Below are positions 1-64,000 of a stretch of 64,000 bases of DNA, piece by piece; position 1 is the stretch's first letter, and the number at the start of each line of letters is the position of its first letter. Source of the DNA: Qipengyuania seohaensis (GTDB taxonomy: Bacteria; Pseudomonadota; Alphaproteobacteria; Sphingomonadales; Sphingomonadaceae); the NCBI RefSeq assembly GCF_002795865.1, contig NZ_CP024920.1, positions 310,001 through 374,000 on the forward strand, read 5' to 3'. The notes under the pieces were generated by a model. It saw only the letters and a list, made by a program, of their open reading frames with translations, was not told the origin of the DNA and did no database searches. The translations under genes were made by a program, and so were the position numbers.

Positions 1-2
1 AT

Positions 3-329
3 GCGGTGACGCAGCGCGATGATTCCGAGTTCTGGCGTCATTGCCGGACGATGGAGCTACCCGAAGCCCTCTCGACGATCCTTGATCTATGGCGGCCTCA
101 CGGAAGTCTTGCCATCGATGGCGGACATCTCTTCCAGCTCAGTTCGTGGACATCGCTTTTGCTGGGCCAGAACCTTGAACCCGACCAGCCACATCCCGCC
201 ACCGCGCGGGCGCAACCCCAGCCAATCGCGGACCGGATCGCGCACATCGCCTCTTCCCTGCGCAAGAGCGCCGAAGGGCTGCCCGATCATCGCCAGTTCC
301 TGGCCCGCATGGCCGGGACCCCGTCATAG
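3..329 (+). CDS. Flavin-dependent tryptophan halogenase, C-terminal fragment cut by window edge
   Basis: The reading frame is open from the left edge, so this is the last ~108 residues of a longer gene whose 5' part is outside the window. Visible pieces are FWRHCRTMELP, a hydrophobic SSWTSLLLGQN stretch and a helical end with IADRIAHIASSLRK. These match the C-terminal helical region of PrnA/RebH-type tryptophan halogenase-like proteins, where the FAD and active-site lysine domains lie upstream. Members chlorinate or brominate tryptophan or related aromatics with FADH2 from a partner reductase. Sphingomonads often carry several paralogues next to TonB receptors, so the true substrate cannot be told from this piece. 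The family call rests on the tail only. Confidence 0.7.
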   Translation, partial: AVTQRDDSEFWRHCRTMELPEALSTILDLWRPHGSLAIDGGHLFQLSSWTSLLLGQNLEPDQPHPATARAQPQPIADRIAHIASSLRKSAEGLPDHRQFLARMAGTPS

Positions 330-358
330 GTCCCGGCCACGGTTGGTCAGGTGCCAGA

Positions 359-1741
359 TCAGGAAGGCAGGAAAATTGCCTTGGCGTTGACGAATTCCTT
401 CATGCCGAAGCCGCCGTGTTCGCGGCCGTAGCCTGAATCCTTCACTCCGCCGAACGGCATGTTCGGATCAGCAGCCCCGAAGGAGTTGATGCGGACCATT
501 CCGGTGTCGAAGTGATCTCGGGCCAATTTGATCGCCTTGTCTTCGTCCTTGGTGAAAATACCGCCGCCGAGTCCATAGCGGCTGTCGTTGGCGATCCGCA
601 TCGCGTCTTCGTCGTCTTTCGCGCGAATGATGGACGCTACCGGGCCGAAGAGTTCGTCGTCATAGGCTGGCGTACCCGGTTGGCAGTCGACCAGGACGGT
701 GGCTGGGTAATAGTATCCTTGCCGGTCCTTATCCGGTTCGCCGCCGCATAGCAGGGTCGCCCCGCCCTCGACGCTTTTGCCGACCTGTTCGACGAGCGTG
801 TCGAACTGTTCCTCGCCCGACACCGGGCCGAGCTGGGTGTCCTCGTCGAAGGGATCGCCCATCTTGACCGATTTCATGCGCTCGACAAATGCCGATACGA
901 ATTCGTCGTAGACCGCGTCGGTCACGACGAACCGCTTGGCAGACACGCAGGTTTCGCCATTGTTGTAGAGCCTGCCTTGGACGCAGGTCTTCACGGCAAG
1001 ATCGATGTCGGCATCTTCGAGCACAATATAAGCGTCGTTCGAACCGAGTTCGAGAACCGTCTTCTTGAGGTTCTTTGCGGCCAATTCGCCGATATGGCTG
1101 CCCGCGCCATCGCTTCCAGTCATGGTCACTCCCCGGATAAGATCGTTTTCGATGATCTTGTCCGAAACATCGTGGTCGACAAGGATCACATCGAACAGGC
1201 CCTTGGGCAGCCCGGCTTCGAGACACAGGTCACGCAACAACAGGCCGCTGCCGGTACAGATCGACGCATGTTTGAGGATCACGGCATTGCCAGCCATGAT
1301 ATTGGCGGCGAGGACCCGCATGGGCTGGTAAACCGGGAAATTCCACGGCTGCACGCTGTAGATGACACCGATCGGAGAATAGGTGACGATGCCGCGTTTC
1401 TTGCCGCCGCTGTGCTTGCGCTCTTCATCGGCAAGCGCATCGGGACCGTTGTCTGCGGTATATTCGCAGATGCGGGCGCAAATCTCGATCTCGGTCTTTC
1501 CGTCCTTGTAGAGCTTGCCCATCTCGCGGGTCATGAGGTCCGAAAACTTGTCGGCGTTATCCCTCAGGACCTCGGCAATCTTGCGCAGGTATGGTGCGCG
1601 CTCCTCGTGGGTCTTCTTGCGCCAATCCAGGAAAGCTTCATGCGCAGCCTCGACGATACCGAAAGCTTCGCTCTGGCTCATCAAGTCATAGGTCTGCAGG
1701 TTTTCCCCGGTCGCGGGGTTCTTGGTCTGGATCGTGCTCAT
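359..1741 (-). CDS. NAD(P)-dependent aldehyde dehydrogenase (succinate-semialdehyde dehydrogenase type)
   Basis: The product is about 460 residues, the full length for the ALDH superfamily. It should oxidise an aldehyde, probably succinate semialdehyde, to the acid in the cytoplasm. Visible features are the cofactor-site motif PWNFPVYQ, the general-base segment VLELGSNDAY with the Glu near residue 230, and the catalytic cysteine in NNGETCVSAKR near residue 265. The C-terminal PFGGVKDSGYGREHG is typical of the short SSADH (Sad/YneI-like) group. I chose the ATG at 1741 (MSTIQTKN) over the upstream in-frame start at 1792 because the extra residues look non-coding and the homologous N-terminus begins here. 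It is divergent from the SDR gene at 1962, with inverted repeats in between. Confidence 0.9.
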   Translation of the reverse strand: MSTIQTKNPATGENLQTYDLMSQSEAFGIVEAAHEAFLDWRKKTHEERAPYLRKIAEVLRDNADKFSDLMTREMGKLYKDGKTEIEICARICEYTADNGPDALADEERKHSGGKKRGIVTYSPIGVIYSVQPWNFPVYQPMRVLAANIMAGNAVILKHASICTGSGLLLRDLCLEAGLPKGLFDVILVDHDVSDKIIENDLIRGVTMTGSDGAGSHIGELAAKNLKKTVLELGSNDAYIVLEDADIDLAVKTCVQGRLYNNGETCVSAKRFVVTDAVYDEFVSAFVERMKSVKMGDPFDEDTQLGPVSGEEQFDTLVEQVGKSVEGGATLLCGGEPDKDRQGYYYPATVLVDCQPGTPAYDDELFGPVASIIRAKDDEDAMRIANDSRYGLGGGIFTKDEDKAIKLARDHFDTGMVRINSFGAADPNMPFGGVKDSGYGREHGGFGMKEFVNAKAIFLPS

Positions 1742-1828
1742 GGAGGATTCTCTCTGGAGGTTGGGCAAGCGATGGTGGCTCGTCGCTCGCAAGGTTGGAC
1801 TTCACGTGGCCAACGGCGCCGGGACTGG

Positions 1829-1874
1829 CGTGTTCCGACACGCCCATCTTGGCTGTCAGCCATCGCGGCTGACA
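1829..1874. promoter_or_regulatory. Inverted repeats in the divergent promoter region
   Basis: The 220-bp gap between the divergent aldehyde dehydrogenase and SDR genes holds two dyads. CGTGT-TCCG-ACACG is at 1829-1842, and a perfect 8-bp repeat TGTCAGCC-ATCGC-GGCTGACA is at 1854-1874. The second has the size and spacing of a dimeric repressor or activator operator. No regulator gene adjoins, so the protein that binds is unknown. Confidence 0.4.
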
Positions 1875-1961
1875 AAGCTCTTTGAAACGAACGGTGCCCG
1901 GCTGCGTTCAGAACCCAAACCTCAGCCCTTCAAATCCAATTTTCCAGAACGCAGGCACATC

Positions 1962-2561
1962 ATGAAAATCCTCATCGCTGGCTCCACCGGCAACACCGGA
2001 CTCCGTTTAACCCGACAGCTGATGGAGGCCGGCCACGAACCGATTGCGATGCATCGCGCCTCCTCCGATATTTCGAAGCTGCCCGACGGTGTAGCGACGC
2101 GTGAGGCCGATCTGACGCAGTTGGACGACGATATTTGCGCAGGCGTCGATGCAGTGGTCTTCGCGGCCGGCTCGGGCGGCGATACGAGCGAGGAAATGAC
2201 CGACAAGGTTGATAGAGATGGCGCAATCGCCCTCATCGATCATGCCAAGGCAGCCAATGTACAGCGCTTCGTGATGCTGAGCTCTATCGGGGCGGACGCT
2301 CCGGACCCGGACTCCGACCTGTTCCACTACCTGAAGGCAAAGCATGACGCAGACGAGCATCTGCAGGCATCGGGCCTCGAATATTCGATCGTCCGGCCGG
2401 TCGCACTCACCGACGATGACGGCGATCGGGATGTGAAGCTCGGCGACGATGTCGATCCAGAAGGAACGGCAGCACGCGGGGATGTAGCGGCAGTGCTGGC
2501 CCGTGCGGTCAGCGACGACGCCTTGCGTAACAAGGCCTACAGGATGGAAAGCGTCGGCTGA
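1962..2561 (+). CDS. NAD(P)-binding atypical short-chain dehydrogenase (YwnB/NmrA-like)
   Basis: The product is 199 residues. The N-terminus MKILIAGSTGNTGLRLTRQL carries the GxxGxxG dinucleotide-binding turn of atypical SDRs. LSSIGADAPD and YLKAKHDADEHL follow, with the Tyr-x-x-x-Lys pair replaced by an arrangement usual for NAD(P)H-sensor or NAD-epimerase-like proteins. The C-terminal segment GTAARGDVAAVLARAV is shared with the YwnB/YtfG-like NmrA group. The reaction is unknown; the protein may be a redox-linked quinone or flavin reductase or a cofactor-sensing protein. The ATG at 1962 is chosen because the Rossmann fold starts at residue 2; the frame is open further upstream but does not look coding there. 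Confidence 0.8.
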   Translation: MKILIAGSTGNTGLRLTRQLMEAGHEPIAMHRASSDISKLPDGVATREADLTQLDDDICAGVDAVVFAAGSGGDTSEEMTDKVDRDGAIALIDHAKAANVQRFVMLSSIGADAPDPDSDLFHYLKAKHDADEHLQASGLEYSIVRPVALTDDDGDRDVKLGDDVDPEGTAARGDVAAVLARAVSDDALRNKAYRMESVG

Positions 2562-2566
2562 GCGAA

Positions 2567-2602
2567 AGAGCGGGGCCCTTCGCAGCGAAGTGGGCCCGCT
2601 CT
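2567..2602. terminator. Bidirectional hairpin between convergent genes
   Basis: AGAGCGGGGCCC pairs with GGGCCCGCTCT (one bulged G), enclosing a second stem CTTCG-cag-CGAAG. It begins six bases after the SDR stop and sits 16 bases from the stop of the convergent lipoprotein gene, the expected place for a shared terminator. There is no long T tract. Confidence 0.6.
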
Positions 2603-2617
2603 ACCCAACTGACCCTG

Positions 2618-3019
2618 TCACATGGTCAGCGGTTCATATGCCACTCGTGTGACGGTCAGGCTTTCACCTTGGTCGCTGGTTATATCCATACTCTCGCCCA
2701 CCGCGACCTGAGCCGGTGTGGACCAGCAAACCTGTCCATCGTCGTCCATTGCGCTCGTGAAGCACTGCATGCCGTCAACCATGACGTATGTGCCATGATC
2801 GAAATGCTCATCGCCTGCATTGGCAATGTAATTCCCGTCTGCGTCGATGGACTCAATAATTTCCTGACCATCCATGACAAACGTCCAGCTGGTCTCATTG
2901 AGCGACATGATTTCTGCTGGAGCTTCGGCGTCCTCGACCACTACGCCTTCTTCGGCTGGTTCAGGGCTTCCGCAAGCTGCAAGAGCCGCGATGCTGCAAA
3001 TGGCAATGAGCTTCTTCAC
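2618..3019 (-). CDS. Small hypothetical lipoprotein
   Basis: The product is 133 residues, with a lipoprotein signal MKKLIAICSIAALAAC ending in the lipobox LAAC, followed by an acidic Pro/Glu-rich linker. The remaining ~95 residues form a small beta-rich domain with two cysteines (MQCFTSAMDDDGQVCW) that may form a disulphide. Similar small lipoproteins are frequent in Erythrobacter-like genomes, but I do not recognise a named domain. The start is supported by a purine-rich GGGGGAAA upstream. Function unknown. Confidence 0.75.
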   Translation of the reverse strand: MKKLIAICSIAALAACGSPEPAEEGVVVEDAEAPAEIMSLNETSWTFVMDGQEIIESIDADGNYIANAGDEHFDHGTYVMVDGMQCFTSAMDDDGQVCWSTPAQVAVGESMDITSDQGESLTVTRVAYEPLTM

Positions 3020-3313
3020 TGTGATTTCCCCCTCAAATGAGAAACTAACCTACCATCGCGCGACATCGGCCCATAATTCATTCTGAAGCGGCGCGTTAGT
3101 CGTTGATCTCCATGAAGAAAAATAGAACGGTGAGAGCACATTCTCACATATTGGACGCATGAACGCCCTGATCATCGCAAGCACAAGTCGGGTTTGCGTC
3201 GCCTTTTATCGTCATTGCAGGAATTTTCGCGGAGGAGAGACACGAGGTACCAGATAGCGGACTAGGGAGCCGACAATAGGGTCTGGCTCGCGCGCCACCC
3301 GGACCACCGCTGG
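3020..3313. other. Intergenic stretch without a recognisable gene
   Basis: About 290 bp with no supportable coding frame. It holds a short TGAGA-GCACAT-TCTCA dyad near 3131-3146. At 3230-3245 a 16-base string differs in one base from the part of the attachment-like site at 5118-5133, but here the upstream GGTAG and the downstream TACCCCCA repeats are missing. Confidence 0.4.
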
Positions 3314-4531
3314 CTATTTCGCCCGCTGCTTTTCGGCTCCGCTGCCTTTGGGCGCCACGCGCAGGATCCGGCTTCCTGATTCCGGTTCTTCGGTCAGCAG
3401 GTAGAGGTAACCGTCGGGCCCTGATCGCACGTCCCTGAAACGGACATCGAGCTCGCCGAACAATTCACTCTGCTCTCCGAGCGATCCGTCGGCATTCATG
3501 CTCACATGCCGCACATGGCGGAGCGCAAGAGCGGAGAGGAAGAGGTCGCCCTTCCAATCGGGAAACGCCTCGCCACCGTATTGCGCGAAGCCCGATGGCG
3601 CGATGGAAGGCGTGAAATGGACTAGAGATTGCTCGGTCCCCTCCAACGCTTCGAAGGGCGAGACCCGACCGCCCGAATAATCAAGCGCGTAAGTCACGGT
3701 CGGCCAGCCGTAGTTCGCGCCGCGGTTGATGTGGTTGATTTCGTCGCCCCCAGCGGGGCCATGCTCGTTTTCCAGCACGCGGCCGTCCTGGGCGAGAATG
3801 ATCCCTTGCGGGTTGCGATGACCGTAGGACCAGATTTCCGGCAGCGCGCCTTCCCGGCCCACAAAGGGGTTATCCGCCGGGACGCTGCCATCATCATTAA
3901 GGCGGACAATCTTGCCAAAATGATTATCGAGTTCCTGCGCTTTTTCGCGGTAATGGAAGGCGTCTCCTACCGGCATCAGCAAGGTGCCATCTGGCAGAAA
4001 AATGAAACGCGCGCCGTAGTGGTTACCCTGAATGCGGGCGGGTGACGCAGCGAAGAGTTGCTCGCCATTCGTCAATTCACCGGCGTCATATCGAAAGCGC
4101 ATCAGGAATAGCGTGTTTTTGCCGTCTCCTACCTTTCCGGCGAAGGAAACGTATACGAGGCGGTTCGCGGCGAAATCGGGATGCAGAACCACATCGAACA
4201 GGCCAGCCTGTATGCCATCGCCGTGATGGACATCGGCAAAATCGCCGTTGTCGTTGAAGTCGCGAATCGTTCGCTTTGTTCCATCCGCTCCGACCAGCAG
4301 AAGCTTTCCCTTGCGCTCCGTCACCAGCATATTGCCATCGGGCAGAAATGCGAGTGACCAGGGGTGATCGAGGCCATCGGCGACCGTCTGAATTTCGTAG
4401 TCGATAGCACCGGCGTCTACGCGCCCGGCAAGCTGGCTGGTCTTCTCGCCCGCATCCGACGCGCCCTGGTTCGAACACGCGGTCAATAACAGCCCGGCAG
4501 TCATAGCCAGCAGTGTCGGAAAGCGGCGCAT
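3314..4531 (-). CDS. PQQ-dependent aldose sugar dehydrogenase (YliI/Asd-like), lipoprotein
   Basis: The product is 405 residues and belongs to the soluble glucose/sorbosone dehydrogenase six-bladed beta-propeller family. These are periplasmic PQQ enzymes that oxidise aldoses. The propeller opens with GLDHPWSLAFLPDGNMLVTER, and the family motifs HHGDGIQAGL, SYGHRNPQGI and ENEHGPAGGDEIN follow. The last two supply PQQ and calcium contacts in the known structures. The signal MRRFPTLLAMTAGLLLTAC has a lipobox LTAC, so the enzyme is likely tethered to a membrane. I use the ATG at 4531, with AAGAGGAT just upstream, rather than the in-frame codon at 4588, because only this start gives a signal peptide at the N-terminus. 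PQQ biosynthesis genes are not in view. Confidence 0.88.
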   Translation of the reverse strand: MRRFPTLLAMTAGLLLTACSNQGASDAGEKTSQLAGRVDAGAIDYEIQTVADGLDHPWSLAFLPDGNMLVTERKGKLLLVGADGTKRTIRDFNDNGDFADVHHGDGIQAGLFDVVLHPDFAANRLVYVSFAGKVGDGKNTLFLMRFRYDAGELTNGEQLFAASPARIQGNHYGARFIFLPDGTLLMPVGDAFHYREKAQELDNHFGKIVRLNDDGSVPADNPFVGREGALPEIWSYGHRNPQGIILAQDGRVLENEHGPAGGDEINHINRGANYGWPTVTYALDYSGGRVSPFEALEGTEQSLVHFTPSIAPSGFAQYGGEAFPDWKGDLFLSALALRHVRHVSMNADGSLGEQSELFGELDVRFRDVRSGPDGYLYLLTEEPESGSRILRVAPKGSGAEKQRAK

Positions 4532-4639
4532 CGGGAATCCTCTTGCAGTGCACGGCAAGGTATTCAGCCCTTGGCAGGCTTTGTCCACCTCATCCTCTGG
4601 ACTTGCTGCCGGTAGCGTAGCATCAGGAGTTTCACACAG

Positions 4640-5092
4640 ATGGGAAGACCACTGATGACGATACTACGTTGGATTGTCGCTCTGATAGCGGCGACACTGG
4701 GCACCTACGTGCTGGGCGTGATCGTCAATTCCCAGTTCGTGATGAATGCGCACGATGTGCCCATCAGCCTTTCGGAACGGCTGAACATGACGGCTTTCGA
4801 CGTGTCGAACATGTATCTCTATTTCGTGATCGTATTGATCACATTCCTGCTGGGCTTCCTCATCGCATCAGTGGTCAGACGCTTCCTGCCGGGCCTGGCC
4901 CGCGTGGCCTATCCGGTCGCAGGCGCCGCGGCGATTGCGACGGCATTGGGCCTCATGTGGATGCAGTTCCAGACGATCCCCATCAGCGGCGCGCGCTCGA
5001 CAGCAGGCTTTCTGGGACAGGTCATTGCCGGAGGAATCGGAGGATGGATTTTTTCGAAGATCGTCCCGCAGCGCGCCGATAACACCGGCTAA
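4640..5092 (+). CDS. Hypothetical four-helix inner-membrane protein
   Basis: The product is 150 residues with four hydrophobic segments (about 7-27, 57-82, 90-110 and 122-140) and no known motif. An alternative ATG at 4655 would remove five residues; AGGAG ten bases before 4640 and GGGAAGA before 4655 are both plausible binding sites. It stands alone, divergent from the sugar dehydrogenase, and its stop is 20 bp before the attachment-like site at 5113. It is therefore the last gene of the apparent chromosomal backbone. Function unknown. Confidence 0.6.
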   Translation: MGRPLMTILRWIVALIAATLGTYVLGVIVNSQFVMNAHDVPISLSERLNMTAFDVSNMYLYFVIVLITFLLGFLIASVVRRFLPGLARVAYPVAGAAAIATALGLMWMQFQTIPISGARSTAGFLGQVIAGGIGGWIFSKIVPQRADNTG

Positions 5093-5112
5093 CCGAAAAA
5101 GGACAAGGTCCC

Positions 5113-5208
5113 GGTAGCGGAGGAGGGACACGAATATCTCAAGTAACTCTCAGAAACCTATAGGATGTTCCGAGGTGCTTCCTACCAATAGCCCCATGGA
5201 TACCCCCA
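5113..5208. other. Attachment-like site A (left edge of element 1)
   Basis: GGTAGCGGAGGAGGGA is at 5113-5128. Exactly 74 bp from its first base the paired repeats TAGCCCCA and TACCCCCA begin, at 5189 and 5201 (12 bp apart). The same core, the same 74-bp distance and the same 12-bp repeat spacing recur at 16008 and 41896, while the DNA between is mostly different. The pattern fits a tyrosine-recombinase core plus arm-type binding sites. No gene lies between 5093 and 5394, and the remaining 190 bp shows nothing else recognisable. Confidence 0.6.
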
Positions 5209-5394
5209 GCGCCGAGCCCTTTCGTGTCTCGACCTAAGTTTTACCATTTTTTGTATCAGGGCTGCACAGCGTTAGTTTCATCGAAGATTGCAGCTTTTCG
5301 CTTGCCGTTCTCCAATGGCTTTTTTCGAAGGGCTGCTGATGAGGGATCCCAGACTGCTCCCACCAAGAGCTGCATTTGCACTAAGCTCAATTTA

Positions 5395-7635
5395 CTAATC
5401 AACTTTATAGCGAACCCTGATTGTAAAGCTCCCACCGCCGGAGAAAGCCCCGCTGGGCACAACGCGGAAATCGGTAATTGCCTGGTCGCATCCGTCCGCG
5501 TCGGCGGTCGGGGTATAGGCGAATGTCGCGGCATTATCGTTTGAAAATGCGATGCTATCCGTGGCCGACGCCAGACTGCTGAAGGTATAGCTGACGTTCG
5601 AACTGCCTGCGCCGAAGATCACCGGTCCGCCAGTCCTGGAGACAAGACACATTTTTGCATCCGCGGGGCCGTCGTCGGTTACAACCACGCTGTTGGCATC
5701 GGTCGCTACGCCACCGGTATTCGACACCGTGATCAGATATTCGATTATCGCGCCGGGGATAGCCTTCGGGTTCGAAACATCGTTGATCGGGTCTGAAATC
5801 ACCGAGCTGACTTTCGTCACCGACAGGGTCGTGGAAGGATTGCAGACCGTAATGTCGTGCAGACCAATGCCCTGTTGCCCGGGATCGACCGGGGCGCTGG
5901 CTGCATTGCCGTAGGTCAGGACGATCGTGTCCACCGCCTGATCAAAAGTCACGACAACGTTGCCGAGCGCCTGATCCGAATTCGACGCGCCGGTTCCGGT
6001 CGCGGTGTTGCCGGATACCGTGTTGACGTTACCGTTGGTAAGGATCGGATCGACTGTAATGCCAGAATTTCTGCCCGTGACCTGAACACGATCGGTAAAC
6101 TGGCCCGATGCGAAATCGACGTCGTAAATCGAGAACTGCACGCCGCTGAATGCGCGGGGTAGCGTGATGGTCACCTGCACGACACCACTGCGGTTCGGCT
6201 GATCGGCCAAGACCGTGAGGCTGTTTTGCGCTGGCTGCAATCCGCCGGTAAATACATTGGCAACGGTAGGAGATTGCCCTCCGAATGCAGCATTATTGAT
6301 GTAGGTTCCATTGTTGGTCAGCTGGAACCTGACATTCCCGAAGGCTGAGAACGCGTAGGAATTGTCGACGCTTCCCGGCGTCCATGTGGTTATGCGATCC
6401 CAGTCGAAAACCGAACTTCCCGCAGGACACGAGAGTGTCGGTGGGATGCCAGGCGGATTGCCGCTCTGCACGACGAAGCTGAAAGAAGCGTAGTCGTCTT
6501 CGGTGGTCACGCCGTTGTTCACAGTCGAATCCGGATCGTTGGCGCTGCTAGCCGTTATCTGCGCTGTATTGGTTATCGTGGAGCCTGGGGCCGATGAGAC
6601 AGTGCCCGTGATCGTCAAACTGACACTGTTGCCCGGCGCCAGCGAACCGACCGACCAGTCGCCTGTCGCGGAGTTGAAGCTCCCCGTTCCGCTCGAGGAT
6701 ACGAAACTGAAGCCCGCCGGCAGAGTGTCGCGCACGACGATACCCGTTGGCGTTTGGGTCGAAGTGACGCTGTTCGAAACCGTCAGCCGCCAGGTGGCCG
6801 TCCCGCCCTGGACAGGAGGCGATCCCACGAGCGCCTTGCTAAGCGAAAGGTCTGCTCCGGGTCCCTGGTAGGTCAGGTCGGAGAGGCCGAGATACTGGTT
6901 CCCCGGATCACCCGTCCCCGTGTAACTGTAGTAGACGACGCGAATTCGGCGCACCGCCTGCTCGCCGAATGCGAACGAGATGGTGCCGTCGCTTGCAAAC
7001 TGGTCCGATCCTCCGACGCCGCGCCAGCCATTGACGGTTGCGTCATTGGTGCGCGCGACGGAGCTGCCGATGGACCAGAAAGCGGGGTTGCTCGCAGCGT
7101 TGGACATCACGCCCGCAGTGTCGTCGTCGTAGTAGACTTCGATCGCATCAACGTAATTGCCGGCGTCGATATCGTCCAAAGAGAACCGCAGGTTGCCGAC
7201 CGCGCGGCTGAGCGTGATGGTGACGGTTACCTTGTCACCCGGATCGTACGACGCGTTGTTGAAGCCGACGAACAATGGTGATTGGCCATTCCCGATCTGT
7301 CCCCCGAAATAGCTGACGAAATCGGTCGCAAACGCAGGTGTGAACGAGCCCGTTCCGTTCAGCGTCACGCCCCAGTCTACCGTTGCAGTCGTGCCGTCCG
7401 AGCCAGCGACCGTGGTGCCGCTTGGAAAGGATGTCAGCGAAACCGCGTTTGCATTCGCCCAATCCACGGTCTCATCTTGTGCACTCGCGACCGCTGGCAT
7501 GAGAATTGCGAGAACAAATGCCAGCCAAGCCATGGCGATCTTGCGGTAATATTTCGCGGCTGCGCAAACCATGTCTTCGACATAGGCAGACATGGTAAAC
7601 AGTGTGTTTACCGAGACGGATTTGCCGGTGCTCAT
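5395..7635 (-). CDS. Secreted DUF11-type beta-sandwich protein, last gene of the surface operon
   Basis: The product is 746 residues. It has an unusually long N-region (~34 residues) before a hydrophobic signal core AWLAFVLAILMPAVASA. Two related lectin-like halves follow, each with a DxDxxxFxD-type pattern (SLDDIDAGNYVDAIEV and SIYDVDFASGQFTDRVQV). DUF11/TIGR01451 modules lie near residues 275-390 and 615-740. The last module contains ISDPINDVSNPKAIPGA, nearly repeated in the 368-residue protein at 12862, and the protein ends in a beta-strand FTIRVRYKVD. The ATG at 7635 overlaps the previous stop (ATGA) and has GGGAGGGA upstream, so translation is probably coupled to the large barrel protein. 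Extracellular or surface location is inferred; function unknown. Confidence 0.75.
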   Translation of the reverse strand: MSTGKSVSVNTLFTMSAYVEDMVCAAAKYYRKIAMAWLAFVLAILMPAVASAQDETVDWANANAVSLTSFPSGTTVAGSDGTTATVDWGVTLNGTGSFTPAFATDFVSYFGGQIGNGQSPLFVGFNNASYDPGDKVTVTITLSRAVGNLRFSLDDIDAGNYVDAIEVYYDDDTAGVMSNAASNPAFWSIGSSVARTNDATVNGWRGVGGSDQFASDGTISFAFGEQAVRRIRVVYYSYTGTGDPGNQYLGLSDLTYQGPGADLSLSKALVGSPPVQGGTATWRLTVSNSVTSTQTPTGIVVRDTLPAGFSFVSSSGTGSFNSATGDWSVGSLAPGNSVSLTITGTVSSAPGSTITNTAQITASSANDPDSTVNNGVTTEDDYASFSFVVQSGNPPGIPPTLSCPAGSSVFDWDRITTWTPGSVDNSYAFSAFGNVRFQLTNNGTYINNAAFGGQSPTVANVFTGGLQPAQNSLTVLADQPNRSGVVQVTITLPRAFSGVQFSIYDVDFASGQFTDRVQVTGRNSGITVDPILTNGNVNTVSGNTATGTGASNSDQALGNVVVTFDQAVDTIVLTYGNAASAPVDPGQQGIGLHDITVCNPSTTLSVTKVSSVISDPINDVSNPKAIPGAIIEYLITVSNTGGVATDANSVVVTDDGPADAKMCLVSRTGGPVIFGAGSSNVSYTFSSLASATDSIAFSNDNAATFAYTPTADADGCDQAITDFRVVPSGAFSGGGSFTIRVRYKVD

Positions 7636-10600
7636 CGCGCGTCCCTCCCAAGGCCGAGGCCGCTGAGGGTGTTGGCGTCGAATTTTATCCGAACGGCAGC
7701 GTAGAGACCCTGCTCGGAGTTGCGCGCGGCGGAGAAATCGGCGTCGCGAAAGCCGTCGATATTGTAGCCAACCGTAAGCAACACGTCGTCCGCCGGGGTG
7801 AACCCGACTTGGGGACCATAGGAGAAGCTGTAAACTTCATCATCAAGGTTTGCCCGGACTGTTGCGGTGGCACCGATTTCGAAACGATCAGTGATGCCGA
7901 AACGCGCACCAGCTCCTGCAAGCAGGGTCGTCCCCGAAAACTCTGCGCCTTCGAACCGGTCGAAATTGTATCGGCCGCCGAGAAACAGGGTGTATTCGTC
8001 GCGGCGCGTCTCGTGCTCCATGCCGCCTTCGTCAAGGTCGGTGCCGCGCGGTGACCAGTTGGTGGACCAGCTGGCGACCAGGCGTCGCGAAATGGCATCG
8101 CCGTCGACGGTAAGCGCTGTCCGGCCGGCCGCTCCGGCCTGGCCCGCGATCGCGCCCGTTACCCGGTCGCTGCGGTATTCGAGCTTGCCCAGCATCGCCA
8201 CTTCCGAGGCGGCAGGGCGATGCGCAAACGCGATGCCCGCGTCGACGACCTCGGTCGTGGCGCCGCCTGCGGTCTCGGCGCGTGTCCACGTGGCGCCCGA
8301 GCCGACGATGCTGCCTTCACCCAACTGGCGGATTGCCCCGAAAGTGGCTCCGGCGCGGTCTGCTTCTTCACCATCCCGGTACTCGCCGCGAGCGGTGACG
8401 CTCCAGCGATCCTTGCGCCAGGCAGCACCCACTGTCAGCGCCGTAAAGTCTTCGAACAAGGCGTTGCCGGTCAGCTGGCCGCCACTGGCGACAGGTTGTG
8501 CCGAATTGATGACATCGGCAGTATCGGGCGAACCGCCGAGAGTGCGATTACCGTCGATCGTCGCATCGAGCGTCAATTCCTTGCTGATCTGCAAACTTTG
8601 GGAAAGCCCGTAGGCGGCGAAGGTGCGATTGCCGAACTCGTTGATGGTTTCCTGGCCCAGCGTCGTCACGATCTGGCCACCCCGCCACGGCGTAAATTCG
8701 ATGCCGCCGCGCAGCTGGCGGGCGCTGACGTTATCGCCATCGGCATTCTCGTAAGTCCCCACCAAGCGGACATCCGGCGTGATCGCATAACGCACACCGA
8801 GGCGGTGGCGCGCGGGCAAGTCGACGCTTTCCGCATCGTCGAGCGCGATTGCGCTGGCGGCGCTCAGTTCGAGCTTGTTGTTCAGCAGCCGCTGGGTGAC
8901 ACCGCCTTCCAGCAGCGTCGAGCTGTTGGTCGAACCATCACCGAGCCGGTCGTTGAAGTGCGAAAGGCCCAGGCGGAAGTCCGTGTTCTGGCGAGTCAGA
9001 TTGAGCTGGGTCTGGGCGGCCCGGCGGCGAGTGTCGTCGGTGAGGCTGTTGTCCTGCCAGACGCTTCCGAGAATGCTGAGGTGTTCGGCCAGCAGCACGC
9101 GCCCATCCACGCCGACCTTGCGGCGGCCAAGCTCGGCCCCGTTCTGCTGGCCTATGCCGTAGTCGGCGTCGAGCTGGCGGGCGTAAGCGAGCAGATCGAT
9201 ATTCTTGGTCTGGTGCTGGGCCTCGACGAGCCAACCGGTGGCGGTGTTTCCTTCGCTGCGGCTTACGGCGATCTCGCCGCGAACTTCGGTGGAGTTCCCG
9301 ATCCGTGCGCGCAGATCGACAGCCCCGATCTCGGTGCGGGCTCCGTCGCCCTTGTCGCTGATGACTGTCGCGCCGAAGCGGACATCGCCGTCATCGGTGC
9401 TCCAATCGGCGCGGACACCTGCATTGAGTTCCGCCTCGCCCAGGCCATCCGTCTCGTATTCGACGACAATGAATTGCGGATTGAGGTTTTCGTCGCGGCT
9501 CAAAACGGGTCGCGCGAAACTGATCGTCCCGGACAGCAGGTCGATGTCGTAATCGATAAAGCGCGTCAGCGTTTGCGACGACACGATCAGCTCGGAACGG
9601 AAACGGTCGCGCGTTTCGATGGTCACCCGCTCGCTGTTGGCGAGGATCTTGCGGCTACCGAGCTGGTACGGTCCGGAGATGCCCTGCCCTTGAATTTCCT
9701 CGCGCTGCAGGCGACTGGAAATCTCTGCGGCAAAGCCCTGCGCCTTGACCTGCCCAAAACGCGCCTCGCCCTTCACGCCGGTGGCGGTGCGATTGTAGCG
9801 TGCCAGCCTGGTTTGATCGAAACCGGTCTCGAAATCACCGTAGAGCGCGTAAAAAGTCGAAGTCTCGATGCGGACATAGAGCTTTTCGCGGCTGGCGGCA
9901 TCGAACCGGCGGAGCGAACCGTCGGCGAAAACGGTGTAATAGGCCTGCGGATCGATAGTCCCCAACACGCGCTGGTCTTCGCGCTGCTTGGCACTGTCGT
10001 AAGCCAGAGTGACAAGATATTTTCCGAGCACCCGGCCCTTGGCATAAAGCGCAACGCGGGCATCGTCGCCGAGGTCGCTGTCGAAGCGACCGGTGCGTTC
10101 CATGTTATCGGCGACGGAACGCGCCCCGACCGTACCTTCTACCAAGCCGATCACCGTCCATTCGATATCGCCGGGTTCGATCCATGCTTCCACTTCCTGG
10201 CGACGCGCGATCTCGCCGTCGTCGAAAACGAAATCGAGTTGCAGCGACCCGCTCACCATTGTCGGAGCGAGTTCGATGAGAGCGATGCCGTCGGTGCCGG
10301 TGACGGTCCAGCGCGCAGAACTGGGCGCAAGGCCGGTGAGCTGGTTGAGCTGCTGGCGATCGAGCTGTTCGGCGCTTTCGTACGGAGCGCTCAACTGGAA
10401 ATTGCCGGAAACCCCCTCGCGCAGGGGCTTGTCGTTGCGGTCGAGAACGCGAATGGCGACCACCGGCCGAGTGCGTCCATCGGCAACCAGATTGGAAAGC
10501 TCGGGAACCAGCTCGACCCGGGTCGGCGTGGTGGTGAAGAAGACTTCGCGGGTGAACGCTTTCGTCGGCTCGCCGAACGAATTGACCACCTCAGCGGTCA

Positions 10601-12842
10601 GGACGGATTTCTCATTGAGAAGCGGGACGCCGCGCCAGGTACTGACGGCGAAACCGCCCCTCTCGGGAGTAAGCGTGCCGTCGAAGGCGAGGGGATTTAC
10701 CGGTTCGCCGTCAATCTTGAGATTGATCGTCTGTCCACGGCGGTGTCGCACGGCAACGCGAATAGCGGGAGCGCGCGGATTGGCATCGACAGCCGGCGTC
10801 AGAAAACCGTCTTCTCCGTCACCCAGGGCGATCCAATCGGTGTTGGGTGCGAGCCTTTTCGGCGCGCTGGTTGCATTCGCGACCGGCAGGAGGACACCCT
10901 GCTGTACCAGTTCGTCGGCGTCCGTTTCCAATACCGTATCGGATGCGATGGCCTCGCTCGCGCGCGCGCCTGCGCCTTCCGGTCGTGTTTCCGCGAATTT
11001 GGCGACGTCCTCCAAGGCACCTTCGGGGACGATCGCGTGGAAATCTGCGACCTGGAGACTGCCGCCCTGCCCAATGACGAAGCGAGAATTCGCGCTCCCG
11101 GCATTGCGAGTGTCACTATGGCAGTCGACGAGCTCCGCGCCTTTGGGCAGCGTCATCTGCGACACCTGCACGACGTGCGTGCCCGGCACGACACCTTCGA
11201 AATGATAGCGGCCGTCGGCATCGGTTATCGCATAGCTGCCGTCTTCCATCATGACGCGCACGCCGGGGATACCCGGGCGGGGATCGTCCAGATCTTCGAG
11301 CCGGGTACATGGACCGGCCGTGATGCGCCCGATGATGGTCAGGCGGTCGGCGATGGTTTCGCGTTCGATGTCGATTGCGGCGCTTGCCCGCGCAGCGCGG
11401 CCGAGCGAATCGATCGCGAGCGCATCGTTCAGCGCACGGCCCGGTGCTGCATCGGGGCGCACGGTCATGGCATAGGTGACCCGGCGGGTTGCACCACCGG
11501 CAATATCGCCCAACGCGATCGTCAGCTTGCTGCCATCGGGCGCGATGGTGGCTCGGTCGGCAGCCTCATCGCCGTCGATGCGGATCGTGTCAGGGCGAAG
11601 CCTCAGCTCCGGCGAAGGCGTGTCGGTCAGGACGACAGCGCGCTTCACGCGGCTCGGGTCGGCATTGCGAGCCGTAACCGTGTAGAACACGACATCGCCG
11701 GGCACCACGCGCTGACGCGACGCGGTCTTGGTCAAACCGATCTCGAGGCTGGGCCTGTCGAGAGGGATGTCGACCTGTACCGGTACGGGAGTATCGAGTG
11801 CGAAAGGCGCACCATACGAAGAACCGCTGATAAGGAAGTTGCCGCCGTCGGGACGCGTAAGGCGTGCGAGATCTTCGGGCGATACAGCCGAAGGAGCGGA
11901 ATAGGGCTCGGGCGGCACGATCTCGATGCGATAGCGTCCGAGGAAGGTCAGCGGGAACCAGTACTGGCCCGGCCCCAGCTCAACGACATTGCCGGCGCCA
12001 TCGGTTACCGGCTGGCCGGATATGACCGTGGAGGGCCACGGGGTCACGCCATCTTCGGCAAATACCGTTGCCGGAAGTCCGGTGACATCGTCGATCAGCG
12101 TCACGCGAGCACCATCGACGGGCTCGCCTGTTTCACTGTCGAAAACCACGCCGAACGGATCGGCCAGCACGTCAACGGTGGTGCTGGCGAGCGTTGCGTC
12201 ACCGCCGGGCGTGAAAGCGGTGATTTCGATGGTGCTGCCGTCCGCAAGGCTGAGGCGGCAATCGTCGCGAGTTGGTGCGGGTGCAATACGAACCGTGCCG
12301 ATCCGCCCGACAAATACACCGGTATCCGGCCCCGTCTCGTAAATGGTCAGCTCTTCGCGATCGCCGCTGGACGAGGTTATGACGACATCGAGGATATCGA
12401 TCGCTGCAGGATCGCGGTTCGCCGATCGCGCGACGACATCGAATAGCAGCGGCTGGCCGACGCGTATGATACTCGTTTCGTCGGCCTCCAATTGGTCTCT
12501 GTTATCCCTTCCGCCGCTCGTAACCGAATTCCCGGAAAACGGCCTCTGTTCGCTCGAAGCGGCGCAGACAGGCACCTGGAAATCGAGATCGAAGCTTCCC
12601 CCTGGAACGGGACGGAAAGTCCGGATCTCGGGAGCCGGTGCAGCAACGTCGAACGTCACGGTGTTGGACGTCGTTTCCCGTTCCCGGCCAGCGAATTGCC
12701 AGCTTGCGGTTGCGGTGTTGGAAATGGTCCGGGCAGGTTCTGCCACGACCTGTGCGAATACCCCCTCCGCGAGCAGGACCAAAGGCAGCAGTACCGCGAG
12801 GAGTACTGCTGCCATCTGCCCAAAGGAGGGGGTGAAACGCAA
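7632..12842 (-). CDS. Giant multidomain surface protein: Ig-like/SdrD-B/DUF11 modules plus probable C-terminal outer-membrane beta-barrel
   Basis: The product is 1736 residues. The signal peptide is MAAVLLAVLLPLVLLAEGVFA. Approximate modules are: 227-330, a Cna-B/SdrD-B-like insert with DPFGVVFDSETGEPVDGARV; 370-500, a DUF11 domain (GDVVFYTVTARN); 520-600, a second SdrD-B/carboxypeptidase-regulatory-like domain (GSYAITDADGRYHFEGV); 765-880, an invasin Big_1-like domain (NLVADGRTRPVVAIRVLDRN). From ~885 to the end, alternating polar/hydrophobic strands with YALYGDFETGFDQTRLARY and a terminal strand YAAVRIKFDA look like a beta-barrel. It could be the outer-membrane anchor or export pore for its four neighbours. 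Translation starts at TTG 12842 (GGAAG upstream) or at ATG 12815. The antisense strand is open for 1408 codons, but the signal peptide and domain content show that this strand is coding. Confidence 0.8.
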   Translation of the reverse strand: MRFTPSFGQMAAVLLAVLLPLVLLAEGVFAQVVAEPARTISNTATASWQFAGRERETTSNTVTFDVAAPAPEIRTFRPVPGGSFDLDFQVPVCAASSEQRPFSGNSVTSGGRDNRDQLEADETSIIRVGQPLLFDVVARSANRDPAAIDILDVVITSSSGDREELTIYETGPDTGVFVGRIGTVRIAPAPTRDDCRLSLADGSTIEITAFTPGGDATLASTTVDVLADPFGVVFDSETGEPVDGARVTLIDDVTGLPATVFAEDGVTPWPSTVISGQPVTDGAGNVVELGPGQYWFPLTFLGRYRIEIVPPEPYSAPSAVSPEDLARLTRPDGGNFLISGSSYGAPFALDTPVPVQVDIPLDRPSLEIGLTKTASRQRVVPGDVVFYTVTARNADPSRVKRAVVLTDTPSPELRLRPDTIRIDGDEAADRATIAPDGSKLTIALGDIAGGATRRVTYAMTVRPDAAPGRALNDALAIDSLGRAARASAAIDIERETIADRLTIIGRITAGPCTRLEDLDDPRPGIPGVRVMMEDGSYAITDADGRYHFEGVVPGTHVVQVSQMTLPKGAELVDCHSDTRNAGSANSRFVIGQGGSLQVADFHAIVPEGALEDVAKFAETRPEGAGARASEAIASDTVLETDADELVQQGVLLPVANATSAPKRLAPNTDWIALGDGEDGFLTPAVDANPRAPAIRVAVRHRRGQTINLKIDGEPVNPLAFDGTLTPERGGFAVSTWRGVPLLNEKSVLTAEVVNSFGEPTKAFTREVFFTTTPTRVELVPELSNLVADGRTRPVVAIRVLDRNDKPLREGVSGNFQLSAPYESAEQLDRQQLNQLTGLAPSSARWTVTGTDGIALIELAPTMVSGSLQLDFVFDDGEIARRQEVEAWIEPGDIEWTVIGLVEGTVGARSVADNMERTGRFDSDLGDDARVALYAKGRVLGKYLVTLAYDSAKQREDQRVLGTIDPQAYYTVFADGSLRRFDAASREKLYVRIETSTFYALYGDFETGFDQTRLARYNRTATGVKGEARFGQVKAQGFAAEISSRLQREEIQGQGISGPYQLGSRKILANSERVTIETRDRFRSELIVSSQTLTRFIDYDIDLLSGTISFARPVLSRDENLNPQFIVVEYETDGLGEAELNAGVRADWSTDDGDVRFGATVISDKGDGARTEIGAVDLRARIGNSTEVRGEIAVSRSEGNTATGWLVEAQHQTKNIDLLAYARQLDADYGIGQQNGAELGRRKVGVDGRVLLAEHLSILGSVWQDNSLTDDTRRRAAQTQLNLTRQNTDFRLGLSHFNDRLGDGSTNSSTLLEGGVTQRLLNNKLELSAASAIALDDAESVDLPARHRLGVRYAITPDVRLVGTYENADGDNVSARQLRGGIEFTPWRGGQIVTTLGQETINEFGNRTFAAYGLSQSLQISKELTLDATIDGNRTLGGSPDTADVINSAQPVASGGQLTGNALFEDFTALTVGAAWRKDRWSVTARGEYRDGEEADRAGATFGAIRQLGEGSIVGSGATWTRAETAGGATTEVVDAGIAFAHRPAASEVAMLGKLEYRSDRVTGAIAGQAGAAGRTALTVDGDAISRRLVASWSTNWSPRGTDLDEGGMEHETRRDEYTLFLGGRYNFDRFEGAEFSGTTLLAGAGARFGITDRFEIGATATVRANLDDEVYSFSYGPQVGFTPADDVLLTVGYNIDGFRDADFSAARNSEQGLYAAVRIKFDANTLSGLGLGRDAR

Positions 12843-12861
12843 AGGTTTGCTTCCGGCGTGG

Positions 12862-13968
12862 TTAGTTGATTGTCACGCGGAAGTAGAGCGAACGCGTCGC
12901 GCCTGCTGCGATGTCGCTCAGATTGCCGAGCACCTGGTTTTCACCAGCATCGCCGGTCCCCGCGCCGTAGGTCCCACCCGCCGATCCATCGGCGTTGCAG
13001 GTCGCTACCGGTTCTGCGCCCGAGCTGTCGACCGTTGCCGTCCCGTCGACGAAGATGCCGAAGGCCGACAGGTAGGTCACATCGAAGGGCAGATCGTCGG
13101 TCACGGCGATATTGGTCGCGGTGGCGCTGCCCGTCGCGTTGGAGACGGCGATGCAGTACTGGATTGTCGCGCCCGGGATGGCTTTCGGATTGGTCGTACC
13201 GTTTACCGGGTCGCTGATGATGCTGCTCGACTTGACGACAGTGACATTCGCACCGGACACCGCAAAGGTGCCTTCGTCGGAAAACGCGCCGTCATTGTCG
13301 ATTTCCTCGCCGGTACCACCGTTACCGTCGGCCAGTACGGTGTCGATGCCCGCGGTATTCGCGCCGGCGGTCGCGTCGATATTCGCACCCAGGCTACCAA
13401 TAGTCCCGCTTTCATGCGCATCCGCCACAAGGGCGACGTCGAATGTGTCGGTATTGACGGCATCAAGCGTGATATCGGCGACGACCAGAACTGCGATCGT
13501 TTCGTCCCCGGTTCCATCGTCTGCGAGAACTTCGTCGAGGTAATTGATCGGACCTGCGGCAAGTTCATCGGCATCGAGTACACCGTTGCCGTTGTCATCG
13601 AGGTAGATTTCGAAGTTCTCGATGTTGGCGCCGGTGCCTGCAGTCAGGACAGCCGTCAGATCGAGGTCGACGGTGGCGTTCGACAGATTGGTGACGTCGA
13701 ATGCCAGAGCGACGTTTTCTTCGCCAGGCGACACGGAAACGGGCGTCGCGCCGGTGAAATTGACGTTCACGTCGATCTTGCGGTCGACTGTGAACGTATC
13801 GCTATCGGTCACGGCCACTTGGTCGACCCCGCCGACCCGGTAATCGACCGTCACATTGTTGGTGATCGAACTTCCGGCGGTGGTCCCTTGGGCCATTGCC
13901 GGAGCGCTGGAAAGTGCGATGAGCGCAGCCGAGCTCACCGCACCCAGCAACTGGGATGTTGGTTTCAT
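12862..13968 (-). CDS. Secreted DUF11-type protein
   Basis: The product is 368 residues. Signal peptide MKPTSQLLGAVSSAALIALSSAPAMAQ. The mature part holds about two to three beta-sandwich repeats. Near residue 150 there is a calcium-binding-like acidic loop DDNGNGVLDADE, similar to dockerin/EF-hand-like loops and matched by DTNGNGVYDPGVDE in the 326-residue neighbour. The C-terminal module carries IISDPVNGTTNPKAIPGA and closes with the strand SLYFRVTIN. It lies 19 bp upstream of the giant barrel protein and is clearly co-transcribed with it. A structural role, perhaps as a Ca-stabilised fibre or shell subunit, is inferred from the architecture only. Confidence 0.75.
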   Translation of the reverse strand: MKPTSQLLGAVSSAALIALSSAPAMAQGTTAGSSITNNVTVDYRVGGVDQVAVTDSDTFTVDRKIDVNVNFTGATPVSVSPGEENVALAFDVTNLSNATVDLDLTAVLTAGTGANIENFEIYLDDNGNGVLDADELAAGPINYLDEVLADDGTGDETIAVLVVADITLDAVNTDTFDVALVADAHESGTIGSLGANIDATAGANTAGIDTVLADGNGGTGEEIDNDGAFSDEGTFAVSGANVTVVKSSSIISDPVNGTTNPKAIPGATIQYCIAVSNATGSATATNIAVTDDLPFDVTYLSAFGIFVDGTATVDSSGAEPVATCNADGSAGGTYGAGTGDAGENQVLGNLSDIAAGATRSLYFRVTIN

Positions 13969-14038
13969 TGAAGGTTCCTCTGCGTTTGTCCCGCGCTAAT
14001 CACACCGCCCGCGAGACTTGGCGGCTATCCTTCGCTTC

Positions 14039-14545
14039 TCAGCGGATGATGGCGGGATATTCGAGCCGACCGCTGGCGCCCGGCGCGATCGACGCGATTG
14101 TCCAGCGGACATGCGTTACATCGGCGTGGGTAGCGGAACGGACAGAGCCGTCGTCCTCGGTGACGCTCAGACTGGAGAGCGTGCCCCAACTAGTGCCATC
14201 GTCCACGGAAACCGTCAGTCCTGCGTCGGCATCCGAAGCAAGGCGGACTGCCGAGGGAAGCGGATTGGTTACGACGAAGTCGGACACCGCTTCGGAGCCC
14301 TCGTTCGCGTAATCCGTACCGAAGACGAGCCTGTCGCCAGGCACGATGAGGTCCGGCTTGACGAGCTCTGTGCGTTCCGCCCCGGTGTCGTCGGCGATGA
14401 CCTTCACGGCCATCACATCGCCGGAGAGCTTGACCGAGCCCGTCGGAGAAGGCGCTTCCGTAAGCGTATCTTCTTGCGCCAACACCTGGGTAGGAGCAAA
14501 AGCAAGAATGGATACGCTTGCGACCATTTTTATTAGCGTATTCAT
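14039..14545 (-). CDS. Small secreted beta-sandwich protein of the surface operon
   Basis: The product is 168 residues from the ATG at 14545. The frame is open 15 bases further, to a TTG, which is less likely. A signal peptide MNTLIKMVASVSILAFAPTQVLAQ is followed by a single compact all-beta domain with VIADDTGAERTELVKPDLIVPGDRLVFGTDY-like spacing, typical of a lone DUF11-type fold, and ending LEYPAIIR. It sits between the 326- and 368-residue DUF11 proteins in the same orientation, 23 bp after the former's stop. Its small size and single domain would suit a cap, adaptor or minor subunit; this is inference. Confidence 0.7.
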   Translation of the reverse strand: MNTLIKMVASVSILAFAPTQVLAQEDTLTEAPSPTGSVKLSGDVMAVKVIADDTGAERTELVKPDLIVPGDRLVFGTDYANEGSEAVSDFVVTNPLPSAVRLASDADAGLTVSVDDGTSWGTLSSLSVTEDDGSVRSATHADVTHVRWTIASIAPGASGRLEYPAIIR

Positions 14546-14568
14546 GTTCTTATATTCCAATCCTAGAA

Positions 14569-15549
14569 TTAATCTATGGAAACATTGAAAGAGATGGACT
14601 GCGTGGCAGGGGCAGTGACCGATCCGAGATCGACTGAAATTCCATCGGTGTCCGAAGCCTCCCCCGCATCGTCGCCCGCGGCATCGGTGAGCGGGGTGCC
14701 ATCAAGGGCAAGCGTTCCCGTGACATAGGTGGTGCCGGCCGGGATGATGTCCGCGACAACCAGATCGTTGACCGAGCCGCTACCGGAAACCTCGGCAACA
14801 ATCGTGAAGGTCACGATGGATCCGGGAACCGCGCTCTCCCCGCCGAAAGGATCGACGATGGTAGCGGATTTCGTCAGGTCGACGGCAGTCAGGCCTACCT
14901 GGATAGTTCCTGTGGCTTTTGCAGTTGCCCCGGTCGTACCGACTATGGCGTCGCCGCCATCGACACCCTGGCCTGCGAAGGTGTCGCCCGGCGCGCCAGT
15001 GCCAGTTACGGCTTCTGCAGCCAGCTCCACATTGGTCTGCTGGCCGTCCGTAACGCTGTCCGGTACCGTGACGATCACGAATACCGTGACGGCCTCGTCA
15101 GCGGCAAGCGCGTCAACAGTTTGAGGCGCTGTCAGAATTTCGTCGACACCCGGATCGTAGACTCCGTTTCCATTGGTATCCACGGCGATGCTTTCGACGA
15201 GCACCTCGAAGTCGTTTCCGGCAACGGCGGTGTTCGGGGTTAGCGTGAACGCTTCGGGCCCATTACCGGTGTTGGTCACCTCGAACGTGAGCACAACCTC
15301 GCCGGGCGTCGCGCCGACCGCACCTGCATCCAGCGAGGTGACGGTGACGTCGAGCAGTTCGTCGACGCGCACGACCACCGTGTTCGACTCGATGGTTTGG
15401 GGCCCGTCGCCTGCGTCGAATGTCGCGGTAGCCGTGTTCTCGATCAGCGTACCGGCATCGACCCCCGCGGCGAGAGCTGGGGAAGCCAATGCACAAAGCG
15501 CGACCGCTGAACCGGTAGCGAGATTCCTAATGATTGTATGCGTGTTCAT
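14569..15549 (-). CDS. Secreted DUF11-type protein, first gene of the surface operon
   Basis: The product is 326 residues. Signal peptide MNTHTIIRNLATGSAVALCALASPALAA. Two to three tandem DUF11-type beta-sandwiches follow. An acidic loop DTNGNGVYDPGVDE near residue 125 resembles a calcium site, and the C-terminal domain has SATIVDPFGGESAVPGS and ends in SISFNVSID. Paralogy with the 368-residue neighbour is evident over the whole length (same domain order, acidic loop and terminal strand). It is the promoter-proximal gene of the five-gene unit running to 5395. A 7-bp inverted repeat abuts its start codon. Confidence 0.75.
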   Translation of the reverse strand: MNTHTIIRNLATGSAVALCALASPALAAGVDAGTLIENTATATFDAGDGPQTIESNTVVVRVDELLDVTVTSLDAGAVGATPGEVVLTFEVTNTGNGPEAFTLTPNTAVAGNDFEVLVESIAVDTNGNGVYDPGVDEILTAPQTVDALAADEAVTVFVIVTVPDSVTDGQQTNVELAAEAVTGTGAPGDTFAGQGVDGGDAIVGTTGATAKATGTIQVGLTAVDLTKSATIVDPFGGESAVPGSIVTFTIVAEVSGSGSVNDLVVADIIPAGTTYVTGTLALDGTPLTDAAGDDAGEASDTDGISVDLGSVTAPATQSISFNVSID

Positions 15550-15551
15550 AC

Positions 15552-15571
15552 TTACCGCGATTAGGCGGTAA
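15552..15571 (-). promoter_or_regulatory. Inverted repeat abutting the start of the surface operon
   Basis: TTACCGC-GATTAG-GCGGTAA is a perfect 7-bp dyad ending two bases before the ATG at 15549. In RNA it would form a small hairpin over the position of the ribosome-binding site, and no other clear Shine-Dalgarno sequence is visible. It may be a translational switch or a DNA operator. Confidence 0.4.
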
Positions 15572-16007
15572 AGGTTACCAAGGTGTAAGCGAATTGCCGG
15601 AAATCGCTGATTTCTGCGGATAGCTGATAGTGTTGCGGGTCCGGAAATGGTTAATGCAAGCGCGCTTTTAGCGTATGCAAACAGCGCTAAGGCACGAAAT
15701 GAGGTTTCACCGTGATCTTAGTAGAAACCGAAAATGAATGATGCAGTCGAGAGCGTGTTTTTTGCAGCGACTGGGTTCTGGAACGGTCGAGACTAACCTC
15801 GCAATATTGCCTGTTTTTTTCCATTTTGGGAAGTTCTCGCACGAAACGAGAAAGCAACGTTTTCGTGAAAAACGCAACCGGCCGATCTTTTAGACTTCAA
15901 GCCCACGCGCTGACACTACCAAATGGGCTTTCGAGCCAGCAACTTTTCGGGATAAGTGCTTCATGCCGAGCACCGGGGCACATGTTAACCCATGCGCTCA
16001 CTAATCT
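15572..16007. other. Leader/promoter region of the surface operon and right end of element 1
   Basis: About 435 bp with lower GC than its surroundings and no supportable gene; a 78-codon plus-strand frame here has no features of a real gene. The promoter of the surface operon should lie in it, but I could not pick unambiguous -35/-10 boxes. Close to the right end, AACCCATGCG at 15987-15996 is also found left of the core at site C (41873-41882). Confidence 0.4.
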
Positions 16008-16103
16008 GGTAGCGGAGGAGGAACATATAGTGAACACTTATCCGCTTGTTTCTATTTATTAATTCTGGCGAACGCCTAAGAAATACCCCCATTGGTACCC
16101 CCA
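16008..16103. other. Attachment-like site B (junction of elements 1 and 2)
   Basis: GGTAGCGGAGGAGGA is at 16008-16022, and the repeat pair TACCCCCA begins at 16084 and 16096. Core-to-repeat distance (74 bp to AATA) and repeat spacing (12 bp) are identical to sites A and C. The bases after the core (ACATATAGTGA) resemble those at site C (AATATAGAGA). On the minus strand the core reads CCTCCTCCGCTACCA, like the 3' end of a tRNA with CCA, though no tRNA body follows. Confidence 0.65.
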
Positions 16104-16549
16104 TCCTCTGGCATTTTCGTTGAATCGTTAATCTGGAGCGCCGAACCGTTCTTCGGTGCAGCCGGTGAATGCTCGCACCCTCCCCTGCAACGGCAAGGAT
16201 TGGGCCGTTTGCGGAACGGCAGGTTTTGGGATTGGTCTGCCAGCTTTACGTCATTCGTCGATGATGATGGGCGAACAACGCTCCCCGTAAGCCTATCTTG
16301 GGCGCGCCGATCTCGTCAGCTAACTGGCCAAAAATACAGCCATCATCGAGTTGGCCTCTTCGGTCTTACGAATTTTAGGCATGTAGGCCCAGAATGCATA
16401 AGAAAGAGCGTAGAATCTCTGCTTAACCAAATCCTGACCAAAGTTGGCTGTACCGCTTCGCGCCAGGTCCTAATTACTAGTGATGAACCAGGTCGGCGGG
16501 AAATCTGATAGATACCCATAACTAGGAGAGAGGGCCGGATCGGAAAGCG
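16104..16549. other. Stretch without a recognisable gene
   Basis: About 445 bp at the left end of element 2. A 138-codon plus-strand frame crosses it, but it starts inside the repeat site and its composition looks random. I see no gene, RNA or repeat here. Confidence 0.4.
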
Positions 16550-16583
16550 GGTGTGAGGTATACTGTTCCGTAGCCCTCACACC
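16550..16583. terminator. 9-bp perfect hairpin
   Basis: GGTGTGAGG pairs with CCTCACACC around a 16-base loop. On the minus strand it directly follows the stop codon of a small 90-codon frame (16855-16583) that I cannot identify. The hairpin may mark the true 3' end of a degraded gene. No T tract follows on either strand. Confidence 0.35.
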
Positions 16584-16802
16584 TAATGAGCTACCGTGAA
16601 TTCACCGACCTCACTGCCTGTACTGGCAACCTCGCGCTCCCCTTGTTGGAAACCGTAGTCTGGTACGATTTCCCCCTGACGATCAGTAACATCATTCCAT
16701 TTGAGGGCGATTTCACTGGCAGCATCAGAAGTGCGTCCAACAGTGCACACTGGCGTTAGGGTGATATGTGCGGCAGCGAAGTGTCCCGCTCCTGCGCACA
16801 AT

Positions 16803-16970
16803 ATGGCGCGCGTATGCGCCGACGACCTTTTGAGCACCATCCTCTTCATGCACAAGATCCATCCGTGGCTGGAGGGCCAAACACCTCTCGAACGTGCCGA
16901 GCAATCGGACGAAGGCCTTGCGTACGTGATCGATATGATCGGAGCGATTGAGGCCGGGGTTCACATCTGA
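16803..16970 (+). pseudogene. C-terminal fragment of an MbcA/ParS/Xre-type antitoxin (DUF2384)
   Basis: This frame of 55 residues contains HPWLEGQTPLERAEQ and a final helix ending IEAGVHI, the C-terminal signature of the DUF2384 (MbcA/ParS/Xre antitoxin) fold: a short motif with Trp-Leu-x-Gly-x-Thr-Pro followed by a helix. The N-terminal helices are missing or unrecognisable, so this looks like a 5'-truncated gene. A short independent protein is also possible. Its stop shares one base with the ATG of the next gene, which belongs to the same family. Confidence 0.55.
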
Positions 16971-17395
16971 TGGGCAAGCGCACCGTTCGGTCGGAATGTT
17001 CGAACCGAGATAGCGCTTGCCTTCATGCTTTCGGCAATATCGCAGCGGATTGGGACATGACCGTTCCGGAGCAATGCTTGCTTCTTGGAGTCGACGACGA
17101 AAATGTCCTGCAGGATTGGATGGAACGTGCTCGAGCCGACGATGACGTTTCGCTACCTGAAGACGTGCTGGAAGGCATCTGCTGTGTCCTCTCAATATAC
17201 GCCTCGCTGGTGATCCTGCTCAACCATGATCAATCGAAATGTTGGGTGCGGGCGCCAAATCGAGCTCCGCTATTTCGAGGCAGGTCCGCGATGTCGCTGA
17301 TGGCGAGCGGAAATCGGAAGGATCTGGAAGATGTCGTTCGGGACTTGCTGAGCGAACGCTACAGATTAGATAACCCTTTCCTTTACGGCCGGTAG
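16970..17395 (+). CDS. MbcA/ParS/Xre-type antitoxin homologue (DUF2384)
   Basis: The product is 141 residues. An N-terminal helix region ADWDMTVPEQCLLLGVDDENVLQDW fits the degenerate helix-turn-helix of Xre/MbcA/ParS proteins. SIYASLVILL and the C-terminal CWVRAPNRAPLFRGRSAMSLM with a final helix ending RDLL fit the DUF2384 toxin-binding domain. In known systems (MbcTA, ParST, RES-Xre) this protein neutralises an NAD-degrading or ADP-ribosylating toxin encoded just downstream. Here the next gene is a broken enoyl-CoA hydratase on the other strand, so the antitoxin is an orphan. The start follows the preceding fragment by TGATG overlap. Confidence 0.75.
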   Translation: MGKRTVRSECSNRDSACLHAFGNIAADWDMTVPEQCLLLGVDDENVLQDWMERARADDDVSLPEDVLEGICCVLSIYASLVILLNHDQSKCWVRAPNRAPLFRGRSAMSLMASGNRKDLEDVVRDLLSERYRLDNPFLYGR

Positions 17396-17423
17396 ATCGA
17401 AGCGAAATGGAGGAGCAGCCTGC

Positions 17424-18219
17424 TTAGCGTCCTTCGAAGTTTGGATTTCGTTTCTCGAGGAATGCCCGCAGACCCTCCTTGATATCACTCCTTCTGAACA
17501 TGGCTTCGAGGATATCGTACTCGCCATCGGTCTGAGCCTGCATCGCAGCCGCGATGCCGCGATGCTGAAGCCCAAGCATTGCCGACTGCTTCCTCCCCTG
17601 GATCGCGAGAGGTGCGCACGCCACTATCTTGTCGGCAAGCCTGCGCGCTTCGGTGAGCACTTCCGATCGGGAACGATGCTGTTGAGGAGACCAAGAGACA
17701 GCGCCTTCTCAGCGTCGATCGGGTCGCAGGTAAGCAGGATTTCATGGCCGGCTTCCAACCCAATTGCCTTACCAGGCGATGCATACCGCCCGCGACTGCC
17801 GCGGTCCCGATCTTGGGTTCCGGAAGTCCGAACTTCGTGCCCTCGGCTGCGATTGCGAGGTCAGCAGCCAGAACCATTTCGAAGCCGCCTCCGAAGGCAA
17901 AACCGTTCACAGCAGCGATGATCGGTATGAAACAGTCATGACGGTTGGTCAGGCCGCCGTAGCCCGATGCAGGGACCGGGTAGTCGGCTTCGGTCTCGGA
18001 ATCGACCATTACCCCGATATCGCCTTCCGAACAGAAGGCCTTGTCGCCCGCCCCGGTGAGGATCGCGACCCACAAACTATCGTCATTTGCGAACTCGTCG
18101 AACGCTTCGGCCATCTCCGCGTTGGTTCGCGGTGACACCGCGTTGTGCTTCTCCGGCCGATTTATCGTGACAGTGAAGATCCGGCCATCGCGCGCTGTTT
18201 CGATATCGTGAAAGCCCAC
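17424..18219 (-). pseudogene. Enoyl-CoA hydratase/isomerase, broken by two frameshifts
   Basis: Three overlapping frames together give one crotonase-fold protein of about 262 residues. Frame one (18219 to about 17765) has TINRPEKHNAVSPRTNAEM and the oxyanion-hole segment VNGFAFGGGFEMVLAADLAIA. Frame two (about 17760-17670) reads EAGHEILLTCDPIDAEKALS. Frame three (about 17660-17424) reads EARRLADKIVACAPLAIQGRK, ending EKRNPNFEGR. Each change is a single-base loss relative to the expected sequence. The GTG start at 18219 lies one base after the upstream nitroreductase stop. Fatty-acid or aromatic CoA degradation is the family role. Two independent indels make a sequencing error less likely, though not excluded. 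Confidence 0.8.
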
Positions 18220-18220
18220 G

Positions 18221-18837
18221 TCAGTTCTCGAAGCCGTGGAAGGTCGCAAATTCTTCCGGTGCAATACGCGGCATGGGAATATCGGCCGCGACCTCGGAGG
18301 TATCGGGGTAGCCGAGAGCCATGCCCATCAGCACCATCTCCGTTTCGGGTAGATCGAGCACCTTGCGGATCGTGCCCGACCACATCGACCAGGCCGCCTG
18401 GGGACATGTGGCCAGCCCGCGCTCCTGTGCCAGCAGCATAAGGGTCTGCACGAAAATGCCGCAATCAAGGATTTGCAACTTCCCCAGGCTGCGATCCAGA
18501 GTCACGATCAGTCCCACAGGGGCGTCGAAGAACGACAGGTTCTTCGCACTCTGCATCATCCTCGCGTGCTTGTCTTCACGCGATATTCCGAGCGCTTCGT
18601 ACATGCGCTCTCCGCATTCGAACCGCCGGGTGCGCCAGGGTTCACTTGGGATAGATCGGCACGTCGGACTCCTCGCCCATGGGAGACTCGGCGGCGCGTG
18701 CGGATACCGCCTTCGTAAGATCAGCTTTCGTCTTCCCGGTCAGGACATGGACACGCCACGGCTGGGTGTTGCCATACGAGCATTTCAGGCAGGCAGCCCG
18801 CGCCGAACGCCACGACGTGGACAGATTGACGCTGCTC
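18221..18837 (-). pseudogene. Nitroreductase, 5'-truncated and frameshifted
   Basis: The downstream frame (18604-18221) reads MYEALGISREDKHARMMQ and QERGLATCPQAAWSMW, typical of the C-terminal half of FMN-dependent nitroreductases. The upstream frame gives YGNTQPWRVHVLTGKTKADL, the substrate/FMN region, and ends at a TGA near 18650. Joining them requires a one-base shift around CCCAAGTGAACCC, after which SEPWRTRRFECGERM continues the family sequence. The expected first ~35 residues (the SRRSVR-type start) are absent: homology stops near 18838, exactly where the oppositely oriented ScfR remnant begins. Confidence 0.75.
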
Positions 18838-19368
18838 TATCGGGCGAGTTTCGAGCAGGTTTGTCATCGCCTTTCGACATTGCAGCGCGAGGGCTCCCGA
18901 GGCGTGCCTGTATTCTTCTGCCGCGTTGATATGGCGGGTAACATCACCAAGCGTCAGAGCGCCACCAGACTGCAGTTTGCGCGATTTGGCGGTGCCTGCC
19001 CGCTATGGATCGTCCATGAAGCCGTGGCCATTCCCGATCGAGTGCAGGTCCAGCTGGCCGAGACGCCCGATGGTGTCCGTTATGTTTCCATGGCAAAGGG
19101 GCTGAATAAGGCGTCCGGAGGATTTGATCGGAATCCGCGCCGTTATGCTGTCGCGCTCGGTTGCGAGGTCGAGCATGCCAGTGAGTTCATATACGCCGAC
19201 AATATCGACCTGATCTCAGCTGGAGTAGCCACCGAGATTGGGGCATCCTGCAGGATCTGCCCGCGAACAGGCTGCGACCAACGCGCATATCCTCCCAGCG
19301 ACCAGCAGATCGAAGTCGATCTGTTCGAAAGGGGCGTTGTTACCTATTCGATGCGGCAAAGCGGCTAG
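18838..19368 (+). pseudogene. C-terminal remnant of a ScfR-type XRE regulator (DUF2083/IrrE family)
   Basis: From YRASFEQVCHRLSTLQ onward the frame matches the C-terminal part of short-chain fatty-acid-responsive XRE regulators, with the family ending CRICPRTGCDQRAYPP. The N-terminal helix-turn-helix and IrrE-like segments that should fill ~290 residues are missing. Upstream, the open frame simply runs antisense through the nitroreductase remnant. The intact protein would sense acyl-CoA and control acetate or propionate metabolism; this fragment cannot bind DNA. It is another sign of deletion between 18.8 kb and its former 5' part. Confidence 0.8.
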
Positions 19369-19442
19369 ATGCTGATCTGGCGAAACGGATGAGAGCGATG
19401 GGCGAAGAGCGATCGCAAAAGATAGAGAGCGAATAAACCAAA

Positions 19443-19955
19443 ATGCATACAGCCAGCACAGCCCACAGATGGCGAGAGATGGTTGCGGACGATCTCCCGC
19501 GCGTGCTTGCCATCGCGGACAAGTGCCATCCCGATCATCCTGAAGACGAGGCGGTGTTTCGAGAGCGGCTCGAACTTTTCGCAGGAGGATGCTGTGTTCT
19601 CGAGCAAGACGGGGAGACCGTTGGATACATCATTTGTCACCCCGCTACTTTCGGCCACCCGGTGCCACTGGACACACTGCTAGGCGCACTGCCTGACAAT
19701 GCGGATGTGCTCTACATTCATGATATCTCGATAGACTTGGGTATGCGCGGTCAAGGCCTTGCAAGTGAGGCGGTTGATCACGCGAAGCGGCTTGCCCGCA
19801 AGCACGATTATGACCGGGTTACACTGGTGGCGGTCAATCGCTCTCAGGATTTTTGGGCAAAGCATGAGTTTATGATTATAGCCGACGAGGACATCGGCAA
19901 AGCGCTGGTCGGATATGGTGGAGCCAGTAGCTATATGGTCTGCGATCTCACCTAG
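19443..19955 (+). CDS. GNAT family N-acetyltransferase
   Basis: The product is 170 residues, a complete single GNAT domain. The acetyl-CoA pyrophosphate loop is visible as DLGMRGQGLASEAVDHA (R/Q-x-x-G-x-G/A), preceded by the beta-4 strand VLYIHDISID. The start of the fold is REMVADDLPRVLAIADKCHP. The substrate is unknown; GNATs of this type modify small amines or protein N-termini. Its stop overlaps the stop of the convergent Rrf2 gene by four bases, so the two 3' ends interlock. It lies downstream of the ScfR remnant and is the first intact metabolic-type gene of element 2. Confidence 0.85.
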   Translation: MHTASTAHRWREMVADDLPRVLAIADKCHPDHPEDEAVFRERLELFAGGCCVLEQDGETVGYIICHPATFGHPVPLDTLLGALPDNADVLYIHDISIDLGMRGQGLASEAVDHAKRLARKHDYDRVTLVAVNRSQDFWAKHEFMIIADEDIGKALVGYGGASSYMVCDLT

Positions 19956-20380
19956 ACTGGAGCGAGCCTCTGCATGATTTGCGACTTTGATCCTGTAATC
20001 TGTCCCAGATGAAACTGATCGAGGTGTGAAAGAAAGGCCTCCAGCGCGCCCGCCAAGGCGGGCTTGAGTCCACATACGCCATCGATGGCGCAGCCTTCCT
20101 TGCCTCCCATACAGGCGACAAAACCGTTCGTATTTTCCAATGACCGGACAACCTCGCCTACATTGATTTGCGAAGCCTGCCGGGCGAGCCGCAGGCCACC
20201 GCTCCTGCCCCGCAAGGTTTCTACGAATCCTGCGGCTGCAAGGTCCTGTGCCACCTTGGCCAGGTGGTTGCGCGATATCCCATAGTGCTCAGCGATCCAG
20301 TCGATCGAGACCACATCGTCTTTGGCGGCAAGCGCCATAAGCATCCGCAGCGCATAGTCGGTTCGAAGGTTCAACTGCAT
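19952..20380 (-). CDS. Rrf2-family Fe-S regulator (NsrR-like)
   Basis: The product is 142 residues. The winged helix starts MQLNLRTDYALRMLMALA and includes AEHYGISRNHLAKVAQDLAAAGFV, the recognition helix region. Three cysteines in ACMGGKEGCAIDGVCGL have the spacing of the iron-sulphur ligands in NsrR/IscR-type Rrf2 proteins. In NsrR the cluster reacts with nitric oxide and repression is lifted. The divergent gene encodes a truncated globin and a good palindrome lies between, so NO-responsive control of the globin operon is the simplest reading. The cluster type (2Fe-2S or 4Fe-4S) cannot be told from sequence. Confidence 0.85.
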   Translation of the reverse strand: MQLNLRTDYALRMLMALAAKDDVVSIDWIAEHYGISRNHLAKVAQDLAAAGFVETLRGRSGGLRLARQASQINVGEVVRSLENTNGFVACMGGKEGCAIDGVCGLKPALAGALEAFLSHLDQFHLGQITGSKSQIMQRLAPV

Positions 20381-20427
20381 AAAAGCGGTATATCAGATAT
20401 TGCTTTTCCCACAACACGGGATATAAG

Positions 20428-20444
20428 AGGTATATTATATACCT
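20428..20444. promoter_or_regulatory. Probable Rrf2/NsrR operator
   Basis: AGGTATA-TTA-TATACCT is a perfect 7-bp dyad 18 bp before the globin ATG and 48 bp before the divergent Rrf2 start. A weaker related sequence, GGTATATCAGATAT (20387-20400), adjoins the Rrf2 start. The AT-rich dyad of this length is typical of Rrf2-family operators. Confidence 0.6.
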
Positions 20445-20461
20445 GTTTTAAGGTTCACGAG

Positions 20462-20941
20462 ATGACCGCAAACGTCAATGTTTCTCGCGCAGATGTGCTC
20501 GATGCACGAGCAGCGAAGCGCGCTCACGCTGAATTGCTCGGCGTCACCGAGCAGTTCGTGTCGCAACTGGTGGACGAGTTCTACGGACGCATTCGCGAGG
20601 ACGACCTGCTTGGCCCCATTTTCGCGGACCGTATTTCGGAGTGGCCCACGCATCTTGAGCGCATGAAGTCCTTCTGGCGCTCCGTGTTGTTCAACAGCGG
20701 TGAGTTCGCAGGCAATCCCATGCGCAAGCACATCGAGATTACTGGTCTGGAAGAGCACCATTTCAGCCGTTGGCTAGACCTCTTCTACGCAACGCTCCGC
20801 ACGCTCTCGAGCAAGCCAGAGCCGATCAGACTGGTTGCCGACCGAGCCCGCGCAATTGCTGACAGTCTCCTGACAGGCATTACGATCGGAAAGTCCGGAA
20901 TCTCGGGGTCAACTGCAGGAAGGAACCTCCCCCATGTTTGA
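20462..20941 (+). CDS. Truncated hemoglobin, group III (TrHb3-like)
   Basis: The product is 159 residues. FVSQLVDEFYGRIREDDLLGPIF is the B/C/E helix start of group III truncated globins. MKSFWRSVLFNSGEFAGNPMRKH carries the family W and the proximal-side region, and GLEEHHFSRWLDLFYATL is the C-terminal G/H part with the histidines seen in this group. Truncated globins bind O2 and NO and are linked to NO detoxification. The ATG at 20462 follows the operator; the frame is open upstream without coding character. Its end overlaps the next start by eight bases, giving a globin - membrane protein - DUF1971 operon. Confidence 0.85.
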   Translation: MTANVNVSRADVLDARAAKRAHAELLGVTEQFVSQLVDEFYGRIREDDLLGPIFADRISEWPTHLERMKSFWRSVLFNSGEFAGNPMRKHIEITGLEEHHFSRWLDLFYATLRTLSSKPEPIRLVADRARAIADSLLTGITIGKSGISGSTAGRNLPHV

Positions 20942-21392
20942 ACAGCACACCTTACTCGCGGAGCGCGAGGTCCATCCGGCAAACGAAGTCGAGGCTCTCG
21001 ACGGCATTCTGCAGCCGCTCTCGGTTGCACCAGTAGCTCCCGCGAATGCGGGCTTTCAGCTCCCAGCCCGGGTCTGGCAGATCATGCTCTCATGCTACGG
21101 CATATTCTTCTTCGCGATATTCTTGGCGACGGGAGGCAGTACGGCGGCGCGCTTCGCGATCGTGATTTCCGTCCTGTACACGGCATTATATTTCGGGGTC
21201 GCACGCCTGGGTGCGCGTCAAGCGGGGCGTGAACAGACTTCACCCCTCGATTGCGGTGGAAAGCTTCCAACCTGGACCGGCCCGATGGATCGCAAGGCGG
21301 TGTTTGCGCAGGTTCTCGTTGTACCGGCAACAGTCTCTCTGTTCGGGATCGGCATTTTGATCATCGTCCTAGCGGTTGGACCCGGCGCGTGA
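20934..21392 (+). CDS. Hypothetical three-helix membrane protein of the globin operon
   Basis: The product is 152 residues. A ~45-residue cytoplasmic-looking N-terminus precedes three hydrophobic helices (about 46-66, 72-92 and 125-148). Between helices two and three lies SPLDCGGKLPTWTGPMDRKAVFAQ, a conserved-looking loop. I do not recognise a named family, but such proteins sit beside globin/DUF1971 genes in Sphingomonads. Eight-base overlap with the globin and GTGA overlap with the next gene suggest tight translational coupling. A role in NO or redox stress is inferred from context alone. Confidence 0.7.
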   Translation: MFEQHTLLAEREVHPANEVEALDGILQPLSVAPVAPANAGFQLPARVWQIMLSCYGIFFFAIFLATGGSTAARFAIVISVLYTALYFGVARLGARQAGREQTSPLDCGGKLPTWTGPMDRKAVFAQVLVVPATVSLFGIGILIIVLAVGPGA

Positions 21393-21673
21393 CACAGCCA
21401 GTCGAGCTCCCACCGAATGTGGTCAAATACGCCGAAAGTCCGATGTTTTCAGCAGAAACTGTTCCGGACAAACTGACCTCCGAACACAGACTAAAGTCAG
21501 GCGTCTGGGGCCGACTTTGCGTTGGCAAGGGCTTGGTCGAGTTTCACACTACCGGACCAGCCTCATCGACAACCGCCGTCAGAGCCGGAGAAAGCTTGAT
21601 TATCGAACCGGCGTTATCGCACTTCGTTCGACTATCGGCCGATGCGCAATTCAAAGTGACCTTTTATCATTAA
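21389..21673 (+). CDS. DUF1971 (TehB N-terminal-like) cupin domain protein
   Basis: The product is 94 residues from a GTG at 21389 that overlaps the previous stop (GTGA). LPPNVVKYAESPMFSAETVP followed by GVWGRLCVGKGLVEFH is the signature of DUF1971, a small double-stranded beta-helix domain found alone or fused to tellurite-resistance methyltransferase TehB. The fold can bind small ligands or metal, but no enzymatic role is established. It is the third gene of the globin operon, and its end is 52 bp from the convergent FNR gene. Confidence 0.8.
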   Translation: MTQPVELPPNVVKYAESPMFSAETVPDKLTSEHRLKSGVWGRLCVGKGLVEFHTTGPASSTTAVRAGESLIIEPALSHFVRLSADAQFKVTFYH

Positions 21674-21725
21674 AAAGGCTTCGAGGGTTTCAGTCTTTCG
21701 CCCATAGGAAGCATGAACCGATAAA

Positions 21726-22499
21726 TTACGTCGCGAGAGCTTCGAGCACATCTCGGCGCAAAATGGTTATTGTTCTGCGACCCGATATCATGATCACGCC
21801 TTCGTCGCGGAATTTGGTAAATTGTCGGCTGACCGTCTCGATAGTGAGGCCTAGAACATCCGCAATCTGCTGGCGGGACATGGGTAGTTCAAACTGTTCG
21901 TCATCGAATTGGCCTGCATTACCGTCGATAGGCAAAGTGTTTCTAGAGGCCACCTCAAGGAGTAATGTCGCGAGTCTTTCTTCCGCGTTAAAGCGTCCGA
22001 GAAGCAGCATCCAGCGTCTGGTTTTATCGAGTTCGCTTAAAGTGCGTTCTAGCAACTTGTGCTCAAGGCGAGCATGTTCGTGCACAAAGCGCTCGAAGTC
22101 CAGCCGCCGGAAGATGCAGACGACGGCTTCCCCAAGGGCCTCCACGCTGTATGGAGAGGTCTCAGTGAACGGCCGACCGATAAAATCCGACGGATAGGCC
22201 AATCCGAGAATCTGTTCGCGACCATCGCTCGTCTGGGTCGAAAGTTTCATTACGCCTGAAACGACGTTTGCGACAAATATTGCCTCTTCGCCTTCCCATA
22301 GAAGCGTTTCGCCCGGGTCTAGGTGCCTTCTGCGCCCGATCCCGTTAAGAAGCTCAACCTCATGATCATCAAGGTCGGCACAGATCGCCCGGTTCCGAAC
22401 GGAACAGGCCTGACAGAAATTAAGGTCCTTTCGCTGCTCTGCGGTTTCTGGCAGAACCAATACGGCTTCGTCCGGTGATCTTTCCGAGATATTCGCCAT
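21726..22499 (-). CDS. Crp/Fnr-family regulator, FNR/FnrL type
   Basis: The product is 257 residues from the ATG at 22499; an in-frame start at 22532 adds eleven residues. Near the N-terminus NFCQACSVRNRAIC gives three cysteines in a C-x2-C-x7-C arrangement. One further cysteine further on (AVVCIFRR) could complete an oxygen-labile 4Fe-4S site as in FNR. The cNMP-binding-like barrel follows, and the C-terminal helix-turn-helix reads MSRQQIADVLGLTIETVSRQFTKF, where the E-x-x-x-R of FNR recognition is kept. It should respond to oxygen or NO and control respiratory genes. It is convergent with the globin operon. Confidence 0.85.
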   Translation of the reverse strand: MANISERSPDEAVLVLPETAEQRKDLNFCQACSVRNRAICADLDDHEVELLNGIGRRRHLDPGETLLWEGEEAIFVANVVSGVMKLSTQTSDGREQILGLAYPSDFIGRPFTETSPYSVEALGEAVVCIFRRLDFERFVHEHARLEHKLLERTLSELDKTRRWMLLLGRFNAEERLATLLLEVASRNTLPIDGNAGQFDDEQFELPMSRQQIADVLGLTIETVSRQFTKFRDEGVIMISGRRTITILRRDVLEALAT

Positions 22500-22546
22500 A
22501 CTGTGATCACTCTGCAATTGAGATATCCGCAACGCGCGGGGCGGAC

Positions 22547-22969
22547 CTAAGCCACCCGATAAGTCGTGAGCGGCTGTCGCACATCGACGATTCGCAGGCA
22601 GCGTTCTCTACCAGAACGATCGGGCCAGTCGATCGCTGACCCTGCTCGCATTCCGATGAGACCGGCGCCCACGAGGGTCAGCACGGAGAGACGGTTCTCG
22701 TCCATGTTCGCATCGCGCGGCCATACCAGTTGAACCTTGCGCCGGCCGCCTGATCGCTCATCGACGAATTCGACCTCCGAATCCATGGTCACAACGTCTG
22801 GAGGCAAGTCTTCGGCTGCCACCACATCAGCGCGGTCCAGTTCCTCGCAGAGCTTTCCCGCTACATCGGGACTGCGCTCCTCGATGGACATCGCCAGTTC
22901 GTAGAGCGCGTCGGCTTCGGAATCGATAACATGAATCATCGGCTTTTCGCCGTTTTGAGTGATGGTCAT
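22547..22969 (-). CDS. rnk: Rnk / GreA-GreB C-terminal domain protein
   Basis: The product is 140 residues from the ATG at 22969. The C-terminal half ends [22 protein letters not shown], the hallmark of the GreA/GreB FKBP-like domain as found in Rnk (regulator of nucleoside diphosphate kinase). There is no full coiled-coil with the acidic tip, so it is Rnk-like rather than a transcript-cleavage factor. Rnk binds RNA polymerase near the secondary channel and affects nucleotide pools. It lies 47 bp upstream of the FNR gene in the same direction and may be co-transcribed with it. Confidence 0.75.
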
Positions 22970-23238
22970 TTTTCGTAACTCGCTAGAGAGCCGCAAGAGG
23001 ATCGCGGCAGGGCTGTCGATCGTCCGGGAGCCTCGTCCCGGACCGGATCACGGCCGTCGAGACGAGGCGAGCGCCCGTGCGGGCAGCTGACCTGCGTGCA
23101 CGAAATGTCGGTCGAAGTGCTGCGAGAAGACCATGAGATACATGTGGGCGCGAGTTTCGGTTTAGTCAAATGACATAAGACCAATCGCCTCATCGACTAT
23201 TTCGAGACTTTCGACTCCGGAAGGCCTATCGAAAGGAA

Positions 23239-24246
23239 ATGATGAACTTTCATTCTTTCGGATTCAGGCGCGGACCGGATCTCGCTATCGATCTCGGCAC
23301 CGCCAACATGCGTATCATGGTGCGAGGCGAAGGCGTGGTCTTCGACGAACCATCCCTGTGCTATTACGAGAAGACGGCCGGTCAGATGAAACTGATTGCA
23401 GCGGGTCGGGATGTTTTGGCGATGGTCGATCGGGTTCCCGGAACCCATGTGGTCCGCCGTCCTCTTGCTCGCGGTGTGCTGCAGGATATGGAAGCCGCCG
23501 CCGCATTGCTTGCGCATGGATTATCTTCTGTGGTTGGCAAGAAGCGCAGGGGACGTCTTCCAGCCATGATCGGTATTCCGGCGGATGCCACGAAGGCGGA
23601 AGCAAATGCATTGCTCGCTGCCGCGGACGATGCCGGCTTCGGGAGGATCGAACTGGTGCGCGAGCCTTTTGCAGCGGCTATCGGGGCAGAACTTCCCGTC
23701 CGCGAAGCGCGCGCGTCCATGGTCGTCGAATGCGGCGCCGGAACGACCGAGGTTGCGGTCTTCTCGATCGACGGACAATGCCGTTCGCGCTCCGTGCGTT
23801 TGGGCGGTCTCGGCCTCGACGAGGCGATTACCGAACACCTTCATCTGAGGCATCACTTTCTCATAGGCAAAATCACCGCCGAGACGTTGAAGAAGCATCT
23901 CGCTCAAGATTGTGCCGAGGACGCGGAAGTGGAAATCAGAGGCCGATCACTGCACAATGGTCTTCCAGGAACGTTGACCTTGCCGGTTTCCGAGTTCCAT
24001 CCCGTGTTGAAGCGACACTTCGGTCGTTTCGCTGATGCCGCCCGGCTGGTGGTGGGTGAGATATCTCCCGATCTTGCCGCCGACCTGCTGAGCGAGCGCG
24101 TTGTCGCCACGGGCGGCGGGATCTGCGCAGAGTTCCTGGCTGAAGCGATCACCGCGGAGTGCGGTGTTCCGGTCACCATCGCCAACGATCCTTCCGGTTG
24201 TGTTTCGCGCGGCCTGATGCAGTTATTGGAGGAGCGCGCTGCCTAA
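23239..24246 (+). CDS. MreB-like actin paralogue
   Basis: The product is 335 residues, close to the 345 of MreB. Actin-ATPase motifs are visible: phosphate-1 AIDLGTANMRIMV, connect-type LVREPFAAAIGAELPV, phosphate-2 VVECGAGTTEVAVFS and the adenosine motif VATGGGICAEFLAEA. The phosphate-2 loop has Glu-Cys-Gly-Ala where MreB has Asp-Ile-Gly-Gly, so nucleotide turnover may be altered. There is no mreC/mreD/rodA context; the neighbours are Rnk and a DMT transporter. This is therefore an accessory paralogue carried in element 2, not the housekeeping cell-shape gene. The start could be 23239 or the next ATG three bases on. Confidence 0.85.
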   Translation: MMNFHSFGFRRGPDLAIDLGTANMRIMVRGEGVVFDEPSLCYYEKTAGQMKLIAAGRDVLAMVDRVPGTHVVRRPLARGVLQDMEAAAALLAHGLSSVVGKKRRGRLPAMIGIPADATKAEANALLAAADDAGFGRIELVREPFAAAIGAELPVREARASMVVECGAGTTEVAVFSIDGQCRSRSVRLGGLGLDEAITEHLHLRHHFLIGKITAETLKKHLAQDCAEDAEVEIRGRSLHNGLPGTLTLPVSEFHPVLKRHFGRFADAARLVVGEISPDLAADLLSERVVATGGGICAEFLAEAITAECGVPVTIANDPSGCVSRGLMQLLEERAA

Positions 24247-24308
24247 CTCTCGGCGGCAGTGTTTCGACTGGGTTACTCTTGCAGAACAGTTCTCGCTTTT
24301 TTGGAAGC

Positions 24309-25250
24309 ATGTGGTCGCGCGCCTACGTGCTCCTTACCTTCACCGCTCTGTTCTGGGCTGGTAACGCAATCGTTGCGCGTGCGGCGCGCGAACTAGTCCC
24401 TCCCGTCGCCCTGGCGTTCTGGAGATGGACGATTGCCCTGGCTATCATTCTGCCATTCGCATGGGGCCATTTGCGGCGGGATGCTCCTGTCTTTCGGGCG
24501 AACTGGAAAATGCTGCTTGTGCTTGGCGCTCTCGGCATTGGTGCCTTCAACACGCTGCTTTACACCGGATTGCAGGAGACCACCGCGCTCAACGCCATGT
24601 TGCTGCAGTCGGGCCAGCCTGCCCTCATTCTGTTTCTTGGCGCGATCTTCATGGGGGACAGCACGGCGCTGCGCCAGATCGTCGGCGCCGCCATCGCGCT
24701 GGCCGGTGTGCTCTGGATCATCGCTCGCGGAAACCTTGGTATTCTGGGCACCCTGAATTTCAACGAAGGCGACCTCGTCATCGGTCTCGCACTGTGCCTG
24801 TGGGCGATCTACGCAGTAATGCTACGTCATCGCCCGGCAATCCATCCTCTTAGCCTTTTCGCAGTGACCTTGGTCGTCGGCATAGTCGGGATCGCGCCGT
24901 TCTATGCGCTGGAACTCAGTTCCGACCGATATATCGTTTTGCAGAAGGAAAGCCTGCTGGCGATCGGATATGTTTCGATTTTTCCGTCTATCCTTGCCTA
25001 CCTCTTCTTCAACAGGGGCGTGGAACTCATCGGGTCGGCAGGAACCGGCATGTATATGAACATAATGCCGATCATGGGCGCAGGTCTTGCAATCGTCTTC
25101 CTGGGCGAACATCTGCGAAGCTTCCATGCGATCGGAATGGCGCTGATTGTTGGCGGCATTCTTCTCGCTGGCAGGGGTAGCAAGCCGCTGGCGGGAGCTG
25201 TCGTTTCTTCGAAGACAGACAATATCGAACGACGAGATGAAAGTGAGTGA
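24309..25250 (+). CDS. EamA/DMT-family transporter
   Basis: The product is 313 residues with ten hydrophobic helices arranged as two EamA repeats. The first starts with TFTALFWAGNAIVARAA, and the second contains SILAYLFFNRGVELIGSAG and the end MALIVGGILLAGRG. DMT exporters of this type expel metabolites or amino acids; the substrate is unknown. The ATG at 24309 begins right at the first helix. An open frame extends upstream into the mreB-like gene but is not coding. It overlaps the start of hemD by 14 bases, so the two are translated together. Confidence 0.85.
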   Translation: MWSRAYVLLTFTALFWAGNAIVARAARELVPPVALAFWRWTIALAIILPFAWGHLRRDAPVFRANWKMLLVLGALGIGAFNTLLYTGLQETTALNAMLLQSGQPALILFLGAIFMGDSTALRQIVGAAIALAGVLWIIARGNLGILGTLNFNEGDLVIGLALCLWAIYAVMLRHRPAIHPLSLFAVTLVVGIVGIAPFYALELSSDRYIVLQKESLLAIGYVSIFPSILAYLFFNRGVELIGSAGTGMYMNIMPIMGAGLAIVFLGEHLRSFHAIGMALIVGGILLAGRGSKPLAGAVVSSKTDNIERRDESE

Positions 25251-25977
25251 TCGTTCCCCGACAAACACGAAGGATCCCGCGTTCCGGCCGAGGATTTGGG
25301 TCACCCGCACGTCGCCGGACAACGAAAAGACTGCGGGTGCCCTGCGGCAGTTAGGGTTCGATGCGCTGGCTTTGCCCGCTCTGCGCGCCGACGGTCTCCC
25401 AGCGAAAACATTGGACGAGCAGCCCGATGCGATCGTGTTCACATCGGTAAATGGTGTGCGCCATCATTCTATCTGCCCGGCACTTCTCGATATTCCGGTT
25501 TTCGCTGTTGGCAACAGAACAGCGCAGAGTGCCGCGCTGGCAGGATATACTAGAGTCGTTTCTGCGGATGGCGACGTCTCCGATTTGGAGCGGCTGATTG
25601 TTCAGTCTCTTCCCCCGGGTAGCCGACTTCTGCATCTTTCAGCACGACGACCGGCTGGGGACCTGACAGGTAATCTGGATCGAAGGGAGTATCGCGCCAT
25701 ACGGATGGCAGTCTACGAGACGCGTGAAAACACTGTTGCGGATCTCCTCGCATACCTCCCAGGTCTGGAGCGGATTAGCGGAATTATGATCCACTCGCCA
25801 CGCGCGGGTCGCGTCGTGAGGTGCTGCCTTGATCGGTTTCCAAGGCGGTTTGATGGCGTCGTCTATTGCATCTCCGATGCAGCTGCTGCTCACTTCCTGG
25901 GAATGGAAGGGATCGATATCCGCGTCGCAGCAAGGCCTGACGAAGCTGCAATGCTCAATCTGATTGGCAACACGTGA
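25237..25977 (+). CDS. hemD: Uroporphyrinogen-III synthase
   Basis: The product is 246 residues, normal for HemD, which closes hydroxymethylbilane to uroporphyrinogen III on the path to heme. The family pattern is visible in IWVTRTSPDNEKTAGALRQLGFDALALP at the start, FTSVNGVR in the middle and HSPRAGRVVRCCL plus YCISDAAAAHF in the second half. The sequence is divergent overall. It sits behind a DMT transporter inside element 2 rather than with hemC. It may be a second copy serving heme supply for the nearby globin and respiratory functions; this is inference. Confidence 0.8.
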   Translation: MKVSDRSPTNTKDPAFRPRIWVTRTSPDNEKTAGALRQLGFDALALPALRADGLPAKTLDEQPDAIVFTSVNGVRHHSICPALLDIPVFAVGNRTAQSAALAGYTRVVSADGDVSDLERLIVQSLPPGSRLLHLSARRPAGDLTGNLDRREYRAIRMAVYETRENTVADLLAYLPGLERISGIMIHSPRAGRVVRCCLDRFPRRFDGVVYCISDAAAAHFLGMEGIDIRVAARPDEAAMLNLIGNT

Positions 25978-26036
25978 TGGAACGGAGGAGCAGCCGCGTT
26001 CGTTCGCAGGATTGATAGACAGTCTTGGAGATCGAC

Positions 26037-26438
26037 ATGATCAAGTTCGCCCCCCTTCTAATCGGATCCTCCCTCGCCCTTTCCGCCTGCGACAGCCAAG
26101 AGGATCAGGTCGAAGACCGTATCGAGGAACAGGCCGAACAGAGCGCAAGAGAGTCTGGCGATACACCCGTGGCACTCGGCCTGACTGAGCGGCAATTGCT
26201 CGTTGCCGAAATCCTGGCCGCCGACGGAACCGAATTGGGTGACGTGGAAGCTGTAACGAAAGATGCCGAAGGCAATGCGACGGCACTCCTCATCGAAATC
26301 GAGGATAGCAATCCGGATCGATACGTCACAATACCGATCGACGGTCTGACCGCGAGGACCCGCGGCAATGACACCGATCTTTCATCGGGGATGACGATGG
26401 AAGATATCGACTCACTTCCGGATGCGCAGGTTCAGTGA
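26037..26438 (+). CDS. PRC-barrel-like lipoprotein
   Basis: The product is 133 residues. The signal peptide MIKFAPLLIGSSLALSAC ends in the lipobox LSAC, followed by an acidic linker DQVEDRIEEQAEQSARES. The C-terminal ~75 residues (LVAEILAADGTELGDVEAVTKDAEGNA) have the LGxV-type beginning of PRC-barrel domains. Such lipoproteins are common envelope-stress proteins in Sphingomonads. TTGGAGAT precedes the ATG at 26037. Its stop overlaps a possible GTG start of the next frame. Confidence 0.7.
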   Translation: MIKFAPLLIGSSLALSACDSQEDQVEDRIEEQAEQSARESGDTPVALGLTERQLLVAEILAADGTELGDVEAVTKDAEGNATALLIEIEDSNPDRYVTIPIDGLTARTRGNDTDLSSGMTMEDIDSLPDAQVQ

Positions 26439-26725
26439 CGATCGAGCGAAGCAAGCCGGCAAGTCAGCTCCCAACTGCTTCAACACCCGCCGAAGCCGAC
26501 TTCATCGAAGAAACAATGGCCCATATCTCCTGTCTCGGTAGTGCGGACAGATCGGTCGAAGTCATCCAGTATCGTCACATCGCCATTTCGCAATCCAAGC
26601 GTGGCGAGCGTCGCAGTCTGGGCGCCATCAGATGGAGGACTTCCGATGGTGACGCGATCCGACAGATAGACCGAAATCTTTACGAGGTTGTTTCGTCTGG
26701 AGAGCTGCTCGAACGACTAGCCTGA
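26435..26725 (+). CDS. Small hypothetical protein
   Basis: The product would be 96 residues from a GTG overlapping the previous stop (GTGA). The second half (VEVIQYRHIAISQSKRGERRSL, ending LYEVVSSGELLERLA) looks like a small soluble alpha/beta domain and does not resemble random frame. No domain is recognised. The last 46 bases overlap the end of the convergent DUF488 gene. Moderate confidence that it is real, based on coupling and composition. Confidence 0.5.
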   Translation: MTIERSKPASQLPTASTPAEADFIEETMAHISCLGSADRSVEVIQYRHIAISQSKRGERRSLGAIRWRTSDGDAIRQIDRNLYEVVSSGELLERLA

Positions 26726-27345
26726 TCCGCGCGAAGCGCACGAAGTTCATTTTCGCGGATCGCTAGTCTTTCGTATCGGCATAGCGGAATGGGCTCGATC
26801 AGCTCACTCATGTAACCCGAGCTTGGATAGACAACCTCATCAGATTGGCGAATGATGGCCCCCTCCGTCATCTCGGCCTCATCCCTGCGCTTCGGCGTCA
26901 TGAGATGGATAACTTCATGACCGCGAGCCATGAGATGATCGGCAATGATACGCCTATGGCATCGCCACCAGACGGCCTCGGAACACATCAGCGCCACCCG
27001 ACAGTCATCCGCTAAGTTAACGATGTTCTCGATCGCCGACTGGAATTCGCCGCTCAACGCATAGTCGGCGTAGTTATGGAAGCTCTGGACGCGCCAGTAT
27101 CCGTTCAGCGCCGGATTCACATCATCTTGCCGTTTCCTTCTGCCGCCAAGTTTATCGAAGTGCCTATAGGCGATGTCGTGCTCATCGAGCAGCGCGGGGA
27201 AGGAATCGATGTTGAATGCGGGATTGGAGCGGGAGCGGGGGAAAGCCCGGACATCGGCCAGCATGTCCACCCCTGCTCCTTTCAGCATGGCAATGACGGT
27301 TTCCGCGTCCCGGTTGGAATGGCCGATCGTAAGAAAAGTCGGCAT
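26680..27345 (-). CDS. DUF488 family protein
   Basis: The product is 221 residues. It has the two hallmark regions of DUF488: the N-terminal LTIGHSNRDAETVIAMLKGAGVDMLADVRAFPRSR and the central MCSEAVWWRCHRRIIADHL with a Cys and a Trp-x-Cys-His-Arg block. The conserved Cys/His/Arg set suggests an enzyme or metal-binding protein, but the activity is unknown. It starts one base inside the stop of the DUF2945 gene (TGATG), so the two are coupled. A serine-rich tail beyond residue ~205 is poorly conserved. Confidence 0.85.
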   Translation of the reverse strand: MPTFLTIGHSNRDAETVIAMLKGAGVDMLADVRAFPRSRSNPAFNIDSFPALLDEHDIAYRHFDKLGGRRKRQDDVNPALNGYWRVQSFHNYADYALSGEFQSAIENIVNLADDCRVALMCSEAVWWRCHRRIIADHLMARGHEVIHLMTPKRRDEAEMTEGAIIRQSDEVVYPSSGYMSELIEPIPLCRYERLAIRENELRALRADQASRSSSSPDETTS

Positions 27346-27557
27346 CAGCTTTTCAGCTTGGTCAACGCACTTTCTTTGTGCGCTGCGACATGATCGGTCT
27401 TGTCGCTTTCGATCTCATATTGCGGCTCATCTTTCGAGGCACGACGGGTGTAACCCTTGTAGTCAAAGTCCGACTGGTGAACCTTGGAGATGGTCCCGCT
27501 GACTCGTCCTGCCTCAGAATTCCAGCTGATATGATCTCCGACTGCATATTTTGCCAT
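27345..27557 (-). CDS. DUF2945 (hypervirulence-associated HVA1/TUDOR-like) protein
   Basis: The product is 70 residues from the ATG at 27557. KYAVGDHISWNSEAGRVSGTISKVH is the DUF2945 SH3-like barrel, followed by a C-terminal PQYEIESDKTDHVAAHK. The domain is a small cytoplasmic barrel of unproven function, found in many soil and marine bacteria. The frame is open further upstream, but the domain begins at residue 2 of this start. It is coupled to DUF488. Confidence 0.85.
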   Translation of the reverse strand: MAKYAVGDHISWNSEAGRVSGTISKVHQSDFDYKGYTRRASKDEPQYEIESDKTDHVAAHKESALTKLKS

Positions 27558-27744
27558 GATCCGCTCCTGCGTTTGGGTGACGTCCTTCTTCCTATCAAAC
27601 GGGACATAGACAGGAACGTTTCGCAGGCGACTGAAATGGCTCGCTGGCTGGCAGGATCTGGCGACGGGGTATGCGCCCGAAACGAAGGAATCCTCGCTCC
27701 GGACCCTTCCACATATCAACTACCCAGATAACCTATACCGGCAA

Positions 27745-28017
27745 TTATGGCGCACATCGCCGACCAAACAGCAGCACGAAGCCGATAGCGGGCATCGCGA
27801 ACCGATCGAGTTCGTTGCGCCTCAACAAAGCATATTGCTGCGACAGCTTGTCATCCATCGAGATCGATCCGACATCGAGCGCCCTCGCTTCACTGCGGAA
27901 CCATCTCAGCAGATCATCGCGCTGATCGCTCGGTAGCCCGGGGTATCGGGCTAATAGAGCCTTGGCGCATGCACGCCGGTCGTCGCCGGTCAAACCGCGT
28001 TCCAATTCGATGTTCAT
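27745..28017 (-). CDS. Small hypothetical protein
   Basis: The product is 90 residues, rich in Arg, Leu and Asp, predicted mostly alpha-helical, with YPGLPSDQRDDLLRWFRSEARALD as an amphipathic middle. There is a short hydrophobic segment MPAIGFVLLFGRR at the very end. No family is recognised. It is isolated between the DUF2945 gene and a secreted hypothetical protein, all on the minus strand. Confidence 0.45.
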   Translation of the reverse strand: MNIELERGLTGDDRRACAKALLARYPGLPSDQRDDLLRWFRSEARALDVGSISMDDKLSQQYALLRRNELDRFAMPAIGFVLLFGRRCAP

Positions 28018-28070
28018 GGAATTTCCTGACAGTTGGTTGCGGACTGAAGTCCGCCAAGAAATTCAGCGTG

Positions 28071-28415
28071 TCAGGAGAATGGAGGACCAGTCGCTGGTGG
28101 CAGAGGCCAATTCGCAGCTGCATTGCAGATCCGGTGTTCTGATCGCCCAACCTCAGCGTCCCGTTCCGCAACGTGGGCACGACGAGCCGTGGCTGGCAAT
28201 GCGAATGGTCCGCCGGGTCCGTCAGCCGAAGCGCCCGGCTCGGAATCTTCCGAGATTTCGGCACCAGGCTTCTGAGCAGTGTCGTAAGAACTGGTAGCCT
28301 GGGATATGGTCCATGCGGTTAGATCCGGCACTGTCCCGTCCCGGCTAGCTGCGCCTCCCAACGCAAGCAGAAGGGCTGCCAAGACAGCCGTCAGGATGTG
28401 GAGCACCTCTTTCAC
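28071..28415 (-). CDS. Hypothetical exported protein preceding nothing known; coupled to the glutamate-synthase-like gene
   Basis: The product is 114 residues with an N-terminal hydrophobic segment ILTAVLAALLLALGGAAS that could be a signal peptide or anchor. A low-complexity Ala/Gly/Pro-rich tail follows without recognisable domain. Its ATG overlaps the stop of the FMN glutamate-synthase-like gene (ATGA), the main argument that it is translated. Such periplasmic histidine/cysteine tails are sometimes seen in copper or redox loci, but nothing specific can be claimed here. Confidence 0.45.
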   Translation of the reverse strand: MKEVLHILTAVLAALLLALGGAASRDGTVPDLTAWTISQATSSYDTAQKPGAEISEDSEPGASADGPGGPFALPATARRAHVAERDAEVGRSEHRICNAAANWPLPPATGPPFS

Positions 28416-30010
28416 GCTGCAAGCTCGAACCGATCGGACCGTGCGAGCTTCCAGGCGGCGCTGTAAAAATCCCGGTCGTGCGATCCTGACAGCAACTCAC
28501 CATTTTCGAGGAAAATGTGCAGCTGCGAGAAAAGCCGTATTTCGGTCAACGAAACCCGTCGCACGAGATGGTGCGGTCCCAATTCGGATGGGTGCGAAAG
28601 ACCTGCGGCAGCGGTCATTTCCGCAAGCGCCCGCAACGTATTGCCATGGAAGCGGCGAACCCGCTCCGCCTTGTCAGGCACGACCAATGCCCGCTGGCGC
28701 AACGGATCCTGCGTGGCAACGCCCACAGGGCAGCGGTTGGTATGGCACGAAAGAGACTGGATGCACCCAAGTGCGAACATGAAGCCGCGCCCGGCATTGG
28801 TCCAGTCTGCGCCTAGACCGAGGACTGCGGCGATGTCGAATGCACTTACGATCTTTCCGGCCGCGCCGATCTTGATCCGGTCTCGAACGCCCGCACCTAC
28901 GAGCGTGTTGTGAACGAACAGGAGGCTTTCCCGCATCGGCATGCCGAGGTTGTCGGCGAACTCGACCGGAGCCGCCCCGGTTCCGCCTTCCGCGCCATCG
29001 ACGACGATGAAGTCTGGGAATATCCCGGTTTCGCGCATTGCCTTGACCATCCCCATGAATTCCCAAGGATGCCCGACGCAAAGCTTGAAACCTACCGGCT
29101 TGCCTTTTGCGAGTGTCCGAAGCTGCGCAAGAAAATGCATCATCTCGATGGGCGATGAGAATGCCGAATGTTCGGCGGGAGATATGCAATCGACCCCAAC
29201 GGGAATACCGCGCGTGGCGGCGATTTCTGGGCTAACCTTCTCACCAGGAAGAATGCCACCGTGGCCGGGCTTGGCACCCTGGCTCAACTTCAATTCGATC
29301 ATCTTGACCTGAGGGTCGGCAGCGTTGTCTGCAAAACGGATTGGGTCAAAGTTACCTTGCTCGGTCCGACAACCGAAATAGCCGCTGCCAATTTCCCAGA
29401 TGAGATCGCCCCCATTCTCGCGGTGGTAGGGACTGATCCCGCCTTCGCCGGTGTCGTGGGCAAAATTCCCTAATTTGGCGCCTTTGTTGAGTGCCCGAAT
29501 GGCGTTGGCGCTCAGCGAACCGAAACTCATTGCAGAGATGTTAAAGATCGACGCCATGTAGGGATCGCGCGCGTCGCTTCCCCCGATCGGAACTCTAAAG
29601 CTGTCGGGATCAGCCAAGGCCTTTGGCTTGGTGGAATGCGAAATGAATTCGTAGCCGTTCTTGTAGACGTCAGCCAAGGTTCCAAATGGACGGTCGCTAA
29701 CCTCGTCCTTCGCGCGGGCGTAGACTAGGGAGCGTTGCGCTCTTGAAAAGGGCGTTTGATCGTCGTCGCCTTCGATCAGATACTGTCGAATTTCCGGCCT
29801 GATTTTTTCGAAGGCCCACCGCAGGCGACCGATGATGGGATAGTTGCGGCGCACAGCATGTTTTGTTTGCGTAAGGTCGATGACACCCAAAACGCAAAAT
29901 AGGGCAAGAAGCAGAAAGACTGGCAATGCCCACGCATCGTCAAGCCTCATGAGAGCAAAGATCGAGCCCGCCAGGCTGATGCCGAGCACGGTAAAACGGG
30001 AAAAGAACAC
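28412..30010 (-). CDS. FMN-binding glutamate-synthase-related protein
   Basis: The product is 532 residues. Two N-terminal membrane helices (about 1-45, with ALPVFLLLALFCVLG) precede a catalytic TIM barrel like the FMN domain of glutamate synthase. Visible parts are FNISAMSFGSLSANAIRAL, the substrate region KLSQGAKPGHGG, FIVVDGAEGGTGAAP with FMN-binding glycines, and the iron-sulphur segment CIQSLSCHTNRCPVGV (three Cys as in the 3Fe-4S site). The glutaminase domain is absent, so this is the stand-alone type whose reaction is not settled. The start is a GTG. Confidence 0.85.
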   Translation of the reverse strand: MFFSRFTVLGISLAGSIFALMRLDDAWALPVFLLLALFCVLGVIDLTQTKHAVRRNYPIIGRLRWAFEKIRPEIRQYLIEGDDDQTPFSRAQRSLVYARAKDEVSDRPFGTLADVYKNGYEFISHSTKPKALADPDSFRVPIGGSDARDPYMASIFNISAMSFGSLSANAIRALNKGAKLGNFAHDTGEGGISPYHRENGGDLIWEIGSGYFGCRTEQGNFDPIRFADNAADPQVKMIELKLSQGAKPGHGGILPGEKVSPEIAATRGIPVGVDCISPAEHSAFSSPIEMMHFLAQLRTLAKGKPVGFKLCVGHPWEFMGMVKAMRETGIFPDFIVVDGAEGGTGAAPVEFADNLGMPMRESLLFVHNTLVGAGVRDRIKIGAAGKIVSAFDIAAVLGLGADWTNAGRGFMFALGCIQSLSCHTNRCPVGVATQDPLRQRALVVPDKAERVRRFHGNTLRALAEMTAAAGLSHPSELGPHHLVRRVSLTEIRLFSQLHIFLENGELLSGSHDRDFYSAAWKLARSDRFELAA

Positions 30011-30111
30011 AAATGGCTCCGGTCTCGCAACTAAAGCGAGAATGCCCTACGCATGTTCATGCATCGGGCTGGAAAATTGTCGATGCAACGAGCAGCATCA
30101 CGGCGCATACC

Positions 30112-30136
30112 CCTAGAGCGCCATACGCGCTCTAGG
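30112..30136. repeat. 9-bp perfect inverted repeat
   Basis: CCTAGAGCG-CCATACG-CGCTCTAGG lies 100 bp upstream of the glutamate-synthase-like gene start. It could be an operator or part of a terminator; no T tract follows on either strand. Confidence 0.4.
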
Positions 30137-30491
30137 CATGCAGGCGTGCGGTGCTGCTGGCGGCCGGAACCATCACCCCGAGACCATGATCGACTTGAGC
30201 CATGAGTGTGTAATGCGACTTTGATATGACCAATTCAAGGGGCGAGCAGTGGAACTCATCGAAACTCGAAAATAAACTTCGCTGTCGTGTTTCCAGTATC
30301 TTGTAGATCAGCATTCCTCGATGCCTTCGTCGACATTCGGGGGCTTTGTCACCAAGATCCAAGCCGCAGCCCACACGGTCTCGAACAGCCACCCTGCCTA
30401 ACATCAGTGGCAAGTGAACACCCAAGGCCAAGCGTGAGATCCCGATAGATGAGTTCGCAGAATGTTGGAATTGTCAGAACGCGGCGAGCAC
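30137..30491. other. Stretch without a supportable gene
   Basis: About 355 bp between the hairpin and the HPP gene. A 99-codon minus-strand frame (30431-30132) covers it, but I find no domain, signal or start context, so I do not call it. The stretch probably contains degraded DNA. Confidence 0.35.
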
Positions 30492-31223
30492 TTACGTCTT
30501 TGCAGCGGATGTTGCGTAATCAGTTTTTTGATCCCCGGCTTTGCGACGTCTTGCTGCGTGATAATCTACGCGGCGAACGATCAGTTCTAGATCTTCTGCT
30601 CCTATGTCGAACGTCTCCCCCAAATCGGCCAACGCCGCCGCTATGTCTTGGGAGTGCGGAGGCGCCAGGTCGCGCTCGAGCAGGAAATGTCCAGCAACCG
30701 GTTGTGGCTTATGGGGATAACTGTGCCCTGACCCCCGGTGAAAAACGATACCGACTATGACAAGGCAGACTGCATTTAGAGCGACTGGCAGAAATGCAAA
30801 CTCAAATCCTGCTGCCGCAACCTGTTGTCCTCCAATAACAGCTGTCAATGCGGCTGCCCCTCCCGGCGGATGCAAGCTACGAGTCAGCGACATACCGAGA
30901 ATCGCGAAACCGACCGCCAGTCCCGCTGCGACATGCGGGATCGCTATGACTTGAGCACAAGCCACGCCGATCAAGGCTGAAAGCGTATTTCCTCCGATAA
31001 CCGGCCAAGGTTGCGCGAGTGGACTAGCTGGCACCGCAAACACCAATACTGCCGATGCGCCCATAGGCGCCACCAAGAAAAGCAGGGCGAGGCTGTCAGG
31101 CAAAAAGCTCCAAGAAATCAGGCTGGTTAGGGCAATCCCTGCAATACCTCCAACGCATGCGATAAGACGATCGCGCAGGGTGGCTCCTGCAAGGATGGGA
31201 GTAAAGAAACGGCTGCAAAACAT
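30492..31223 (-). CDS. HPP family membrane protein
   Basis: The product is 243 residues from the ATG at 31223. The family signature SRSLHPPGGAAALTAVIGG lies in the middle, with membrane helices on both sides (for example GIAGIALTSLISWSFL, LFLVAPMGASAVLVFAV and NAVCLVIVGIVF). A C-terminal soluble part of ~75 residues ends in a basic tail; the CBS pair seen in longer members is not present. HPP proteins have been linked to nitrite transport in chloroplasts and cyanobacteria. A nitrite role would suit the nearby NO-related genes but is not shown by the sequence. Confidence 0.85.
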   Translation of the reverse strand: MFCSRFFTPILAGATLRDRLIACVGGIAGIALTSLISWSFLPDSLALLFLVAPMGASAVLVFAVPASPLAQPWPVIGGNTLSALIGVACAQVIAIPHVAAGLAVGFAILGMSLTRSLHPPGGAAALTAVIGGQQVAAAGFEFAFLPVALNAVCLVIVGIVFHRGSGHSYPHKPQPVAGHFLLERDLAPPHSQDIAAALADLGETFDIGAEDLELIVRRVDYHAARRRKAGDQKTDYATSAAKT

Positions 31224-31318
31224 GGTGTAACCCGGCTCACTGAACGGTGCCAATGAACCTCAGATGTGACAAGTTCGACAAAGAAGGAATTGTCCAGCCC
31301 AAAGCGCGAGCTAGCCAA

Positions 31319-31656
31319 ATGTCATCGAGAGCTTGCGCAAGGTTTTCATGGAGCACCATATCCCGCGCGGACTGATGGAATACCGCGGGGAGAAGGTGGA
31401 CTTCGCTTCCGTCAAAGGGATGCGAGTTCTGACCGCGGAGGGCGCAAATGGCCACCTTTGCCCGCCTGGCCAGACAGAAGCGGCACACGGTATTTTCGGC
31501 GATACGCACAACCACATCCAGGAACGAGTTGGGCACTACGGTGTCTTCTCCGGATCGAAGTTCGCCGCTGAAATCTTCCCGGAAATTCGAACCCATATTG
31601 AAGGCTTAGTGTCGTCTATGGGGCCGACAGCTGTCTGTCCGCATTGGGGTTCATGA
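31319..31656 (+). pseudogene. C-terminal remnant of an intracellular polyhydroxyalkanoate depolymerase
   Basis: LRKVFMEHHIPRGLMEYRG, then VLTAEGANGHLCPPGQTEAAH and VGHYGVFSGSKFAAEIFPEI, match the last ~110 residues of PhaZ-type depolymerases (histidine of the catalytic triad in VGHYGVF). A stop codon just before 31319 cuts off the rest, and no upstream part is found in any frame, so the gene is 5'-truncated. The remaining DNA between 31254 and 31787 shows no other gene. It looks like scar DNA between the HPP gene and the end of the metal-efflux operon. Confidence 0.75.
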
Positions 31657-31787
31657 ATGCAGATTGCTGACACGGAATGCCTAGCATTGCGCGATGCCAA
31701 ACGCCTGGTCTCTAGCTCTCGCCGGCAGCTTTTCGTTTTTACGCGGAACGTCCCGCCCCAAAAGACTCGAGCTCCCCGTCGCCGTCC

Positions 31788-32732
31788 TCAGAACCTCCCA
31801 GAATGCCCGGCTTGGGCTATCAGTCCCTCATCGCAGTCTATCGCGAGGCAAGCTTCCAGCGTCGTGTGTTCGATATCGAACCGGGAGGAGACGCGCTGCC
31901 GCACGGTTCGCTTCAGCTCTTCGAACCTCTTGAGTGACGGGCGGGATGGCACGATGTGGACCTCGAGGGCGCGGCGGTGCTCCCCCAGGTTCCAGACGTG
32001 CAGATGGTGGATGCTTGCAACGCCATCGATCGCCTCGAGTTCGTCCATGATTTCTTGTAGTTCGACGTCATCGGGCACTGCACCCATAAGCAGGCGGACG
32101 GTGCGCGGCATCAACGAAATCCCCTGCCAGATCACATAGGCGGCGATGATGACGGTGATGACCAGATCGGCCACGTAGAGATCGTATAGCAGGATCAGGA
32201 CCCCGGCGACGATCACCCCGACAGAGGCCATGGCATCGGACACATTGTGCAGGAACGCCGCCTTCATGTTGATGCTGTCCTTGGCGCCGCGGTGGGTGAT
32301 GAAAGCGGTCACCAGATCGATCACCAATGCCACGCCCGCAACGCCGATCACCGTCCATCCTTCGATCGGTTGCGGATCGGCGAAGCGGTTGATGGCTTCC
32401 ACGAGCAGATAGAAGCCGATGATAAGCAGCGTCGTCAGATTGATGAGCGCAGCGACGACCTCGCCCTGCGCATAGCCGAACGTCATCCGTCTGTCGGCGG
32501 GACGCCTGCCGATCCTACGGGCGAACCACGCGAGGCCGAGCGAGGCGGCGTCACTGAAGTTGTGAAGGGCGTCGGCAATGAGAGCCAGCGAACCCGAGAC
32601 TATCCCGCCAACGATCTGAGCGAGCGTGAGCAGGACGTTGATCACGACCGCGAAGATCAGCTGGCGATCGCTCAGATTCTCCTCGCCGTGACTGTGGCCG
32701 CCATGCCCACCATGTGTGTGTTGATTGCTCAT
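31788..32732 (-). CDS. CDF cation efflux protein (CzcD/ZitB type)
   Basis: The product is 314 residues. A His-rich N-terminus HTHGGHGGHSHGEE precedes six membrane helices. Zinc-site residues are visible as ALIADALHNFSDAASLG in helix 2 (D and HxxxD) and AAFLHNVSDAMASVG in helix 5. The cytoplasmic C-terminal ferredoxin-like domain contains SIHHLHVWNLGEHRRALEVH. It exports Zn2+, Cd2+ or Co2+ in exchange for protons. It is the last gene of the minus-strand metal operon; its start overlaps the preceding stop (ATGA). Confidence 0.92.
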   Translation of the reverse strand: MSNQHTHGGHGGHSHGEENLSDRQLIFAVVINVLLTLAQIVGGIVSGSLALIADALHNFSDAASLGLAWFARRIGRRPADRRMTFGYAQGEVVAALINLTTLLIIGFYLLVEAINRFADPQPIEGWTVIGVAGVALVIDLVTAFITHRGAKDSINMKAAFLHNVSDAMASVGVIVAGVLILLYDLYVADLVITVIIAAYVIWQGISLMPRTVRLLMGAVPDDVELQEIMDELEAIDGVASIHHLHVWNLGEHRRALEVHIVPSRPSLKRFEELKRTVRQRVSSRFDIEHTTLEACLAIDCDEGLIAQAGHSGRF

Positions 32733-33367
32733 GTTCGGAAATGATCCCCCTTCCGATGCTCGCTCCCTTCCTCGTCATGGATGTCCATGTGGGCATCGCG
32801 CAGGATCTGGATGCCGCCATAAAGGGCAATGCAAGCCACAGCGACGCCTACCACCAGGTCGGGCCAATTAGCGCCGGTGAGCATCACGACGATCCCCGCG
32901 ATGATGATCCCGCCATTGGCGATGAAATCATTGAAGCTGAAGGTCGTCGCTGCGCGCATGCTGACGTCCTTGTCCTCCGTCCGCTGGAGCATCCGCAGGC
33001 AGATAAGGTTCACCACGGCTGCGACTGCCGCCATCGCGAGCATCATAAATCCACCTGGCTCCGAGCCTTCCACGAACCGACGCACGGCATCGGCAATGAC
33101 ACCTGCCGCGAACACCAAGAGCATGACCCCGGAGAACCGCGCCGCACCACGCTGCCAGATGCGCGAGCGGGCCAGCGCGAGCAGGCTGAGCGCATAGACT
33201 ATCGCGTCGGACGAGTTGTCGAGCCCGTTCGCCAAGAGCGCGTTCGAGTCCGCGAAGTAGCCGACGACGAAAAACCCGATTGCGATCGCAACGTTCAGCC
33301 AGAGCACGACCCACAGCGTCCGGCGCTTCCCGGCCGAACCGAGATCGATATCATGGTCACCACTCAT
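32729..33367 (-). CDS. Short CDF-type cation transporter without cytoplasmic domain
   Basis: The product is 212 residues with six membrane helices of the CDF fold: NALLANGLDNSSDAIVYALS in helix 2 and FSFNDFIANGGIIIAGI in helix 5. The usual HxxxD is N/D-based, so metal preference may differ from zinc. The C-terminal metallo-chaperone-like domain is missing, and the protein ends in a short HDEEGSEHRKGDHFR tail. The protein at 40366 has the same short architecture. It overlaps both neighbours by four bases. Confidence 0.85.
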   Translation of the reverse strand: MSGDHDIDLGSAGKRRTLWVVLWLNVAIAIGFFVVGYFADSNALLANGLDNSSDAIVYALSLLALARSRIWQRGAARFSGVMLLVFAAGVIADAVRRFVEGSEPGGFMMLAMAAVAAVVNLICLRMLQRTEDKDVSMRAATTFSFNDFIANGGIIIAGIVVMLTGANWPDLVVGVAVACIALYGGIQILRDAHMDIHDEEGSEHRKGDHFRT

Positions 33368-33735
33368 GCCGTGTCCTCCCCGGAGCGGACCCAGCTCTCG
33401 GCAACCTGATGCTGGGAGGATTCAAAGAATTTCATTTCGGCGCGGAAGAGCGGATCGGAGAGTCTGGTGCCCCACTCTTCCCATTTCGCATCGCCGACGA
33501 TGGCGATCCTGCCGAAGCTGTCCTGATGACGCGCGTCGAACTTGAGATCGCGCCATAGTCCGGGCAGATCCCAGCCTGCAAAATCGGACGCGAGTTCGAT
33601 TACAATCGGCAGCTTGCCGGGCTTTCGCCCGACAAGCTGTTCGAACCGAGGCACGAAGTCATCGTAGTCCGAGCTTTCGAGTTGGCCACTCGCGCGTATC
33701 CGCAGCAGTCCGTTCTCTTCGTCTATCTTCAACAT
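33364..33735 (-). CDS. STAS/SpoIIAA-like (DUF3478) protein
   Basis: The product is 123 residues. GLLRIRASGQLESSDYDDFVP, PIVIELASDFAGWDLPGLWRDLKF and RIAIVGDAKWEEWGTRL are the successive strands/helices of the SpoIIAA-like family, cytoplasmic proteins related to STAS anti-anti-sigma factors. They often accompany transporters and may regulate them by binding nucleotide or lipid. It is coupled to the CDF gene downstream and lies 22 bp after czcA. Confidence 0.8.
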   Translation of the reverse strand: MLKIDEENGLLRIRASGQLESSDYDDFVPRFEQLVGRKPGKLPIVIELASDFAGWDLPGLWRDLKFDARHQDSFGRIAIVGDAKWEEWGTRLSDPLFRAEMKFFESSQHQVAESWVRSGEDTA

Positions 33736-33757
33736 CGTATTCTCCTTTCCCGGACCA

Positions 33758-36700
33758 TCATGCGATGTCCGTCAGTTCGCGCTGCTCGTCGCTGGTCACG
33801 TTTCGACGCAGGCGATCCCACCACTTCTCGCGCCAGCTACGCTCATCGTCCGATCGATTGAGCACGAGCCGCGCGATCGCGGGCAGGACGAAGAGCGTGA
33901 GCGCGGTCGCGGTAATCAATCCGCCGATCACGACAGTGGCGAGCGGACGCTGGACTTCCGCGCCCGTGCCGGTCGCAAGGGCCATCGGCACGAAGCCGAG
34001 CGAGGCCACCAAGGCTGTCATCAGCACCGGTCGCAGCCTCGCCAGTGCGCCATCGGAGATCGCCTCATCGAGAGGCATTCCCTTGTCGAGGCGCTGGCGT
34101 ATCGCGGTCATCATCACGAGGCCATTCAATACCGCGACCCCCGATAGGGCGATGAACCCCACTGCGGCCGACACCGAGAACGGCATCCCCCGTAGGGCAA
34201 GCGCGAAGACCCCGCCTGCCAGCGCCATCGGGATCGCGCTGAACACCGCCAGCGCTGGCACCCATCCGCCGAGCGCCATGAACAGGAGCAGCAGCACCAG
34301 CGCGAAGCAGACCGGAACGACGAGGGCGAGCCTTGCCTGCGCGGCCTGGAGGTTCTGGTATTGTCCGCCCCATTCGATGAAGGAGGCGGCCGGCAATCCG
34401 ACGTTCTCGGAGACGCCTGCGCGAGCCTCCTCGACGAACGAGCCGAGATCGCGCTCGCGCACGTTCGCCGACACGATCACTAGTCGGCGACCCTGCTCCC
34501 GGCGAACCTCCGCGAGACCATCGACCACCTGGAAATCCGCCAGTGTGCGAAGCGGAACCGTGACCCCGCTTTCGAGGACTATGGGAAGAGCTCCGAGCTG
34601 ATCGAAATCGTCCCGGGTCGCATCCTCGAGCCGCACGACGACATCGAACCGGCGGTCACCCTCGAATACCAGCCCCGCTGGCCGACCACCCAGCGCGATG
34701 GCAACGGATTGCGCGACCTCCTCCACGGTCAGACCGTATCGGGCGATCGTCAAACGATCGAAGGCGATGTCCAGCGTAGGAAAGCCAGTGACCTGCTGGA
34801 CCTTGACGTCTGCAGCACCCTCGACGCCGCGCAGCACCTCGGCCACTTCTCCGGCTGACCGGGTCAGCGCGGTCAGGTCGTCTCCGTAGAGCTTGACCGC
34901 CACGTCGCCGCGAACACCCGCGATCAGCTCGTTGAAGCGCAGTTCGATGGGTTGGCTGAACTCGTAGAGGTTGCCCACCAGACCGCTGAGCGACTCCTCC
35001 ATCTGCGCGACGAGTTCATCCTTCGACAGGTCGGGATCGGGCCATTCTTCGCGCGGCTTCAAGATCACGTAGGCGTCGGACGCGTTCGGCGGCATCGGAT
35101 CACTCGCGACCTCGGCCGTGCCGGTGCGCGAGAAGACCAGCTCCACCTGCGGGAAGGTCTCGAGCCTGTCCTCCACCTGTCTCTGCATGGCGAGCGAGCG
35201 CTCGAGCGAAGTCGACGGTATCCGCAGCGACTGAACCGCGATGTCGCGCTCATCCAGCTGCGGTGTGAACTCACTGCCGAGAAGGGTGAACACGAAAGCC
35301 GCTACGGCGAAGAGTCCGGCGCCCGCACCGATCACCGGCCAGGGACGTGCGATGGCGCGGCGCACTGCCGGGCCATAGCGTTCCTTCGCCATCCGAACAG
35401 GCTTGACCTCCTTCTCGGTCAGCTTGCGATTGAGGAGCACCGCGATCATCGCCGGCACGAAGGTCAGGGACAGCACGAAGGCGGAGGCGAGTGCCAGCAT
35501 GACCGTGATGGCCATTGGCGAGAACGTCTTGCCCTCGACCCCCGTGAAGGTGAGAAGTGGCGCATAGACCAAGAGGATGATCGCCTGACCGTAGACGGTC
35601 GGCTTGATCATCTCCTGTGCAGCCAGCCGTGTCTCCGTCAGCCGTTCGTCGAGGCTGAGCAATCTACCTTCACGGTGCTGCCTGGCGGCGAGCCGCGCGA
35701 CGCTGTTCTCGACGATGATAACGGCGCCATCGACGATAAGCCCGAAGTCCAGTGCCCCGAGGCTCATCAGGTTGCCGGAGACTCCAAGCCTGTTCATTCC
35801 CACGGCGGCCATCAGCATGGATATCGGAATGACCAGCGCGGCGATGATCGCTGCCCGGATATTGCCGAGCATCAGGAACAGGACTGCGATCACCAGAAGC
35901 GCGCCCTCGACAAGGTTCTTCTCCACTGTCGCGATGGTCGCATCGACGAGCGACGAGCGGTTGTAGACGATTTCGGCGACCACTCCGGCAGGGAGCGAGG
36001 CGCGGACTTCTTCCAGCCGCTCGGCTGAGGCGGCAGCCACGGTGCGGCTGTTCTCGCCGCTGCGCATGAGGACTGTGCCCACGACAGCCTCCTCGCCATT
36101 GAGCGAGGCGGCCCCGGTTCTGAGGTCGCCGCCGATGCGAACCGAGGCTACATCCCCGATCCGGATCGGAACGCCCTCGCGGGTCGCGACCACTGCCTGT
36201 TCGATGTCCTGAGTGCCCCCAAGCCGCGCATCGACGCGGACGAGCAGAGCCTCTCCGGCACGATCGACAAAGTTGGCGCCTTCGGCGAGGTTTGCCGCTT
36301 CCAACGCCTCGATCAGGGAGTCGAACGATAGGCCATAGCCCGTAAGACGGGCAGGATCGGGCTGGACGAGGAACTGCTTCTCATAGCCGCCGATCGAATC
36401 CACCCCGGCAACGCCGTCAATGGAGCGCATGAGCGGAGCCACGACCCAGTCCTGCACCGTGCGAAGATAGGCTGCCTTGGCGACCTCGGTGTCGAGGCGA
36501 TCACCGCGTTCGGTGATGAAGCTCCCGTCCGACTGCCAGCCTGTTCGACCACCCTTGGGCGCATCGCGACCTCCCGGATACTCGTATTCGATCGTATACA
36601 TGAGCACTTCGCCCAGGCCGGTCGAGATCGGTCCCATGGTGGGCTCCGCTCCCTCCGGCAGCGACGCACCGATCGGGGCTAGCCGTTCGTTCACTTGTTG

Positions 36701-37090
36701 CCGTGCGAAGTAGATGTCGGTGCCTTCTTCGAAGATCGCGGTGACCTGGCTGAAGCCGTTGCGCGAGATCGAGCGGGTCATCTCCAGCCCCTTGATCCCG
36801 GCAAGCCCGGTCTCGATGGGGAAGGTTACCTGCGTCTCAACCTGCGAGGGAGAGAGCGCAGATGCGCTCGTGTTGATCTGCACCTGCGTGTTGGTGATGT
36901 CCGGCACCGCATCGATCGGAAGGCGCAAAAGGTTCATGGCGCCGTAGATCGCTGCGAAAACGGTGAGGACGATGACCGCCCAGCGGAACCGCACGGCAAT
37001 ATCGAGGATCGTCCCGATCAAACCGTGGCGATGGCTGCCCGTATCGGCATTGGTGCCAACCGCGGGCTCGGTCTGGGTCTCAGTGACCAT
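33758..37090 (-). CDS. czcA: Heavy-metal RND efflux pump, CzcA type
   Basis: The product is 1110 residues, full length. Twelve membrane helices and two large periplasmic loops are evident. The proton-relay helix reads GALDFGLIVDGAVIIVENSV, with the D-x5-D-x6-E pattern of divalent-cation pumps such as CzcA and NccA, not the Cu/Ag pattern. SQVETQVTFPIETGLAG and GRPAGLVFEGDRRFDV are HME-RND landmarks. It drives Zn/Cd/Co from the periplasm across the outer membrane in a tripartite complex with the two upstream gene products. Its start overlaps the end of czcB by eleven bases. Confidence 0.93.
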   Translation of the reverse strand: MVTETQTEPAVGTNADTGSHRHGLIGTILDIAVRFRWAVIVLTVFAAIYGAMNLLRLPIDAVPDITNTQVQINTSASALSPSQVETQVTFPIETGLAGIKGLEMTRSISRNGFSQVTAIFEEGTDIYFARQQVNERLAPIGASLPEGAEPTMGPISTGLGEVLMYTIEYEYPGGRDAPKGGRTGWQSDGSFITERGDRLDTEVAKAAYLRTVQDWVVAPLMRSIDGVAGVDSIGGYEKQFLVQPDPARLTGYGLSFDSLIEALEAANLAEGANFVDRAGEALLVRVDARLGGTQDIEQAVVATREGVPIRIGDVASVRIGGDLRTGAASLNGEEAVVGTVLMRSGENSRTVAAASAERLEEVRASLPAGVVAEIVYNRSSLVDATIATVEKNLVEGALLVIAVLFLMLGNIRAAIIAALVIPISMLMAAVGMNRLGVSGNLMSLGALDFGLIVDGAVIIVENSVARLAARQHREGRLLSLDERLTETRLAAQEMIKPTVYGQAIILLVYAPLLTFTGVEGKTFSPMAITVMLALASAFVLSLTFVPAMIAVLLNRKLTEKEVKPVRMAKERYGPAVRRAIARPWPVIGAGAGLFAVAAFVFTLLGSEFTPQLDERDIAVQSLRIPSTSLERSLAMQRQVEDRLETFPQVELVFSRTGTAEVASDPMPPNASDAYVILKPREEWPDPDLSKDELVAQMEESLSGLVGNLYEFSQPIELRFNELIAGVRGDVAVKLYGDDLTALTRSAGEVAEVLRGVEGAADVKVQQVTGFPTLDIAFDRLTIARYGLTVEEVAQSVAIALGGRPAGLVFEGDRRFDVVVRLEDATRDDFDQLGALPIVLESGVTVPLRTLADFQVVDGLAEVRREQGRRLVIVSANVRERDLGSFVEEARAGVSENVGLPAASFIEWGGQYQNLQAAQARLALVVPVCFALVLLLLFMALGGWVPALAVFSAIPMALAGGVFALALRGMPFSVSAAVGFIALSGVAVLNGLVMMTAIRQRLDKGMPLDEAISDGALARLRPVLMTALVASLGFVPMALATGTGAEVQRPLATVVIGGLITATALTLFVLPAIARLVLNRSDDERSWREKWWDRLRRNVTSDEQRELTDIA

Positions 37091-38237
37091 GGGTCGCGCC
37101 CTCCTTCCCGAGTTCGGCCTTGAGCAGGAAGGCGTTGGCGACAGCGATTCGCCATCCCTCCTGAAGACCGGAAAGGACCGTCACTCGACCAGCGGATCGG
37201 GTTCCGACTTCGACCTCGCGAGCCTGGAAGCCGGTCTTCGTCCGGACGAAGACCACGTCGCGTCCTTCCACCACCTGGATAGCGTCTTCCGGCACCGCGA
37301 TGCGGTCGCGGTCGATTTCGCCCGAAGGCCTGATCCGTGCCTGAAGGAAGGCACCCGGCTGAAGCCCCGGAACGCCGCGTGATAACGACAGGACCGCAGT
37401 CGCACTGCGGCTCTCCGGGTCGAGCGAAGGCGTCACCGAACGAACCCGGGCGCCGATTTCCCGACCGTCGCCGACCACCAGCACGGCCTCGTCACCAGGT
37501 TGGATACGAGAGGCTTCGGCTGAAGGCAGAGCCACCTCGATCTGGAGGCCATTGGGATCGACCACGCGGTAGAGTTCCTCGCCGGCATCGACGAAGGCCC
37601 CGAGCACAATCGGTGCCGCGGTGATCCTGCCGGCCAAGGGAGAGGTGACCGCCAGCGAACGCCCGTCGCCGCTGACGCCAGCAGCCACTACCGCAGCCTG
37701 CGCCCGCTGAAGTTCCGAACGTGCCACGCTGAGATTGGCCTGCGCGGCTTCCAGATCCTGGCGGGCCGTGACATTCTCCTCGAACAGACGTCGTTCGCGT
37801 TCGTAGGCGGAGGACAGCTCGGTCACCCGGGCCCGTGCCGCGCTGAGTTGCGAGGCGAGCGCGGCGGCATCCGCGCTCTCAATGCGGGCAACGGTCTCGC
37901 CGCGCGCCACATAGTCACCCAGCGTCTTGGCCACTGACCGAACGACACCCGAAGCGCGGGCGTCGATGCGGGCGGTGGAAGTGGGGCTCGCCGCCACTGT
38001 CGCCGGGAAGACGAGTTCAACCGCAGCCCCGGGACGCACCGTCGCAAGTTCTATCCCGGCTTCGCGGATTTGCTCGTCGCTCAGCGCAATCGCCCCCTCG
38101 GGCGCCTCGCCTTCTTCATGGCCGTGCTCGTCCCCGTGCGCGAGGTCGTCGGTCTCGGCACCCGGCCAAAAGATCAGCACCAGGGCGGCGACCGCGATCA
38201 CGATACCGACAAGGATAGCCAGCTTTCTGGGTGTCAT
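37080..38237 (-). CDS. czcB: RND periplasmic adaptor (membrane fusion protein), CzcB type
   Basis: The product is 385 residues from the ATG at 38237 with AAGGAT just upstream; a GTG fifteen bases earlier is possible. It has one N-terminal membrane anchor (LAILVGIVIAVAALVLIF) and a His-rich stretch DDLAHGDEHGHEEGE that probably binds metal. A lipoyl/barrel region TARIDARASGVVRSV, a coiled-coil hairpin (about 130-200) and the beta-barrel follow. It links the inner-membrane pump CzcA and the outer-membrane channel CzcC. Confidence 0.9.
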   Translation of the reverse strand: MTPRKLAILVGIVIAVAALVLIFWPGAETDDLAHGDEHGHEEGEAPEGAIALSDEQIREAGIELATVRPGAAVELVFPATVAASPTSTARIDARASGVVRSVAKTLGDYVARGETVARIESADAAALASQLSAARARVTELSSAYERERRLFEENVTARQDLEAAQANLSVARSELQRAQAAVVAAGVSGDGRSLAVTSPLAGRITAAPIVLGAFVDAGEELYRVVDPNGLQIEVALPSAEASRIQPGDEAVLVVGDGREIGARVRSVTPSLDPESRSATAVLSLSRGVPGLQPGAFLQARIRPSGEIDRDRIAVPEDAIQVVEGRDVVFVRTKTGFQAREVEVGTRSAGRVTVLSGLQEGWRIAVANAFLLKAELGKEGATHGH

Positions 38238-38248
38238 TGATGTATCCT

Positions 38249-39502
38249 TCACTGTGCGGCCAGCCCGATCAGTTCGGCTGCGGCCAGGCCCCTCTGTTCG
38301 CGAGCGGCTATGAGCGCCTCGCGGATCGTGTCGCGTGCCTCTGCGGCGGCGAGAACTTCGATCAGGGGAAACCGTCCGTTGCTATATCCGATGCGAACGA
38401 GGCGCAGCGCCTCCTCCGCCTGCGGGAGCGATGTCTGCGACAGGGTTTCGACGCGCGCTTCGGCACCAAGATACCTTGCCCGGGCCGTGGCGACCGCCTG
38501 CTCGTAATCCGCGAGAGCTACCGCTTCGCGGGCGTTCGCTGCCCGCAACCGAGCCTCGGCAGCAGCGATGTTGCCCTGGTTCCGGTCCCGGAAAGGAAGC
38601 GGGATCGAAAAGCCGACGAGAAACGCGTTGTCGCCGCTTTCTCCGAAGCGCCGCACGCCCGCGGAGACCGTCGGATCGGGAATCCGCAGGCTCCGCTGTC
38701 GCTCGATCTCCGCCGCAGCAGCAGTGCTCTCGGCTCGCGCGACCCTGTAGGTGAGGCTTTCCTGCGGCTCGGACATAAGCGAAGCGGGCGGAAGGATATC
38801 CGGAAATTCCGCCGGAACGAGCGGCGCTTCACCGCCGGCCCATAGAGCCGCGAGCGCTCTTCGAGCCGACAGACTCTCCGCCTCTGCCTCAACCAGGCTC
38901 GCCCGCGCTTCGGCAAGGGCCGCATCCGCCCTCAATGCGCGCAGAGGCGGCTCGCGGCCGACCTCTACAAGGACACCAGCAATGCGAGCCAGTTCTTCGT
39001 TACGCGCCACGACATCTTCAGCAAGTTCGACCCGCGCTGCTGCTGCAACAGCTGCGAGATATCGCTCGCGCACCAGCTGTCCCAGTTCGACCGTGGTAAG
39101 GTCGGCCCGGAGAGATGCCAGGTCGGCCTGGGCTTCGGCCGCACCGATCCGCGTTGCTCGCTTGCCGCCGAGTTCGAGACGCTGACCGACGGAAAGCGTA
39201 TATTCGGTAGACTGGAGACCTGAGAATGCGCCGCTGCCGGCGACGTTCTCGACGTCGAACGAGATTTCGGGGTTGGGGCTCAGACGAGCCTGATCGACAA
39301 GCGCGACCGCCGCGTCTGTTTCAGCGCGGGGCCCGACGAGGCGGGGGTTGGTGATGGCGGTATCGGCCTCATCGGCGACCCCGCTGAGTTCAAGGGCGTC
39401 GTCGAGCGTGACGACGCGCGGGTCCTGCGCATTGGCAGGTCCCGTGGACAGGGCGAGTATCAGCCCCCAGACGGGGGCTGCTCGCCACGATATGGCGAAC
39501 AT
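38249..39502 (-). CDS. czcC: Outer-membrane efflux channel, CzcC/TolC type
   Basis: The product is 417 residues, with a signal peptide (SWRAAPVWGLILALSTGPANA) and two OEP repeats of TolC-like helices. The second repeat contains FLVGFSIPLPFRDRNQGNIA, a stretch shared by the CzcC/CusC group. It supplies the exit duct for the CzcAB complex. Eleven bases separate it from czcB. A large inverted repeat occupies most of the 65 bp in front of its start codon. Confidence 0.9.
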   Translation of the reverse strand: MFAISWRAAPVWGLILALSTGPANAQDPRVVTLDDALELSGVADEADTAITNPRLVGPRAETDAAVALVDQARLSPNPEISFDVENVAGSGAFSGLQSTEYTLSVGQRLELGGKRATRIGAAEAQADLASLRADLTTVELGQLVRERYLAAVAAAARVELAEDVVARNEELARIAGVLVEVGREPPLRALRADAALAEARASLVEAEAESLSARRALAALWAGGEAPLVPAEFPDILPPASLMSEPQESLTYRVARAESTAAAAEIERQRSLRIPDPTVSAGVRRFGESGDNAFLVGFSIPLPFRDRNQGNIAAAEARLRAANAREAVALADYEQAVATARARYLGAEARVETLSQTSLPQAEEALRLVRIGYSNGRFPLIEVLAAAEARDTIREALIAAREQRGLAAAELIGLAAQ

Positions 39503-39519
39503 GGATGGGTATTCCTCTG

Positions 39520-39571
39520 CTGACGTTCAGTTCGGCGTCGGAAAACATGTCCGACGCGCGGCGAACGTCAG
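39520..39571 (-). repeat. Large nested inverted repeat before czcC
   Basis: Outer arms CTGACGTT and AACGTCAG (8 bp) enclose inner arms GCGTCGGA and TCCGACGC (8 bp, 7-base loop). The structure overlaps the stop codon of the preceding small gene and ends 17 bases before the czcC start. Inside a presumed operon it may be an attenuator, an mRNA-stability element or a partial terminator that sets czcCBA expression. Confidence 0.55.
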
Positions 39572-39906
39572 GCGCGAGGAGGGGGCGTTGCCAGTTCGGT
39601 CAGATTGGACGCAAAAGAGGGCTCGTCGCCAGCGCGCAGGGCACTCATGATCGATCCCAGAGAAAAGGCGTCAGAGGACCGTCCGATGGCCTGCGAAGCA
39701 TGATGGCAATGGCCATGCGCACAGGCTCCGTGCTTCTCCGGCCCACGGTCATCATCGCCGGGCTCGTCGTGTTGCTCGAGCTGAGATGCTAGCGGAGGCT
39801 CTCCCGCGCATTCGGCCGCTTCCGCCACCGGAGCCCACAGGACACCGAATGCAGTGCACAGCGTGATCAGCTGAAGCAAGAGGGAGCGGGCGAAGAGCCG
39901 AGTCAT
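39568..39906 (-). CDS. Small exported His/Cys-containing protein
   Basis: The product is 112 residues from the ATG at 39906, with an N-terminal signal MTRLFARSLLLQLITLCTAFGVLWAP-like segment. HGACAHGHCHHASQ near the middle is a likely metal-binding patch. Small periplasmic proteins of this kind frequently precede czcC in Sphingomonads and may buffer Zn or Cd (CzcE/CzcI-like in role). I do not recognise a named family. It is in the same direction as and between the DUF3703 gene and czcC. Confidence 0.6.
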   Translation of the reverse strand: MTRLFARSLLLQLITLCTAFGVLWAPVAEAAECAGEPPLASQLEQHDEPGDDDRGPEKHGACAHGHCHHASQAIGRSSDAFSLGSIMSALRAGDEPSFASNLTELATPPPRA

Positions 39907-39989
39907 AGCGTGTCCGGTAGCATTGGCGGCTTGGCTGCGAAAGAAATATCTCGCGAGACGGGATGTGATTTCATAACAAAACCATCGAT

Positions 39990-40373
39990 CTACTTCGGGC
40001 CACGAACATCTTGAGCTGGTGATTGACCAAGCACACGACTGATCTCCGGCTCTATTTCCATCCGAGCGAATGCGCTCACATTCGAACGACCACTGTTTCC
40101 TATTGGAAGTCTCCCAGTGATGTTGCCGATGGGGGCAAGGGAAAGTCGGAATATCTGACCGTGAACTTCGCGCCAATTACGCGTTCGCCACGCAAGCTCC
40201 AGCATACGCCAATGCGAGACGCAGTGCGGTCCCAAGCCGTCCTGAGCAACTACGTGGGCCCGTTCGAGATGGTGCCAGGCTTCCTCGAAATTCTGCTCGT
40301 CCGAAGCCTCTGCTGCGCGTCGGTATTCTTCTGCGAGAAATGCATCCCTGCTGGGAATGGTATTGCTATCCAT
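39990..40373 (-). CDS. DUF3703 protein
   Basis: The product is 127 residues from the ATG at 40373, overlapping the upstream CDF stop by eight bases. SDEQNFEEAWHHLERAHVVAQ and HWRMLELAWRTRNWREVHGQIFRL, ending in GNTGRSNVS-type sequence, are characteristic of DUF3703. These are soluble helical proteins that occur almost only next to cation-diffusion transporters and MerR regulators in metal-resistance loci. Biochemical function is unknown. Confidence 0.85.
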   Translation of the reverse strand: MDSNTIPSRDAFLAEEYRRAAEASDEQNFEEAWHHLERAHVVAQDGLGPHCVSHWRMLELAWRTRNWREVHGQIFRLSLAPIGNITGRLPIGNSGRSNVSAFARMEIEPEISRVLGQSPAQDVRGPK

Positions 40374-40986
40374 GGGACAGCTCCCGGCGTGCCTGGCCGA
40401 ACACCTCCGCACTTCCCCACAGGGCTAGTCCGGCCATGATCGAGGCGACGAGCAGGTCGGGCCACGCGTCGCCCGTTCCAAACACGCCGAGGGCGGCGCC
40501 AAGAACCGCAACGTTTCCGATCGCGTCGTTGCGAGAGCAGATCCATACCGATCGCATGTTCGAATCGCCTTCGCGGAACCGGAAGAGCATGAGCGCGACG
40601 ATCACGTTCGTTGCCAAAGCCAGCGTGCCGATCACTCCCATTGTCTGGGGCTCCGGGTTCGAACCAGCGACAAGGCCGTAGATCGCGTAGCCGATTACCC
40701 ACACGCCGAAAGCGAGCATGGTCGCGGCCTTCACTAGAGCGGCCTTGGCGCGCCATGAGAGTGCCAGACCTGCAACGCCAAGACTGATCGCGTAGTTCGC
40801 GGCATCCCCGAAGAAATCAAGCGCATCGGCCTGGAGCGAACGGGAATCAGCAGCTACACCAGCCATCATCTCCACCACGAACATGACTGCATTAGCGATG
40901 AGTGCGATCCACAGGACGCGGCGCCAGCGCGGATCGTTGTGCGCGGCGGTGTCAGGCTCCGGTGTCTGGCAGCAGGACTTCGCCAT
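40366..40986 (-). CDS. Short cation transporter of the CDF fold, first gene of the metal operon
   Basis: The product is 206 residues from the ATG at 40986 (GGAGAG upstream). An N-terminal metal-binding-like MAKSCCQTPEPD precedes six helices with SLQADALDFFGDAANYAIS in helix 2 and CSRNDAIGNVAVLGAA in helix 5. The cytoplasmic domain is missing. Such proteins are the usual target of CadR/ZntR-type MerR regulators. It is directly downstream of the MerR-type promoter at 41020-41050 and heads a nine-gene run to 31788. Confidence 0.88.
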   Translation of the reverse strand: MAKSCCQTPEPDTAAHNDPRWRRVLWIALIANAVMFVVEMMAGVAADSRSLQADALDFFGDAANYAISLGVAGLALSWRAKAALVKAATMLAFGVWVIGYAIYGLVAGSNPEPQTMGVIGTLALATNVIVALMLFRFREGDSNMRSVWICSRNDAIGNVAVLGAALGVFGTGDAWPDLLVASIMAGLALWGSAEVFGQARRELSHG

Positions 40987-41019
40987 GCCACTCTCCTTGC
41001 AACGTTCGAGTCGCAAGAA

Positions 41020-41050
41020 CATATGCACCTTGTAGCAACTACAAGGTCAA
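41020..41050 (-). promoter_or_regulatory. MerR-type promoter and operator for the metal-efflux operon
   Basis: On the minus strand -35 TTGACC (41050-41045) and -10 CATATG (41025-41020) are 19 bp apart, the overlong spacing that MerR activators correct by DNA twisting. The spacer contains ACCTTGTAG-CAA-CTACAAGGT (41027-41047), a perfect 9-bp dyad. It sits between the transporter start (40986) and the divergent merR start (41054), as in CadR/ZntR/PbrR systems. Confidence 0.85.
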
Positions 41051-41053
41051 GCG

Positions 41054-41452
41054 ATGCGTATCGGAGAACTGGCGAAAGCCACCGGCACAAAGGCGGAGAC
41101 GATCCGCTACTACGAGCGCGAAGGCATCCTGCCAGCGGCCGACCGGACGGACAGCAACTATCGCGACTACTCCACCGACCATTTGGCGACACTCACCTTC
41201 GTGCGCCGGGCGCGCGAACTCGGGTTCAGCATGGCACAGGTTCGCGAACTGCTCGCCCTGTCCGATCACGACGAAAAGCCGTGCCTGGATGTCGACCTGC
41301 TGGTCCAGCAACAACTGGCCGAGGTCGAGCGCAAGATCGCCGATCTCTCCGCGCTACGTGACGAGCTGGGACAGATGTTACGGTCCTGCCAGGCGGACAA
41401 GATCGGCGAGTGTCAGATCATCGGGAGCCTGGGGCGCCGTGCCATAGCGTGA
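41054..41452 (+). CDS. MerR-family metal-responsive regulator (CadR/ZntR/PbrR-like)
   Basis: The product is 132 residues. The winged helix MRIGELAKATGTKAETIRYYEREGILP is canonical. The dimer helix and metal loop follow, with cysteines at KPCLDVD, MLRSCQADK and GECQI; the C-terminal pair has the spacing of divalent-metal MerR members such as CadR, PbrR and ZntR. It should bind the dyad at 41027-41047 and activate the divergent efflux operon on binding Zn, Cd, Pb or Co. The exact metal cannot be assigned. Confidence 0.9.
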   Translation: MRIGELAKATGTKAETIRYYEREGILPAADRTDSNYRDYSTDHLATLTFVRRARELGFSMAQVRELLALSDHDEKPCLDVDLLVQQQLAEVERKIADLSALRDELGQMLRSCQADKIGECQIIGSLGRRAIA

Positions 41453-41895
41453 GGGCCCAACGGACGTCCGGTTTCGGGCGTTAAAGGGAAGGATTAGAAC
41501 GGCCGAAATGGGGCGCGAAGCGGTCATTCGTACGAGAAGCAGATGCCATTCTCTGCCCCCGCAGACTTGCTTGTGTTCGGATCCCACGCAGGGACTCGAA
41601 CGTAGCCGTGAATTTGGGACCGTTGCGAAGGATCTCGTAAGAGAAGGTCCCCCACAAGCCGTTGCGCTCGCGCGAAAATCCGATGTTCGCCCCGAGTTCG
41701 CGGCTGGGGGTATCACCCGACTTCAATCGGGCCTCAAATACCCCCACAACGGCCCCGGCTTCAAGCGAACACATACGGACGCTTACGGCTCCAAGCGGAC
41801 CGGCGTGGTAGCTCTTCTGTCAATTTAATCAGTGATTTGGATCGAAAATCCGTACGCATACGGACGCAAGCGAACCCATGCGGACGCTATTTCCT
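41453..41895. other. Right end of element 2: repeats and inverted TACCCCCA sites
   Basis: There is no supportable gene here; two overlapping ~100-codon frames look random. TGGGGGTA (41705-41712) and TACCCCCA (41739-41746) form an inverted pair of the same 8-mer found to the right of each attachment core. AAGCGAAC-A/C-CAT-A/G-CGGACGC occurs twice (41763-41782 and 41868-41887, 18 of 20 bases equal), with a third partial copy CATACGGACGC at 41857-41867. These look like recombinase or excisionase binding sites. Confidence 0.55.
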
Positions 41896-41991
41896 GGTAG
41901 CGGAGGAGGGAAATATAGAGAGCATATAACGTGCTGATTTACCTAATAAACTTTTTGAGTCGTCTTGCAAATACCCCCATCAATACCCCCA
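41896..41991. other. Attachment-like site C (junction of elements 2 and 3)
   Basis: GGTAGCGGAGGAGGGA is at 41896-41911, and TACCCCCA begins at 41972 and 41984. The 74-bp distance and 12-bp repeat spacing match sites A and B exactly. AACCCATGCG to the left is shared with site B. The remaining DNA up to 42103 shows no gene. Confidence 0.65.
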
Positions 41992-42103
41992 AAATCGGAC
42001 AGATGAGATAAAGCGCCTTTGGCAAACGACGACTTGTTATTCGTAGTGACTGGTAAAACGAGCGTCGGCCGTTTTTGGGCCGATCAGAAGGCGAAACGCC
42101 AGG

Positions 42104-42514
42104 TCACGATCCATGCGCCTGATCGGACATCGAGGGCATGTCATGGTCGGGCATGGATGGCATATAGTGGCCCGCATGAGGATCGGGTGTGTTGCTAGGC
42201 TGGGCATTCACCGGCGGGGGAGTGGCCGCAGGGGACGACGCTACTACCGGAGTGCTCGCCGGTCGGTCTGGTTGCCTACCGGCAGTCGCAGCTTCACCCG
42301 ACCGGTTCGTGTTGGCCTCTCCAGCGGGAAAGGCAGCGTTGTCTCTTTCGCCTTCGCCAGCACCTGTGCTCTCGGTCGGCGGGGCCGTATACAGTGGCAA
42401 GGCTTCAGCTTCTGATGAAGTGTCCTGCGTCTGATCACAGGCAGCGAGCCCTAGCCCCAATGCCGCCGCAGCAAGGGGGGCAACAAACGCGTTCCGATTT
42501 GATCTGCGCATCAT
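42104..42514 (-). CDS. Met/His-tailed lipoprotein of the copper region
   Basis: The product is 136 residues from the ATG at 42514 (AGGATAGA upstream; a second ATG follows at once). The signal AAAALGLGLAAC ends in a lipobox. The middle is Ala/Pro/Thr-rich and probably disordered. The last 25 residues, HAGHYMPSMPDHDMPSMSDQ, form a Met/His copper-binding-like tail. It is likely a periplasmic copper buffer attached to the membrane. It lies eight bases downstream of the DUF2231 gene, in the same operon. Confidence 0.65.
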   Translation of the reverse strand: MMRRSNRNAFVAPLAAAALGLGLAACDQTQDTSSEAEALPLYTAPPTESTGAGEGERDNAAFPAGEANTNRSGEAATAGRQPDRPASTPVVASSPAATPPPVNAQPSNTPDPHAGHYMPSMPDHDMPSMSDQAHGS

Positions 42515-42522
42515 TCTATCCT

Positions 42523-43152
42523 TCAAAGCCAGGAGATACCAAGATGATTGGCACCGTGCGCAAGCTCGCCGCCCAGAAATCCCTGCACCAGCACTAGAGC
42601 GGCCATGGCAAAGATTGCGGCGCGAAACGCGGTCCGGCTCGCGGAAGCACGGCTCGCCAGATAGGCCATCGCCAGACCGAGAACCGCGATCAGCATTCCG
42701 TTCCAGCGATGAACCTGCATCGCAGTATCTCCGCCGAACCAGAGACCGGTATGGATCCAACCGAATATGGCCGCCACGACCGCCCCGGCGGCACCGCCAT
42801 AAACAAGTACGCGCACTGCCGACTCTAGGCCTGTGCCCTTCCGTGCGATGACGAATAGCTCGGTGAGAGCGGCCATAAAGAACAAGGCGATCGGAAAGTG
42901 TACGGTGGCGGGATGCAGCGACTTGAGCACACCGACCACGCCCTTGTCGCCTTCGTCTGCATCTTGTCCCTTCGCCCCGTCATGATCAGCAGCCGTGTCG
43001 CCGTGCCCCTGCGCAGCCTGGATATCTTTTGACGCCGCATCGGAGACGACAGCACTGGCCGCTTCGCCATGTTCCTCGTCGCCATGGGCCTGGGCCGGAC
43101 TTATCCAGAGCAGACTGGCGGCCACAATAGCCATGAATTGTATTCGTTTCAT
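42523..43152 (-). CDS. DUF2231 membrane protein with His-rich periplasmic N-terminus
   Basis: The product is 209 residues. A signal peptide (MAIVAASLLWISPAQAHGDEEHGE) leads into a His/Asp-rich linker, then four helices. LKSLHPATVHFPIALFFMAAL is the DUF2231 signature, and a second His-containing helix pair IFGWIHTGLWFGG and AMQVHRWNGMLIAV follows. DUF2231 proteins are heme- or metal-associated membrane proteins of unproven function common in copper loci. The His-rich extension suggests copper. Confidence 0.8.
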   Translation of the reverse strand: MKRIQFMAIVAASLLWISPAQAHGDEEHGEAASAVVSDAASKDIQAAQGHGDTAADHDGAKGQDADEGDKGVVGVLKSLHPATVHFPIALFFMAALTELFVIARKGTGLESAVRVLVYGGAAGAVVAAIFGWIHTGLWFGGDTAMQVHRWNGMLIAVLGLAMAYLASRASASRTAFRAAIFAMAALVLVQGFLGGELAHGANHLGISWL

Positions 43153-43324
43153 TCTCTACGGGCTCCGGTCTTGGCGATGGTCGTGCAACCTATTGTGTCT
43201 GTAATGCTCTGCGAACCTTCATCTCTTGCGGTGATAGAGCGCGGCGATCGTCGACGCGTGAGGGTTCAAATTTTACTCACGAGATGGTCGGACCTCCTGC
43301 CTTGCACCGCGCCCTGGTAAGAGT

Positions 43325-43361
43325 GTGGCCAGGCTCAGGCACAAAGCGAGAGCCCGGCCAC
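43325..43361 (-). terminator. 12-bp hairpin after the His/Met-rich gene
   Basis: GTGGCCAGGCTC and GAGCCCGGCCAC pair over twelve positions with one A-C/G-T type irregularity, 13-base loop. It begins six bases after the stop of the gene at 43368, as expected for its terminator. The T tract is weak. Confidence 0.5.
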
Positions 43362-43367
43362 CGCCTC

Positions 43368-43757
43368 CTAATCGTCTTGCGCCATGTTCTCGTGAGCCGC
43401 CATCTGCTCCATCATGTCATGCATCATCATCATGTGCTGGTGACAGGCCGCCATCATATCGGCGTTGTCCCCCTGCATCATGCCCGCCATGTGTTCCTGC
43501 ATTTTTGCACGATGTTCGGCCATAAGCCTTTGGCGTTCGGCAGGATCGCTCGCCGCGTGGGCCTGCTGCATCAGCGCGCGCATTTCAGCCATCTTCTCGC
43601 GGTGGGCCGTCATGGCCGCCGAATCCTGCATCATATGGCCAGCGTGTGACTGCTGCTGCGCCGCCGCTTGATCCCCGTGGTCATGCTGTTGCCGGGCCAT
43701 TGCCGGGGTGGTTGCCAGGCCGGTGGCGAGCGCGAAAGCTAGAACTGTCAGTTTCAT
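43368..43757 (-). CDS. Periplasmic His/Met-rich protein of the copper regulon
   Basis: The product is 129 residues from the ATG at 43757, with signal peptide MKLTVLAFALATGLATTPAMA. The mature protein is helical and rich in Met, His and Ala: MMQDSAAMTAHREKMAEM, MAEHRAKMQEHMAGMMQ and CHQHMMMMHDMMEQMAAHE. This composition suggests copper/silver binding, similar in idea to Spy/CopK/CopM-type periplasmic metal sponges but not clearly homologous to any. It is preceded by a predicted ECF promoter (43838-43812) and followed by a hairpin. Confidence 0.75.
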   Translation of the reverse strand: MKLTVLAFALATGLATTPAMARQQHDHGDQAAAQQQSHAGHMMQDSAAMTAHREKMAEMRALMQQAHAASDPAERQRLMAEHRAKMQEHMAGMMQGDNADMMAACHQHMMMMHDMMEQMAAHENMAQDD

Positions 43758-43811
43758 GGTCGATTTCCTTTCGTCGGTCTTGCGGTGGATGCTGTGTGCA
43801 GTCATCCTCTT

Positions 43812-43838
43812 TACGCAGCCGCCATCTCTTCCCCTTAA
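43812..43838 (-). promoter_or_regulatory. Predicted ECF-sigma promoter, copy 5
   Basis: On the minus strand TTAAGGG (43838-43832), 16 bases, then CGTA (43815-43812). It differs in one base from the TTGAGGG box of the four other copies, with identical spacing. It lies 55 bp before the start of the His/Met-rich gene. Confidence 0.6.
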
Positions 43839-43980
43839 ACAATCCGCAGCAGCGGTGGGGCTGGTGGGCCGAAGCACGGCCGGTTGCAGCGGTGCTGTTT
43901 TTCGGCCACCTTTTTGAGAGAAGCCGATAACGACGAATGGGGAGTATCATGGTGCCAGCAGAGCCGTCGGAGAAGCAGTC

Positions 43981-44268
43981 GTGAGCACGGTCAATGAGAA
44001 CGGCAGCTGGGATATCCCGGAGCCCGATCATGCCGATCTGGTGCAAATGCGCATTCGCCTCATTACTCTCGAGAACATAGTTCTTGGCCTTTTGTCCGGG
44101 GCGAGCGATGAACAGATCGAACAGATTAGGAAACGTGCGGACATGATCGAACCGCGCCCCGATGCGAGCCGGCACCCGCTTACCGAACTGGCAGCAGGTG
44201 ACATGCGGAAATTTCTCAAACGCGCTGCTCGCATGGCCGAGTCGGAGGGCCGCGAAAATCATGACTGA
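43981..44268 (+). CDS. Hypothetical cytoplasmic protein
   Basis: The product is 95 residues from a GTG start. DLVQMRIRLITLENIVLGLLSGASDEQIEQIRKRADM is an amphipathic helix pair, and the rest is also helical and charged, without signal peptide. No family is recognised. A TTTTTGAGAG sequence lies ~67 bp upstream, resembling the -35 of the copper regulon, but without a CGTA at the right distance. The next gene starts 27 bp on. Confidence 0.55.
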   Translation: MSTVNENGSWDIPEPDHADLVQMRIRLITLENIVLGLLSGASDEQIEQIRKRADMIEPRPDASRHPLTELAAGDMRKFLKRAARMAESEGRENHD

Positions 44269-44295
44269 TCCGGGCTTTGGGGCAGCGAAGGCGCT

Positions 44296-44802
44296 ATGCA
44301 GGAAGTGGAAATCCGGCCGCTTGCTATTTGCTGGCGCAGATTTTTCGGGCGTACCTGCAACATGACCAGAACCCATTGGCTGATCCTTATTTGCGGGAGC
44401 CTGATCGCGTTCGTCTGGGAGATTTTCCAGATGCCATTCTTCGAACCGGGTGATCTCGAACCCTTCGAGCGGACCATTCGCTGCGGCATTGCAAGCCTGG
44501 GCGATGGCGTGATCCTGCTGACAGCTTATAGCCTTGCAGGATTACGTGGCGGGCACGCGTGGCTCTGGCAAGCCGCCAAAATGCCCTATGCGATCTATTT
44601 CGGCTTCGGGCTTGTCGTCGCGATCGCCGTCGAAATGATCGCCACATCGCTTCCGGCAAACAGTTTCCTGAGCTGGCGCTACAGCGAGTTGATGCCGCAA
44701 GAGCCAGTGACGGGACTGGCGCTGATCCCGATCGCGATGTGGACGATCGTGCCCGCGCTAACGATCCTTCTGGTCCGCTTTGCCCGAGCCGAACCTGATT
44801 AA
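44296..44802 (+). CDS. Hypothetical four-helix membrane protein
   Basis: The product is 168 residues if started at 44296 (AAGG in a good position), or 146 if at the ATG 44362 right before the first helix. Four helices are evident: WLILICGSLIAFVWEIF, GVILLTAYSLAGL, YFGFGLVVAIAVEMI and LALIPIAMWTIVPALTILL. A conserved-looking ERTIRCGIASLGD loop lies between. No family is recognised. It converges on the PepSY gene at 44816, with only 13 bp between the stops. Confidence 0.6.
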   Translation: MQEVEIRPLAICWRRFFGRTCNMTRTHWLILICGSLIAFVWEIFQMPFFEPGDLEPFERTIRCGIASLGDGVILLTAYSLAGLRGGHAWLWQAAKMPYAIYFGFGLVVAIAVEMIATSLPANSFLSWRYSELMPQEPVTGLALIPIAMWTIVPALTILLVRFARAEPD

Positions 44803-44815
44803 ACTGGGAGCGGCT

Positions 44816-45565
44816 TCAGGGGGCATTCGGCACATGTTTCGCCCGCCGCCTGATCCTGGGAAACCGGTTGGCAAGCAGGACAAAGCCCGAAACCGCGATG
44901 ATTGTCCCGCCGATCCCGAACAGTAGCAGCCACCAGCTGTTGATGCGGTCGCGCTGCGTCCAGTCCATGATATGCAGCCCCCAGATAAAATCGAACAGAC
45001 GCCAGGTGTCGCTGCGGGCAGCGAGCACCGAGCCGCTCGATGCATCGATGTAGACGCGGGTATTGTCCTCATCGCCATAGGTAATCTGCCACGCGGGGAA
45101 CGGACCCCGGAATTCGGTCCCGACAGCACCTTCGATGAGGCGCGTGGTCGCTATGGTGGTTGGTGGCCCCGTCCAAGCATGGCGAGCGATGGCCTGTGCG
45201 CTCGCGCTCGAAAGAGGCGAAAGGAGAGCGCCGCTGTTCGGGTCGCGGAGCGTGACGCTTCCATCGTCCCGACGGATCTCGGTTACTGTCCTGCCGCCGA
45301 CCGCGCGCGTCGCAAGGGAAACCACCCCCTCCCTGCTATCGAGCCACTCGGGCATGGCAGCATTAGCGGGCAGAACCTCCGGTGCGCGCGAAACGACATG
45401 TTCGGACCGGACCTCTTCGATGTCGAGGAACGACATCAGCGCCCCGGTGGCCATCCATAGAAGCACCTGGACGCCGACAAAGACTGCCAGCCATTTGTGA
45501 AGCTTGCTGCCCAGCACATGCAGACGCAGCTTGAAAGAGCGTGTCGCCAATCGGTGTTCCCCCAA
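44816..45565 (-). CDS. PepSY-associated membrane protein
   Basis: The product is 249 residues. It has an N-terminal helix LHKWLAVFVGVQVLLWMATGALMSF and a periplasmic PepSY-like part with FPAWQITYGDEDNTRVYIDASSGSVLA. HIMDWTQRDRINSWWLLLFGIGGTIIAVSGFVLL is the second membrane region, containing the His seen in this family. These proteins are thought to bind heme or help metal reduction at the inner membrane. It is the last gene of the copA-copB operon, six bases after the NTF2-like gene. Confidence 0.8.
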   Translation of the reverse strand: MGEHRLATRSFKLRLHVLGSKLHKWLAVFVGVQVLLWMATGALMSFLDIEEVRSEHVVSRAPEVLPANAAMPEWLDSREGVVSLATRAVGGRTVTEIRRDDGSVTLRDPNSGALLSPLSSASAQAIARHAWTGPPTTIATTRLIEGAVGTEFRGPFPAWQITYGDEDNTRVYIDASSGSVLAARSDTWRLFDFIWGLHIMDWTQRDRINSWWLLLFGIGGTIIAVSGFVLLANRFPRIRRRAKHVPNAP

Positions 45566-45570
45566 TCAAA

Positions 45571-46131
45571 TCAGTTGTTACGCGGCGCTCGTGACGACGA
45601 ATGGTACTGAACGATCTTCCAGCCATCCGCATCATGGGCAAGCACCGAGGTCGCAACGCCTTCGCGGTCGATCACGCGGCCGTCGGCCAGTTCGATCCGA
45701 TAGGTGTACGATTCGCGGCCATACGCCATATGTCCCATCCGGGTGACTGCGAGCGTCGGTTCGCCGAAGGTGAAGCTGGTTATTGCATCGAGTTCCGGTC
45801 CCAGGTGATGCTCCATGTAATACGTGAAGCTGCCTTCCGCCTTGCCGTTTTCGTAAACGAAGGATTCCTCGGCAAACAGCGCGGCCATGGCCTCTGCATC
45901 GCGCGACGTCAGGGCATCCCGATATGATGTCAGAACCGCCTCGGCTTCCGCAACGTCATCATTCATCGCATCCATATGCTCGGCGTGGTTCATGCCCTGC
46001 TCCGTATGGTCCATCTGCGTCGAAGCCGTAGGGTCCGAGTGCGCGGAATGATCCATGGATTGTGCCAGGGCGGGAGTGCCGCCTGCAGCCAAGGCCAGGG
46101 CGACCGCGCTTAGAGATAGTCTTATCCTCAT
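45571..46131 (-). CDS. Secreted NTF2/SnoaL-like protein with Met/His N-terminus
   Basis: The product is 186 residues. The signal peptide LSAVALALAAGGTPALAQ is followed by a Met/His-rich segment (SMDHSAHSDP, MDHTEQGMNHAEHM) like those in CopA and CopB. A DUF4440/SnoaL-like alpha+beta barrel then runs from about residue 60: YRDALTSRDAEAMAALFAEE to DADGWKIVQYHSSSR. In this operon it probably acts as a periplasmic copper-binding protein; enzymatic activity is unproven. Confidence 0.8.
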   Translation of the reverse strand: MRIRLSLSAVALALAAGGTPALAQSMDHSAHSDPTASTQMDHTEQGMNHAEHMDAMNDDVAEAEAVLTSYRDALTSRDAEAMAALFAEESFVYENGKAEGSFTYYMEHHLGPELDAITSFTFGEPTLAVTRMGHMAYGRESYTYRIELADGRVIDREGVATSVLAHDADGWKIVQYHSSSRAPRNN

Positions 46132-46147
46132 TGTATATTTCCTTCTC

Positions 46148-47464
46148 TTAAAACCAGAATCGCATGCCCACGACGTAATTCGTCACGCTAGGGTCTTCCC
46201 CTGCGGCGCGTGCAAAATCGGCACTCTGACCGATCCGCCACTCCTGGGAGACGCCGACATAGGGCGCGAATTCGCGTGCGAACTCGTAGCGAAGACGCAG
46301 ACCTGCCTCGATCCGGTCGAGGCCAGCGCCAATGCCGAGTTCGGGAATATCCTGAGCCGAAAGAGCGATTTCGGCTCGCGGCTGGAGGATCAGCCGCTGC
46401 GTGATGCGCTGATCAAGCTCGCCCTCGAAGCGCGCGGTTACATCACCCTTGTTCGATACGAACGCTGCAACGTCGACCTCGAACTGGTAGGGAGCAATGC
46501 CCTGTATGCCAATGGCAGCATGGGTGCGCTCGGGTCCTGTTAAATCCTGGCGCACACCTGTCTGTAGGTCGAAAAAGGGAGCGATCGCCCGGCTCCAGAG
46601 TGCCTGGACTTCGGCTCCCTCGACAGGCTCACCGAAGCTGCCTTCGCCCTCGGATTTGAACCAGAACTTGTCGATATCACCACCATAATAGCCCTGGATG
46701 TCCCAAAGATATCCATCCACTCCCTCGCGGGCGCGGTATTCGAGCCGGTCGCCCTGAAACCAGAAGCGCATCCCGCCGTCGGTCTCGCGGACAAGTTCGC
46801 GCCGCGCTTCGTTCATGGCTTCCTCGCCCCAGATCGCGACCGCCGCGCGCGCGGGACCGCTCCCGGCTTCGGGAGGAGGCGGCAGCAGCGGGATATCGTC
46901 GTTCGAGCCCATCTGCATCGCCGAATGGTCCATGCCCTGCATATCCTGCGATCCCGTCTGCCCATGGTTCATCTGGCTGTGATCCATCTGCCCATGGTCC
47001 ATCGACGAGTTGCTGGCTTCCGCCTGACCCATGTCGCCTTGGTTCATCTGCGAATGATCCATCGCGCCTTCGGCAGGCGTGCCATGCGGCATCGAGCCAT
47101 GATCCATTCCTTCATGACTCCCGGGTGTAGTCTCCGGACGGGCAGCGTCCATCGGCATTGCCATGCCCGAATGACCATCCTGAGCGGTCGTCGAACCATG
47201 AGACATAGTCGAATGGTCCATCGTCGAATGATCCATGGCAACTTCAGGCTGGGCCACTGGTTCGCAAGCTCCTTCGGCTACCGGGTGCCCCATCGCGCGA
47301 TGGCGCTGGGCTTCTTCTTCGCACTTTGTCTTGGCGTCAGCCTGCGCCTCGGCGCTCTGCTGCGGCTCCGCGGGCGAATGACCGGCATGCTGCGCCGCAG
47401 CGGGGGAGGCGAGAACTGAGCCGACTGCGATCGATGCGAGCAGGCTGGTAATACGAATCTTCAT
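46148..47464 (-). CDS. copB: Copper resistance protein B (outer membrane)
   Basis: The product is 438 residues. After the signal peptide comes a ~150-residue Met/His-rich region with repeats of MDHS, HGQMDHSQM and GMDHS that binds copper. The C-terminal ~230 residues form the CopB/PcoB beta-barrel domain: RYEFAREFAPYVGVSQEWRIG and a terminal Phe (NYVVGMRFWF), as needed for BAM-dependent insertion. It overlaps copA by four bases. CopB works with CopA in periplasmic copper sequestration or export. Confidence 0.93.
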   Translation of the reverse strand: MKIRITSLLASIAVGSVLASPAAAQHAGHSPAEPQQSAEAQADAKTKCEEEAQRHRAMGHPVAEGACEPVAQPEVAMDHSTMDHSTMSHGSTTAQDGHSGMAMPMDAARPETTPGSHEGMDHGSMPHGTPAEGAMDHSQMNQGDMGQAEASNSSMDHGQMDHSQMNHGQTGSQDMQGMDHSAMQMGSNDDIPLLPPPPEAGSGPARAAVAIWGEEAMNEARRELVRETDGGMRFWFQGDRLEYRAREGVDGYLWDIQGYYGGDIDKFWFKSEGEGSFGEPVEGAEVQALWSRAIAPFFDLQTGVRQDLTGPERTHAAIGIQGIAPYQFEVDVAAFVSNKGDVTARFEGELDQRITQRLILQPRAEIALSAQDIPELGIGAGLDRIEAGLRLRYEFAREFAPYVGVSQEWRIGQSADFARAAGEDPSVTNYVVGMRFWF

Positions 47465-49302
47465 GCTTCGCTCCCATCGGGATTGGCGACAGTGACGATC
47501 TGAAACATCCCGGCATGCATGTGGTAGAGAAGGTGGCAGTGGAAGGCCCAGTCGCCCGGCTCGTCCGCCGTCAGGTCGAACTGCGCGCTGCCGCCCGGCT
47601 GCACGTTAACCGTGTGCTTGAGCGGCTGACGATCGGCAGGTGCGCCGTTAACCAGTTCGAAGAAGTGCCCATGCAAGTGGATCGGGTGCGCCATCATCGT
47701 GTTGTTTATCAATTTGACACGCACGCGTTCGTTATAGGCAAAGCGGATCGGCTCGTCGGAGACGGCGGAGAACTTCTTGCCGTCGAACGACCACATATAG
47801 CGTTCCATGTTCCCGGTGAGATGGATTTCCATCCGCCGCGAGGGAGTCCGCCCCTCCTGATGAGGTGTCAGCGAGCGGAGCTTGCGATAGTCGAGGGTGC
47901 GGTGGGGGACATCGGCAAGGCCGATGCCGGGGTCGCCCATACGGTCGACCGGGTTCATCGAGACCATGTCGAGACCGGGCCCGACCTTCACGTCGGGAGG
48001 CAGGAGCGATGTATCGCGCATCTGCATACCTCCCGCCATGCCAGCCATCTCCGCCGAACCGCCATCCATACCGGACATCCCATCCGCGCCAGCCGCTCCG
48101 CTCGATCCGTGGTCCATTCCGGCCATACCGCCGGCGCCATGATCCATGCCGGTCATACCGGCATCGTTGCTGCCAGCCCCGTGGTCCATACCGCTCATGC
48201 CCATATCAGCCATGGTCAGAAGCGGGGGATCGCGCAGCGGCGGAATGGCCGCGCGCGCGCCAGACGCGCTCGCAAGCGTTGCGATCCCCATTCCGGACCT
48301 ATCCACCGACTCGGCCACCAATGTGTACGCCTGCTGCTCACCCGGCGTCACGACGACGTCGTAGGTCTCCGCGACGCCGATCTGGAACTCGTCCACTTCG
48401 ACCGGCTCGACGTTCTGCCCGTCGGCTTGAACGACGGTCATCGGCAGGCCTGGAATGCGGATATTGAAGAAGGTCATGGCCCCGGCATTGATGAAGCGCA
48501 GCCGCACGCGCTCGCCCGGACGGAAGAGATATTCCAGATTGTCGAGCGGGCCATGACCGTTCAGCAGGTAAGTGTAGGCTGGGGCCGACACATCGCTAAG
48601 GTCGGTCGGCATCATACGCATTCTCGCCCACATCCGGCGATCCTCGCCCGAAAGCGGATAGTCGTCGGTCCAGGTATTCATGTTGTAGTTGAAGTAGCCT
48701 TCGCCCTTCTTGAGCTTGTCGAAAATCGTGTGGGGCGACATTTCGCTGAATTCGCTGAGCACCACGATATATTCGCGGTCCGCCTGGACCGGATCGGGTC
48801 CAGCCGGATCCACCACAATGGCGCCGTAATGCCCGGCCTGTTCCTGCAGGCCGCTATGCGAGTGCCACCAGTAGGTGCCCGACTGGCGCACCGGGAATTC
48901 AGCGGTGAAGGTCTCTCCGGGCTTGACGCCGGGGAAGCTTACACCTGGCACCCCGTCGAGTTCGAATGGCACGAGCAGCCCGTGCCAGTGGATCGAGGTG
49001 TCTTCCTCGAGCTGGTTATGGACGTTCAATCGGACGGTCGTGCCTTCCTTCAAACGCAACAACGGGCCGGGGATCGTGCCGTTGACGGCGATGGCGCCGC
49101 CGCGTCTGTTGCCGGTTGCAAAGGCAGACCGCGCGACAGTGAGGTCGATATTCGGCCCGGATACTTCATCCAGCCCTTTGCGGGCGTTTCCTGCAAGGAT
49201 GTCCGCGCCGCGCGCCCAGGCCGGCATGGCACCGGAGAGACCAAGCAGGCCCAGCCCGCTAGCACTTGTTCCAAGGAATCTTCGGCGATTGAGGGCAGGC
49301 AT
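47461..49302 (-). CDS. copA: Multicopper oxidase, copper resistance protein A
   Basis: The product is 613 residues, with a twin-arginine signal NRRRFLGTSASGLGLLGL. The copper-ligand blocks are all visible: IHWHGLLVP, TYWWHSHSGLQEQAG, HPIHLHGHFFEL and HCHLLYHMHAG. Between domains 2 and 3 lies a Met-rich insert with GMSGMDHG-type repeats, the CopA/PcoA hallmark. It oxidises Cu(I) to less toxic Cu(II) in the periplasm. It heads the operon copA - copB - NTF2-like - PepSY (49302 to 44816) behind an ECF-type promoter. Confidence 0.95.
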   Translation of the reverse strand: MPALNRRRFLGTSASGLGLLGLSGAMPAWARGADILAGNARKGLDEVSGPNIDLTVARSAFATGNRRGGAIAVNGTIPGPLLRLKEGTTVRLNVHNQLEEDTSIHWHGLLVPFELDGVPGVSFPGVKPGETFTAEFPVRQSGTYWWHSHSGLQEQAGHYGAIVVDPAGPDPVQADREYIVVLSEFSEMSPHTIFDKLKKGEGYFNYNMNTWTDDYPLSGEDRRMWARMRMMPTDLSDVSAPAYTYLLNGHGPLDNLEYLFRPGERVRLRFINAGAMTFFNIRIPGLPMTVVQADGQNVEPVEVDEFQIGVAETYDVVVTPGEQQAYTLVAESVDRSGMGIATLASASGARAAIPPLRDPPLLTMADMGMSGMDHGAGSNDAGMTGMDHGAGGMAGMDHGSSGAAGADGMSGMDGGSAEMAGMAGGMQMRDTSLLPPDVKVGPGLDMVSMNPVDRMGDPGIGLADVPHRTLDYRKLRSLTPHQEGRTPSRRMEIHLTGNMERYMWSFDGKKFSAVSDEPIRFAYNERVRVKLINNTMMAHPIHLHGHFFELVNGAPADRQPLKHTVNVQPGGSAQFDLTADEPGDWAFHCHLLYHMHAGMFQIVTVANPDGSEA

Positions 49303-49334
49303 AGGGGGCTCCTGAAAATGCGTATACCGTCACA

Positions 49335-49361
49335 TACGCGGTCAGCTGCCCTACCCCTCAA
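49335..49361 (-). promoter_or_regulatory. Predicted ECF-sigma promoter for copAB, copy 1
   Basis: On the minus strand TTGAGGG (49361-49355), 16 bases, CGTA (49338-49335), 33 bp before the copA ATG. The -35 box overlaps the last codons of the ECF sigma gene. A dyad GCGTAT-N8-ATACGC (49320-49339) overlies the -10 and the expected start site. Confidence 0.75.
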
Positions 49362-49917
49362 ACTTTTCGAACCGCTCCTTCAGCCGGTTGCGCGCACGAT
49401 AGATGCGCGTCTCGACGGCTTTCTCGGTGGTGCCGAGCAGCTCGGCAGCCTCGGCCTGGCTGTACCCCTCGACAGTGACCAGCACGAGCGCCTCTTGTAG
49501 GCGCACCGGCAAGCGCCCGATTTCGGCCTGGACCAGCCGCAGCTGTTCGCGGGCTCCGGCAACATTTTCGGGATTAGGGGCATCGTCGGCAACGGCGTCG
49601 GCTTCCCGCCCATCCGGCAAACCAAGGAAGCCAATAACTTTCCTGCGGCGGAGCTTGTCGCGGCACCGGTTGAGAACGATTGTCGTCAAATAGGGACCGA
49701 TGGGCTTGCTCGGATCGAGGCGATGACGTGTCAGCCAGACCGACGCGAGACCGTCCTGAACGACATCTTCGGCCCGCGATGGTGAACCCAGCATGCGCGT
49801 GGCAAGCGCAATCAACCGGGCGATCTCGCTCTCGACGAGAGCTGTGAACGCCCGCTTGTCACCGGCTATCGCCCGCCCGATCAGAGCTTCATCCGAAGTG
49901 TCATCCACCGCTGCCAA
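49351..49917 (-). CDS. ECF RNA polymerase sigma factor (CnrH-like)
   Basis: The product is 188 residues. Region 2 reads ARLIALATRMLGSPSRAEDVVQDGLASVW, and region 4 QEALVLVTVEGYSQAEAAELLGTTEKAVETRIYRARNRLK; both are typical of ECF sigmas. Gene order (anti-sigma, periplasmic sensor, sigma) and its neighbours recall cnrYXH of Cupriavidus. It should recognise TTGAGGG-N16-CGTA, found at its own operon and at four other loci in this window. It lies six bases after the sensor gene. Confidence 0.88.
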   Translation of the reverse strand: MAAVDDTSDEALIGRAIAGDKRAFTALVESEIARLIALATRMLGSPSRAEDVVQDGLASVWLTRHRLDPSKPIGPYLTTIVLNRCRDKLRRRKVIGFLGLPDGREADAVADDAPNPENVAGAREQLRLVQAEIGRLPVRLQEALVLVTVEGYSQAEAAELLGTTEKAVETRIYRARNRLKERFEKFEG

Positions 49918-49923
49918 GGCTGG

Positions 49924-50358
49924 TCAGTCACGCGGATCGCGCGTGAGGGCCGCGGACACTTTCCGGTCGAACTGGAGCTGCTGATCGGAATCGAGAATTT
50001 CCCGCATGTCGAAGACGTGGCGCACGGTCGCTTTTTGCAAATCGCCCATGCGCGCATGCACCTCGTCGATCGCGGCACTGACTTCGGGCCCGTATTCGTG
50101 CTCGGTTTCCATTGCCTGGGCGAGCTGGGCGTTGGCTGCGCGCGCAGAGGCTTCGAGCCTTGCCTGTTCTACCGCGAAACGCGCTTCGAGCGCATCGAGC
50201 CGCTGCTCCTGGTCAGCCGTGAGCGACAGCTCATCGTGCACGAACTGGTGCAGGCCGCCCTCGGCATCGTTGTTGGCCCAGCGATCGGCGGCAAGCGCTC
50301 CTAGGCATCCGGCGAGCGCCGCCAGCAGGACCGCAAGGACAAGGTGAAACTTCTTCAA
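49924..50358 (-). CDS. Periplasmic heavy-metal sensor (CnrX/ZraP-like)
   Basis: The product is 144 residues. An N-terminal anchor/signal LVLAVLLAALAGCLGALAADRW is followed by an all-helical domain: VHDELSLTADQEQRLDALEARF and AAIDEVHARMGDLQKATVRHVFDMREIL. The Leu-x-Leu-Thr-x-x-Gln motif is common to Spy/CpxP/ZraP/CnrX-type proteins, and the His and Met residues could bind metal. In the Cnr model it releases the anti-sigma factor when metal binds. It lies three bases after the anti-sigma gene. Confidence 0.82.
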   Translation of the reverse strand: MKKFHLVLAVLLAALAGCLGALAADRWANNDAEGGLHQFVHDELSLTADQEQRLDALEARFAVEQARLEASARAANAQLAQAMETEHEYGPEVSAAIDEVHARMGDLQKATVRHVFDMREILDSDQQLQFDRKVSAALTRDPRD

Positions 50359-50361
50359 CGT

Positions 50362-50658
50362 CTATGACCCCACATGAAGCAATGCAGCGGGTGACAGGGA
50401 TTCTCCGCCAACGAGGCTCTCGCCAACAATTTCTGTAGGAGCGCCGTTTTCGGACGGCCATCCGCTGGTCCCTGCGCCTGCCGTTAGGCCGACGACAAAC
50501 AGACCGGCGAACAAGGCCATTCTGCGCCGCTGATCGGCAATTTCCGCCAGCTGCCCTGCGCGCTGCCAGACGCCGTTCATGAAGTCGGGCGGCACGTCGC
50601 CAGCCTTCTGCGAGGCCATGGTGCCGAGCATCGCATCGAGTGTCTGATTGTCACGCAT
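50362..50658 (-). CDS. Small membrane anti-sigma factor (CnrY-like)
   Basis: The product is 98 residues with a cytoplasmic N-terminal ~40 residues (DAMLGTMASQKAGDVPPDFMNGVWQRAGQL), one membrane helix MALFAGLFVVGLTAGAG and a ~35-residue periplasmic tail. The size and layout match CnrY-type anti-sigma factors, which wrap the sigma with two short helices. Sequence similarity to any named family is weak, so the call rests on topology and on the sensor-sigma neighbours. It is the first gene of the triad, behind ECF promoter copy 2. Confidence 0.7.
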   Translation of the reverse strand: MRDNQTLDAMLGTMASQKAGDVPPDFMNGVWQRAGQLAEIADQRRRMALFAGLFVVGLTAGAGTSGWPSENGAPTEIVGESLVGGESLSPAALLHVGS

Positions 50659-50688
50659 CCCTTGCTCCTGTCGGTTGCACGGTTCCTA

Positions 50689-50715
50689 TACGCGATGCTT
50701 CGCGCAAACCCTCAA
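50689..50715 (-). promoter_or_regulatory. Predicted ECF-sigma promoter for the anti-sigma/sensor/sigma operon, copy 2
   Basis: On the minus strand TTGAGGG (50715-50709), 16 bases, CGTA (50692-50689), 30 bp before the anti-sigma ATG. Implies autoregulation. It is back-to-back with copy 3, their -35 boxes only nine bases apart. Confidence 0.75.
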
Positions 50716-50724
50716 GTTTCTTTT

Positions 50725-50751
50725 TTGAGGGGTGCGGGTCGGCGACGCGTA
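50725..50751 (+). promoter_or_regulatory. Predicted ECF-sigma promoter for the methyltransferase operon, copy 3
   Basis: TTGAGGG (50725-50731), 16 bases, CGTA (50748-50751), 55 bp before the methyltransferase ATG. The T6 run before the box is also present in copy 4. Confidence 0.75.
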
Positions 50752-50806
50752 AGAGGAGTAAGTCAAGCAACAGCGGCAAGTACCAGCGTCGAATAGGAGC
50801 CATGGC

Positions 50807-51493
50807 ATGAAAAGCGCGGCAGTTCCGCCAAAAGAGCGCGCGTTCACTCCGCCGCTGGGCAAAAGCTGGCTCACGCCGTTCTATGATCGCGCGATCGCAG
50901 TCTTTACGCGCGAGAGACGGTGGCGCCGCGCAATCGTCGAAAAGGCCGCATTGCTGCCCGGCGACAAGGTCATCGATGTCGGGTGCGGCACCGGGACCTT
51001 GCTCAGGGCGCTGATGGCCAACTGCCCCGAAGCCGGCTTCATCGGCGTTGAGCCCGACCCCGCAGCGCTGGCTATCGCGCAGCGCAAGTTCGGTGCCGGA
51101 GCCGATATGGTCCGGTGGCACAACGGCTTTCTCGATAGTCTCGAGCTTTCCGACGGCTGGCGGCCAAACAAGATCGTCAGCAGCCTCGTCCTTCACCAGG
51201 TCCCCGTATCGCAAAAGCGCGCGATCCTCGACCAGATCGAGAACCTGCTCGCCCCCGGGGGCATGGCGCTGATTGCCGACTATATGCGGCAGGATGCTCC
51301 ACTCATGCGCGCGCTGTTCCGTTCGAGCGTTCAGCTTCTCGACGGCGTCAAGGACACCCAGCCGAGCGCCGACGGAGCCGTCGAGAAATTGCTCGCCGAG
51401 ATTTTCGCGGACGCCGAATTGCTCGATCGTATCCATACCGCGACCGGAACCATTTCTCTCTGGCGCGGCATCAAGAAAGGCAATGCTCAATGA
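50807..51493 (+). CDS. Class I SAM-dependent methyltransferase
   Basis: The product is 228 residues. GDKVIDVGCGTGTLLRALM is motif I (SAM-binding glycines), EPDPAALAIAQRKF motif II, and LLAPGGMALIADYM motif III of the methyltransferase-11 fold. No metal-binding cysteines stand out. Its substrate is unknown; in metal-resistance operons such enzymes may methylate a metalloid, quinone or lipid. It is the first gene of an operon with DUF411 (four-base overlap ATGA) and a small membrane protein, behind ECF promoter copy 3. Confidence 0.8.
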   Translation: MKSAAVPPKERAFTPPLGKSWLTPFYDRAIAVFTRERRWRRAIVEKAALLPGDKVIDVGCGTGTLLRALMANCPEAGFIGVEPDPAALAIAQRKFGAGADMVRWHNGFLDSLELSDGWRPNKIVSSLVLHQVPVSQKRAILDQIENLLAPGGMALIADYMRQDAPLMRALFRSSVQLLDGVKDTQPSADGAVEKLLAEIFADAELLDRIHTATGTISLWRGIKKGNAQ

Positions 51494-51957
51494 ACCTCAT
51501 GAAAGATTCGAGACCGCTACGCCGTTCGCTGGCGGCCTCGCTCCTCCTCGCCATTGCAGCCTGCTCGAATGCGGCCCAGGCCGCGACCTACACCATGTTC
51601 CGCGACGCAGGGTGCGGCTGCTGTCTCAATTGGGCCGGTCACGTAGAACACGGACTCGAAGCAGAGGTCGCCTCGGTCGACACCGACGACATGGCTGCGC
51701 TCAAGACAGCCAGGGGTGTGTCGCAGGATCTGTGGTCGTGCCACACGATGGAAGTCGATGGCTATATCATCGAAGGCCACGTGCCCGCCGATGCCATCGC
51801 GAAACTATTACGCGAAAGCCCCGAAGGCGTGGCAGGCCTGGCTGTGCCCGGAATGCCGCTTGGCTCGCCCGGAATGGAAGCCGGGGACCGGGTGCAGCCG
51901 TATGATGTCATCGCCTTCGGCTCAGGCGGGCAGCGCGTTTTCGCATCCTACCCGTGA
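51490..51957 (+). CDS. DUF411 metal-binding protein, exported
   Basis: The product is 155 residues. The signal peptide contains SLAASLLLAIAAC (possible lipobox IAAC). The mature part begins YTMFRDAGCGCCLNWAGHVE with the Cys-x-Cys-Cys signature of DUF411. VSQDLWSCHTMEVDGYIIEGHVP gives the conserved Cys-His pair, and GLAVPGMPLGSPGME the Met-rich end. DUF411 proteins are periplasmic copper-binding proteins found throughout copper and silver resistance loci. Confidence 0.9.
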   Translation: MNLMKDSRPLRRSLAASLLLAIAACSNAAQAATYTMFRDAGCGCCLNWAGHVEHGLEAEVASVDTDDMAALKTARGVSQDLWSCHTMEVDGYIIEGHVPADAIAKLLRESPEGVAGLAVPGMPLGSPGMEAGDRVQPYDVIAFGSGGQRVFASYP

Positions 51958-52001
51958 CCATGGACAAGCCATCTCAGCGCCAACTCTAACGGAGGACCAT
52001 C

Positions 52002-52277
52002 ATGTCAGACTATTCGGTCAAAACCTCAATACTGATATGGGGCTGGACACTCAGCCTCTTCCTGCTTTTCAGCTACCTGATCTGCATCGGTTTCGGCCTG
52101 CTCGCGCCCGAACAGGCGCACATGCACGAAGCGTGGGCGCCGCTGCTTCCCGGGTTCGAATGGCTGACCATCTCGGGCTTTCTGGCAGGCGCTCTCGGCA
52201 GCTTTTTGTACGGTTGGTACATCGCGATCATTGGGGTGCCAATGCTGCGATTTTTCCGGAACCGATTCAGGACGTAG
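52002..52277 (+). CDS. DUF5676-like small membrane protein
   Basis: The product is 91 residues with two membrane helices (WTLSLFLLFSYLICIGFGLL and FLAGALGSFLYGWYIAIIGV) joined by HMHEAWAPLLPGF. This layout is that of DUF5676 proteins, which accompany DUF411, CopA ATPases and MauE-type proteins in metal-resistance islands. Function unknown. GGAGG precedes the ATG. Confidence 0.7.
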   Translation: MSDYSVKTSILIWGWTLSLFLLFSYLICIGFGLLAPEQAHMHEAWAPLLPGFEWLTISGFLAGALGSFLYGWYIAIIGVPMLRFFRNRFRT

Positions 52278-52412
52278 CAGATCGGCGGCGATGGCCGCTT
52301 GCCTTGAAACTCGCGGAGCGTTTTTCGGTCGCGCAGGCAGTCCGCTTTAGGCCGCAATTTGCTCGAGCGCCCCGAGCAAAACGCAACTCTCCGGCTTTGT
52401 CCTGAAAGTTTT

Positions 52413-52439
52413 TTGAGGGACGCGGCAAGGGCGAACGTA
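52413..52439 (+). promoter_or_regulatory. Predicted ECF-sigma promoter for the permease-glutaredoxin operon, copy 4
   Basis: TTGAGGG (52413-52419), 16 bases, CGTA (52436-52439), about 50 bp before the TTG start of the permease gene. Same T-rich lead-in as copy 3. Confidence 0.72.
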
Positions 52440-52489
52440 CTGGTCGACATAATCTTTCTTTCACGGGAGACCATCGACAGGGGAAAGTC

Positions 52490-53842
52490 TTGCAAGACCA
52501 TGAGCACGAGAATCAAAGCGAAACGGCTGGCTCGATAACCCTGCTGGGCGGCGTTGCGATGGGTACCGGCGTCATGATCGGTGCCGGCATATTCGCGCTG
52601 ACCGGGCAGATCGCCGAGCTCGCCGGTCCGCTCTTCCCCCTGTCTTTCATCGCCGGCGCGCTGGTAACTTCGCTGGCGGCCTACAGCTATATCAAGATGT
52701 CGAACAAATGGCCGTCTTCGGGCGGCATCGCGATGATCTTGCAGAAGGCCTACGGACCCGGCGTCATTGCCGCGTCGGCATCGCTCCTGATGGCTCTGTC
52801 GATGGTCATCAATGAAAGCCTCGTGGCCCGCACCTTTGCGACTTACGCGCTGCGCCCGTTTGGCCTCGAAAGCAGCGGGTGGCTCGTTTCGCTGGCAGCG
52901 CTTGCACTCATCATCTTCGCCTATCTCGTCAATGCAGCGGGCAACAAGTCGGTAAGCGGCTTCTCGCTCATCATGTCCGCCATCAAGATCGGCGGTATCG
53001 CGCTGTTCGCAGTCGCGGCGATCTGGGCCAGCGGATTTTCATCAGGCGCATTTTCGCAGTCCGTTTCGCTGACCAATGCAGAAGCCCTGCTCGCCTCGGT
53101 TGCTTTCTCGATCCTCGCCTTCAAAGGCTTCACCACGATTACCAATAGCGGCGGCGAAATCGTTGACCCGCACAAGAATGTCGGCCGAACCATCATGATC
53201 TCGATAGCCGTCTGCATCGTGATCTATCTGCTTGTCGCAGTGGCGGTGGGTTCGAGCCTGAGCATATCCGAGATCGTCGAGGCGCGCGATTATTCGCTCG
53301 CGGCTGCGGCGCGTCCGGCGCTGGGAGAACTGGGCTTCTATTTCACCGTGGCGATCGCGATCGCCGCCACCACTTCGGGCGTGATAGCGAGCGTATTTGC
53401 CGTGTCGCGCATGCTTGCGATGCTGACCGACATGAAGATGATCCCGCACAGCCATTTCGGCATGAGCGGCGGGATTCGCAGCCACATGCTGGTCTATACG
53501 GTGGTCATTGCCGGGACGCTTGCGGTCCTGTTCGATCTGTCAAGGATCGCCTCGCTGGGCGCCTTCTTCTACCTCGTCATGGATATGCTGGTTCACTGGG
53601 GCGTCCTGCGCCACCTGCGCAAGGAAGTCGGCGCGCGCGCAACAATACTTCTGACAGCGCTCGCGGCAGATGGCGTGGTCCTCGCAGCCTTTACCGCGGC
53701 CAAATTGCGCAGCGATCCTGCCGTTGTCGCCTACGCGGCGATCGGCATCGTCGCAGTCTTCGTGGGAGAATGGATCTACCTCTCGCGCAATTCCGAAGCG
53801 CCCGCATCTCCTGAAGATGATGGGTCAGGAGAGAAAAGGTGA
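52490..53842 (+). CDS. APC-family amino-acid permease
   Basis: The product is 450 residues with twelve membrane helices. Near the N-terminus GTGVMIGAGIFALTGQ is the APC helix-1 signature with the substrate-binding Gly residues. KFKGFTTITNSGGEIVDPHKN-type sequence follows helix 6, where APC members have a conserved amphipathic stretch. The substrate is unknown; in a metal regulon it might import cysteine or glutathione precursors, or histidine. The start codon is a TTG with AGGGGAAAG in front. Confidence 0.82.
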   Translation: MQDHEHENQSETAGSITLLGGVAMGTGVMIGAGIFALTGQIAELAGPLFPLSFIAGALVTSLAAYSYIKMSNKWPSSGGIAMILQKAYGPGVIAASASLLMALSMVINESLVARTFATYALRPFGLESSGWLVSLAALALIIFAYLVNAAGNKSVSGFSLIMSAIKIGGIALFAVAAIWASGFSSGAFSQSVSLTNAEALLASVAFSILAFKGFTTITNSGGEIVDPHKNVGRTIMISIAVCIVIYLLVAVAVGSSLSISEIVEARDYSLAAAARPALGELGFYFTVAIAIAATTSGVIASVFAVSRMLAMLTDMKMIPHSHFGMSGGIRSHMLVYTVVIAGTLAVLFDLSRIASLGAFFYLVMDMLVHWGVLRHLRKEVGARATILLTALAADGVVLAAFTAAKLRSDPAVVAYAAIGIVAVFVGEWIYLSRNSEAPASPEDDGSGEKR

Positions 53843-53954
53843 TGGCACCTTCTTCAACCAGCTTTGCCGCTTTTACGCCGGGCTTTTTCGAAACCGTTCA
53901 CCGAAAACCGGCGTTGAGCACGAGAAACGTCAGGCAAAACAGATGGAGCGATTC

Positions 53955-54704
53955 ATGACGACCCGAACAGCGGCGGTCTACCGTATGGTCATGGAGGACC
54001 ATGTCTGTCCCTATGGCATCAAGACGGTCGATCTCCTCACACGGCAAGGCTTCGAGGTCGAGGATCATCACCTGACCAGCAGGGAGGAAACCGACGCATT
54101 CAAGGACAAGCACAACGTCGAGACCACCCCGCAGACCTTTATCGAAGACAAGCGCATTGGCGGCTATGACGATGTCCGCGAGTTCTTCGGCAAGAGCCGT
54201 TCGCAGCCAGAGGAAGGCGAGACCAGCTATCAGCCGGTCATTGCGATTTTCGCGGTCGCGCTGCTGCTCGCGCTAGGGCTGAGCTGGGCGTTTTTTGACG
54301 ATCTGTTCACCGTCCGGGCCGCGGAATGGTTCGTCAGCCTGTCGATGACCCTGCTCGCCGTCCAGAAGCTTCAGGACGTGCGCAGTTTCTCGACAATGTT
54401 CCTCAACTACGATCTGCTCGCACGGCGCTGGGTGCCCTATGGCTTCGTCTACCCGTTCGGCGAAGCCGCTGCCGGCATTCTGATGACCGCAGGCGCGCTG
54501 ACCTGGCTCTCGGCCCCGCTGGCATTGTTCATTGGCACCGTCGGCACTGTCAGCGTCTTCAAGGCTGTCTACATCGACAAGCGTGAGCTCAAATGCGCTT
54601 GCGTCGGTGGGGGCAGCAATGTGCCGCTCGGCTTCGTCTCGCTGACCGAAAATCTGTTCATGATCGGAATGGGTCTGTGGATGGGCGCGAAGCTTCTCGC
54701 ATGA
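53955..54704 (+). CDS. Glutaredoxin-MauE fusion protein
   Basis: The product is 249 residues from the ATG at 53955 (an ATG at 53943 is in frame). Residues 1-80 form a glutaredoxin domain with active site HVCPYGIK (only one Cys, monothiol type) and the TTPQTFIEDKRIGGYDD glutathione-binding segment. From ~95 on there are four membrane helices of the MauE/DoxX type with TLLAVQKLQDVRSF and a terminal pair of cysteines in LKCACVGG. It could pass electrons from glutathione across the membrane to periplasmic disulphides or metal proteins; this is inference. Confidence 0.8.
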   Translation: MTTRTAAVYRMVMEDHVCPYGIKTVDLLTRQGFEVEDHHLTSREETDAFKDKHNVETTPQTFIEDKRIGGYDDVREFFGKSRSQPEEGETSYQPVIAIFAVALLLALGLSWAFFDDLFTVRAAEWFVSLSMTLLAVQKLQDVRSFSTMFLNYDLLARRWVPYGFVYPFGEAAAGILMTAGALTWLSAPLALFIGTVGTVSVFKAVYIDKRELKCACVGGGSNVPLGFVSLTENLFMIGMGLWMGAKLLA

Positions 54705-55114
54705 TCACCGCGCTCCTTCTCGCCGTCTTTCTGTTCCTTGCAGCCGTCGCTTCCCACCTTGCCATTCTGGGTGTCGGCCACCGGCTTCTCGATCGCCGCC
54801 GCGATACGCTGGGAAAGCTTGCAGTCTCGCTACTCGTGCTCGCGTCGCATTTCCTGGTCGCGATCCTTTTTGCCGCAGGTTTCTGGCTGGGCGCGCAATG
54901 GGGCCTGGGAGGGTTCGACAAGGCGCCTTCCATGGACTGGATGGACTACTTCTATTTCTCGCTCATCAACGTGACCACACTGGGCCTGGGCGACATTTAT
55001 CCGACCGAGCACCTGAGAGTTCTCGCCGGCGTCGAGGCCCTTACCGGCTTCGCTCTCATCAGCTGCTCGGCGCAGCTATTCTGGACCATGATGCAAAAAG
55101 GAGAAAAAGCATGA
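54701..55114 (+). CDS. Two-helix ion channel (Ion_trans_2 type)
   Basis: The product is 137 residues. Two long N-terminal helices precede the pore: the selectivity-filter-like TTLGLGDIYPTEHLRVLAG, then a final helix LTGFALISCSAQLFW. The filter is TLGLGD rather than the TVGYGD of potassium channels, so the permeating ion is uncertain. It starts within the stop of the glutaredoxin-MauE gene (ATGA) and overlaps the DUF305 gene in the same way. The three are one translation unit. Confidence 0.75.
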   Translation: MITALLLAVFLFLAAVASHLAILGVGHRLLDRRRDTLGKLAVSLLVLASHFLVAILFAAGFWLGAQWGLGGFDKAPSMDWMDYFYFSLINVTTLGLGDIYPTEHLRVLAGVEALTGFALISCSAQLFWTMMQKGEKA

Positions 55115-55638
55115 CCGAAAAGACCTCCCACTCGGACAAGGGAGGGGGCGGCAGCTACTGGCGATTCATGGCCATGGTGTCGACCTCGACCGTGATCATG
55201 TTCTTCCTGATGTATGCCAACACCTTTACCGTCGATGATCTTTTCTGGAGCGAAACGCGCTTCTGGATGATGTTCGTCATGGGCGCGATGATGATGGTTG
55301 TCATGCTGCTCTTCATGTGGGGCATGTACAAGGACCGGACCAAGAACTTGATCATCCTGGGCGTCGGGGCCTTTGTGTTCGCGCTCGCACTATGGCTGGT
55401 GCGCAGCCAGACCACCGTTGACGATACCGAATATATGGCAGCAATGATCCCGCACCACTCAATCGCGATCATGACCAGCGAACGCGCGAGCCTGAAAGAT
55501 CCTCGCGTGCGCGAACTCGCGCAGGCCATCATTGTCGCACAGCGCCGCGAAATCGCCGAGATGAAATACCTCATAGACGATATCGAGCAGAACGGTCCTC
55601 GAACCGAAGAACGCCTGCCCGAGGAGATGCAGCCATGA
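55111..55638 (+). CDS. DUF305 protein with membrane anchor region
   Basis: The product is 175 residues. Three N-terminal helices (FMAMVSTSTVIMFFLMY, FWMMFVMGAMMMVVMLLFMWGM, LIILGVGAFVFALALWL) are rich in Met. The C-terminal ferritin-like DUF305 domain has EYMAAMIPHHSIAIMTSE and IIVAQRREIAEMKYLIDDI, including the conserved His pair. DUF305 proteins are common in copper and silver loci and are believed to bind Cu(I) or Ag(I). The operon position supports this. Confidence 0.88.
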   Translation: MTEKTSHSDKGGGGSYWRFMAMVSTSTVIMFFLMYANTFTVDDLFWSETRFWMMFVMGAMMMVVMLLFMWGMYKDRTKNLIILGVGAFVFALALWLVRSQTTVDDTEYMAAMIPHHSIAIMTSERASLKDPRVRELAQAIIVAQRREIAEMKYLIDDIEQNGPRTEERLPEEMQP

Positions 55639-56123
55639 ACAAGATAGCTTTCACGGCGCTCATCGCGCTGCCGCTTGCCGCCTGCAATTCGAACACCGCT
55701 CCGGGCAACGACCGCGAAGCCCAGCTCGACCCGCCTGCCACTGCCGCGCCGATCGAGGACGCGGCCAGTGCACTGGCAAATGTTGACCCGGGCCTCATGC
55801 TTCCCGGGACCATGAATGACGCGGACCTTGCTGCTCTGGGCGCAGGACAGGCCTGCCAGTTCCGCCTGACCGAAGTGGCCTTTCCCTCGTTTGTCTATGA
55901 CGGTGACGGGGGCGGAGCGATCAAGATCAATGGCAAATTGATCCCCGTGACCGCCGATGGCCCTGGCAGCTATGCGAACGGCGAGCTTCGGATCAAAACC
56001 CGCATGCTGGATGATGAAGGCGATGCGGGCCTGCAAATGCAGGAGATGATCGTGGCAGCACCAAGAGCCAAGGATGAGTTCGGCTTTTGGGGTTATACCA
56101 CCTGTCCGGCCGACGGAGCCTGA
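55635..56123 (+). CDS. Hypothetical lipoprotein of the DUF305 operon
   Basis: The product is 162 residues, with signal MNKIAFTALIALPLAAC (lipobox LAAC) and a Pro/Ala-rich linker. A beta domain follows with ACQFRLTEVAFPSFVYDGDGGGAIKINGKLIPV, ending FGFWGYTTCPADGA. Two cysteines (GQACQF, TTCP) may form a disulphide. No named family is recognised with certainty, but similar proteins follow DUF305 genes in other Sphingomonads. Overlaps the DUF305 stop by four bases. Confidence 0.75.
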   Translation: MNKIAFTALIALPLAACNSNTAPGNDREAQLDPPATAAPIEDAASALANVDPGLMLPGTMNDADLAALGAGQACQFRLTEVAFPSFVYDGDGGGAIKINGKLIPVTADGPGSYANGELRIKTRMLDDEGDAGLQMQEMIVAAPRAKDEFGFWGYTTCPADGA

Positions 56124-56215
56124 TACTGGCAGGGCGCATGGGCGGGCCGTCGGCTAACCCATGCGCCCGCGCCTCCGCCCTTCGTCGCCCTCACCATTTT
56201 TACAGGAACAAGCAG

Positions 56216-56920
56216 ATGACCGATACGAGGCCCATCGCTGTCTTCGGCGCAGGCGGGAAGACCGGCACCGAGCTCTTGAGGCGTGCCATTGCCCGAGACA
56301 TACCGATCCGCGCCTTTGAACACACCGTGCCTGGGCCAGGCGAGCGGGTGGGCGACTTCGAATATATCGAATGCGATGTGCTGTCGGATAATTTCGCGGG
56401 CGATCTCGATGGCTGCCGCGCGGTTATCTCGACCCTCGGTGTCGCTTTCGGTCCGGGCAATGCGATCGATCCACCGCCGCTCTATACCGATGGCACGCGC
56501 AACCTGCTCGAGGCGATGGCACAAGCGAAGATCGACCGCATTGCCGTAATCTCCGCTGCCTTCGTCGAACATCAGTCGAGCGTCCCGGCCTGGTTTGAAC
56601 TCACTGCCAAGCCTGCATTGTTCAATATACTCGAGCAGATGCGCTCCATGGAAGTGATGCTCAGCGACGCCCAAGGTATTAAATGGACGGCCGCACGGCC
56701 GGGCTGGCTGCTGGATGAGCCTTACACTGGCGACGCCGTGATTACGGACGAGCGGCTGGCGGAAGGCTGTTTCCGGTGCCGTCATGCTGATCTCGCGGCG
56801 AGCCTGCTTGAATTCGTGTGCGAAGACACCTGGATCAACGCAAAGCCTGCCATCGGCAGGCCCGAAGCCGAACGTTTCGAAAGTCCTGGTGCCATCAAGG
56901 CCGAACTCGGTATCGATTGA
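56216..56920 (+). CDS. NAD(P)-dependent oxidoreductase (SDR, NmrA-like)
   Basis: The product is 234 residues from the ATG at 56216. RPIAVFGAGGKTGTELLRRA is the Gly-x-x-Gly-x-x-Gly dinucleotide motif. ISTLGVAFGPGNAIDPPPLYTDGTRNLL and AARPGWLLDEP are typical for NmrA/atypical SDR proteins. The reaction is unknown. It resembles in kind, but not closely in sequence, the atypical SDR at 1962. A gap of 92 bp separates it from the lipoprotein gene, so it may have its own promoter. Confidence 0.8.
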   Translation: MTDTRPIAVFGAGGKTGTELLRRAIARDIPIRAFEHTVPGPGERVGDFEYIECDVLSDNFAGDLDGCRAVISTLGVAFGPGNAIDPPPLYTDGTRNLLEAMAQAKIDRIAVISAAFVEHQSSVPAWFELTAKPALFNILEQMRSMEVMLSDAQGIKWTAARPGWLLDEPYTGDAVITDERLAEGCFRCRHADLAASLLEFVCEDTWINAKPAIGRPEAERFESPGAIKAELGID

Positions 56921-56942
56921 GCGTCGTATCATTTATCGTTCT

Positions 56943-56962
56943 GTAACAAGCCCGAACGTTAC
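56943..56962. promoter_or_regulatory. Short inverted repeat before the persulfide dioxygenase-like gene
   Basis: GTAAC-AAGCCCGAAC-GTTAC (5-bp arms, 10-base spacer) ends 30 bp before the ATG at 56993. It could be an operator for an ArsR-type sulfur or metal regulator, but none is encoded nearby. Confidence 0.3.
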
Positions 56963-56992
56963 AAGTTTTGAGCAACAGACAAGGAAAATTGT

Positions 56993-58345
56993 ATGTTTCT
57001 GGAGAAGATCAAAACCCCTGGCCTCTCGCACCTTTCCTACATCATCGGTTCGGGCGGACAGGCAGCGGTCATCGATCCGCGCCGGGACTTCGAGGTCTAT
57101 GTCGAAAGGGCCCGGGCTGAAGGGCTGGAGATAACGCATATCTTCGAAACCCATCGCAATGAGGATCTGCTCAGCGGCTCGCCGATCCTTGCGGACTTGA
57201 CTGGTGCGACGGTTCACCACGGTCCCAATCCGGCCGGAAACGTGGCCTTCGCCAACACTACGCGCGAAGGCGATTGTTTCGAGCTGGGTCAATTGAAGAT
57301 CGAAGTGCTTGAAACACCTGGACACACCGACGATCATCTCGCTTTCGTCATCCATGACAGCGAATATTCCGAGGGACCGGTCGGCGTCTTTACCGGCGAT
57401 GCCTTGTTCGTCGGCGATGTCGGACGCACCGATTTCTATCCCGAGCGCAAGGAAGAAGTCGCGGGCCTTCTTTTCGACTCCCTGCAGAAACTTTGCCGCC
57501 TCGGCGACCAGGCGATCATCTACCCGGCGCATGGTGCGGGCTCGGTCTGCGGGTCGGGAATGGCGGACCGGGAATTCTCGACAATCGGCCACGAGCGGCG
57601 CAACAACCCGCGCCTGCGCATCTCCGACCGCGATGAGTTCATCAAGGCGAAGGTAGCAGAACACCACTACCAACCTCCCTATTTCCGGCTGATGGAACGG
57701 CTTAACCTCGAAGGGGCCGATGCCGCGCCGCGGATTATGCGGCCAAGGCGTCTGGGGCTGGACGACCTTCGCGAGAGCGGCGCCGATCACCTGGTCGATG
57801 TGCGCGAGCCGCTCGCCTATGCCGCCGGTCATATGCCGGGTGCCATGTGCCTTCCGGTGGGAATGATACCGGCCTTTGCCGGATGGTTCCTCGGTGAAGG
57901 CGACAGGATTGCCCTCGTCGCTTCCGAGGAAGACCAGCTAGCCCACGCCATGGCCCATCTGGTGCGCATCGGTCTCGATAATGTTGTCGGCGGCTATGTC
58001 GGCGTGGTTCCAGCCGCTGCTCAGGGCAAAGCGATGCGCAGCATTCCCATGATTGGCACCGAGGAAGTCGCGCGCAGGCTCGATCAAGACAGCTGCGAAT
58101 GGACTTTGCTCGACGTGCGCGACGCGGACGAACGACAAGATGCAAGCATCGACGGGTCAGAGCATATCTATGTTGGCGAGCTCAACAAGCGATGGAAAGA
58201 GCTCGACCGCGACCGCCACTACACGCTGATGTGCGCGAGCGGCATGCGGGCGAGCGTTGCGGCAGGCTGGCTCGCAAGCCAGGGCTTCAAGCGCCTCGAC
58301 ATCTATCTCGGTTCCATGGGCGCTTGGAAAAACGCGCATGGCTGA
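56993..58345 (+). CDS. MBL-fold/rhodanese protein (persulfide dioxygenase-like)
   Basis: The product is 450 residues. The N-terminal metallo-beta-lactamase domain has VIDPRRDFEVYVE, LETPGHTDDHLAFVIHD, FTGDALFVGDVGRTDFYP and YPAHGAGSVCGS. The first metal motif is THRNEDLLSG instead of TH-x-HADH-x-SG, so metal site 2 is probably changed. Two rhodanese domains follow (about 255-345 and 355-450). Only the second keeps the active-site loop MCASGMRAS; the first is inactive. The family oxidises glutathione persulfide to sulfite. It is alone downstream of the oxidoreductase and convergent with the copper ATPase. Confidence 0.78.
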   Translation: MFLEKIKTPGLSHLSYIIGSGGQAAVIDPRRDFEVYVERARAEGLEITHIFETHRNEDLLSGSPILADLTGATVHHGPNPAGNVAFANTTREGDCFELGQLKIEVLETPGHTDDHLAFVIHDSEYSEGPVGVFTGDALFVGDVGRTDFYPERKEEVAGLLFDSLQKLCRLGDQAIIYPAHGAGSVCGSGMADREFSTIGHERRNNPRLRISDRDEFIKAKVAEHHYQPPYFRLMERLNLEGADAAPRIMRPRRLGLDDLRESGADHLVDVREPLAYAAGHMPGAMCLPVGMIPAFAGWFLGEGDRIALVASEEDQLAHAMAHLVRIGLDNVVGGYVGVVPAAAQGKAMRSIPMIGTEEVARRLDQDSCEWTLLDVRDADERQDASIDGSEHIYVGELNKRWKELDRDRHYTLMCASGMRASVAAGWLASQGFKRLDIYLGSMGAWKNAHG

Positions 58346-58356
58346 AGTTTGGCCTG

Positions 58357-60687
58357 TCAGACTTCGAGGCGCAGACCCCGCAGCCGCAGCGCATTGCCTA
58401 TCACCGATACGGAAGAGAGGCTCATGGCTGCGGCCGCAATCATCGGGCTGAGCAGCACTCCGAAGAAGGGATACAGCACGCCTGCCGCGACCGGAATGCC
58501 GAGTGTGTTGTAAGCGAAGGCGAAAAACAGGTTCTGCCGGATGTTGCGCATCGTCCCACGCGACAGCACGATGGCCTGCACCACTCCTGTCAGGTCGCCG
58601 CGAACCAGCGTCACGCCTGCGCTTTCGATTGCGACATCGGTGCCGGTGCCCATCGCAATACCAACATCGGCGGCAGCCAGCGCAGGAGCATCGTTGATTC
58701 CGTCCCCGGCCATGCCGACCCGGCGACCTTGCGCTTTCAGCTCTTCGATCTTGCGGTGCTTGTCTTCGGGCGAGACATTCGCATGCACTTCGTCGATTCC
58801 CATTTCACGGGCGACCGCTTCGGCAGTGCCGCGGCTGTCGCCCGTGAGCATAACGACCCGGATATCGCGCTTGTGCAGTGCCGCAATGACCGCTGCACTG
58901 GTAGGCTTGATCGGATCGGCCACCGCGATGAGCCCTGCCGGACGGCCATCGAATGCCACGAACATCACTGTTTGACCCTGCCTGCGGCCACTTTCGGCCG
59001 TGCCGAGCCAGGCCTCGTCATCGATCCCGACGCGCCGCATCATCTTCTCATTGCCGATCGCAACCCGGCGGCCCTGGACATTGGCTTCAACACCTTCCCC
59101 GGTCGTCGAAGCGAGATCCGTGGCATTGGCGGGCGAGACCCCGCGCGTCCGCGCACCTTCGACGATGGCGTGGGCCAGCGGATGTTCGCTCCCCATTTCG
59201 ACGCCTGCAACCGCAGCCAGGAAATCGGCTTCGTCGATTCCTTCTGCTGGCGTCACCGCCACCAGATCGGGCTTGCCCATCGTCAACGTGCCGGTCTTGT
59301 CGACCACTAGCGTATCGATCTTCTCGAGTGTCTCCAGCGCCTCGGCATTGCGGATCAGGATGCCATGCTGGGCACCCTTGCCCGTGCCGGTCATGATCGA
59401 CATCGGCGTAGCGAGACCAAGCGCGCAGGGACAAGCGATGATCAGGACCGCAATGGCATTGACCAATGCGTAGGCAAGCGCAGGTGCGGGACCCCAGATT
59501 CCCCAGACCACGAAGGTGGCGATGGCTATCACCACCACCGCAGGCACAAACCAGCCCGCCACCTGATCCGCCAGTCGCTGGATCGGTGCGCGGCTGCGCT
59601 GCGCCTCGGCCACCATCTGGACGATCTTGGACAGCATCGTGTCCTTGCCCACGCCGGTTGCGCGCATAATGAACCCACCAGTCTGGTTGACTGTGCCGCC
59701 GATGACTGTGTCGCCAGCCTGTTTGGCGACCGGAAGCGGTTCGCCGCTGATCATGGATTCGTCGATGGCGCTCGATCCCTCCTCGATTTCTCCATCGACC
59801 GGAACCTTATCGCCGGGGCGGACGCGCAGACGATCGCCTGTGGCCAGCTGGTCGAGCGGCACCTCGCGCTCATCGCCGGAGCCGAAGATCTTGACCGCGC
59901 TGGGCGGTGCCAGCTCGAGCAATGCGCGCAAGGCGCTCGAGGTCGAGCCCCTGGCCTTGAGCTCGAGGACCTGTCCGAGCAGGACAAGCGTGGTTATGAC
60001 CGCTGCCGCCTCGAAATAGACCCCGACCCGTCCCGAATGGTCGCGGAACGCTGCAGGGAACAGATCGGGCGCGACCGTCGCCACCACGCTGAACAGATAG
60101 GCGATGGCAACGCCAAACCCGATCAGCGTGAACATGTTGAGATTGCGCGTCTTGAGCGACTGGATGGCCCGAACGAAGAACGGCCAGGCTCCCCAAAGAA
60201 CAACCGGTGTGGCAAGGGCAAACTGCGCCCATTGCGCCCAGGCAGGTTCGATCAGCCCGTCGAAACTGAGCCCCGGTGCCATGTCGCTCATCGCGTAGAC
60301 GAACAGAGGCAGCGTAAGCAGTGCGCTCCACCAGAACCTACGCCGCATGTCGACCAGTTCGGGGTCGGGGCCATCGCCCAGCGAAACCGTTTCCGGTTCG
60401 AGCGCCATGCCGCAAATCGGGCATGAACCCGGCCCGGGCTGGCGGATTTCAGGGTGCATCGGGCAGGTGTAGATCGTGCCTTCGGGCACATCCTCGACCG
60501 CGTCGATATGCGCGCCCGAGAGATAGAGCTCGGGATCGGTGACGAACTTGTCGTGACATCGCGGCGAACAAAAATAGTGCTCGGTCCCCGCATGCTTCGC
60601 GATATGCTCTGCTCCGTCGATCGCTACGCTCATGCCGCAGACGGGATCGATGGCGGTGCCTTCGAGTAAGCTTGCGTCCGTGCTCAT
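58357..60687 (-). CDS. Copper-exporting P1B-type ATPase with YHS and heavy-metal-binding N-terminus
   Basis: The product is 776 residues from the ATG at 60687 (in-frame sequence upstream is not homologous). The N-terminus has a YHS domain ([15 protein letters not shown]) and the heavy-metal-binding domain [23 protein letters not shown] instead of CxxC repeats. The membrane metal site is [14 protein letters not shown], the phosphorylation motif [11 protein letters not shown], and the hinge [23 protein letters not shown] carries the P1B His-Pro. It pumps Cu(I)/Ag(I) out of the cytoplasm. It follows cusF in the same direction after a strong hairpin. Confidence 0.93.
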
Positions 60688-60787
60688 CGCTCTTCCTTTC
60701 TCACTCCACAGCAGACCTCTTACAGCCTTGTGCCGAATACCTTGCGATGCCGGCACGATAACAGGTTTCGGTCGTCCGCATTTCATT

Positions 60788-60817
60788 GGGCGGCACCAGG
60801 TTTGCCTGGCGCCGCCC
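60788..60817 (-). terminator. Strong hairpin between cusF and the copper ATPase
   Basis: GGGCGGCACCAGG pairs with CCTGGCGCCGCCC over thirteen positions with one A-C mismatch and a TTTG loop. It begins eight bases after the cusF stop. It may end or attenuate the cusAF transcript before the ATPase gene; no T tract follows. Confidence 0.55.
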
Positions 60818-60824
60818 AACCGAC

Positions 60825-61208
60825 TCACAGCTTCGTGATCGACGTGATCACATTGCCTTCAGAACCAGTACGAAATTCAAAGGCAATTCCCTCACCGACG
60901 CTTACTTCGCTGCGCAGTTGCTCATCGGCTTCAAAAGCCATGGTCATCGCAGGCCATTCGATCGCTGGGACCGGACCGTGGTCGACGGTTATCGTGCCCG
61001 CTTCCGCATCGATTGCAGTGACCGTGCCTTCTGCGCTGGCGGTTTGCATTCCGCTGCCAGGTTCCATCATCGGCATATCTTCGCCGTCCATCATCATTTC
61101 ATTTTCTGCCATCGGCATGTCGTTCATCTCGGCAGTGTCCTGGCCAGAATCGCAGGCCGCCAGCGCCAGCGGGAGGGCCAGTAGGCTCATGAGGGTTGTG
61201 GTACGCAT
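60825..61208 (-). CDS. cusF: CusF-like periplasmic copper-binding protein
   Basis: The product is 127 residues. Its signal [11 protein letters not shown] carries a lipobox (LAAC), then a Met-rich linker ([21 protein letters not shown]) and the CusF OB fold: [31 protein letters not shown]. The WPAMTM segment and the upstream His give the Trp/Met/His Cu(I) site of CusF. It delivers Cu(I)/Ag(I) to the CusCBA pump. Its start lies 22 bases inside the cusA gene. Confidence 0.9.
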
Positions 61209-64000
61209 TCTTCTTCTCCTTGGGGTTGGGTTGGCCGTTCGGGCCGGGGTCGCCGCATCAACAAATATGCGGCGGGGATAACGAACATCGAAAGCAGCGG
61301 CGCGGTGATCATGCCGCCCACCATCGGCGCGGCGATGCGGCTCATGACCTCCGAACCTGCGCCCGTTCCAATGAGGATCGGGAAGAGACCGGCAAGAATG
61401 ACGGCCACGGTCATCGCCTTGGGACGCACGCGCAGAAGAGCACCCTCCCTGATGGCTTCGCCCACGCCGTCCGCATCGAGGGCACCGCTGCGCCGGGCCA
61501 GCGCAGACTTGAGGTAGATCAGCATGATGACGCCGAACTCGGCAGACACACCGGCAAGCGCAATAAAACCCACCGATGTCGCAACGGACTGGTTGTAGCC
61601 CATCAGATAGAGCAGCCAGAAGCCGCCGGTGAGAGCAAAGGGCAGCGTGCCCATGACGAGAAGCGCTTCGTCGAAGCGGCGGAAGATCAGGTAGAGCAAA
61701 ACGAAGATGATGCCGAGCGTCGCGGGAATGACGACTTGCAACCGCTCATTGGCGCGGGTGAGATATTCAAACTGGCCCGCGTAAGAGATGCTCACACCGG
61801 CAGGCAGATCGACGCCCTCTGACACCGCCGCCTGAAGATCGCTTACAACCGAAGTCAAATCGCGTCCGCGCGTGTCGACATAGACCACGCTGATGAGACG
61901 GCCTTGTTCATTTTTGAGCATGGGCGGACCATCGCTGACGCTCACTTGCGCGACCGTTCCGAGCGTGATTTGCTGGCCAGACGGGGTTAGCAAGGGCAGC
62001 GCGCGCAATTCTTCCACGCTGTCGCGGATCTCGCGCGGATAGCGGACATTGATGGGATATCGCGCCAGTCCTTCGACCGTCCGTCCGATATTTGCCCCGC
62101 CGATTGCGCCTGACACGATCTGTTGAACATCGGCGATATTCAATCCGAAACGAGCCGCAGATACCCGGTCGATGTCCACGTCGACATAGCGGCCTCCCGA
62201 CAGACGCTCTGCCAAAGCGGAACTGACTCCAGGAACCTGTTTTGCGACATTCTCGACCTGCAACGCCACGCGCTCGATTTCGGCAAGGTCCTCGCCAGAC
62301 ACTTTCACGCCGATCGGGCTCTTGATACCGGTCGCGAGCATGTCGATGCGGTTGCGGATCGGGGGCACCCAGACATTGGCGAGCCCCGGCACTTGCACGG
62401 CGCTGTCGAGTTCTTCCACAAGCTTCTCCGGCGTCATTCCCGGCCGCCACTCTTCGCGCGGTTTGAAGCGGATCGTTGTCTCGAACATCGTGAGTGGCGC
62501 AGGGTCGGTCGCTGTATCCGCACGTCCGGCTTTTCCGAACACGGTGTCGACTTCGGGCACGGATTTGATCAGTCGGTCGGTCCGTTGAAGCAATGCCGAC
62601 GCTTCACCAGGAGACAGGCCAGGCAGAGCGCTCGGCATGTACAGCAAGTCGCCTTCGTCGAGCGGTGGCAGGAATTCCCCTCCCAGACGGGTGAACGGGA
62701 CCAGCGTTGTCAGAAACACGAGGCCTGCCACAACCAGAGTGGTCTTGGGTCGGCTGAGCACCCAATCAAGACCGGGCCGGTAGGCTTTGGTCAGCACGCG
62801 ATTGAGGACGTTGGTGTCCTCCTTGGGTATCTTGCCGCGGATCAGCCAACCCATGAGTACAGGAACCAGTGTCACCGACAAAATGGCAGCCGCTGCCATC
62901 GCATAGGTCTTGGTAAAGGCCAGCGGCGAAAAGAGGCGGCCTTCCTGCGCCTGCAAAGTAAACACCGGAAGAAACGAAAGTGTGATGATGAGAAGGCTGT
63001 AGAACAGCGCTGGCCCCACCTCTTTCGATGCCTCCGCAATCAGTTTCCAGCGCTCATTGTTGGACATCTGTTCGTCGGGATGGTCCTCCTCCCAATGCTC
63101 GATATGCTTGTGCGCGTTCTCAATCATCACGATGGCAGCGTCGACCATTGCGCCGATGGCGATGGCAATTCCGCCCAAGGACATGATGTTCGCATCGACC
63201 CCTTGGAAACGCATCACGATAAAAGCCGCCAGCACCCCCAATGGCAGCGTGACGATCGCCACCAATGCTGATCGCACATGCCATAAGAATAGCGCGCAAA
63301 CGATCGCGACGATGATAAACTCGGCAATGAGTTTTCCGGTCAGGTTTTCGATCGAGGCGTCGATCAGCTTCGAACGATCGTAGGTCGTGACAATCTCGAC
63401 CCCTTCGGGAAGACTGGCCCGGAGCACGTCGAGCTTCTCTTCGACAGCCGCGATGGTTGCCCGCGCATCCTCACCCTGTCTGAGCACGACAATACCGCCT
63501 GCGACCTCGCCTTCGCCATTGAGCTCGGCGATTCCTCGTCGCATTTCGGGGCCAAGCTGGATCGTGGCGACATCGGACAAGGTGACGGGGATACCGTTAC
63601 CGACCGATTTCAGCGGAATCTGCCTGAAGTCTTCGAGAGACGTGAGATAGCCTGAGGCGCGGACCATAAACTCGGCCTCGCCCATTTCGACCACCGATCC
63701 GCCGGCCTCTTGATTGGAAGCTTGTATGGCGCGCACGACATCGCTGTAAGTGACGCCAAGCGAAGCCATGCGATAAGGTTCCAGCACGACCTGGTACTGC
63801 TTGACCATGCCGCCTACGCTGGCGACCTCGGCGATGCCCGGAATGGTCTGGAGCTCATAGCGCAGGAACCAGTCCTGAAGGCTCCGAAGGTCAGCGAGAT
63901 CGCTGTTCCCCGTTCGGTCAACCAGCGCATACTCGTAAATCCAGCCAACGCCCGTCGCGTCCGGCCCGAGCGAGCTGGTCACTCCGTCGGGCAATTCGTT
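61187..64000 (-). CDS. cusA: Cu/Ag RND efflux pump CusA, 5' part beyond the window
   Basis: The frame runs to the right edge; about 935 of the usual ~1045 residues are present and the first ~110 are outside. [26 protein letters not shown] is the monovalent-cation proton-relay helix (HME4), different from the CzcA helix in the other pump. [36 protein letters not shown] and the [10 protein letters not shown] segment are CusA landmarks. It exports Cu(I)/Ag(I) from the periplasm. CusB and CusC should be encoded to the right, upstream of this gene. Confidence 0.93.

Follow-up and report, generated by a model that had tools for sequence, protein, structure and literature searches.

In proteobacteria, copper resistance is usually described as being under two-component (CusRS, CopRS, PcoRS) or MerR-type (CueR) control. 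The 64,000-nucleotide stretch of the Qipengyuania seohaensis genome analysed here (the window) raises the question of how its copper genes are switched on. Their cluster, a mobile copper-resistance island, encodes a metal sensor, an anti-sigma factor and a sigma factor of its own. We consider it highly probable that the island represents a horizontally transferred copper regulon under a transenvelope switch of the CnrYXH type, in which copper is sensed and five promoters with a 16-bp spacer are read.

Predicted promoter sites and their target genes

The original prediction had placed the motif TT(G/A)AGGG-N16-CGTA before five genes or operons, and all five positions, their strands and the exact 16 bp between the boxes were verified. 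On the (-) strand, TTGAGGG-N16-CGTA precedes copAB at 49335–49361 (predicted transcription start at about 49326) and the anti-sigma/sensor/sigma operon at 50689–50715 (about 50680), while TTAAGGG-N16-CGTA precedes a His/Met-rich gene at 43812–43838 (about 43803). On the (+) strand, TTGAGGG-N16-CGTA is found before the divergent methyltransferase-DUF411 operon at 50725–50751 (predicted start about 50760) and before the permease operon at 52413–52439 (about 52448). By the coordinates, the gap between CGTA and the start codon is 32 bp for copA, 30 bp for the anti-sigma gene, 55 bp for the methyltransferase gene, 50 bp for the permease gene and 54 bp for the His/Met-rich gene, in agreement with the claimed 30–55 bp. 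The copA -35 box (49355–49361) lies within the final codons of the sigma gene, overlapping its 3' end.

The -35 boxes of the two divergent promoters are separated by 9 bp, and this region resembles an inverted repeat. This resemblance, as well as a MerR-family gene located nearby (41054–41452), would suit an operator for a transcription factor of the CueR/MerR or CopR type rather than a sigma promoter. We regard such an operator as very unlikely because the sites are asymmetric, directed towards genes, fixed at 16 bp and laid out as the mapped CnrH promoters; the inverted look at 50689–50751 is that of two sigma-type sites placed back to back.

Read as sigma promoters, the five sites very probably switch on, as one unit, copper-detoxification genes and several genes of unrecognised role. 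The former are represented on the (-) strand by copA, the multicopper oxidase of copper resistance (47461–49302; TIGR01480, 777 bits, cut-off 479), and copB, encoding copper resistance protein B (46148–47464; PF05275, E 6.5e-86). The small His/Met-rich protein (129 aa; 43368–43757, (-) strand) belongs to no Pfam family. On the (+) strand, a class I methyltransferase gene (50807–51493; PF13649) is followed by a DUF411 gene (51490–51957; PF04214). The permease operon, also on the (+) strand, comprises genes for an APC-superfamily permease (52490–53842; PF13520), a glutaredoxin domain fused to a MauE membrane domain (53955–54704; PF00462, PF07291), a small ion-channel protein (54695–55114; PF07885) and a DUF305 protein (55111–55638; PF03713). 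A DUF6692 gene (55635–56123, (+) strand; PF20402, E 1e-107) overlaps the DUF305 gene at its end and is probably part of the same operon.

The motif might have been as common elsewhere in the genome as in this cluster, which would have spoken against the prediction; this was not the case. The whole 2,942,673-bp genome contains exactly five matches to TT(G/A)AGGG-N16-CGTA, all of them within the 8.6-kb cluster, and one match to the reversed control pattern; in dinucleotide-preserving shuffles, 0.03 sites were expected per window and five were reached in none of 100 shuffles. On these three results, a chance origin of the sites was rejected. When one mismatch was permitted, the 34 extra genomic matches were fewer than the 54 extra control matches and are thus background. 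Of the 25 loci recovered for these 34 sites (nine sites were without a locus), 22 lie inside mechanically called open frames of at least 80 aa, and three (L011, L012 and L022), seen as sequence only, lie outside. Of the six genomic matches to the core TGAGGG-N16-CGTA, five lie in the window and the other, at 2,210,483, falls within an open frame, while the looser NRAGGG-N16-CGTA, with 21 genomic matches against 48 in the control, has no genome-wide power. Further regulon members elsewhere in the genome were rejected, since the one-mismatch and core-only scans remain at background level. Within the window, a sixth site (GTGAGGG-N16-CGTA; 60869–60895, (-) strand) is found 178 bp before a P-type ATPase gene and is kept in five of seven relative stretches, which are those with a neighbouring CusA-like gene; we grade it uncertain because it lies within the cusF-like coding sequence.

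Conservation of the sites among related loci

The relaxed motif [N][A/G]AGGG-N16-CGTA is present before the anti-sigma gene in all 78 readable loci of 80 related ones, and before copA in 77 of 78. The 150 bp with the anti-sigma promoter also contain a site on the other strand in 75 of 78 relatives. The proposed -35 box TT(G/A)AGGG describes the five window sites precisely, but in the relatives it persists as a looser core, where NTGAGGG, TTAAGGG, TCGAGGG and CTAAGGG are also used at the same positions, and the box before the anti-sigma gene of one locus (L104) is degraded to TGCGGG. Of 72 loci, counting the window, 58 have the permease site 49–51 bp upstream of the gene. An own site is absent from the permease gene in 14 of 72 loci and from the methyltransferase gene in 11 of 56, and the gene lists suggest that these genes are mostly inside longer operons. 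The His/Met-rich gene has its site at 54 bp in 18 of 18 loci (window included), which form only two groups once regions more than 85% alike are removed; the close island copies carry TTGAGGG where the window has TTAAGGG.

The island is 99.8–99.9% identical between several genera, so that close copies are not independent, and one can suggest that the five sites arose by chance or were inherited merely with copied DNA. This explanation predicts that diverged loci should have lost the motif and that other copies should occur in the genome; both were looked for, and neither was seen. After removal of upstream regions more than 85% alike, the strict motif is found in 22 of 22 copA and 19 of 22 anti-sigma regions, and it is held in diverged loci with sigma identity of 32–46%. 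We thus hold chance or passive copying to be extremely improbable.

The fixed spacing is evident from two counts. In 11 genomes, a spacer of 16 occurs in 36 of the 140 matches to TTGAGGG-N(2-30)-CGTA, while the mean for each other spacer is 3.7. The 80 named loci, among which many are near-copies, contain 282 sites TGAGGG-N16-CGTA and no more than 29 for each of the other spacers between 2 and 30, the peak of 29 being at spacer 13.

The sites also follow the sigma gene across genomes. The 34 genomes that encode a strong sigma homologue (a threshold of about 158 bits, set post hoc after the first counts; one of the 34, G158, was left unread) have 109 sites, or 3.2 each against 0.44 in the control, while the other 165 of the 199 genomes also have 109 sites, or 0.66 each against 0.35 (Mann-Whitney p 1.2e-14). 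The excess over the control in the 165 genomes is perhaps due to weaker homologues among them. A copA homologue is located near the sensor and sigma genes in 19 of 20 loci, in 79 of the 80 named loci and in 15 of 16 more distant loci; it was not found beside them in L106, L167 and L220. In L215 and L219 copA is present and not directly after the sigma gene, and L212 has it at a distance of 6 kb.

Read directly from the DNA, the uniqueness of the sites in the genome, their fixed spacing, their conservation before orthologues, their co-occurrence with the sigma gene and their likeness to mapped CnrH promoters, together with the homology of sensor and sigma, support the copper ECF-sigma regulon that had been proposed.

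Relationship to CnrYXH and the sensed metal

The relationship to CnrYXH, which the original prediction did not name, is central to understanding the mechanism. The ECF sigma factor (188 aa; 49351–49917, (-) strand; PF04542, PF08281) finds its best match among solved structures in CnrH (4cxf, E 4.5e-26, the next being 6e-13) and is 39% identical to it. The periplasmic sensor (144 aa; 49924–50358, (-) strand; PF13801) matches NccX (E 1.7e-18) and CnrX (E 2.7e-18), its predicted model fits CnrX with TM up to 0.85 by target length, and it aligns ungapped to 4wwb with an offset of +5. The probable membrane anti-sigma factor (98 aa; 50362–50658, (-) strand) occupies the CnrY position in a gene order like that of cnrYXH, and its size would also suit a class II anti-sigma of the CnrY kind; it was without a match in a Pfam scan and has SPxxLL near its C-terminus, as in CnrY, and one hydrophobic stretch by eye.

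In CnrYXH, the nickel/cobalt system of Cupriavidus metallidurans pMOL28, and in NccYXH, the order of anti-sigma, sensor, sigma and effector operon is the same as here (50658 down to 47461 compared with cnrYXHC in NC_007972.2), and in CnrYXH the effector promoter is likewise located near the point where the sigma gene ends. The boxes of the CnrYXH promoters (GAGGG- or AAGGG-type -35, CGTA -10) agree with ours. In one report (PMC9045368), CnrH-dependent starts are given for cnrY and cnrC; they fall 9 nt after the CGTA of CAAGGG-N17-CGTA (cnrY) and CGAGGG-N17-CGTA (cnrC). The spacer is different, all four Cupriavidus promoters read having 17 and the window 16, and so is the output: the nickel/cobalt RND pump CnrCBA in Cupriavidus, and here copAB after the sigma gene plus other genes, served by five promoters. 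We read the system as one that works like CnrYXH, yet as a copper-linked variant and not a nickel/cobalt member.

Homology and gene content suggest that the five promoters depend on the window sigma and that copper is the inducer. The anti-sigma factor would hold the sigma inactive until the sensor binds excess copper via its CnrX-like His/Glu/Met site, upon which the sigma would presumably be released. With RNA polymerase, it would recognise a -35 box of the (T)TGAGGG type and a CGTA -10 box separated by a 16-bp spacer, and transcription would begin about 9 nt beyond CGTA. It would thereby raise its own operon, providing positive feedback, as well as copAB, the methyltransferase-DUF411 and permease-glutaredoxin-channel-DUF305 operons and the His/Met-rich protein.

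The choice of metal is the point at which another reading deserves attention, namely that the sigma regulon is real and, as in CnrYXH, responds mainly to a metal other than copper (nickel, cobalt, zinc, silver or gold), the copper genes being only part of a general metal response. H42, H46, E63, H119 and M123, which we take to be the nickel/cobalt ligands of CnrX, are kept in the window sensor and across 121 of the 124 sensors aligned (a set that contains the two from Cupriavidus, and several genomes twice), and this retention makes the sequence alone compatible with another inducing metal; RND and CDF metal-efflux genes are also present in the window. However, in the 80 named loci no site is listed directly before a CusC, CusA or CzcD homologue, while copA has one in almost all. 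The sensors also differ from the nickel-type sensors, of which only two were compared, at three positions (H87, H101 and M104 against P, E and A of CnrX), and a structure of CnrX with bound copper (3epv, by its title) indicates that such a site is able to bind this metal. We therefore find an inducer other than copper unlikely. The conservation of H101 and M104 in the 80 named loci is partly selected, since the peptide patterns used to choose these loci included HxxMG; both residues are kept in 39 loci obtained by a sigma/profile search without this bias (L091–L110, L206–L221 and L257–L259).

We lean slightly towards a more specific form of the copper reading, in which a copper-dedicated branch of CnrYXH, found chiefly in Sphingomonadales and disseminated on islands and plasmids, would owe its copper selectivity to added His/Met residues (H101 and M104, with H87), its sigma would read a 16-bp rather than a 17-bp spacer, and it would command previously unlinked copper-defence genes including the permease, membrane glutaredoxin, ion channel and methyltransferase. 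A spacer of 17 was rejected as a mark of the nickel branch: when 40 sigmas were placed in a tree, CnrH and the related Cupriavidus sigma shared a clade on a long branch, but the three rows having 17-bp sites did not group together. A clean rule of 16 for copper is weakened by a Caulobacter plasmid locus (L223), which has 17-bp sites before genes for a copper-binding protein and a P-type ATPase; no 17-bp site was found before its anti-sigma gene.

Significance and other copper-linked sigma systems

The presented analysis suggests that copAB of many marine and soil sphingomonads is run by a sigma switch related to a nickel sensor, with a promoter specific enough for the regulon to be defined from DNA alone. 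The permease, methyltransferase, glutaredoxin-MauE, channel, DUF411, DUF305 and DUF6692 proteins gain a testable role, and the promoters are possible copper biosensors. The nickel and copper systems, being related, lend themselves to a comparison of how the periplasmic sensor chooses its metal and how the sigma reads the length of the spacer.

No description of a copper-linked CnrYXH-like system was found by title or abstract start in a search of open-access literature. Other copper-linked ECF sigma factors are represented by three systems. CorE of Myxococcus xanthus activates a multicopper oxidase gene (PMC10141476), as we propose for the window sigma. However, CorE senses copper itself via a Cys-rich C-terminal extension and without an anti-sigma factor, whereas the window sigma extends little beyond region 4 and has no Cys-rich tail, and its operon also encodes a separate sensor in the periplasm.

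In SigF/NrsF from Caulobacter crescentus, an alphaproteobacterial ECF sigma is induced by copper (PMC8224329), as we propose for the window sigma. In a Pfam-domain scan of 20 window proteins, neither NrsF nor the targets named there (DUF692, DUF2282, DoxX and sulfoxide reductase) had a counterpart, the window anti-sigma being without any Pfam match.

SigAb/AabA/AabB of Acinetobacter baumannii comprises a copper-responsive ECF sigma and an anti-sigma modelled like CnrY (PMC12153292). According to that paper, the anti-sigma genes are downstream of the sigma gene, in contrast to the order of anti-sigma, sensor and sigma in our cluster, and the direct targets of SigAb include relA, cysTW and small RNAs, with copA and copB affected only indirectly.

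Five predicted promoters in the window and the own genome

The original prediction held that five sites of the form TT(G/A)AGGG-N16-CGTA, with 16 bp between the -35 and -10 boxes, stand in the window 30-55 bp before start codons, and our scan recovered the same five: upstream of the His/Met-rich gene (43812-43838, minus strand), copAB (49335-49361, minus), the anti-sigma operon (50689-50715, minus), the methyltransferase-DUF411 operon (50725-50751, plus) and the permease operon (52413-52439, plus). At all five, the gene coordinates place CGTA 30 to 55 bp from the start codon. The motif was also searched for elsewhere: the whole 2.94-Mb genome holds five copies, all of them those of the window, and the reversed control pattern occurs once. 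One mismatch added 34 matches for the motif and 54 for the control; it is thus the exact sites alone that rise above background. The observation is real, and its interpretation is correct in outline.

In the copA promoter, the -35 box shares bases with the final codons of the sigma gene (49351-49917, minus). The promoters of the anti-sigma and methyltransferase operons lie back to back within 50689-50751, their -35 boxes being 9 bp apart; two holoenzymes might impede one another here, which could couple both operons. An uncertain extra site, GTGAGGG-N16-CGTA (60869-60895), falls inside a cusF-like gene, with a P-type ATPase gene downstream. It is retained in five of seven relative stretches, namely those with a neighbouring CusA-like gene, and could be an intragenic promoter or reflect coding conservation.

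Conservation of the motif in related genomes

When the spacer was left free from 2 to 30 in 11 genomes with sigma homologues, 36 of 140 matches fell at spacer 16, the remaining spacers averaging 3.7 each. Among 199 genomes of the family, 34 have a strong sigma homologue, and together these contain 109 TTGAGGG-N16-CGTA sites (control, 15); the remaining 165 contain 109 (control, 58). The strict site is absent from three of the 34 (G086, G146 and G158). The G146 locus (L105) has GTGAGGG-N16-CGTA upstream of both anti-sigma and copA; that of G086 (L104) has it upstream of copA, its anti-sigma gene having a degraded TGCGGG box.

In the 80 named loci, which were collected via the sensor, TGAGGG-N16-CGTA occurs 282 times, and the second commonest spacer, 13, occurs 29 times. 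The form [N][A/G]AGGG-N16-CGTA is found within 150 bp upstream of the anti-sigma gene in all 78 readable loci, and 75 of these also carry it on the opposite strand of the same 150 bp, where it serves as the divergent promoter. It stands upstream of copA in 77 of 78; L139, which lacks it, reads TTGGGGG instead. With upstream regions of above 85% similarity removed and the window counted in, the strict variants persist in 22/22 copA, 19/22 anti-sigma, 13/22 permease, 6/9 methyltransferase and 2/2 His/Met-gene regions. The permease site lies 49-51 bp upstream in all 58 loci possessing one. In genome G175 the anti-sigma/sensor/sigma cluster is present in triplicate (L101, L102, L103), each time with copA and copB and with sites of its own.

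Relation to CnrYXH and the probable link to copper

Under the central promoter lies an operon for a probable membrane protein of 98 aa (the putative anti-sigma, 50362-50658), a 144-aa sensor (49924-50358) and a 188-aa ECF sigma, all on the minus strand. The sensor matches Cupriavidus NccX (E 1.7e-18) and CnrX (E 2.7e-18), and CnrX is the best match of its predicted structure (TM up to 0.85 by target). Its residues H37, H41, E58, H114 and M118 align, ungapped at an offset of +5, on CnrX H42, H46, E63, H119 and M123, the metal ligands of that sensor. The top solved-structure match of the sigma is CnrH (E 4.5e-26; runner-up 6e-13), and a search of its own genome at E 1e-10 or better gave no match besides itself. 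A family search gave no detectable match for the anti-sigma, which shares a C-terminal SPxxLL with CnrY. On pMOL28, cnrYXH is followed by the effector operon, the same gene order as here.

PMC9045368 reports CnrH-dependent transcription starts for cnrY and cnrC. Placed on the sequence, both starts as given there lie 9 nt 3' of CGTA, with boxes CAAGGG and CGAGGG and a 17-bp spacer; a related cluster on another Cupriavidus plasmid has CGAGGG-N17-CGTA at both corresponding places. The boxes in the window are of the same kind, but the spacer is one base shorter. By this likeness, transcription is predicted to start near 43803, 49326, 50680, 50760 and 52448. The description that suits the system best is a copper-linked variant of the CnrYXH-type switch; searches of an open-access library brought up no account of it.

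As to copper, copA (TIGR01480; 47461-49302, minus) and copB (PF05275) lie downstream of the sigma gene under the conserved promoter. In the neighbourhood of sensor and sigma, a copA homologue is present in 19 of 20 loci of one set, in 79 of the 80 named loci and in 15 of 16 more distant ones (sigma identity 32-46%). In 12 of these 16 it directly follows the sigma gene with a site in between, and three of the 16 (L206, L218, L221) have a copC-like gene, judged by eye, downstream of a divergent site. GAGGG-N16-CGTA also occurs around the same operon and upstream of copA in three loci that belong to other families of Alphaproteobacteria, and a conjugative Sphingobium plasmid has the same arrangement, where the annotation names a multicopper oxidase, copB, copC and copD. 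H101 and M104 of the sensor occur in 122/122 aligned sensors outside Cupriavidus and H87 in 116/122, the rows not being independent and the 80 named loci being partly chosen on the H101/M104 stretch; two Cupriavidus nickel-type sensors have P, E and A at the H87, H101 and M104 positions. Judged from this alignment, the three residues are a candidate copper signature, possibly a second copper site or an interface. We infer that copper is the inducer.

On Caulobacter sp. FWC26 plasmid p1 (L223), TGAGGG-N17-CGTA at 3945-3972 and 7834-7861 precedes genes for a copper-binding protein and a heavy-metal P-type ATPase; a related sensor-sigma operon adjoins these sites, and copAB does not come next.

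Spread of the copper island

The window's 41.9-59.4 kb are 99.8-99.9% identical to Altererythrobacter xiamenensis (L119), Qipengyuania marisflavi (L122) and Pseudopontixanthobacter vadosimaris (L117). The alignment ends at 41861-41895 in all eight compared loci extending so far, two of which (L117 and L203) are one contig. An exact copy of a tRNA-Met gene 3' end lies at this edge (41895-41911); the island thus has the appearance of an insertion directed to a tRNA gene. Further copies of this 3' end, at 5112-5128 and 16007-16023 (one mismatch each) and in the own genome at G000:C1:458110 and 491687, suggest tandem islands inserting at the tRNA-Met gene. The sensor is rare in the class overall (5 of 289 sampled genomes, own genome counted); its relatives occur in 79 plasmid records, six of them from Cupriavidus, and 40 of the 79 are predicted to be conjugative.
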